In this document: piece after piece, positions 1 to 30,559 of the stretch
How positions within the stretch are numbered: position 1 is the first letter of the stretch
Layout: every line of letters begins with the position of its first letter
From: a virus
Length of the DNA stretch: 30,559 bases
Reading direction: 5' to 3' (one strand)
IMG/VR virus record: IMGVR_UViG_3300028008_000069
Location: 1 to 30,559 of that record
The notes under the pieces: model-generated
The model's input: the letters and a program-made list of their open reading frames with translations, nothing else
Told to the model about the DNA's origin: nothing
The model's database searches: none
Position numbers and translations under genes: made by a program

Positions 1-1
1 C

Positions 2-3000
2 GAGAAATTCGCTAAGATTCCACAGATACCTATTTCAGGCGGATCAGATGCATACTTTAGAGATCAGTTCGATACAAGAAATGTAGAGTTAATGCCTTAT
101 GGTACAGAATTAAAAACAATACAAGAGGTAGTAGACTTTTTACTAGGTTATCAAAGTTTCTTAAAATTAGAAGGATTTAATTTTGAATATTATGACGGTG
201 ACGAATCTGTTATATCAGACTGGAAAAACAGTTGTCGCGAATTTATGTTTTGGAGTACACAAAATTGGGCAGAAGGTGCAATTATATCTCTAAGCCCTGT
301 TGCTGATGAAATTAACTTTAGCACAGAATATAGTGTTGTTGATAATATTTTTGATAACTTCTTTGGATACAGTTTGCTAAAATCAGATGGTACTAAACTA
401 ACTGATAACTTTACAAGAATTAGTAGAACAGATCCTAACAAGTTACAAGTACAGCCTAGAAATACATCAGACGGTGTATATGCAATTAGACTTCCAATCG
501 TACAAAAGGAACACATTATACTAATAGATAACCTAAGTGTATTTGGTGATGTAATTTATCAACCAAGTACAGGTTATAGACAAGAACGAATTAAAGTATT
601 AGGATACAAAACTTCAGATTGGGATGGTAGTTTAAATATTCCAGGATTTATTTACAACGAAGCAAAAGTTAAACAATGGGCACAATGGACTGATTATGAT
701 ATTGGCGCACTAATAAAGTATAAAGAATTTTACTATTCATCAAATGCTCAAATTGCAGGTTCTGAAACATTTGATGATAGTCATTGGACTAGACTTTCAA
801 GTAAGCCAGAGTCATCAATGACTACAAACTTTGAATATAAGACAAATCAGTTTACAGATTTTTACAGTTTAGACACAGATAATTTTGATGTTGATCAACA
901 ACAACTAGCACAGCATTTAATTGGTTATCAAAAACGTCAATATCTTGAAAATATTATTAATGACGAAGTAAGTCAATACAAGTTCTATCAAGGTATGATC
1001 CAAGACAAAGGAACACGTAATAGTTTAGATAAATTATTTGATGTACTAAGCAGTGCAGACAAAGAAAGTTTAGACTTTTACGAAGAATGGGCAATTAAAC
1101 AAGGTCAATACGGAGCAAGCGAAGGCTTTGATGAACTTGAAATTGAATTAGACGAATTAAAATATAGAGCTGAACCACAGCCAATACATTTATCTAATGA
1201 TGATACTGCTAATACTGACTTAGTTTATAGAATTAAAGATTTTGAAATCTTTAAAAAGCCTAATAACTATACGACAAATGTACTGCCAACAGTAGATAAA
1301 GTACCAAACTTTACTAAAACTCCTGGATTTGTGCATTTAGATGATGTATCGTTATCAGTAGGAAAATATAATGATATACTAGATCAACAGTTTACTTCTA
1401 TACCAAAAGATTCATATGTATGGGTAAGCACACAAAAGCAATCATGGAATGTATTACAACATAAATCAACACAATGGAAAGCATTGTCTGTTAAAGGAAA
1501 CGCTACTGCAATTTCAACAGGAACAGACGAAGCTAATCAGTCTACGGTAACACTAAGCAATGCTCCAACAGATATTAAAGCTGGAGATATTATTGGTTTA
1601 TATGATTTAATAGTTACTGATAAAACTACAGACGACAGTACGTTTCCAATAGCAACACAAACTACTGAGCCAGTTGAAGGATTTTATAAAGTACTTGCTG
1701 TTGCATTAAATCAGGTTGTAATTGAAACTAAAGAAGTTATCGAAGATATAATTTCATGTAATGGAATTATAACTAAGTTTATTCCTGTTAGAGTAGCAGA
1801 CTTTCAAAGTGCAAACGTACTATCACAAAACGGTGTTGATAAAGGAACACGTATTTGGATTGACGAAGATGAAAACGGTGATTGGATAGTATTAGAAAAT
1901 ACACAACCGTTTAATTTATTACAAAAGATTCCAGCAGAAGATACTGGTGTTAATAATAACTTTGGACAATCATTAGCAATTGATGGAAGAAATGTTACTA
2001 TGGCATTAGCATCTCCAACTGCTGATGGTAACGGAAAAATATTTACATACACTAGAGGTGGACAAAATCAAAACTTCCAATTTACACAACTTATTGAACC
2101 AGCAGATAATATATCATCAGGCGGAATGTCATTTGGTGAAGGCGTTGCAATAAGTGCAGACGGCAAATATATAGTAGCAGGTTCTCCTGATGCAGGCCAA
2201 GTAAAAAGTAAATTTAAAGGTAATTATAGTACAACAGCAGATTATGAAAATACTGAAGTTGTAAAATATGGTGATAGCTTATGGGAAGCAGTAGTCGACA
2301 TTGATGGAGCAAAATCTGAACAACCGTTTGGTAGCTTTGGATCAATTATTGAAGTTATTCAAGATAACAATATCACATCCGGCGAAATAGTATTCAACAG
2401 TTTGTTAGCAGGTAATTATCCGTTTACAGATGTACCAGACGAAACAACAGGTCATATACTTGTTAGAGCACCTAAAGATGCATACGTTGCTACAGGTCCG
2501 GGTGACACAGTATTTATGGATTGGTACTTAACAACAAGTGCTAACCAAGACGCACCAACTACTCCAAGACAACCATTCAATGGTACCTTTGCAACTATTA
2601 CTGAAGAGTTCTTAGAAAGAGGTCTACCAATAGTTAAAAAAGTTGATGCAGTATTATATATTAATAGTGTTAGTACTATTCCTGGAGATACATTACAAGT
2701 TGATACAGTAGGTGCAAGCGGATATGTTTCTTATACATACTCAGAAGGCGGCAGAGCTACAGTTTATGTAACAGGTTCAGTAGGCACTTGGCCAGTATCA
2801 GGTTCACTGTTTTTAGAAACAGGCGAGTTTGTTGGCGAATTCCAAAGAGTTGCGCCAGTTGAAGAATCAGTTGATACTAGCAACGACTTAGGTGGCTATT
2901 GGTGGTTTGATACAGATGATCAATATACTGTAGCCCCAACTAACAGTGACGAAGGTAGAGCGTTAGCAATATACAATGTTATACCAGCAGGGAAAGCTGA

Positions 3001-6000
3001 TTCAGGTGGCACAGGCGGAAATGTTATTGACAATAAAAATGACGACATATTTGCTGGTGAAACAAGCCAACACTCATACATAAGAACATTATCATATGTA
3101 GGTACCCCAGGCGCATACGGACAGCTTGATCCTTTTGAAAGTGATTTATTTGTTATGCGAGCTCCTAAAACACTAACAGATAGTGTTACAGTAGGCGACA
3201 CTATAGGGGTTGAAGTTTATAGACTACCAGCATATGCAGATGGTTCGTTTGTTGATATATCAACAATTGGATTATCACATTTACAAACTAATAAAGATCA
3301 TGAACTTGTAGCATTATGGGACGGTTACATTGACTTTGAATTAGAAGAAGGTGATAACTTTAATAGATTTGAACCAAAGGTTGGACAGTTTGTTAGAGAT
3401 AGAGTTACAGGCGCAACTGCTAAAGTAGAATTTTATCAAAGAAACAGTATCTATGCTACTATTTTTGTAAGCAATGTAGTTGGTACTTGGCAACTTGGTA
3501 GTAAGTACGGCGAAGCTTCTGATATTGAAATGCTAGGTAATCCCAATGATCCAGATTTAACTTATCGAGTTACAAGAACATTAGGTGATATTAAAGCAAC
3601 AGCACTTGGCAATGACACATATAACATTGGCAAACTTTGCGTATTTAGATTAGGCGGAGTTGTTAGCCCAGTTCCAGATACTGTTGAAAGAGGAGACTTT
3701 GACTTCCATGCCGCATCAGACATAATAGATGCAGAATATATTATCTATAAAGATACACAAATATTAGGCTTACCAACAAATCCAAATATTCCAGATCAAA
3801 TTAACTTTGATTGGAAAGAAAGATTTAGTTTGCCTGTGGACGCTAACGGTGTTGCTAACGATTATGATAACTTTGGATTCTTTACAGTATATGCAAGAGA
3901 AAGTATATCTACATTTACTCCAGTAGGATCATTTATATTCCCTGAAACAATAAATGGATTAGGAATTGGTAGTAAAATTAAAATGGCAAAACGCAATGAC
4001 TTGTATAAAACATTCATTGGTTGCCGAGGAAATGGAACTACTGCTAATCCTGGTAAAATATTCTTTGTAAACAAAGGCACTGACGAAGAAGGTATTGAAT
4101 ATAATTGGGAACTTGCAAAAGATAAAAGATTCAAAGGTGAATTTGCACCTGAAAGAAATTACTATGTAAATGACATTGTATTCTTAGACGGTGAGTTTTA
4201 TACAGCAAAAACAAATGTACAAGGCAATCCAACTACTCCAGACGATCCAGAAGCACAATTTAACATACTAGATTGGAACTTGTCAACTAATGATAATATT
4301 AGAAGCGTTGACTTTTTAGGTTATGTACCTAATGACACACAATACGTTCCAGGAAACGACAGTTCATTACAATTATCTACAACAGACTTAATTGAGTTTG
4401 GACAAGAGTTTGATGTAACAGACAACGGCGAAGTATTAGCAGTTGTTGCCAAGTATGCTAACGAGCCAAGTAGAGTAATTGTTTATAGAAATCAAAATGA
4501 CAACTATCAAAAATCACAAGAAATAGTTGATCCTCGATATGGCGATACTGAATACAAAGGTAACTGGGCAATTAACACAGCATATGCAGTTAATGATATA
4601 GTGTTATGGGGAGAGTCAGATGTTGATGTTTACAATCCTAGTGTAACTGAAGTACTAAGAGAATACATATGTGTCACAGCACATACAAGTGGAACTGAAA
4701 TTGGTTCAGATGTTAATAAATGGATTGAGTTTGATAGAACAGAATTTGCAAAAACAGTTAGCATTAGTCAAGACGGAAAATTAATTGCAATAGGTGCACC
4801 TAATGGCGATACTACTATTGCTGAGTCTGGTAAAATTTATATTTACAAACAAGTTAATAGTACTTTTGAATTATCACAAACACTTGTAAGTGCAAATCCT
4901 ATAAGAGGTGAATACTTTGGCGGAGAATTAGACTTCGACGGAAACACATTATTTGCAAGTGCATTTAATTCCGCAAGTGATGACGTTACAAACTTTGATG
5001 GATTTAAAAACAGATTATATCCTGGAAGCACAACTCCAGGAAAACAGTATCTACTAGATACTGATAGTGAAATTGTATCTCCAACAACATTCGATAATAA
5101 ATTTACAACATTCCAAAACAAAATAGCAAGCAATGGTGTTGTGTATGTTTATGAAAAAATTAATGATACATTAGTCTTTGGTCAAACATTAGATTATAAT
5201 GTTGCAGACGCAAAATTCTTTGGCAGAAATATTACTGCTCAAAACAATCACATTTATATGTCATTACCTAAGTTTAATAATGCTGATGGTAAACAAGGTC
5301 TTGTATTAGACTTTAATAAAGATATATCAAACAAAGTTTGGAAAGAACATAGAACTCCATCATTACCTGTTGATGTTTCTAAAATCAAACGTGTTATGTT
5401 ATACGACAAAGAAAAAAATGTTATTGTAACTAATCTAGATTATATTGCAGTATCACAAGGTAAAATTGCTGGGACTGCTGATGAAGAAATACGTTATAAA
5501 ACATTCTTTGATCCAGCTACATATAATACTGGTATTAACACAGATATAAGAATAAATGAGTTAACAAACTGGGGCGAAAAACAAGTTGGTCAAGTTTGGT
5601 GGGATTTAACAGATGCTAAGTTTTATGATACTACTCAAGGAAGTATAATTTATAAAACAAATAACAATAATAAAATTGCTCCAGGTGGATCTATTGATGT
5701 ATATGAATGGGTTGAAAGTACAGTAACTCCAGAACAATGGGATAAGATATCTTCACAGCCAGAAGGCGAAAGAAATGGTATAACTGGTACAAGTAAATAT
5801 GGCAATAATGGATATGTTGAAAAACGCATATATGATAAAATTGCACAAAAATTTGATAAGTTGTATTACTTCTGGGTAAAAGGTAAAACTAATGCACCTA
5901 ATGTAGAAAATAGATCAATGAGTATACAAACTATTACATCGTTGATTGAAGATCCAAACGGATCGGGTTACAAGTTTGTGTCGTTCTATGACAATGGTGA

Positions 6001-9000
6001 AATGTCAATTCATAATTGTAAAAATTTAGTAAACAATAAAGATGTTGTTTTGAGTATACAGTATTGGACATTTAGTGAACCAGGTAGTAATATACACAAT
6101 CAATATCAAATACTAACAGAAGGATTAGGTACAAGTGTGCCTTACGCAGAGATTGAAAATAAATGGATTGATAGTTTAGTTGGATACGATAAACAATCAA
6201 GACCAGTTCCTGATACTAATCTTTCTCCGAGAGAACGTTATGGTATTTTAAATAAACCAAGACAAGGTTGGTTTATTAATAGAACTGAAGCATTAAAACA
6301 ACTTGTTGAAAGAGTTAATAATGTCTTTATAGATAATCTTATTGAAGAAGAAAAGAATTTAGTCAAGTTACAAGATACAGATCCTGCTCCAAGTCAAACA
6401 CTAGGATTGTTTGATGTTACAGTTGACACTGAAATAGATTTACAATTTATTGGTGTTGCACGAGCGACAACTGCTCAAATTACACCAGTTGTTGAAAACG
6501 GAAAAATTGTTAGATTAGAAATTAATAATCCTGGACGTGGATATAGAGTTGCGCCGTCTTATACTATAGAAGGTTCAGGTAGCGGTGCAGAATTTGAATT
6601 TACATTAGATAATTTAGGTAAAATTACAACTGCAACTGTAATAGAACAAGGCAACAACTACGGATCAAATACATTTATAACAGTACGTCCGTTTGCGGCA
6701 CTAGTAACGGCTGATAGTGCAATCAATGGTAAGTGGGCATTATTCAACAGAAATGCTACTACATCTAATTGGATTCGAATTAACAGTCAAGCATATGATG
6801 TAACAAAGTTTTGGAATTATGTAGATTGGTATGCAACTGGTTATAATGCTTTTACAGAAATTGATTATGTAATTACGCAGAGCTATGAATTAGAAAGTCT
6901 AGACGACAAATTTGGAGACGTTGTAAAAATTCTAAATATTGGCGGAGCTGGTTGGTTACTGCTAGAAAAAATTAATGATCTTGACACTACTGACTATACT
7001 GTAAACTATAAAACTATTGGTAAGCAAAACGGCACAATTCAACTGTCGCAAAACTTGTACAACTTACAAAATAGTAGAGTAGGGTTTGATACTCAAACAT
7101 TTGATACACAGTTCTTTGACAGTCAGCCAGTTGAAGAAATAAGAATTATAATGCAAGCATTAAAGCAAGATATTTTAACAGACGATCTTCAAGATGAATA
7201 TAATAAGTTATTTTTTGCAGGACTGCGCTATGTGTTTGCAGAACAAGGTTATGTTGACTGGGCATTTAAAACAAGTTTTGTTAAAGCAAAACATAATGTT
7301 GGTAACTTAACACAACGAGTTACATTTAAAAATGATAGTCTTGAAAGTTACGAAGATTATATACAAGAAGTTAAACCATACACAACAACAATTAGAGAGT
7401 ACCTATCAACATATGATAATGTAGAACGTAGTTCAAGTGTTATTACTGATTTTGATAGCCCTCCAAGTTACGACAATACGTCAACTACAATTGAAACTAA
7501 TAACATACGTTTAATTAACGGACTGCTTACAGGTGATAGCGGCGATCGCTTTGCTAATTATCCAGAAAGATATTGGTTAGAAAATGCTTCGTATGAAATT
7601 ATAGATATTGAAATTAGTGATGCTGGAGAAGGATATGTGTCAGCACCAAAAATTGAAATTGAAGGAAATGCTAAAGCAGAAGCAAGCCTAGGACCAGGTG
7701 GCAAAATTAGTAGTGTTAAAGTACTAAACTCTGGAAGCAATTATTTAACAAGTCCTACAATTACAATTAACGGCGCAAAAAATGATAATGGCAGAGATGC
7801 AAGGTTGAGTGCTGTGTTAGGTAAGAGTAAAGTAAGAACAATGCACACTAAAATTAAATTTGATAGAGTGTCAGGCACGTTCTTTATTACACAGTTAAAT
7901 GAATTAGAAACATTTAGTGCTACAGGATCTAAAACTGAATTTACTTTAAAATGGCCAATGGACATGAGAACTAACACTGTTGAAGTTACTGTAGATGGCG
8001 AACTAGTATTAAACAGTGAATATAGTTATCAAAACGTATATGATGCAGATACTAAACTAAATTACGGAAAAATTAGTTTTGTTAATCCACCAGCCAACAC
8101 ACTTACAGTTCAAGTTACTTACAAAAAAGCAATTGATTTATTAGATGCACAAGATAGAGTTAACTTGTTCTATAATCCAACAAGTGGTCAAATTGGAAAC
8201 GATATCAGTCAATTAATGACAGGAGTTGATTATGGTGGTGTAGAAGTCAAGAGCTTTGAGTTTGGATCACCTCCAGGTTGGGACACTGGCGATTGGTATA
8301 ACGGTGCTTGGGATATATATGATGATTTGTTTGAGGAAGAACTATTCCAAACAGATGGATCAACATTAGTGTTTACTCTTTCTAAACCATTAGAGAATGG
8401 TGTAAAATATAATGTTTATATCAATGGTATAAGAGTTGATGATGAAGAGTATGACGGTACATCAAGTGTTAATAATAAAAATGCATTTATGGAAACGTTA
8501 GTAGGTGACGGAATTGTTGATACACTTACAATTGAAAACGAAAACGGTTATAGAAACTTCTTAGAAACTCAAACAGATGGACAAGATAATCCGCCAGCAC
8601 AAATAATAAAAATTATTAAATCTACTTCAGATGGTGCAAGACTAATTGATTCAGAAAGTTATGATACTGATATTAGTGGTGGCGATCTTGCATACACAAC
8701 TGCAAAAGGTATTAAAGCAGAAGAAATTAATATTGATGGTGACGGCTTTGTTACAGAAACTACAAGTTCAGGACCTGAAGAAACAATTCCAGGGCAAGTA
8801 TTAGATACACTAGACATTACTGTATTTGAACGTCCAGTAGGCGGAAGTAGTTTAATACAAACTACATCATATACAGGCGATGGAGTAACAACTACGTTTA
8901 ACCTTAGACAACGTCCGTATAGTTTTGAAAGTGTAATACTTAAAGTTAATGGTGCTGTACCTGCTACTAACACTTATAAAATAGATTATAAAAATAGTGA

Positions 9001-11290
9001 AATTATATTTTATGTAGCACCAGCAGTAGATGATAAACTTGATATTATTAGTATGGGTGTTAGTGGTAATAATATTCTTGATTATGATGAGTTTACTACA
9101 GACGGTAGCACACAAGAATTTTTAACAAACGTTGATTACTCAGACAATGTACATGCTTATGTAACAGTTAATGGAGAAGAATTACCATTCCAATTATTAG
9201 AATCAGACGAAAGTTATGCAATAGCAAACAGATGTGTTATTAGATTTGTACAAGCACCAATTGCAGATAAGTTAATACAGTTTGCTATATTTGATAATTC
9301 AATTGAATCCTTTAGTAAAGTGTCATTAGAAGAAATTACAGCAGATGGTAGTAGCATTGCATACCAATTAAACAAAGTTCCTTTACAACAAGATCCTATT
9401 GCTTATCATACTATTATAATGATAGATAATAAAGTATTAAATGCAGGGTATAGTGAACAGTTTATAGTTGAAGAAAGTCAACAAGAATTTAAATTAAAAG
9501 TTTGGCAAGTTCCAATTGCATCAGTTTCAGGTAATGAAATTGAAGTATTCTTAAATGGAAGAAAGTTACAATTCTTACAAGAATGGACATATGAAGGTGC
9601 TGGTTCATTTAATCCAGCAGTTAATGCAGATGCACAACCTGGTAGTACAGTTATACTAAACAGAGGTGTTGCAGTTGCAGGAGATGAACTAAAAGTACAC
9701 ATTATAACAAGTGGTGAATATCAATTTGGATATTATGACTCTAGTGATGAATGGGTAGACACAGCAGGCGGCGATAGTACTCCAGCAGTTGTATACTTTG
9801 ATGAAGCTCCAGCAGAAAATTCAACTATCAGAGTTTACCAGTTTACTAACCATGATAGTCAAGGAATTGACAGACAAAATTATGATATTGTTCAGCGTAC
9901 TGCAATGACAGTAGGCTCTGAAGGATATAACGAATATAGATTGCTTACTAACGGATTGTTTAATCTTAGATCAGAAGCAGTTAGTACAGATTATGTTTGG
10001 ATAAGTTTAAATGGTAGATGGTTAGTTCCAACAGCAGATTACGTTTTACTTGAAAACAAAAAAACAATAAAACTAATTACTACAGTTTACAAAGACGATG
10101 TAGTTGATGTAATACATTTTTCTAACCCACCTGTAAGTATAAAGTATGGATGGAGACAGTTTAAAGATATATTAAACAAAAATGTTTATAAGAGACTTGA
10201 TAAAGACGGGTTCTATCAACTTGCAGAAGATTTAAATTGGTATGATAGAACTATTACAGTTATTGACAAAGATAACGGTAATTTACCTACACCAACAAAA
10301 TCAAAACCTGGTATTGTGTTTATTGGAAAAGAGCGTATTGAATACTTGCGTAAAGAAGGTAATGTATTAAAACAGTTACGTCGAGGCACAGCAGGTACAA
10401 GTATTGCTCAAATACATTCAAGCGGTACAGAGCTAGTTAACCAAAGTTTAGAAACAAGCATGCCATACAAAGATACAGAAGAAGTTGTTATTAACTTCTC
10501 AGGCAACTATGTTGATATGTCAACCAAGTATGATAACGATGGCGGCATAACAGTTGATGGTATTGCATATAACTTTAACAATAATACAGTATTTCCATTA
10601 GGTGGACAGTTAGCAACAGTTAACGGCACAGGATTTAGACCTACTGTACAAGCACGTATGCAAAACACAGCAGGCGAAGTAATAGACTTAGCAACTACAT
10701 ATGTAAACGAAACGCAATTTACATTTACAACAGTTGGCATGCCAGTTGGTGCATATGACTTAGTAGTTTATAATGATGTAGAAACTGTACCGTTACTAAG
10801 ACCTGCAACAAGTTATGTTGCACCTAAAGCACTTAGGTATGTACAAGTACTATTACCGTTTGCACCAACACCAAATCCAATTAGTGCAACAGTATGGAAC
10901 GAAACTAATCAAACAGGTTGGTATAAAGCACCATATGCTAGTGGTGGAATACCAGATGAATACTGGGAAGCACAAGATATTGAAATATTTGCTAATGGAT
11001 TACGTCTAAGAAAGAATCCTTTGAAAACATATGATGTTACTAAAGGACAATTTAGCCCAGCAGGCGATGTTTGGTTAGAAGCACAATATGCTGTAAACAA
11101 AAATGTTGGAGCGTATGTACGCCTAACTGAGCCGCCAGAGCCTAATACTAAGCTAACTATAGTAAGACGCCTTGGTAAAATATGGAACGAAGTAATAGAT
11201 TCAACTACAGGGGCAACAAAACCGCTAGGATCATCAGAAACTGAGGTAGCAACGTTCTTGCGTGGAAAGAGTATTGATCTACCGCGATAA
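2..11290 (+). CDS. Giant virion structural (baseplate/tail adhesin-like) protein, 5' end outside window
   Basis: Frame +2 is open from the first codon of the window to TAA at 11288-11290, so at least 3762 residues are present; ATG 92 is internal. The N-terminal part (to about base 1190) resembles the large marine T4-like virion protein usually annotated as structural or gp7-like, by recollection of the family. Later parts seen: FG-GAP-like strands (1951-2200, 4396-5310), four sugar-binding-like Trp/Tyr modules, a duplicated segment (2453-2860 and 3146-3530), two glycine-rich GxGYxxAP modules (6520-6690, 7605-7830), about eight tail-fibre-type beta modules (7905-11190), an LRRGTxGT segment (10300-10470) and an IPT/TIG-like domain (10590-10815). 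It ends in FLRGKSIDLPR, like marine phage homologues I remember. It lies directly before the fibre genes, so a baseplate or adhesin role at the virion tip is inferred. Exact T4 equivalence is uncertain. Confidence 0.85.
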   Translation, partial: EKFAKIPQIPISGGSDAYFRDQFDTRNVELMPYGTELKTIQEVVDFLLGYQSFLKLEGFNFEYYDGDESVISDWKNSCREFMFWSTQNWAEGAIISLSPVADEINFSTEYSVVDNIFDNFFGYSLLKSDGTKLTDNFTRISRTDPNKLQVQPRNTSDGVYAIRLPIVQKEHIILIDNLSVFGDVIYQPSTGYRQERIKVLGYKTSDWDGSLNIPGFIYNEAKVKQWAQWTDYDIGALIKYKEFYYSSNAQIAGSETFDDSHWTRLSSKPESSMTTNFEYKTNQFTDFYSLDTDNFDVDQQQLAQHLIGYQKRQYLENIINDEVSQYKFYQGMIQDKGTRNSLDKLFDVLSSADKESLDFYEEWAIKQGQYGASEGFDELEIELDELKYRAEPQPIHLSNDDTANTDLVYRIKDFEIFKKPNNYTTNVLPTVDKVPNFTKTPGFVHLDDVSLSVGKYNDILDQQFTSIPKDSYVWVSTQKQSWNVLQHKSTQWKALSVKGNATAISTGTDEANQSTVTLSNAPTDIKAGDIIGLYDLIVTDKTTDDSTFPIATQTTEPVEGFYKVLAVALNQVVIETKEVIEDIISCNGIITKFIPVRVADFQSANVLSQNGVDKGTRIWIDEDENGDWIVLENTQPFNLLQKIPAEDTGVNNNFGQSLAIDGRNVTMALASPTADGNGKIFTYTRGGQNQNFQFTQLIEPADNISSGGMSFGEGVAISADGKYIVAGSPDAGQVKSKFKGNYSTTADYENTEVVKYGDSLWEAVVDIDGAKSEQPFGSFGSIIEVIQDNNITSGEIVFNSLLAGNYPFTDVPDETTGHILVRAPKDAYVATGPGDTVFMDWYLTTSANQDAPTTPRQPFNGTFATITEEFLERGLPIVKKVDAVLYINSVSTIPGDTLQVDTVGASGYVSYTYSEGGRATVYVTGSVGTWPVSGSLFLETGEFVGEFQRVAPVEESVDTSNDLGGYWWFDTDDQYTVAPTNSDEGRALAIYNVIPAGKADSGGTGGNVIDNKNDDIFAGETSQHSYIRTLSYVGTPGAYGQLDPFESDLFVMRAPKTLTDSVTVGDTIGVEVYRLPAYADGSFVDISTIGLSHLQTNKDHELVALWDGYIDFELEEGDNFNRFEPKVGQFVRDRVTGATAKVEFYQRNSIYATIFVSNVVGTWQLGSKYGEASDIEMLGNPNDPDLTYRVTRTLGDIKATALGNDTYNIGKLCVFRLGGVVSPVPDTVERGDFDFHAASDIIDAEYIIYKDTQILGLPTNPNIPDQINFDWKERFSLPVDANGVANDYDNFGFFTVYARESISTFTPVGSFIFPETINGLGIGSKIKMAKRNDLYKTFIGCRGNGTTANPGKIFFVNKGTDEEGIEYNWELAKDKRFKGEFAPERNYYVNDIVFLDGEFYTAKTNVQGNPTTPDDPEAQFNILDWNLSTNDNIRSVDFLGYVPNDTQYVPGNDSSLQLSTTDLIEFGQEFDVTDNGEVLAVVAKYANEPSRVIVYRNQNDNYQKSQEIVDPRYGDTEYKGNWAINTAYAVNDIVLWGESDVDVYNPSVTEVLREYICVTAHTSGTEIGSDVNKWIEFDRTEFAKTVSISQDGKLIAIGAPNGDTTIAESGKIYIYKQVNSTFELSQTLVSANPIRGEYFGGELDFDGNTLFASAFNSASDDVTNFDGFKNRLYPGSTTPGKQYLLDTDSEIVSPTTFDNKFTTFQNKIASNGVVYVYEKINDTLVFGQTLDYNVADAKFFGRNITAQNNHIYMSLPKFNNADGKQGLVLDFNKDISNKVWKEHRTPSLPVDVSKIKRVMLYDKEKNVIVTNLDYIAVSQGKIAGTADEEIRYKTFFDPATYNTGINTDIRINELTNWGEKQVGQVWWDLTDAKFYDTTQGSIIYKTNNNNKIAPGGSIDVYEWVESTVTPEQWDKISSQPEGERNGITGTSKYGNNGYVEKRIYDKIAQKFDKLYYFWVKGKTNAPNVENRSMSIQTITSLIEDPNGSGYKFVSFYDNGEMSIHNCKNLVNNKDVVLSIQYWTFSEPGSNIHNQYQILTEGLGTSVPYAEIENKWIDSLVGYDKQSRPVPDTNLSPRERYGILNKPRQGWFINRTEALKQLVERVNNVFIDNLIEEEKNLVKLQDTDPAPSQTLGLFDVTVDTEIDLQFIGVARATTAQITPVVENGKIVRLEINNPGRGYRVAPSYTIEGSGSGAEFEFTLDNLGKITTATVIEQGNNYGSNTFITVRPFAALVTADSAINGKWALFNRNATTSNWIRINSQAYDVTKFWNYVDWYATGYNAFTEIDYVITQSYELESLDDKFGDVVKILNIGGAGWLLLEKINDLDTTDYTVNYKTIGKQNGTIQLSQNLYNLQNSRVGFDTQTFDTQFFDSQPVEEIRIIMQALKQDILTDDLQDEYNKLFFAGLRYVFAEQGYVDWAFKTSFVKAKHNVGNLTQRVTFKNDSLESYEDYIQEVKPYTTTIREYLSTYDNVERSSSVITDFDSPPSYDNTSTTIETNNIRLINGLLTGDSGDRFANYPERYWLENASYEIIDIEISDAGEGYVSAPKIEIEGNAKAEASLGPGGKISSVKVLNSGSNYLTSPTITINGAKNDNGRDARLSAVLGKSKVRTMHTKIKFDRVSGTFFITQLNELETFSATGSKTEFTLKWPMDMRTNTVEVTVDGELVLNSEYSYQNVYDADTKLNYGKISFVNPPANTLTVQVTYKKAIDLLDAQDRVNLFYNPTSGQIGNDISQLMTGVDYGGVEVKSFEFGSPPGWDTGDWYNGAWDIYDDLFEEELFQTDGSTLVFTLSKPLENGVKYNVYINGIRVDDEEYDGTSSVNNKNAFMETLVGDGIVDTLTIENENGYRNFLETQTDGQDNPPAQIIKIIKSTSDGARLIDSESYDTDISGGDLAYTTAKGIKAEEINIDGDGFVTETTSSGPEETIPGQVLDTLDITVFERPVGGSSLIQTTSYTGDGVTTTFNLRQRPYSFESVILKVNGAVPATNTYKIDYKNSEIIFYVAPAVDDKLDIISMGVSGNNILDYDEFTTDGSTQEFLTNVDYSDNVHAYVTVNGEELPFQLLESDESYAIANRCVIRFVQAPIADKLIQFAIFDNSIESFSKVSLEEITADGSSIAYQLNKVPLQQDPIAYHTIIMIDNKVLNAGYSEQFIVEESQQEFKLKVWQVPIASVSGNEIEVFLNGRKLQFLQEWTYEGAGSFNPAVNADAQPGSTVILNRGVAVAGDELKVHIITSGEYQFGYYDSSDEWVDTAGGDSTPAVVYFDEAPAENSTIRVYQFTNHDSQGIDRQNYDIVQRTAMTVGSEGYNEYRLLTNGLFNLRSEAVSTDYVWISLNGRWLVPTADYVLLENKKTIKLITTVYKDDVVDVIHFSNPPVSIKYGWRQFKDILNKNVYKRLDKDGFYQLAEDLNWYDRTITVIDKDNGNLPTPTKSKPGIVFIGKERIEYLRKEGNVLKQLRRGTAGTSIAQIHSSGTELVNQSLETSMPYKDTEEVVINFSGNYVDMSTKYDNDGGITVDGIAYNFNNNTVFPLGGQLATVNGTGFRPTVQARMQNTAGEVIDLATTYVNETQFTFTTVGMPVGAYDLVVYNDVETVPLLRPATSYVAPKALRYVQVLLPFAPTPNPISATVWNETNQTGWYKAPYASGGIPDEYWEAQDIEIFANGLRLRKNPLKTYDVTKGQFSPAGDVWLEAQYAVNKNVGAYVRLTEPPEPNTKLTIVRRLGKIWNEVIDSTTGATKPLGSSETEVATFLRGKSIDLPR
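679..800 (+). other. CBM5/12-like module 1 in the giant protein
   Basis: The translation shows QWTDYDIGALIKYKEFYY followed by a Phe-Asp-x-x-x-Trp ending. This is the W..Y..G..V.Y...Y...F....W pattern of small chitin/cellulose-binding (CBM5/12-like) modules. Similar segments recur at about 2212-2300, 4130-4290 and 4552-4735 in the same protein. The assignment rests on spacing of aromatic residues only. Confidence 0.4.
2453..2860 (+). repeat. Internal duplication, copy A, in the giant protein
   Basis: The coded protein has ILVRAPKDAYVATGPGDT at its start and ATVYVTGSVGTWPVSG near its end. A matching pair occurs in copy B at 3146-3530. The RAPK motifs are 693 bases (231 residues) apart and the GTW motifs 699 bases apart, so the whole unit of about 230 residues was duplicated in frame and then diverged. 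Confidence 0.6.
3146..3530 (+). repeat. Internal duplication, copy B, in the giant protein
   Basis: The coded protein has LFVMRAPKTLTDSVTVGDT at its start and ATIFVSNVVGTWQLGS near its end, matching the order and spacing of copy A at 2453-2860. Both copies sit in the stretch that separates two groups of FG-GAP-like strands. Confidence 0.6.
7905..11190 (+). repeat. Array of degenerate beta modules in the giant protein
   Basis: About eight units of roughly 65-75 residues follow one pattern: TDGSxxxFxL at the start, then VxVNGxxL, a Tyr-Asp turn, and a closing FxxAP strand with I.V.. after it. Clear units begin near 7905, 8338, 8866, 9085, 9324, 9500, 9940 and 10970. The pattern is known from many phage tail fibres as a repeated beta domain. 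The units are too diverged at DNA level to recombine easily. The LRRGT segment and an IPT/TIG-like domain interrupt the array near its end. Confidence 0.6.
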
Positions 11291-11293
11291 ATA
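11286..11293 (+). promoter_or_regulatory. T4-late-type promoter octamer GATAAATA
   Basis: GATAAATA overlaps the stop codon of the giant gene and lies 18 bases before the ATG at 11312, with the ribosome site AGGAA (11301-11305) between. It is one base from the T4 late consensus TATAAATA. The same octamer occurs before 15973 and the perfect form before 17529, which supports a real motif rather than chance in A+T-rich DNA. Confidence 0.6.
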
Positions 11294-11311
11294 CATTGAC
11301 AGGAAATAAAA

Positions 11312-11926
11312 ATGACTGATACATTTAAAGACATACAAGGAACATTCTTAGAAGGGCACATTAAAATTAGTGACCCAACTACTGGTGAAATCCTTATTAA
11401 CAAGCGAAATGCTATACATTATGAAAATATGAGTATAGCACTTGCAGAAAGTTTGAGTAACGCAGGTAACGGCTGGGTACACGAAATGAACTTCGGAAAC
11501 GGAGGAACTAGTGTTGATCCTACTGGCATTATTACATATCTAACACCAAACTCAACAGGTACAAATGCAAGTTTGTACAACAAAACATTTACAAAAGTTG
11601 TTGATGATAGAAGTGTTAATAATATAGACCCTGCAAGAAATAAGATTGAAACAAGACATATCAGTGGTACAAACTATACCGATATCTTAGTAACCTGTCT
11701 ACTAGATTACGGTGAGCCAAACGGTCAAGAAGCGTTTGACACGTCAACTGGTACAGATAGTCTTTATGTATTTGATGAACTAGGTCTTAGATCATACAGC
11801 CCCGATGGAGAAGGAAGATTGCTAACACATGTTATTTTCCACCCAATTCAAAAGTCGTTAAACAGATTAATTCAAATAGATTATACTGTAAGGGTACAAA
11901 GTTTAACAGGGTTTAACGAGGGGTAA
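11312..11926 (+). CDS. Virion structural protein, conserved in marine T4-like phages
   Basis: A 204-residue protein without signal peptide or membrane segment. It contains NAIHYENMSIALAESL (about residues 33-48), a Gly-rich stretch ending in FGNGGTS, and ASLYNKTFTKVVDD (about residues 87-100). I recognise this general pattern from structural genes that follow the large virion gene in cyanophages, but no T4 counterpart is clear. The start is chosen from AGGAA 7 bases before the ATG and the late octamer at 11286-11293. The next gene begins 3 bases after its stop, with that gene's GAGGGG ribosome site inside the last codons, so the two are co-translated. Position suggests a baseplate or fibre-attachment part. 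Confidence 0.65.
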   Translation: MTDTFKDIQGTFLEGHIKISDPTTGEILINKRNAIHYENMSIALAESLSNAGNGWVHEMNFGNGGTSVDPTGIITYLTPNSTGTNASLYNKTFTKVVDDRSVNNIDPARNKIETRHISGTNYTDILVTCLLDYGEPNGQEAFDTSTGTDSLYVFDELGLRSYSPDGEGRLLTHVIFHPIQKSLNRLIQIDYTVRVQSLTGFNEG

Positions 11927-11929
11927 TAA

Positions 11930-14023
11930 ATGTCATATACGATTACTTACACAGACCAAGCAAACAACGGAACAATTACTGTTGAAGATGGTACAATTAA
12001 CCGTACTACATCGCTAGGACTGCCAGGACGTAACACTACAGCATACGGTGCAACTATTGCAGAAAACTTTTTACATTTATTAGAAAACTTTTCATCAACA
12101 ACAGCACCAGATAATCCTTCAGAAGGACAAACATGGTATGATAATACAAATGGTTCTGAAAGTTTAAAAGTATATAACGGTACTAACTGGGTTCCAGCAA
12201 GTGGAATTACAAAATCAATTTCAACACCAGCACTAGCACAAACAGGTGACCTATGGGTTGACACAGATAACCAGCAACTATACTTGTTTACAGGTGGTGG
12301 TTGGATCTTAGTAGGACCTAGCTTTTCAGAAGGCTTGTCCACAGGTGCAAGAGCAGATCAAATTATTGGACAAGACAATAAACTATACACAGTTCTAAGA
12401 ATAGAAGTAGCAGGTTCAACAGTTGGTATTGTAAATGGTTCCGATAGTAGTTTTATTCCAAAAACAACTATTGCAGGCTTTGCTCAAATTAATCCTGGAT
12501 TTAACTTAATTAATAGAGATACAGACTCCGATGGTCTAAGTAACTTTAAATTCTTTGGTACTGCTGAAAAAGCAGAAAGTTTAATTGTTAATAATGAAGT
12601 TATTGCGGCTGCCGATTTCCTTAGAGGCGACACTACAAGTACTACACTATTTCCGTTAAATGTTCAAAATAACCAAGGTATCAACTACGGTATTAACGGC
12701 GAGCTAACAGTAGGAGTTGAAGGCAATGCAGGTATTCTTCAACATAACGTTGGCGGTTCAAATATTGACTTGCGTGTACGTAATGAAAATACTACAAGAA
12801 CTGTTATACGTGTTGACTCAAACTTACGTGTTGGTATTAACACAGAAGCACCAGATGAAGCATTAGATGTTGTAGGTAATATACAGTCGAGTGGTAAAGT
12901 TATTGTTAACGATACTACAACTAGTTCTACTATTAACAACGGTGCATTACAAGTACGTGGTGGCGCAGGTATTAGACAAACATTAAATGTTGGCGGAGCA
13001 ACTAAATTACTAGACTTGCTAACAACAACTAATGTTGTACCAGACGATAATAACATTAGAGATATTGGTTCTGCTACAGTTAAATATAAAAATGTGTATG
13101 CTACAACATTTACTGGTAACGTAGTAGGTAATGTTAGTGGTACAATTACAGGACGTAGTACAGAGTCAGATAAACTTACAGATAAGACTACGTTTATTAT
13201 GGAAGGCGATGTTGCTACTATTGTTCCTGTAGAATTTGATGGCTCATTCCAAGATCCAAGTTTTAATAACGGTGAAGATGCAAATGGCGATCCGTTACCA
13301 GCAGGTGAACAACCACTACAGAAAAAATTCCGTACAGAAATTTCAAACTCGTTTATTGGTAGCAAAACTGCAATAACTGAAGTATTAGGCAGTGATGAAT
13401 TACTAGTTAACCAAGTGTCAGGAGCGGCACCAGGGTTGAAACGAGTAACTAAACAAAACTTATTAAAAACAATTCCAATTAATCCGCCAGGCGTAATGAT
13501 GCCATATGGTGGAGATAGTGCGCCAGCAGGTTGGCTACTATGTAATGGTCAAGAAGTAGAACGTGAAGACTATCAATTATTATTTGATGCAATTAAATTT
13601 AAATTTGGTGCTGAGTCTCAAGTAACAGCAGGATACTTTAAAGTCCCTGACATGAGAGGGCGTATACCACTTGGTGCTGATAACATTGGCGGAACAAGTG
13701 CAAACATTGTTACAGCAGGCGCCGCAGATATTATTGGTGCGTTATCGGGTACAGAAACAAAAATTATTGATATTACTAATGTACCAGAACACTTACACAG
13801 TTTAAAAGATGCTGATAACAACCAATTTTATGCAGTACAAGATAGAATTGATCCAACTACTGATACTAATGCTACAATAGTAGATGCTCCAACTGCAACT
13901 GGACAAGGGCAACAGTTACAAAACAGTGGTGGTATTATTAGTCAAAACGATGTAGGGCAACCTTTAGATATTATGCCTCCTACAGTAACTATGAACTATA
14001 TCATCTATACCGGAAGAGAATAA
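11930..14023 (+). CDS. Tail fibre protein with T4 gp12-type collar domain
   Basis: A 697-residue fibre. Residues 1-130 form the N-terminal domain shared with the next two genes (DGTIN, GRN, ENFLHLLENF, GQTWYD, GDLWVD, LVGP), probably the attachment end. The middle is beta-rich shaft with VGINTEAPDEALDVVGN and the TFTGNVVGNVSGTITG type repeat common in phage fibres. Residues 518-590 are a phage tail collar domain: PPGVMMPYGG, APAGWLLCNGQ, and PDMRGRIPLGADN from 573. HLH at 621-623 recalls the metal-binding His-x-His of T4 gp12, though the match in position is not proven. The end PPTVTMNYIIYTGRE is typical of collar fibres. It likely acts as a short tail fibre binding the host surface. GAGGGG at 11919-11924 supports the ATG. 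Confidence 0.85.
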   Translation: MSYTITYTDQANNGTITVEDGTINRTTSLGLPGRNTTAYGATIAENFLHLLENFSSTTAPDNPSEGQTWYDNTNGSESLKVYNGTNWVPASGITKSISTPALAQTGDLWVDTDNQQLYLFTGGGWILVGPSFSEGLSTGARADQIIGQDNKLYTVLRIEVAGSTVGIVNGSDSSFIPKTTIAGFAQINPGFNLINRDTDSDGLSNFKFFGTAEKAESLIVNNEVIAAADFLRGDTTSTTLFPLNVQNNQGINYGINGELTVGVEGNAGILQHNVGGSNIDLRVRNENTTRTVIRVDSNLRVGINTEAPDEALDVVGNIQSSGKVIVNDTTTSSTINNGALQVRGGAGIRQTLNVGGATKLLDLLTTTNVVPDDNNIRDIGSATVKYKNVYATTFTGNVVGNVSGTITGRSTESDKLTDKTTFIMEGDVATIVPVEFDGSFQDPSFNNGEDANGDPLPAGEQPLQKKFRTEISNSFIGSKTAITEVLGSDELLVNQVSGAAPGLKRVTKQNLLKTIPINPPGVMMPYGGDSAPAGWLLCNGQEVEREDYQLLFDAIKFKFGAESQVTAGYFKVPDMRGRIPLGADNIGGTSANIVTAGAADIIGALSGTETKIIDITNVPEHLHSLKDADNNQFYAVQDRIDPTTDTNATIVDAPTATGQGQQLQNSGGIISQNDVGQPLDIMPPTVTMNYIIYTGRE

Positions 14024-14027
14024 TTAA

Positions 14028-15932
14028 ATGAGCTATAAACTAAACAAAACAAACGGTGAATTACTTGTAGATCTTGTAGATGGTCAAATTGACAATACAT
14101 CTACAGACATTACTTTAGTAGGACGCAACTATAAAGGGTTTGGTGAGTTTTTAAACGAAAACTTTATTAAACTAATGGAAAACTTCGCAAAAACAAGTGC
14201 TCCAGGCGCACCGCTTGTAGGTCAACTTTGGTATGATACAGCTGAACAAAGATTAAAGGTATACACAGGTACTACTTTTAGAAGTGCTAGTGGTGCTGTT
14301 ATTTCACAGACACAACCTAATCTTGTAACAGGCGACCTATGGGTTGATAGTTTAGAAAACAAATTATATTTCTTTGACGGTGAAGATATTGTACTAGTTG
14401 GTCCAAACTATAGTGCGGCACAAGGTAAAACAGGGTTTGAAGCGTTTACTATTGTTGACGAAAATGGACAAGACCAAACTGTATTATCAATGTATGTAAA
14501 TGGTACTTTATCAGGACTTATTTCAAGAACACAGTTTAGACCAAAAATAAACATTACAGGGTTTCCAGTAGATCCAGATGATAACAGAAATCCAAAAAGA
14601 CAGTTAATTAAAGAAGGTATCAATCCAGTAAGTGCAAACTTTTTCTTTAGAGGAACATCAGAAAGTACAAGTTCACTTATTGATGTTAACACACTAGAAC
14701 AGTTTACATCAGATAACTTTATGAAAACTGACCGCGATACGTCAACTAGTGGTAGTTTAAAAATTAAAAATGCAAGTGGATTATCAATTGGTGTTTCAGA
14801 TACAGAGTATGCAGTTTTAAAAGTTGCAACAGGATTAATAACAGTATTAGAAACACAGCGTTCAGATAGAGACTTTGCTATAAGAACAAAACGTGGTAAC
14901 ACTATAGACAATGCATTTTATGTTGATGCATCAGAAAAACGTGTAGGTATATTTAATGATACACCATCAGTTGAACTTGATGTTACTGGCAGTGGTAGAT
15001 ATTCAGGCAACTTAGAGGTTGAAGGCAACTTACAAGTTAACGGCGAAACTACTTACTTGAATGTTTCAACTCTTAGAGTTGAAGATAAAAATATAGAACT
15101 TGGGCTATTAAACGACAGTACACAAGGTACTGATGCACAAGTAGATGGAGCAGGTATTATTATTGCTTCATCAGAAGGAAGTAAAGACTTTACTTGGGAA
15201 GTTGAAACAGGCAACTGGACATCAAACCAAAGTTTAGACATTACTGAAGGTAACAGTTTTAAAATTAACAATGTCAATAAACTAAGTGCAAACAGATTAG
15301 ACGACAGTGTTATATATGCTGAAGGTCTTGTTAGAGTAGGTACGTTGCAAACATTAACAGTTGATAGCATTACTATTAATGATAGCACTATTAATTCAAC
15401 AGCACCATTAGCAATTGGAAGTACGGGAAATATTACAGTTAACAATCAAAAAATTGTTGGTGTAGCATCTCCAGTAGGTGCAGATCCGGCAGATACAGTT
15501 GCTACTAAAGGATATGTAGATACACAATTAGACTTAGAGCCAGTAGTAACAACTATTGACTGTACAGGCTTTTCAAATCCGTCCGCAGATTTTACAGTTG
15601 ACGGTGGGCCATATACAGATGTTATAGGGGTTCTAAACTTTTTATATCCTGCTTCAGAGAAAGAAACAGGAGCAGTAGCAAGACTTTATGCAGTATCATA
15701 CTCAGGAACAGAAGTAACTGGTATTGATGTTGGCGCAGGCGCAAGTAAATCATACATATCAGTATATGTAGATCCAGATGATAGCACAACGCCACAGCTA
15801 GAGTCGGTGCTACAGGATATTAACTTTGCACCAATTACTGGTGATGCAAGCCTAGTGCCAAATCGGGCAACTATGGAATTTGTAGTGAATGGGAACAGCT
15901 GGGTTTGGGTGCGTACGACACCAATTACCTAA
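14028..15932 (+). CDS. Tail fibre protein, paralogue of its neighbours
   Basis: A 634-residue fibre-like protein. Residues 1-130 repeat the shared N-terminal domain (DGQIDN, VGRNYKGFGEF, ENFIKLMENFA, GQLWYD, GDLWVDS, LVGPNYS). The middle has RVGIFNDTPSVELDVTGSG, matching VGINTEAPDEALDVVGN of the previous protein, then LEVEGNLQVNGETTYLNVS and VATKGYVDTQLDLE, a coiled fibre-end motif seen in many phage fibres. The last 125 residues form a different domain from the other two, with no collar motif and no trimer-cleavage residues that I can see. The ATG follows GGAAGAGA at 14011-14018, and the gap to the previous gene is 4 bases. It probably forms a distinct receptor-binding or shaft subunit. Confidence 0.75.
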   Translation: MSYKLNKTNGELLVDLVDGQIDNTSTDITLVGRNYKGFGEFLNENFIKLMENFAKTSAPGAPLVGQLWYDTAEQRLKVYTGTTFRSASGAVISQTQPNLVTGDLWVDSLENKLYFFDGEDIVLVGPNYSAAQGKTGFEAFTIVDENGQDQTVLSMYVNGTLSGLISRTQFRPKINITGFPVDPDDNRNPKRQLIKEGINPVSANFFFRGTSESTSSLIDVNTLEQFTSDNFMKTDRDTSTSGSLKIKNASGLSIGVSDTEYAVLKVATGLITVLETQRSDRDFAIRTKRGNTIDNAFYVDASEKRVGIFNDTPSVELDVTGSGRYSGNLEVEGNLQVNGETTYLNVSTLRVEDKNIELGLLNDSTQGTDAQVDGAGIIIASSEGSKDFTWEVETGNWTSNQSLDITEGNSFKINNVNKLSANRLDDSVIYAEGLVRVGTLQTLTVDSITINDSTINSTAPLAIGSTGNITVNNQKIVGVASPVGADPADTVATKGYVDTQLDLEPVVTTIDCTGFSNPSADFTVDGGPYTDVIGVLNFLYPASEKETGAVARLYAVSYSGTEVTGIDVGAGASKSYISVYVDPDDSTTPQLESVLQDINFAPITGDASLVPNRATMEFVVNGNSWVWVRTTPIT

Positions 15933-15937
15933 AAGCA

Positions 15938-15945
15938 GATAAATA
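15938..15945 (+). promoter_or_regulatory. T4-late-type promoter octamer GATAAATA
   Basis: GATAAATA begins 6 bases after the stop of the preceding fibre gene and 35 bases before the ATG at 15973, in the only sizeable gap of this part (40 bases). It is identical to the octamer at 11286-11293, including the following C, which makes chance less likely. Confidence 0.6.
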
Positions 15946-15972
15946 CAATTAGTCGTAACAGGGGTTCATTAA

Positions 15973-17496
15973 ATGGCATATACAATTGATACATATAGTA
16001 ATAGTACATCTTGGAAAATTGAAGATGGGACTATTGATCAAACCACCGATTTAAAGCTAGTTGGTAAAAACTATGCTGGATACGGTGAGATACAAAACGA
16101 AAACTTTGTTTTCTTACTAGAAAACTTTGCAGGGCAGGCAGAGCCGCCACGTAAAATACAAGGTCAAATATGGTTTGACACTGGTAATAGTAAATTAAAG
16201 TTTTATGACGGAATTAAATGGCGCACAACAGGTGGCGCAGAAGTTAGCACAACAGTTCCAACAGGTCTTAAAGAAGGTGACTTTTGGTGGGATCAAAATA
16301 ACGAGCAACTTTATACATACAATGGCGGAGACTTTGTACTTATCGGACCCCAAAGTGCAGGATCAGGCCAGACACAAATTGTAAGTCGCTCATTACGTGA
16401 TACAGGTGGTACGACAAGAGGCGTTATCACAGCAGTTGTAAATGATGAAACAGTATTTGTTACTAGTTCACAAGACTTTACAATTGATACGGCTGATGTT
16501 GATAGTAACATTCCAGGATTTGATAGAATACGTCAAGGTATTACACTAAAGAACACTTTAAATAGTTCCGGCGGTGTTACATCAGGCGATTGGAGAATTG
16601 TTGGTACAGCAACAAATGCTGAGAAATTAGGCGGAGCGGCAGCCAGTGAGTATGTAAAAAATCAAACAGCAAACTTTGCAGGACTTGCACGTTTTAGTGA
16701 CACAGGTTTACAAGTTGGCGATGACGGTGACTTGAAACTTAAAGTTGAATTAGACAACAAAGCAGTTATTGCAAACGAAAACGGATTACAAATTGAATTC
16801 CGTGCTAAAAATTCATTAGGTACTATACTAAACCCAATGAGAATATTTGCAGATGCAGTTATTCCAGGGTTCCAAGTTGGTACAGAATCAGCACCAGGTG
16901 GGCCAGTAGTTGGTACATCAACATTAGGTTCTGTAGATTATCCGTGGCCAAACGTATTTGCAAACAATGTAACTGGTTTAGCAAGTATAGCTTCATCGTT
17001 AAACGTAGGTGCATACGATCCAGTTAATCCATTAGCAAATGCAAAATATCCATCAACAGCAGACGCGGCAAATACTATTGCAGTTAGAGATGCCGCAGGC
17101 GATATTTACGCAAATAAATTTCAAGGTGTTGCAACTGAAGCTCAATATGCTGACTTAGCAGAAAAATATACTACTGATAAAGAATATCCAGTAGGTACAG
17201 CAATGTGTGTAGGCGGAGATGCTGAAACAACAGCGGCTAAGACAAGTAGTATTAGTATTGGTGTTATATCAGAAGCTCCTGCGTACTTAATGAACAAAGA
17301 TTTAGAAGGGCAAGCAATTGGTCTTAAAGGTCGTGTTCCAGTAAGAGTAAAAGGCCCAGTGAAAAAAGGTCAACCAGTGTATGCATGGGAAGATGGTGTT
17401 TGTTCTACAGTAGCAACTACATCAATCGTAGGTGTTGCACTAGTTACTAATGACGCTGAAGAAGAGAAATTAGTTGAGTGCGTTTTAAAGGTATAA
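15973..17496 (+). CDS. Tail fibre protein with YADLAEKY-type C-terminal domain
   Basis: A 507-residue fibre protein and third member of the paralogous set. Residues 1-125 are the shared N-terminal domain (DGTIDQTTDLKLVGKNYAGYGE, ENFVFLLENFAG, GQIWFD, GDFWWD, LIGP; given as separate short blocks). The middle holds DWRIVGTATNAEKLGGAAAS. From Tyr392 it carries YADLAEKYTTDKEYPVGTA and then a compact beta domain with VGVALVTND near the end. This end type is common on marine phage fibre proteins by recollection. GGGG at 15961-15964, 8 bases ahead, supports the ATG, and a late octamer lies at 15938-15945. The shared N-terminus suggests all three proteins dock to the same site in the virion, with the ends giving different binding. 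Confidence 0.75.
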   Translation: MAYTIDTYSNSTSWKIEDGTIDQTTDLKLVGKNYAGYGEIQNENFVFLLENFAGQAEPPRKIQGQIWFDTGNSKLKFYDGIKWRTTGGAEVSTTVPTGLKEGDFWWDQNNEQLYTYNGGDFVLIGPQSAGSGQTQIVSRSLRDTGGTTRGVITAVVNDETVFVTSSQDFTIDTADVDSNIPGFDRIRQGITLKNTLNSSGGVTSGDWRIVGTATNAEKLGGAAASEYVKNQTANFAGLARFSDTGLQVGDDGDLKLKVELDNKAVIANENGLQIEFRAKNSLGTILNPMRIFADAVIPGFQVGTESAPGGPVVGTSTLGSVDYPWPNVFANNVTGLASIASSLNVGAYDPVNPLANAKYPSTADAANTIAVRDAAGDIYANKFQGVATEAQYADLAEKYTTDKEYPVGTAMCVGGDAETTAAKTSSISIGVISEAPAYLMNKDLEGQAIGLKGRVPVRVKGPVKKGQPVYAWEDGVCSTVATTSIVGVALVTNDAEEEKLVECVLKV

Positions 17497-17499
17497 ATA
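17492..17499 (+). promoter_or_regulatory. T4-late promoter octamer TATAAATA (perfect)
   Basis: TATAAATA matches the T4 late consensus in all eight positions. It overlaps the stop codon of the fibre gene ending at 17496 and lies 29 bases before the ATG at 17529, with AGGAAG at 17515-17520 as ribosome site. It probably drives the pair of structural genes 17529-19523. Confidence 0.7.
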
Positions 17500-17528
17500 A
17501 AACTAGCACTTTATAGGAAGTAGAATAT

Positions 17529-18434
17529 ATGTCTGTAAATAATCAAACGTCCATAACCGCCGCGAATTATAATTCGTTACAATCAAGAGTTGCTAACTTA
17601 CTTGGCAGTGGTTTTGGCGGTTCAGGTTACGGACAAGCACTTGTTAGTGCTCCTGTTGCTGTTGGAGAAATAGTAACTGCGGAGCATATGAATCTTCTAA
17701 GAGAAGATATTAACAGAGCGCATGTACATCAAACTGGTAGTTTGTCATCGTTATTAGCAATTGATCAAGAGTCAAAAATTGGTGCTAATGCAGTAGACGG
17801 TGATGCTGAAAAAGGGTTTAACTCATATAGTGCAGTCATAACAATACTTGAAGGTAATGCTAATGTAGTTGACGGAACGCAAGTTACGTTAGAAACAGCT
17901 ACAACTAGTACACGATTTGCAGGATGGGCTGGGCAACTAGTTCATATGTTTACTGTAAACTTTGCTGACGCTGACGAAAGACGTGCATTTTTTAATGCAG
18001 GTGGAGAAATACATATGTCAGCTGAAATAGTAGGCGACAATACCCCAAAAGGTCAAGATTGGAATAGTATCTTAACTAACATGGGAACAGTAAAATTTGC
18101 TAAAGAAACAACTACAAAAACAGGCGCGGCCGGCACAGTACAAGCAATTGGTAACTTTGATCTTTCATCAAGTTTCCAAGAAATATTCCAAAGACGTGGA
18201 CAAGCTGATTACTATGCAGAAAATAGATATTTTATCTATTGTAAGGAAACGTCTTTAGATTCTATACAATTTAGAATTGAATTCTTAGACAACGACCAAG
18301 GTGATCCTAATGACGATGAAGTTGTTAGAGGCACATTAACAAGTGTTGTCAAACAACTCAGACCAACAGGAAGTTATGTAACTGTAAACTCACCAAGTTA
18401 TTCTACGCAATCAAGCCTTGACGAAGGAGATTAA
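17529..18434 (+). CDS. Virion structural protein, tandem pair member 1
   Basis: A 301-residue protein without signal peptide or membrane segments. Around residues 54-66 it has HMNLLREDINRAHVHQ and around 154-164 FFNAGGEIHMSAE; LRPTGSYVTV lies near the end. All three recur in the next gene, so the two are tandem paralogues. I know this type (a block with NxLRxDINKxxxHQ) from cyanophage virion proteins of unassigned role. The ATG follows AGGAAG at 17515-17520. Only 3 bases separate it from the next gene, so both are made from one message under the late octamer at 17492-17499. No enzymatic motif was seen; it is likely a minor tail or fibre-associated structural part. Confidence 0.65.
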   Translation: MSVNNQTSITAANYNSLQSRVANLLGSGFGGSGYGQALVSAPVAVGEIVTAEHMNLLREDINRAHVHQTGSLSSLLAIDQESKIGANAVDGDAEKGFNSYSAVITILEGNANVVDGTQVTLETATTSTRFAGWAGQLVHMFTVNFADADERRAFFNAGGEIHMSAEIVGDNTPKGQDWNSILTNMGTVKFAKETTTKTGAAGTVQAIGNFDLSSSFQEIFQRRGQADYYAENRYFIYCKETSLDSIQFRIEFLDNDQGDPNDDEVVRGTLTSVVKQLRPTGSYVTVNSPSYSTQSSLDEGD

Positions 18435-18437
18435 TTT

Positions 18438-19523
18438 ATGGCAACAGTTGGCGGTTTTATATCCGGTAGTGACTATAACACGTTAGTTAATGGCACAACC
18501 AATGTGCTTGGATTAGGTTCCGGCGCAGATGGTTATGGTCAAATAGTTCCTAGTAAAGAAACATATTCATCAAGAGGCACTGCCAATTTAATTGATAATG
18601 CTGAATGGAATCTACTAAGAACTGATATTAACAAATGTTACCAACATCAATCCAATGGTGATATAATTGGTAATGAAGTAACCGACGGTTACATTATCGG
18701 CGCAGATGCTTCAGGACCTAGTGTTACTAGAATTTCAGGCGATACATTTTCAATTAATACACCAAACAACGGTACTGGCATTAATGATTGGGTGTCGGGT
18801 TTAACAACTATACAAAACGGCAAAAATAACATAAATTCTTCGCACTATACAGTTACAGGTACTAGAGCGTTAGTTAACTCACAGAGAACTTTAGGTTGGG
18901 GTACTGCTTCGAATCCTTCAGTATATTGTGATCTTGCTGTTTCATTTCAAGGCGGATACGAATGTACTAATAGTGCAGGGACTCGTGTAACTGCTAGTGG
19001 CGCAGATCATGCTAGACATTTTTTTAATGCCGGCGGCGAAATACATTTATCACAATTTTTAACAGGTTCTACAGCTAAAGATACTGACTGGGGTACAATG
19101 TTAGGTAACGCTGGTATAACCAAATTTAAAAGAAACAATACTACAGGAACAGGTACGGCCGCATATCGAGACGGAGCAACTGATCTTGATGGTGGCGGTG
19201 TAGATAGTGCATTAGGATTTTACCAATTAACTACTGGGTTCTCATTAATCATGCGTAAGAATGGTAGTCAAGCAGAATATGCAGAAAACTACATAGAAGT
19301 TTATGCAAAACGTAATGTAAATTATGATGAACTACAATTTAGATTCTTCTTTAATGATGTTGACTCAGGCGATCAAACTGGTACAGGACCAGGAGTAGAC
19401 GAAATGGTATTTGCAGGTGGCGGGTCAATGGGTGCAGGTATTGACTTATTACGCCCATCGGGCTCATATGTAAGCGTAATAGAACCAGATAGTAGCGTTG
19501 TAACCGAACTAGGAATCACATAA
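18438..19523 (+). CDS. Virion structural protein, tandem pair member 2
   Basis: A 361-residue protein, longer than its upstream paralogue mainly through added Gly/Thr/Asn-rich segments. It keeps WNLLRTDINKCYQHQ (about residues 57-71), FFNAGGEIHLSQFL (about 195-208), DWGTMLGNAGITKF and LRPSGSYVSVIEP near the end. The ATG follows AAGGAG just inside the end of the previous gene. Its stop lies 3 bases before the -35 box of the next promoter, and I saw no terminator hairpin between, so late transcription may read into the accessory cassette. Confidence 0.65.
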   Translation: MATVGGFISGSDYNTLVNGTTNVLGLGSGADGYGQIVPSKETYSSRGTANLIDNAEWNLLRTDINKCYQHQSNGDIIGNEVTDGYIIGADASGPSVTRISGDTFSINTPNNGTGINDWVSGLTTIQNGKNNINSSHYTVTGTRALVNSQRTLGWGTASNPSVYCDLAVSFQGGYECTNSAGTRVTASGADHARHFFNAGGEIHLSQFLTGSTAKDTDWGTMLGNAGITKFKRNNTTGTGTAAYRDGATDLDGGGVDSALGFYQLTTGFSLIMRKNGSQAEYAENYIEVYAKRNVNYDELQFRFFFNDVDSGDQTGTGPGVDEMVFAGGGSMGAGIDLLRPSGSYVSVIEPDSSVVTELGIT

Positions 19524-19526
19524 CAC

Positions 19527-19555
19527 TTGACAAACTGTTAATTCGAGTATATACT
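19527..19555 (+). promoter_or_regulatory. Sigma70-type (early) promoter of the accessory cassette
   Basis: The -35 box TTGACA (19527-19532) is perfect, the spacer is exactly 17 bases (19533-19549) and the -10 box TATACT (19550-19555) differs from the consensus by one base. It sits just after the last virion gene and 26 bases before the ATG at 19581. It differs in kind from the late octamers found upstream, and lacks a visible T4 MotA box, so host RNA polymerase could use it early in infection. Confidence 0.8.
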
Positions 19556-19568
19556 ATAACAATATACT
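19546..19568 (+). repeat. Palindrome and repeated ATATACT at the -10 box and start region
   Basis: AGTATATACT (19546-19555) is a perfect 10-base palindrome covering the -10 box. ATATACT occurs again at 19562-19568, after the likely transcription start, giving an inverted pair with AGTATAT at 19546-19552. It could be an operator, but A+T-rich DNA forms such pairs easily. Confidence 0.35.
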
Positions 19569-19580
19569 TGGAGATGTCGT

Positions 19581-19928
19581 ATGGATGAAAGACTAGAAAA
19601 AGCACTTGAGTTCTCAAACTACATGGTTACGTTGAATAATCAACGTAGAATTGTAAGAGAACAATTTTTAGAAAACTGTGTTCACTATTTAAATGGTGGA
19701 AAGTTTTCAGTTAACAGAGATTTAATTACATTTTGTCAAACACTAGTAACTAGAGATCAATCTAGTGCAGTGCTTATTGACGACAATGATACCCCAATTG
19801 AAGTAGAAGATATTAATAAATTCTTAGATGACATCCTTGATATTTACTTTACTACAACATACGAGTACTACGATAAGTTTAACGAAATCAAAAAGAATCG
19901 AACAGTAGAAGGGTTAGTTAATTTATGA
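19581..19928 (+). CDS. Conserved small phage protein, unknown function
   Basis: A 115-residue acidic, mostly helical protein starting MDERLEKALEFSNYMVTLNNQ. It has LNGGKFSVNRDLITF in the middle and VLIDDNDTPIEVEDINKFLDDILDIYF after it, ending NRTVEGLVNL. I recognise this sequence type from many marine T4-like phages near the structural region, where it is annotated as hypothetical. GGAGA at 19570-19574 gives a strong ribosome site. It is the first gene after the sigma70-type promoter and overlaps the next gene by 4 bases (ATGA). No catalytic motif, Cys pair or membrane segment is seen. Its place at the head of the operon might suit a regulatory or chaperone role, but that is a guess. Confidence 0.7.
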   Translation: MDERLEKALEFSNYMVTLNNQRRIVREQFLENCVHYLNGGKFSVNRDLITFCQTLVTRDQSSAVLIDDNDTPIEVEDINKFLDDILDIYFTTTYEYYDKFNEIKKNRTVEGLVNL

Positions 19929-20785
19929 GCAAAGGCGTATTGCTTTTCGCACAAAATAATAATACTGTCGACTATGTTAAACAAGCAATATATTGTGCAA
20001 GAAAAATAAAGAAGCATTTAGGTATTGGCGTAGCTATTGCTACAGATAATGCTGACTATTTAAAAAGCCAATATCCTTATTATGAAAAGTATGTAGATCA
20101 TATTATCACTCTTGAATGGGCAGAGTGTAATCAAAAGAGAACATTCCGCGACGGCACAATGAGCAAACGTGATCTTGAATGGCGTAACTTTGATAGAAGC
20201 CTAAGTTATGATATAACTCCGTTCGATGAAACAATAGTAATGGATACTGATTTTATCATAGGCAATAATTTACTCAATCACGCATTTAACAGTAACGAAG
20301 ATTTTTTAATATGGCGTTACATAACTGATGTTAACATGGACAGACCAGACGAACATAGGTTTAATAAAATTAGCGATAGAAGTGTTGACATGTTTTGGGC
20401 TACAGTCTTTTACTTTAAAAAGACAAAACCAATGGAAGACTTTTTTGAACTAATAAAACACATTAAAGAAAACTGGCACTTCTACAGATTAACATATCAA
20501 ATTCCAAGTAAAATTTATAGGAATGATTTTGCATTTAGTATTGCTATACACATATTTAATGCACACCAAAGAACAGTATGGCCTAAGCCCTTACCAGGTA
20601 GATTATGGTTTACTAGTGACGCAGATATTTTAATGAAGATGGATGATGAAGAATATACTTTCTTATTAGACAAACGACATTGGAAGGGTCATTATCATGT
20701 AGGTGCAATTAAAGATTGCAATATTCATATTATGAACAAGTTTAGTTTAGACAGGGCAATTAGCGAGGCACTATCAGATGAATAG
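19925..20785 (+). CDS. GT-A-type glycosyltransferase-like protein
   Basis: A 286-residue protein. The start GVLLFAQNNNTVDYVKQA is a first beta strand plus helix as in GT-A sugar transferases, followed by a second strand IGVAIATDNADY. Asp107-Thr-Asp109 in ETIVMDTDFII is the metal and nucleotide-sugar DxD motif at the normal place. Late residues HWKGHYHVGAIKD could supply a C-terminal metal-binding His, as in GT8 enzymes. No membrane segment is present, so it should act in the cytoplasm on an intracellular or membrane-linked acceptor. It overlaps the upstream gene by ATGA and the next by 8 bases. The next protein is its paralogue (same first strand and DxD). Donor sugar and acceptor are unknown. 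Confidence 0.65.
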   Translation: MSKGVLLFAQNNNTVDYVKQAIYCARKIKKHLGIGVAIATDNADYLKSQYPYYEKYVDHIITLEWAECNQKRTFRDGTMSKRDLEWRNFDRSLSYDITPFDETIVMDTDFIIGNNLLNHAFNSNEDFLIWRYITDVNMDRPDEHRFNKISDRSVDMFWATVFYFKKTKPMEDFFELIKHIKENWHFYRLTYQIPSKIYRNDFAFSIAIHIFNAHQRTVWPKPLPGRLWFTSDADILMKMDDEEYTFLLDKRHWKGHYHVGAIKDCNIHIMNKFSLDRAISEALSDE

Positions 20786-21596
20786 AGGATTTTGCTTACT
20801 AGCACAAAACAATGAAAAAACTGATTATGTAAGACAAGCATATGCACTTGCTAAAAGTTTACATAGATATAACACAGATCAAAAAATTAGTTTAATAACT
20901 AATGATGATATTCCTAACGAGTGGAAAGAAGTATTTGATCAAATAATACCTATACCTTGGTCAGACGATGCAGATGAGTCTAAGTGGAAAATAGAAAATA
21001 GATGGAAAGTATATCACGCTAGTCCATATGATGAAACTATTGTATTAGAAGCAGACATGCTAATACTAACTGATATCACACACTGGTGGGAAGAACTTGC
21101 AAAGCGTGAATTATTTTTTGTTAGTAATGTTAGAACATACAGAGATGAAGTTGTAACTAATAGATTTTATAGAAAAACATTTGATGCTAATGAACTACCA
21201 AACTTATATAGTGCATTGCATTACTTTAAAAAAGGTGATGTAGCAAAAGAGTTTTATAATCTATTAGAAATTATTGTTAACAACTGGCAGTTATTTTACG
21301 GCAAGTATGCAAAAGAAGAATATCAAAAATGGTGTAGTATTGACTTATGCGCGGCAATAGCAAGTAAAATACTAGATAACGAAAAAGAAATTACAGATCC
21401 AAATAGCTATGTTACTTTTACACATATGAAGCCAAGGGTACAAGGTTGGTACAACATTCCTACTAAATGGACAAGAGCAATAGGAAAGTATTATAGAGAT
21501 GACGGAACATTGTTATTAGGAAATCATTTACAAACAAGAGTATTACATTATGTTGAAGATGAATTCCTCACAGACGAATTGCTGGAGAACTTATAA
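20778..21596 (+). CDS. GT-A-type glycosyltransferase-like protein, paralogue of upstream gene
   Basis: A 272-residue protein. It opens RGFCLLAQNNEKTDYVRQAY, nearly the same block as the upstream gene, then ISLITNDDIP as a second strand. Glu91-Ala-Asp93 in ETIVLEADMLI takes the place of the DxD motif; ExD variants occur in GT8-type enzymes. YVTFTHMKPRVQGW carries a His close to the end that could bind metal. The gene overlaps its predecessor by 8 bases and its stop shares one base with the next start (TAATG). It looks like a tandem duplicate that has since diverged, perhaps adding a second sugar of the same chain. Activity despite the Glu change is plausible but unproven. Confidence 0.6.
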   Translation: MNRGFCLLAQNNEKTDYVRQAYALAKSLHRYNTDQKISLITNDDIPNEWKEVFDQIIPIPWSDDADESKWKIENRWKVYHASPYDETIVLEADMLILTDITHWWEELAKRELFFVSNVRTYRDEVVTNRFYRKTFDANELPNLYSALHYFKKGDVAKEFYNLLEIIVNNWQLFYGKYAKEEYQKWCSIDLCAAIASKILDNEKEITDPNSYVTFTHMKPRVQGWYNIPTKWTRAIGKYYRDDGTLLLGNHLQTRVLHYVEDEFLTDELLENL

Positions 21597-22162
21597 TGGA
21601 GCAAACGTTTTATTTAAACTTTGAAGAAGATACTGGTCATATATGGAAAGCTACGAACGAATGTGACGACTCAACTCCGTATATAGAAGTTGATGCAGAA
21701 ACTTGCTCTCAGTTTACAACTGGTGCAAAAGACATGAACGATTATATTATCATTCCTTCGTTAACTGACAAAAAGTTTGAAATTAAATTTAAACACAGAG
21801 ACCTAACAGAATTTGATGTAGATAAAAGCATACATAGAATAGAGATAAGCAATACAGATGATCATAAAAATGCATTTATGATTATACAAGAAAATGGATA
21901 TTGGACAATTAAACTTTCTAAGCATATGCAGGAAACACTTACGTCTACAGCATATTATAAGGATAAAACCCAATTAATATATGTAACAAAGAAAAATGAC
22001 CCCAATATTTTACTAGACACAATGACAATAAAGTTGTATAATGTATTGTATAATGATGAATATAGACTAGAGAATCAAGATGTTAATGTAGCCAAAAGTA
22101 ATGATGTTAGTTTATTTTGTGGTAAAGTATTTGAAGAATATAAACATGTGGTGAGAGTATGA
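21596..22162 (+). CDS. Unknown protein of the sugar/radical SAM cassette
   Basis: A 188-residue protein that I do not recognise. It is rich in alternating hydrophobic and polar residues that suggest beta strands, for example YIIIPSLTDKKFEIKFKH and IQENGYWTIKLSKHM, and has only two Cys (one at about residue 23, another near 34) plus one near the end. There is no signal peptide, membrane segment or clear catalytic motif. It starts on the shared A of TAATG with the upstream glycosyltransferase and overlaps the next one by ATGA, so it sits between two sugar transferases and may be a binding partner or acceptor protein. That role is only inferred from position. Confidence 0.55.
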   Translation: MEQTFYLNFEEDTGHIWKATNECDDSTPYIEVDAETCSQFTTGAKDMNDYIIIPSLTDKKFEIKFKHRDLTEFDVDKSIHRIEISNTDDHKNAFMIIQENGYWTIKLSKHMQETLTSTAYYKDKTQLIYVTKKNDPNILLDTMTIKLYNVLYNDEYRLENQDVNVAKSNDVSLFCGKVFEEYKHVVRV

Positions 22163-23049
22163 GTATAAAAGTTGTAGACCAAGATATTATATTTCTGTCG
22201 TATGATGAGCCTAATGCAGAAAAGAACTATGCAGACTTGTGTAGTAAAATTCCGTGGGCAAAACGTGTACATGGAGTAGAAGGCTCAGATGCCGCACACA
22301 AAGCGTGTGCTGACCTAAGTGAAACAGAATATTTTGTTACTGTAGATGCAGACAATATTGTTGATCCAGAATTTTTAAATCAAGTAGTTGATTATGAAGC
22401 ATTAGGACTATCAGCAGAACATGTGTTTAGTTGGTGTGGCAAGTTACATGTTAACGGACTAATGTACGGCAACGGCGGATTAAAAATGTGGACACGTAAG
22501 TTTGTACATAGTATGAAAACACACGAACACTCAGAAGAGGGTGATGAACGTGGTAAAGTAGAATTTTGTTTTGATGACAAGTATTATCAGTTTAATGATA
22601 ACTTCAGCACTTCTTATACTAATGCAACACCGTGGCAGGCATGGAGAGCAGGCTTTCGAGAAGGTGTCAAGATGTCTTTGGATCAAGGTGCTAAAGTAGA
22701 TGACCTTCGTAAGGTGTGGTGGCAGAATTATCAACGTTTGCTTATTTGGAGTCAAGTAGGTGCAGATGTTAGACATGGTATATGGAGTATACTAGGTGCA
22801 AGGCAAGGCTGTTATCTAACAAATTGTACACCTTGGGATTATGCTAATGTACGTGACTTTGAATGGCTAAACAACTTTTGGGAAACAGAAGTAAAAGATG
22901 TAGATCCACTTGAAACATCTATTCATTTAGGAACTGAGATACTAAAAGGCACAGGTGCCGATATATCTACTACACCTCTTGATGAACAACAAAGTAAGTT
23001 TTTTAAAAGTGTATATCAAAACACTCCAAGGATAATTAGGACTAAATGA
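22159..23049 (+). CDS. GT2-like glycosyltransferase family protein
   Basis: A 296-residue protein. The first strand VVDQDIIFLSYDEPNAEKNY, then WAKRVHGVEGSDAAHKACADL, then Asp63-Ala-Asp65 in YFVTVDADNIVDPEF follow the order of a GT-A fold: nucleotide-binding strand, HxV.G...A...A loop, and DxD. This loop and DxD block is a pattern I know from marine phage proteins labelled glycosyltransferase. The second half, with WQAWRAGFREGVKMSLD and many Trp, is unlike the two upstream enzymes, so it belongs to a separate lineage. It overlaps both neighbours by ATGA, and the next gene is a radical SAM enzyme. Substrate unknown; cytoplasmic by lack of membrane segments. Confidence 0.65.
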   Translation: MSIKVVDQDIIFLSYDEPNAEKNYADLCSKIPWAKRVHGVEGSDAAHKACADLSETEYFVTVDADNIVDPEFLNQVVDYEALGLSAEHVFSWCGKLHVNGLMYGNGGLKMWTRKFVHSMKTHEHSEEGDERGKVEFCFDDKYYQFNDNFSTSYTNATPWQAWRAGFREGVKMSLDQGAKVDDLRKVWWQNYQRLLIWSQVGADVRHGIWSILGARQGCYLTNCTPWDYANVRDFEWLNNFWETEVKDVDPLETSIHLGTEILKGTGADISTTPLDEQQSKFFKSVYQNTPRIIRTK

Positions 23050-24419
23050 GTAACGAACAGCGTATAAAAATACTAGAAGAAAAGCGTGAAAAGATAAACA
23101 ACGTAAGTTGTTCATTCTGTACGGCTAAGTGGTTACAAACTACGCTACTATTACAAAACGGTTACAATCACAGTTGCCATCATCCTGCTCCACATAAGAT
23201 TCCGTTGCATGAAATTAAAGCTGATCCAGCCGCATTACATAATAGTAGACACAAAAAGAAAATGCGTAAAATGATGCTAGAAGGCAACCGCCCAAGTGAA
23301 TGTGGGTATTGCTGGAAAATTGAAGATTTAGATAAAGACTATTTTAGTGACAGGCATTATAAAACAAGTGATACTTGGGCTTGGGATAAATTTGAAGACA
23401 TTGCTAAAAGTAATTGGCAAGACAATGTGTATCCAAGTTACTTAGAAGTTTCATTTAGTAATGCGTGTAATTTTGCTTGTGCATATTGTTCACCTGAGAT
23501 TAGTAGTAAATGGATGGAGGATATAAAACAAAACGGAGAGTATCCAACTACACACGGTTCACATAATTTAGACTATTTAGAAAAGTCTGGTAAAATGCCT
23601 TACAAGAATAGAGAACATAATCCATATGTTGAAGCGTTTTGGAAATGGTTTCCTGATGCACTACCTCATTTAAAAGTATTGCGTATTACAGGTGGCGAAC
23701 CTACTATGTCAAAAGATACTTGGAAGTTATTAGATTATCTTACTGAAAACCCACGCAAAGGTTTAGACATATCAATTAACACCAATGGGTGTGTTGAAGA
23801 TAAACTAATTGACAAACTAATTTTAAAAGTTAATCAACTTGCTGAAGTAGGTGTAAAGGTTGATGTATACACTAGTTTAGAAAGCACAGGCGCACAGGCT
23901 GAATATGCTCGTGACGGACTTGACTATATAAAATGGTTAGACAACGTAGATAAAATATTAAAAGAAACAAAGTCGTCAGTTGCAATTATGACAACAGTTA
24001 ATATTCTTAGCTTGCCAACATTCATTGACTTTATAATGACTGTTATAGATTTTAGAAAAACATACAACACTAGTTTTGAAGTAAACAGAATACCACTAAG
24101 TGTTAACATAATGCATTGGCCACCACATTTACAATGCACACTATTAGATAAAGAAGAAAGAATACCATATGCAGAAACTATTGAAAAGTTTTGCGAAACA
24201 TGGTTAAAATATTATAGAAAAGACAAATTTGCTAGAATATATCTTGAGGAGTTTGATCAAATACAAAGGTTATGTGATTATTTGCGTACAACAGAATCAG
24301 CAACTGAACACAGAGCTGACTTTGTAAGATACATACATGCATACGATAAGAGAAGAAATAAAAACTTTGTGGAAACGTTCCCACAATACATAACACATTT
24401 AGAGGAATGGAATGGCTAA
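23046..24419 (+). CDS. Radical SAM enzyme with N-terminal twitch-type cluster domain (1)
   Basis: A 457-residue enzyme. Cys141, Cys145 and Cys148 in CNFACAYC form the CxxxCxxC site for the SAM-cleaving [4Fe-4S] cluster, and G216-G217-E218-P219 (RITGGEPTMS) binds the SAM amino group. The N-terminal 100 residues hold Cys22/Cys25, Cys44, Cys86 and Cys89 with HKKKMRKMMLEG and ECGYCWKIED. That is the layout of a SPASM/twitch auxiliary cluster domain placed before the core instead of after it. YDKRRNK (433-439) near the end recurs in the next gene. It overlaps the GT2-like gene by 4 bases and the next radical SAM gene by 8. It may carry out a hydrogen-abstraction step on a sugar or peptide; the substrate cannot be read. 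The radical SAM assignment is firm. Confidence 0.9.
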   Translation: MSNEQRIKILEEKREKINNVSCSFCTAKWLQTTLLLQNGYNHSCHHPAPHKIPLHEIKADPAALHNSRHKKKMRKMMLEGNRPSECGYCWKIEDLDKDYFSDRHYKTSDTWAWDKFEDIAKSNWQDNVYPSYLEVSFSNACNFACAYCSPEISSKWMEDIKQNGEYPTTHGSHNLDYLEKSGKMPYKNREHNPYVEAFWKWFPDALPHLKVLRITGGEPTMSKDTWKLLDYLTENPRKGLDISINTNGCVEDKLIDKLILKVNQLAEVGVKVDVYTSLESTGAQAEYARDGLDYIKWLDNVDKILKETKSSVAIMTTVNILSLPTFIDFIMTVIDFRKTYNTSFEVNRIPLSVNIMHWPPHLQCTLLDKEERIPYAETIEKFCETWLKYYRKDKFARIYLEEFDQIQRLCDYLRTTESATEHRADFVRYIHAYDKRRNKNFVETFPQYITHLEEWNG

Positions 24420-25860
24420 AAAACCTGATGAATCTCTACAACAGTATAGAGATAGAGTACTAGATAGCAAAAGCAAAAGTTTTTGCGGAGCCAAATGGTA
24501 TAACGCTACTACATGGTTAGGTAGTGGAACAACAGCTAGTTGTCATCATCCACCTGCGCATCAAATTCCATTAATTGAAATACAAGACAATCCGTCTGCA
24601 ATTCATAATACTAAGCATAAAAAAGAAATGCGCCGTATGATGCAAAAAGGCGAGCGTCCACGCGAGTGTGAATATTGCTGGAAGATGGAAGACATGAAAA
24701 AGGATGCTGTTAGCGACAGAACTTTTAAAAGTATTATCTACTCTGACGAAGAATTACAACAAGCATATGAAGCAGATGCAAACGAAAATACTAATCTTAA
24801 AACTTTTGAGATTGCATTTGATAGAACTTGTAACTTAGCATGTAGTTATTGTAATGCAAGTTTCTCAACTACATGGGCAAAAGACATCAAGAAGAATGGC
24901 CCGTACGAAAATTTAGTTAGTGATGGCGCAGGCGCCTTTCATCAAGACGGTAGTTGGGCGGCTCCATATGACAACGATGAAGACAATCCGTACATACAAG
25001 CATTTTGGAAATGGTGGGAAAGCGGCCTAGCAGATAGTTTAGAAGAACTACGTGTTACAGGTGGCGAACCTTTAATGAGTGGAAATACTTGGAAATTGTT
25101 TGATTGGTTTAATGCACAAGATACTAATATGCGTTTTGCTATTAACAGTAATCTAATTGCTAAAGATAGCATTATTGATAAGTTAATTGATAAGACAAAG
25201 GGTATGAAGCACTTTGATTTATATACAAGTTGCGAAGCAGTTGGTGAACAAGCAGAATATATACGTGATGGTTTAGATTACGACATGTGGCTAAGAAATA
25301 CTAAAAGGTTACTTACTGAAGGTAACTGTAACAATATTAATATTATGATGACTATTAATAGCTTGTCGTTGTTTAGTATTACAGAATTTTTAGACGAAGT
25401 GTATAAACTAAAAGAACTTACACAAAGTAGAACACCAACAGTTAGTGTAAACTTATTGCGCTTTCCTAGTTTCCAAAGTCCGTTAGCATTACCTAATCAT
25501 ATCAAAGACTATTGCCATAACAAACTAAACACTTGGTGGCAAGAACGTAAAGACGACATTGGCTGGCACGAATTTGAAAAGGCAAGTATTGAACGTTTGA
25601 TAGATTACTTAGTAACTGTAGATGCTCCGCATAGACGTACAAGTAATCCTACTACATTATGGCGTGACTTTAAAACATTCTATCAACAGTATGATGTACG
25701 CAGAAACAAAAGTATATATGTGTTTCCTAAAATATTAACAGATTGGATTGAAAGTATTCCTAGTACTGATATTGAAGTACAAGCACTTGCAGAAAAAGAA
25801 GGTTGGATATTAAAACCTGACAATAAAAATATAGACGAGCCTTTAGCAAAGTATGATTAA
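24412..25860 (+). CDS. Radical SAM enzyme with N-terminal twitch-type cluster domain (2)
   Basis: A 482-residue paralogue of the upstream enzyme. Cys140, Cys144 and Cys147 (CNLACSYC) bind the catalytic cluster, and G217-G218-E219-P220 is the SAM-binding motif. Cys25, Cys44, Cys86 and Cys89 fall at exactly the positions of the upstream paralogue, so four Cys for one auxiliary cluster are conserved, whereas the upstream Cys22 is replaced by Lys and is likely not a ligand. TASCHHPPAHQIPLIEI and RPRECEYCW are shared. YDVRRNK (427-433) precedes a Phe-Pro as in the paralogue. It overlaps both neighbours by 8 bases. Keeping two such paralogues side by side suggests two different substrates or two steps, or a heterodimer. 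Activity is likely because all key residues are present. Confidence 0.9.
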   Translation: MAKKPDESLQQYRDRVLDSKSKSFCGAKWYNATTWLGSGTTASCHHPPAHQIPLIEIQDNPSAIHNTKHKKEMRRMMQKGERPRECEYCWKMEDMKKDAVSDRTFKSIIYSDEELQQAYEADANENTNLKTFEIAFDRTCNLACSYCNASFSTTWAKDIKKNGPYENLVSDGAGAFHQDGSWAAPYDNDEDNPYIQAFWKWWESGLADSLEELRVTGGEPLMSGNTWKLFDWFNAQDTNMRFAINSNLIAKDSIIDKLIDKTKGMKHFDLYTSCEAVGEQAEYIRDGLDYDMWLRNTKRLLTEGNCNNINIMMTINSLSLFSITEFLDEVYKLKELTQSRTPTVSVNLLRFPSFQSPLALPNHIKDYCHNKLNTWWQERKDDIGWHEFEKASIERLIDYLVTVDAPHRRTSNPTTLWRDFKTFYQQYDVRRNKSIYVFPKILTDWIESIPSTDIEVQALAEKEGWILKPDNKNIDEPLAKYD

Positions 25861-27202
25861 TTTGTACTACGATACATTAGGTGACGACACCGTACCTATT
25901 CCTAACGGAACAAAACTTTGGGAGTATGGTGTAAACACTAAACGTATTCCTAAAGCAGTTGATGCACATTTAATAGTACATGAGTATACATACTTTTTTA
26001 ATTGTATAAAAGCATTAGGATCTCCGTTTCAGTTATTCACTGGCAAGGAAGATTGTAATAATTTATTCTATCCTTTAGAATTAAATCCTCAACATGCATT
26101 AAAAGAAGATGAAGATATATTAGATTATATTCCAACCAAATCTATTAAACGTATTAGTAAAGGCAAAATGAAGATGTTATTGCTTATGCCTTCTATTAGT
26201 AGCGATTATAGATATGTTTGGAAGTTGCGTAAAAAAATAGATAATCTTACCGGTTCAGGTATTCCACGTGAACAAATATATGTTGTGCTAGGAGATATAA
26301 ATCAAACATACAGAAACTTACTAAACACAAAGAATGTATTTGGTATAGACTGGAATCAAATTTATATGCAAATTGCACTAAAGGCAAGATATGCAATGGA
26401 AGATTTTAGATGGGTATTTAATAATGCTTTTGCCGCGTGGCCAGGTAAAGAAAAACTAAAAGCTGAACAATTTGATATAGATAACTGGAACCCTAAAAGA
26501 TTGTATTCTGCGTTTACTGGCAAAGCAACGTTACATAATACGTGTTTTGTATCTGATTTAAAATATCACGGATTAGATAACTTAGGAAAATACAGTTATA
26601 ATATTGGATATGAAAATGTTAATCATAACTATAAAGATTTTAGAATAACTGATAGATCTAAAGGCGAAGAGTTTATTGAAACTAAGAAACATTTTGTTAA
26701 AAATCTCTCTAAGAAAACAATTATTATGGATATGACATTTGATCAAAAGCGGCACAACGGAAATGATCAATATATTAATAAGTCAATATACGAAGACAGC
26801 CTTATTAATATTGTAAGTGATAATTGGATGCCAATGATGGATGAAAATTATTTAGACGAAACTAATGTACTTGCACCAGGAAAATTTATATGGTTGCAAA
26901 TAGCCAAAGCTCACCCCTTTATGGTGCTAGGGTGCTTAAATACAATTAACTATATTACAAATCAAGGATATTTTTCTAATAACTTTTTAGTTAATGAAGA
27001 TTATGATAGAGTGTCTAGTATTACAAAGACATCAGAAATGATTTGTAATAATTTAAAAATATTAAACGAGCTTACAGACAGCGAAATTAGAGATAAAATG
27101 GAATTTATAAAACCTTACTTAAAAAAGAATAAAGAAAAGTTTTTTGAAAGACCTAATAAGCGAAAGTTTAATTTACTATTTGAAGAGATGAAATATGAGT
27201 AA
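25853..27202 (+). CDS. Large sugar-locus-associated protein with HPF.V.G signature
   Basis: A 449-residue protein with no signal peptide or clear membrane segment. Residues 345-361 read FIWLQIAKAHPFMVLGC, followed near 380-390 by NEDYDRV. This matches a signature (K.W..I...PF...G......L...GF...F...DE.YD) that I recall from many marine phage and bacterial proteins beside glycosyltransferases, usually annotated as hypothetical or glycosyltransferase-like. The middle section KMLLLMPSISSDYRYVWKLRK followed by IYVVLGDIN looks like Rossmann-type strands. It may thus be a GT-B-like transferase, with the signature in the donor-sugar half. It lies between two radical SAM genes and overlaps each by 8 bases. 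Function is inferred; confidence in the gene is high, in the role low. Confidence 0.6.
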   Translation: MINLYYDTLGDDTVPIPNGTKLWEYGVNTKRIPKAVDAHLIVHEYTYFFNCIKALGSPFQLFTGKEDCNNLFYPLELNPQHALKEDEDILDYIPTKSIKRISKGKMKMLLLMPSISSDYRYVWKLRKKIDNLTGSGIPREQIYVVLGDINQTYRNLLNTKNVFGIDWNQIYMQIALKARYAMEDFRWVFNNAFAAWPGKEKLKAEQFDIDNWNPKRLYSAFTGKATLHNTCFVSDLKYHGLDNLGKYSYNIGYENVNHNYKDFRITDRSKGEEFIETKKHFVKNLSKKTIIMDMTFDQKRHNGNDQYINKSIYEDSLINIVSDNWMPMMDENYLDETNVLAPGKFIWLQIAKAHPFMVLGCLNTINYITNQGYFSNNFLVNEDYDRVSSITKTSEMICNNLKILNELTDSEIRDKMEFIKPYLKKNKEKFFERPNKRKFNLLFEEMKYE

Positions 27203-28460
27203 TGATCTAAAAAACAGTCCTAACTTTTGTGTAGCACCTTGGATGCACTTACATGTTATTAACGATGGTAGGTCATTTGCATGTTGTCAAACACCATTGC
27301 GTGATGAAAATAGTTTTGGTAATGTAAAAACACAAACACTAGACGAAGTTATGAATAGTGATCTTGCTAAGAAAATGCGTAAAGATATGCTAGACGGAAA
27401 ACCGTTACCTAGTGCATGTGAGCGTTGTGTAAATAAACAAGCCAATAATATGAATACTATGCGTACTGGATTAAATTCTAAATGGTATGATAGAACTAAA
27501 GATGTTATTGCTACAACAGCAGACGATGGTACACTTCCTAAGCCTAAATTAAAATACTGGGATTTTAGATTTAGCAACTATTGTAACCTAGCATGTACAA
27601 CTTGTTCACCTTTGTTTAGTACACAGTGGGCAAACGACTTTCAAAAATTACATCCAGGTGCAGACAAATATAGTGAAACTAAACTTATTGACCTAACTGA
27701 AGCAAATGTATTTTGGGACGATATTGAAAACAATATTGACTCAATGGAAGAAATACACTTTGCTGGCGGCGAACCATTAATCATGCCTGAGCATTTACGC
27801 ATACTTAAACTTCTTGATGCACAAGAAAAGTTTGATGTTGAATTGCGTTATAGTACTAATGGTACAACACTTGGTCAAAAAAAGTATGACTATTTAGAAT
27901 GGTGGAAGAAATTTAAATATGTACACCTTAGTCTTAGCATTGATGGCGCAGGCGATGCGTTTGAACACATTAGATATAAAGGCAAATGGGACGTTACACT
28001 TGCAAACCTTAAAAAGATTAGAGCAAGCGGAGCCGCAGATTATTGGTTCCATCCAACTGTCAGTGTACTAAACATTTTCCGACTAACTGAGCTACATGAA
28101 GTATTACATAAAAATGATCTAATGCCGCTGGAAGCAATTCATCCACAGCGTGGGTTTCATATGGAAAATTACTGGGTTGATAGATTTCATATCAATCCAT
28201 TGTTTACGCCAAACTATTACAGCATTACAGTTATGCCAGAATTATTAAAAGAGCAAGCCGCTGATAAGATTACAAAGTATGGCAAGAAATTAGAAGCTGA
28301 TACAGGTATACCGTTTAGTGGTTGGCAAGCAGTTATTGACTTTATGTACCAAGAAGACAAGAGTATGTTATGGAATCAATTTAAATGGAAAAGCAAACAA
28401 ATTGATGATGTAAGAGGCACTAATGTATATGCTATAAACCCTGAGTTCAAAGATGCTTAG
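27195..28460 (+). CDS. Radical SAM enzyme with N-terminal SPASM/twitch-like domain (3)
   Basis: A 421-residue radical SAM protein. Cys130, Cys134 and Cys137 (CNLACTTC) bind the catalytic cluster and G191-G192-E193-P194 (HFAGGEPLIM) binds SAM. Its first 80 residues read like a classic C-terminal SPASM half moved to the front: Cys12 (CVAPWMHLHV), NDGRSFACC (Cys30/31), SFGNVKTQTLDEVMNS, a KKMRKDMLDG helix and Cys75/Cys78 (CERC). It lacks the His-rich SCHHP block and the YDxRRNK end of the two upstream enzymes, so it is from a different branch. I recall the N-terminal twitch arrangement as a family known in phages and bacteria. It overlaps its neighbours by 8 bases. Substrate unknown; assignment firm. 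Confidence 0.9.
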   Translation: MSNDLKNSPNFCVAPWMHLHVINDGRSFACCQTPLRDENSFGNVKTQTLDEVMNSDLAKKMRKDMLDGKPLPSACERCVNKQANNMNTMRTGLNSKWYDRTKDVIATTADDGTLPKPKLKYWDFRFSNYCNLACTTCSPLFSTQWANDFQKLHPGADKYSETKLIDLTEANVFWDDIENNIDSMEEIHFAGGEPLIMPEHLRILKLLDAQEKFDVELRYSTNGTTLGQKKYDYLEWWKKFKYVHLSLSIDGAGDAFEHIRYKGKWDVTLANLKKIRASGAADYWFHPTVSVLNIFRLTELHEVLHKNDLMPLEAIHPQRGFHMENYWVDRFHINPLFTPNYYSITVMPELLKEQAADKITKYGKKLEADTGIPFSGWQAVIDFMYQEDKSMLWNQFKWKSKQIDDVRGTNVYAINPEFKDA

Positions 28461-29301
28461 AGGTAATGCGTTTCTTCCTTATCTTATGAGCTCGCCGGCT
28501 AATGTAAAGTCGCTCGAGTACCTAAGAACATTTGGTGTAGGCGAAGTGCTTACTAAATCAGTTAAAAATTTAAAAACAAAACTACCGTTCGTTAAACCAA
28601 AAGCATATGAAACGTTAGCTATTAATCAAGCAGAACAAGATATACTAGATCCTAATACTGATTGGAAATATTACATTAACAAGTATGGATTTAGAAATGA
28701 ATGGGACTTAGACTCTAAAAAAGAAAAAATAGGATTCTTTGGATGTAGTTTTACATTTGGTGAAGGTATTCACAATGACGATACGTTTGTTAACATTGTT
28801 AGCAACACACTACATATGAGTCCTATAAATTTAGGAGTTGGTGGATCAGGATTAGAAAGAACTACTAGAACTTTTGCCGCGGCCACTAAAGTAATAGACT
28901 TTGATTATGCAGTTGTAACATTGCCTGCATGGTTCCGTCAACTACATGTAACTAAAGAAGGAAAGTTAATTAATATTATTCCTTATTATCCTCATAATGA
29001 TTTTGAAAAGTTAAATGAAATATATTCATCATTTGATGAAGACTTTTTTGTTAATCAAGCAATAACATATATTAATTGGATAGGAGATATTGCAACAGCA
29101 AATAATATAAAGTTAATTTTATGCTCCTGGGATCATCCATTAAATGAATTATGTCAATTAATTTATCCAGATATTACTATAGATCCTTTTCCTAATATTG
29201 ATGACAAGTGTGCAAGAGATAAAATGCACCCTGGTCCAAAGTCTCAAGCGGCACACGCAGAGCAAATTATAAAGGCATTTGATGATAGAGCTTGGGTTTA
29301 G
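28453..29301 (+). CDS. SGNH/GDSL-family hydrolase
   Basis: A 282-residue enzyme. Block I is GCSFTFGEG (residues 97-105) with nucleophile Ser99. INLGVGGSGLE after it gives the oxyanion Gly of block II. Asp256-x-x-His259 in RDKMHPGPKSQ is the catalytic Asp-His of block V. No signal peptide is visible, so it acts in the cytoplasm. SGNH enzymes of this kind remove or move acetyl and other acyl groups on sugars, which fits the glycosyltransferases upstream. The classic block III GxND is not evident; LPAWFRQLHV stands where it should be. It overlaps the radical SAM gene by 8 bases, and the next gene starts inside its last 20 bases. Deacetylase or acyltransferase action cannot be separated by reading. 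Confidence 0.75.
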   Translation: MLRGNAFLPYLMSSPANVKSLEYLRTFGVGEVLTKSVKNLKTKLPFVKPKAYETLAINQAEQDILDPNTDWKYYINKYGFRNEWDLDSKKEKIGFFGCSFTFGEGIHNDDTFVNIVSNTLHMSPINLGVGGSGLERTTRTFAAATKVIDFDYAVVTLPAWFRQLHVTKEGKLINIIPYYPHNDFEKLNEIYSSFDEDFFVNQAITYINWIGDIATANNIKLILCSWDHPLNELCQLIYPDITIDPFPNIDDKCARDKMHPGPKSQAAHAEQIIKAFDDRAWV

Positions 29302-30247
29302 AAACATTAAAGATGAAGTGAAATATATTCATATCAAACCACACGATACTGAGTTAGCAAACGTATGGCTAACACAATTTGATAGATTACTTGAAACCCA
29401 TCAAAAAAAGATATTCCAAAAAAATTTTAGTCTATTAGGATTGCACAATAACTACAGAACATTAGAACACATCTGTGATGATTTAGATAGAAGTATTGCA
29501 ACTATAAACTACTATTCAGACTATAAAATTGAAGATAACTTTGGTGCATTACGTTATGGATACAATCAAATATTATTAAACGTGCTACATCATCATTTTG
29601 AAACAGCACAAGGCCAACTATGGAACCCTAGTAGTGTATTAGCAAATGCTAACGGAAAAACTAGATTAGCAATTTGTTATCTAAACCATTGCTGTCACGA
29701 ACTTGAAGCATGGTACGAAACAACAGATATAGAAGCAGACGGATATCGCAATGGTTACTTTTACTATAATCTGCTAGGCATACAAGAACGCATCGAATTA
29801 GATCCAAAGTTTAAAAAGTATTTTACTAAAGACGTTGAAGACGGTATGGTATATTTGCATTACGCACAAACAGGTAAAACTTGGTACGAAGCATACCTTG
29901 ACAATGATGATGTAGTTACAGCAGATGGTATTTCTGAACATCGTGTAATTAGCGGTGAATTTAATTTTTACTTTGGCACAGGATATGAACTACCATCAGA
30001 CGATAAGTTTACAAGTTGGTTAGAGTCAAAAGGTGTTGATCCTAAGGATGAACAACTAGCACTAGGATATGCACCAGTTGGTAAAATACAAAACTTACCT
30101 GATTTAGAAGCACAAGAATTTTTTAAAGAGTACACAGACTTTTATAGTATTGAGTATAACAACAAAAGAATAGAATATGACTTTAGACACAACGATGAAA
30201 ATTATATTAATCTACTTACAGAGATTTGGGATAAGTGGGGACAATGA
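29282..30247 (+). CDS. His/Cys-rich protein of unknown function
   Basis: A 321-residue protein; ATG 29282 is preferred over TTG 29279 because AAAGG (29271-29275) lies 6 bases ahead of it. Two clusters could bind metal: His103-His104-His105 with Glu107, and His136-Cys137-Cys138-His139 with Glu140 (NHCCHELEAW). Both look helical, as in a helical bundle with metal ligands, and Trp/Tyr-rich segments follow (RVISGEFNFYFGTGYELP). I do not know the family. It sits between the SGNH hydrolase and a fourth radical SAM gene, overlapping the first by 20 bases and the second by 4 (ATGA). A metalloprotein partner for the radical enzymes is possible but only inferred. Confidence 0.6.
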   Translation: MIELGFRNIKDEVKYIHIKPHDTELANVWLTQFDRLLETHQKKIFQKNFSLLGLHNNYRTLEHICDDLDRSIATINYYSDYKIEDNFGALRYGYNQILLNVLHHHFETAQGQLWNPSSVLANANGKTRLAICYLNHCCHELEAWYETTDIEADGYRNGYFYYNLLGIQERIELDPKFKKYFTKDVEDGMVYLHYAQTGKTWYEAYLDNDDVVTADGISEHRVISGEFNFYFGTGYELPSDDKFTSWLESKGVDPKDEQLALGYAPVGKIQNLPDLEAQEFFKEYTDFYSIEYNNKRIEYDFRHNDENYINLLTEIWDKWGQ

Positions 30248-30559
30248 GTAACGTACCTAATTTAGAAAGAGCTGTAGTAGAAGTATTTGGCGGCTGTAAT
30301 TACAAATGTCAAATGTGTCCACAAACTACCGGACGTGGCAAAGACTGGACACGTAAGATGCCATTTGATATGTTTGAAGATATATTAGATCAGTTGCCAG
30401 GTAAGCCTGTGATTAACTTAGAAGGTTCAGGTGAACCAACAATGGCAAAGGATTTACCACGTTACATTGAAGCATGTACTAAGCGTGGCTTGCCTAGTTT
30501 TATGTACAGCAACGGAAGTTTCTTTAGCGGACACTTTATGCAGGACTGTATTGATGCAG
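30244..30559 (+). CDS. Radical SAM enzyme without N-terminal twitch domain, 3' end outside window
   Basis: The ATG at 30244 overlaps the previous stop (ATGA) and the frame stays open to the end of the window, 105 residues. Cys18, Cys22 and Cys25 (GGCNYKCQMC) form CxxxCxxC only 17 residues from the start, so no N-terminal cluster domain is present, unlike the three upstream enzymes. Residues near 60 read NLEGSGEPTM, where SGEP takes the place of the usual GGEP that binds SAM; this variant is common in the SPASM-type radical SAM enzymes. Any auxiliary domain would be at the C-terminus, which cannot be seen. It continues the same operon. Confidence 0.85.
   Translation, partial: MSNVPNLERAVVEVFGGCNYKCQMCPQTTGRGKDWTRKMPFDMFEDILDQLPGKPVINLEGSGEPTMAKDLPRYIEACTKRGLPSFMYSNGSFFSGHFMQDCIDA

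Follow-up and report, generated by a model that had tools for sequence, protein, structure and literature searches.

A conserved phage gene cassette combining radical SAM enzymes, glycosyltransferases and an SGNH-like protein, with a possible role in glycan tailoring

A co-inherited gene cassette beside phage tail genes

Why should a phage carry, side by side, genes for glycosyltransferases, several radical SAM enzymes and an SGNH-like protein, and what might they make together? To our knowledge, dense radical SAM chemistry is not something phages are known for. An earlier note had pointed out an operon that brings an SGNH protein together with GT-A-type glycosyltransferases and several radical SAM enzymes in IMG/VR record IMGVR_UViG_3300028008_000069, and the analysis reported here upholds that description. 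The window analyzed is the whole of this record, a linear fragment of 30,559 bases; all cassette genes and promoter elements located in it below are on the plus strand.

The upstream two thirds of the window encode T4-type virion proteins, including a collar-domain fibre and a virion structural protein of about 3732-3762 aa (92-11290; partial match to phrog_10938). The baseplate wedge protein is nearest to those of Atu_ph07, Phosso and SCTP-2 (38%), and because of this similarity we regard the source of the window, a marine giant phage, as a distant relative of these jumbo phages. A cyanophage or pelagimyophage lineage is unsupported by the baseplate protein, whose best match is to Atu_ph07-type phages.

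From position 19581 to the contig end there are 12 same-strand ORFs, which overlap by 1-23 nt at every internal junction; the overlaps had been described before, with one gene missed and the count put at eleven. The order cap-GT1-GT2-unk188-GT3-rSAM1-rSAM2-unk449-rSAM3-SGNH-unk322-rSAM4 is kept in about 20 viral contigs, so that the set does co-occur elsewhere, and the DxD motifs and Cys ligands on which its reading depended are conserved in the homologues. Comparison of the window with one related contig (L006) gave dN/dS values of 0.03-0.23 in 10 of 11 cassette genes, with synonymous sites saturated in unk322. Since the order recurs in this many contigs under purifying selection, the cassette is not a chance assembly; judged by gene order, catalytic residues and dN/dS, it is a functional, co-inherited gene set. 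The first gene (cap, 19581..19928) encodes a small conserved protein of 115 aa without assigned function, 70-90% identical in close relatives and about 40% in distant syntenic ones, and unk188 (21596..22162; 188 aa) is syntenic and fast-evolving (44-78%). Genes unk449 and SGNH are far more variable than their neighbors, which would fit parts that set specificity.

The cassette had been thought to run off the window, and extension through a 79,098-b contig, which is 99-100% identical to the window where the two overlap, recovered its continuation for ~12.5 kb past the window end. Encoded there, in order, are the full rSAM4, GT4, rSAM5, a 200-aa methyltransferase-like protein and rSAM6-10, followed on the opposite strand by rSAM11-13 and a QueC-like protein; after the QueC-like gene come Asp/Asn hydroxylase-like proteins and then a fibre gene with a major-tropism-determinant (Mtd-type) N-terminus. 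A substrate gene, suggested earlier as possibly lying beyond the window, was looked for in the extension, and no dedicated one was identified.

Glycosyltransferases

Three proteins had been singled out as GT-A-type on the basis of DxD or ExD motifs, and for two of them family relationships could be recovered. The profile of GT2 (20778..21596) matches glycogenin (E 6e-6), and its (E/D)xD motif is conserved, indicating a GT8/GT-A-like enzyme. GT1 (19925..20785) has an invariant DxD and is homologous to GT2; its own PDB match, to glycogenin, is weak (E 0.56), and its assignment to GT8 (GT-A) is made through GT2. GT3 (22159..23049) is a probable GT-A glycosyltransferase with a DxD invariant in 17 sequences, although its family similarity is weak: the match to the Pfam GT2 family, which spans the DxD, lies below the cut-off (E 0.018), and a profile search against the PDB found no relative.

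A further candidate is unk449 (25853..27202), for which the best PDB fold matches to an AlphaFold2 model (pLDDT 82) are largely GT-B enzymes, with E values from 1e-3 to 0.1 and none below 1e-3. From its modelled fold this protein is probably a GT-B glycosyltransferase. The unknowns, earlier counted as three, number four, with unk449 among them.

Radical SAM enzymes

Three of the enzymes had been described as having an N-terminal cluster domain, in agreement with their membership in NCBIfam family NF033640 (N-terminal twitch radical SAM; curated cut-off 170 bits; E values here from 6e-92 to 1e-109). These are rSAM1 (23046..24419; 1.8e-96, 324 bits), rSAM2 (24412..25860; 6.4e-92, 309 bits) and rSAM3 (27195..28460; 1.5e-109, 367 bits), the last of which also matches the Pfam SPASM and Radical_SAM domains and is of the twitch/SPASM type; at least three proteins encoded downstream score above the same cut-off. 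The CxxxCxxC motif, the GGEP motif and four N-terminal Cys residues (C25, C44, C86, C89) are invariant in rSAM1-3, as are all Cys ligands of rSAM1. Only rSAM2 falls under the Pfam cut-off (23.4 vs 29.5 bits), yet every ligand is present and it passes the NF033640 threshold. The fourth enzyme, rSAM4 (30235..30559), is cut by the contig end and matches Pfam at 2.8e-08; a full copy in a near-identical contig (L027:10969-11958) has 330 aa and a C-terminal SPASM domain, and the earlier identification stands. With a CxxxCxxC motif and a Radical_SAM domain in each, rSAM1-4 are, by sequence, true members of the radical SAM superfamily. We know of no reaction assigned to the N-twitch enzymes of NF033640.

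The 79-kb contig contains 13 Radical_SAM matches within 19.3 kb (about 42.2-60.8 kb), four of them inside the window. The number had been called unusual at four, and unusual it is, but the figure of four was a truncation artefact and the true number is at least 13. Chance clustering is ruled out, with all 13 genes in 19.3 of 79 kb. Contigs of relatives carry 8-18 radical SAM genes, whereas nine reference phages carry 0-6 (none in SCTP-2, P-SSM2 and phage G; one each in T4, HTVC008M and PBECO4; four each in Atu_ph07 and Phosso; six in Vibrio phage K566). Core-only fragments, which are shorter or more distant (G008), have three. A viperin-type antiviral role was considered and rejected: rSAM1-4 score 22-34 bits against NF038283 (cut-off 180), and their pVip matches are weak and at superfamily level only.

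The core module

The SGNH-like protein (28453..29301), a putative hydrolase or acyltransferase, has Ser, Asp and His motifs that are invariant in 13 sequences. The Ser within G(C/D)SFTFG and the DxxH are invariant, and the block I Asp is replaced by Cys in most members. No Pfam family scored above threshold, and a PDB profile search returned spurious small GTPases only; the motifs (Ser, DxxH) agree with the SGNH hydrolase proposed earlier, and it is from them that the putative identity is drawn. Its neighbor unk322 (29279..30247) has 49 invariant columns over 15 sequences, and a model of it (pLDDT 74) had no PDB fold match below E 0.16, so that this core partner is at once conserved and matchless among solved folds.

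A search with unk322 returned 51 loci, many of them redundant, and in 44 of these a radical SAM gene lies at most 4 kb away. The core rSAM1-rSAM2-rSAM3-SGNH-unk322 is found again in unrelated phages, in some with glycosyltransferases and in others without, and either beside tail genes or elsewhere; a methyltransferase-like protein and a NodU-type carbamoyltransferase often accompany it. Within the flanks read in HTVC008M-like and other phages, the core stands without neighboring glycosyltransferases but with these two proteins, and it adjoins curli and carbamoyltransferase genes rather than tail genes. HTVC008M itself has carbamoyltransferase, 2OG oxygenase and curli genes at the corresponding place and lacks the radical SAM module there, which suggests gain or loss of the module. 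On other island-bearing contigs there are further genes, for a UDP-glucose dehydrogenase, an NAD-dependent sugar epimerase, a DegT sugar aminotransferase and a carbamoyltransferase.

Promoters and timing of expression

The 57-nt gap upstream of the cassette contains a sigma-70-type promoter, TTGACA-N17-TATACT (19527..19555; 11/12 match), in accordance with the single promoter proposed for these genes. Of the 18 distinct homologous gaps, whose spacers have diverged, 15 have TTGACA-N17-TATA(A/C)T, or a variant differing by one base, at the equivalent position, and per gap at most 3 of 300 shuffles reach such a match. GT4 has its own sigma-70 promoter, also conserved. The tail genes, in contrast, are preceded by T4-type late promoter motifs: TATAAATA upstream of t301 (17492..17499), the sole exact copy in the window, recurs in all 13 distinct homologous gaps; t507 has GATAAATA before it in all 7; and NATAAATA is located upstream of t204 and of the downstream Mtd-type fibre gene. 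Because a host-type promoter precedes the cassette and late motifs precede the tail genes, we place the cassette outside the late tail operon; these sequence elements indicate that it is probably transcribed separately from the adjoining tail genes and earlier than them. The split yields a testable timing prediction.

It also bears on a virion protein as the target, which the earlier note had named as one option. On this proposal the tail fibres, or other virion proteins whose genes lie close by, would be modified by the glycosyltransferases and radical SAM enzymes, with an effect on adsorption or stability. The cassette follows tail genes in all eight loci found through t301, which represent the window lineage, the Mtd-type fibre gene stands at its far end, and protein glycosylation is possible for glycogenin-like GT8 enzymes. 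The separate host-type promoter, as opposed to late motifs on the tail genes, and the cores that adjoin curli and carbamoyltransferase genes instead of tail genes weaken this proposal, and we consider a virion target unlikely.

Host-type promoters are not confined to the cassette: elsewhere on the 79-kb contig, a nuclease-like gene and a MoxR/VWA-type pair (identities read from sequence) likewise have strong sigma-70 matches upstream of them. Their position before recombination-nuclease-like genes could be taken as support for DNA hypermodification, in which the island would make or attach an unusual group on phage DNA as protection against restriction, using carbamoyltransferase and QueC/QueE-like proteins. 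A precedent exists in phage carbamoyltransferases for which 5-hydroxymethylcytosine can be a substrate (PMC8670742), and a QueC-like gene is present in the island. The match to such a 5-hydroxymethylcytosine carbamoylation system fails, however, on its pathway partner, a thymidylate synthase/dCMP hydroxymethylase family member, lacking in 9 of the 10 contigs, which are all incomplete, and on the carbamoyltransferase, none of which was found in the 79-kb contig. The cassette is moreover situated in the tail region, and in the published set carbamoyltransferases adjoin group-1 glycosyltransferases in unmodified contigs (PMC8670742). We therefore regard DNA hypermodification as improbable.

Relatives in Bdellovibrionota

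The best relatives in bacterial genomes belong to Bdellovibrionota. We collected 46 rSAM1 loci, mostly from this group and a few possibly from phage contigs; GT-B enzymes are encoded in 12-13 of them, an ABC-2 permease and ATPase in 11, a carbamoyltransferase in 7, an rSAM2-type gene in 9 and a PqqD domain in 7. About a quarter of the chromosomal relatives are located beside GT-B glycosyltransferases and polysaccharide-type ABC exporters. Homologues of rSAM1 and rSAM2 are sometimes in tandem at Bdellovibrionota loci (e.g. L058, L067, L080), some of which include a carbamoyltransferase, a methyltransferase-like protein or unk322, as in the phages. The loci with exporters use GT-B enzymes, and no GT1 or GT2 homologue was found in the chromosomal loci. 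The phage rSAM1 and rSAM2 sequences form clades with support of 1.0 and 0.999, respectively, the phage rSAM2 clade being nested among Bdellovibrionota proteins, and deeper branching is similar between both trees, as expected for a unit travelling together.

Peptide maturation is a common role of SPASM and twitch radical SAM enzymes, and those of the cassette might accordingly tailor a ribosomal peptide or protein, with SGNH and unk322 as accessory proteins. PqqD domains and small S74 proteins in some bacterial relatives point in this direction. The window proteins, on the other hand, contain no PqqD-type recognition domain at E 0.1, no short candidate precursor was found in the cassette, whose smallest gene encodes the conserved 115-aa protein, and several glycosyltransferase genes are within the operon. 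Peptide modification is, in our judgment, decidedly unlikely.

Several bacterial loci are worth recording individually. A Bdellovibrio contig (L087:9183-11368) encodes a small S74 chaperone-like protein, PqqD and rSAM1 in adjacent genes, where a peptide link is possible, and the arrangement is partly repeated in L054, L071, L075 and L089. A Bdellovibrionota contig (L080:3074-15070) has an eight-gene array of the same radical SAM families with no glycan genes in reach. Contigs binned as Pelagibacterales, Rickettsiales, Verrucomicrobia and Neomarinimicrobiota (L077, L081, L102, L074, L044) carry phage tail or cassette genes and are apparently mis-binned phage.

Proposed function

The reading we favor, tentatively and at slightly less than an even chance, is that of an infection-stage island that assembles or tailors a glycan, most plausibly altering the host envelope. 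The cassette would be the first part of a large island whose products build an oligosaccharide in infected cells and modify it chemically. GT1-3, the GT-B-like protein and the downstream GT4 would add sugars, the radical SAM enzymes, as a conserved set with SGNH and unk322, would introduce changes by radical chemistry, and in many relatives the methyltransferase-like protein and the NodU-type O-carbamoyltransferase would finish the groups. The host-type promoter would allow expression apart from, and probably before, the adjoining tail genes. The host envelope is favored over the virion because of the promoter split and the cores away from tail genes, and a surface remodelled in this way may block competing phages; the glycan substrate, the timing and superinfection exclusion as the purpose are what we infer from these observations.

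That a glycan is built or decorated had been suggested earlier, and context favors this part of the suggestion, through the sugar dehydrogenase, aminotransferase, epimerase and carbamoyltransferase genes and the bacterial GT-B enzymes and ABC exporters. Against this reading, the phage island yielded no lipid carrier, flippase or exporter dedicated to the task. Against a glycan speak also the cores in phages with no recognized glycosyltransferase in the flanks read, and radical SAM arrays without glycan genes at bacterial loci L068, L073, L078 and L080. The PqqD domain and small S74 protein at several bacterial loci could mean a peptide substrate, and GT3, the GT-B-like protein and SGNH are assigned by weak similarity or motifs.

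A bolder version, which we think somewhat unlikely, is that rSAM1-rSAM2-rSAM3-SGNH-unk322, often with the methyltransferase-like protein and carbamoyltransferase, constitutes a mobile module shared horizontally among marine giant phages, akin to Bdellovibrionota chromosomal genes and making, on infected cells, a glycan of new chemistry tailored by radical reactions. If so, N-twitch radical SAM enzymes would be a new glycan-tailoring class, and the fold of unk322 would be new among enzymes. The conserved phage module, with its bacterial counterpart, offers a tractable way into the large orphan family NF033640 and into the possible remodelling of host surfaces by marine phages.

Comparison with known phage gene clusters

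Pelagimyophages, which are T4-type marine phages, have a host-recognition cluster, bordered by VrlC and gp14, that forms a large variable island beside the tail fibres (Zaragoza-Solas et al. 2020, PMC7029224); it is rich in glycosyltransferases, GT8 being the commonest, and has radical SAM cassettes, and its authors infer modification of the host O-chain (PMC7029224). The window island shares with it the position near tail fibres, glycosyltransferases including GT8, and radical SAM genes. It differs in having an ordered core that includes SGNH and unk322, a separate promoter, and 8-18 radical SAM genes per contig; the cultured HTVC008M has one radical SAM gene, and the window phage is nearer to Atu_ph07/SCTP-2-type jumbo phages by its baseplate protein. 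An enrichment of radical SAM and glycosyltransferase genes has also been reported for phages of the Tasman Sea (PMC7150976). The cultured Vibrio phage K566, like the island, has adjoining radical SAM genes, and its genome has six in all, but these are 23-27% identical and the phage has no detectable SGNH, unk322 or GT2 homologue. In relation to NF033640, to which rSAM1-3 belong along with at least three proteins encoded downstream, the cassette is distinguished by combining several members with glycosyltransferases, SGNH and unk322.

In the open-access literature we found no earlier report of the conserved core, its scale, the promoter split or the bacterial counterpart, and no paper on radical SAM and glycosyltransferase genes in jumbo phages or on Bdellovibrio twitch enzymes. 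Radical SAM cassettes near marine-phage tail genes are already known from pelagimyophages; it is the other four features that seem new in the literature searched.

Other genes on the island-bearing contigs

One island-bearing contig (G015) encodes a tryptophan-halogenase family protein (L188:17147-18511; 7.9e-75) near nitroreductase-like and ligase-like genes. A 275-kb contig (G017) with 18 radical SAM matches carries a fatty acid desaturase gene (L186:7834-8619) and several sugar-nucleotide and B12-type radical SAM genes. The 79-kb contig encodes a phage porphobilinogen deaminase, HemC (L025:793-1530; Pfam 6.5e-57), adjoining recombination-nuclease-like genes.
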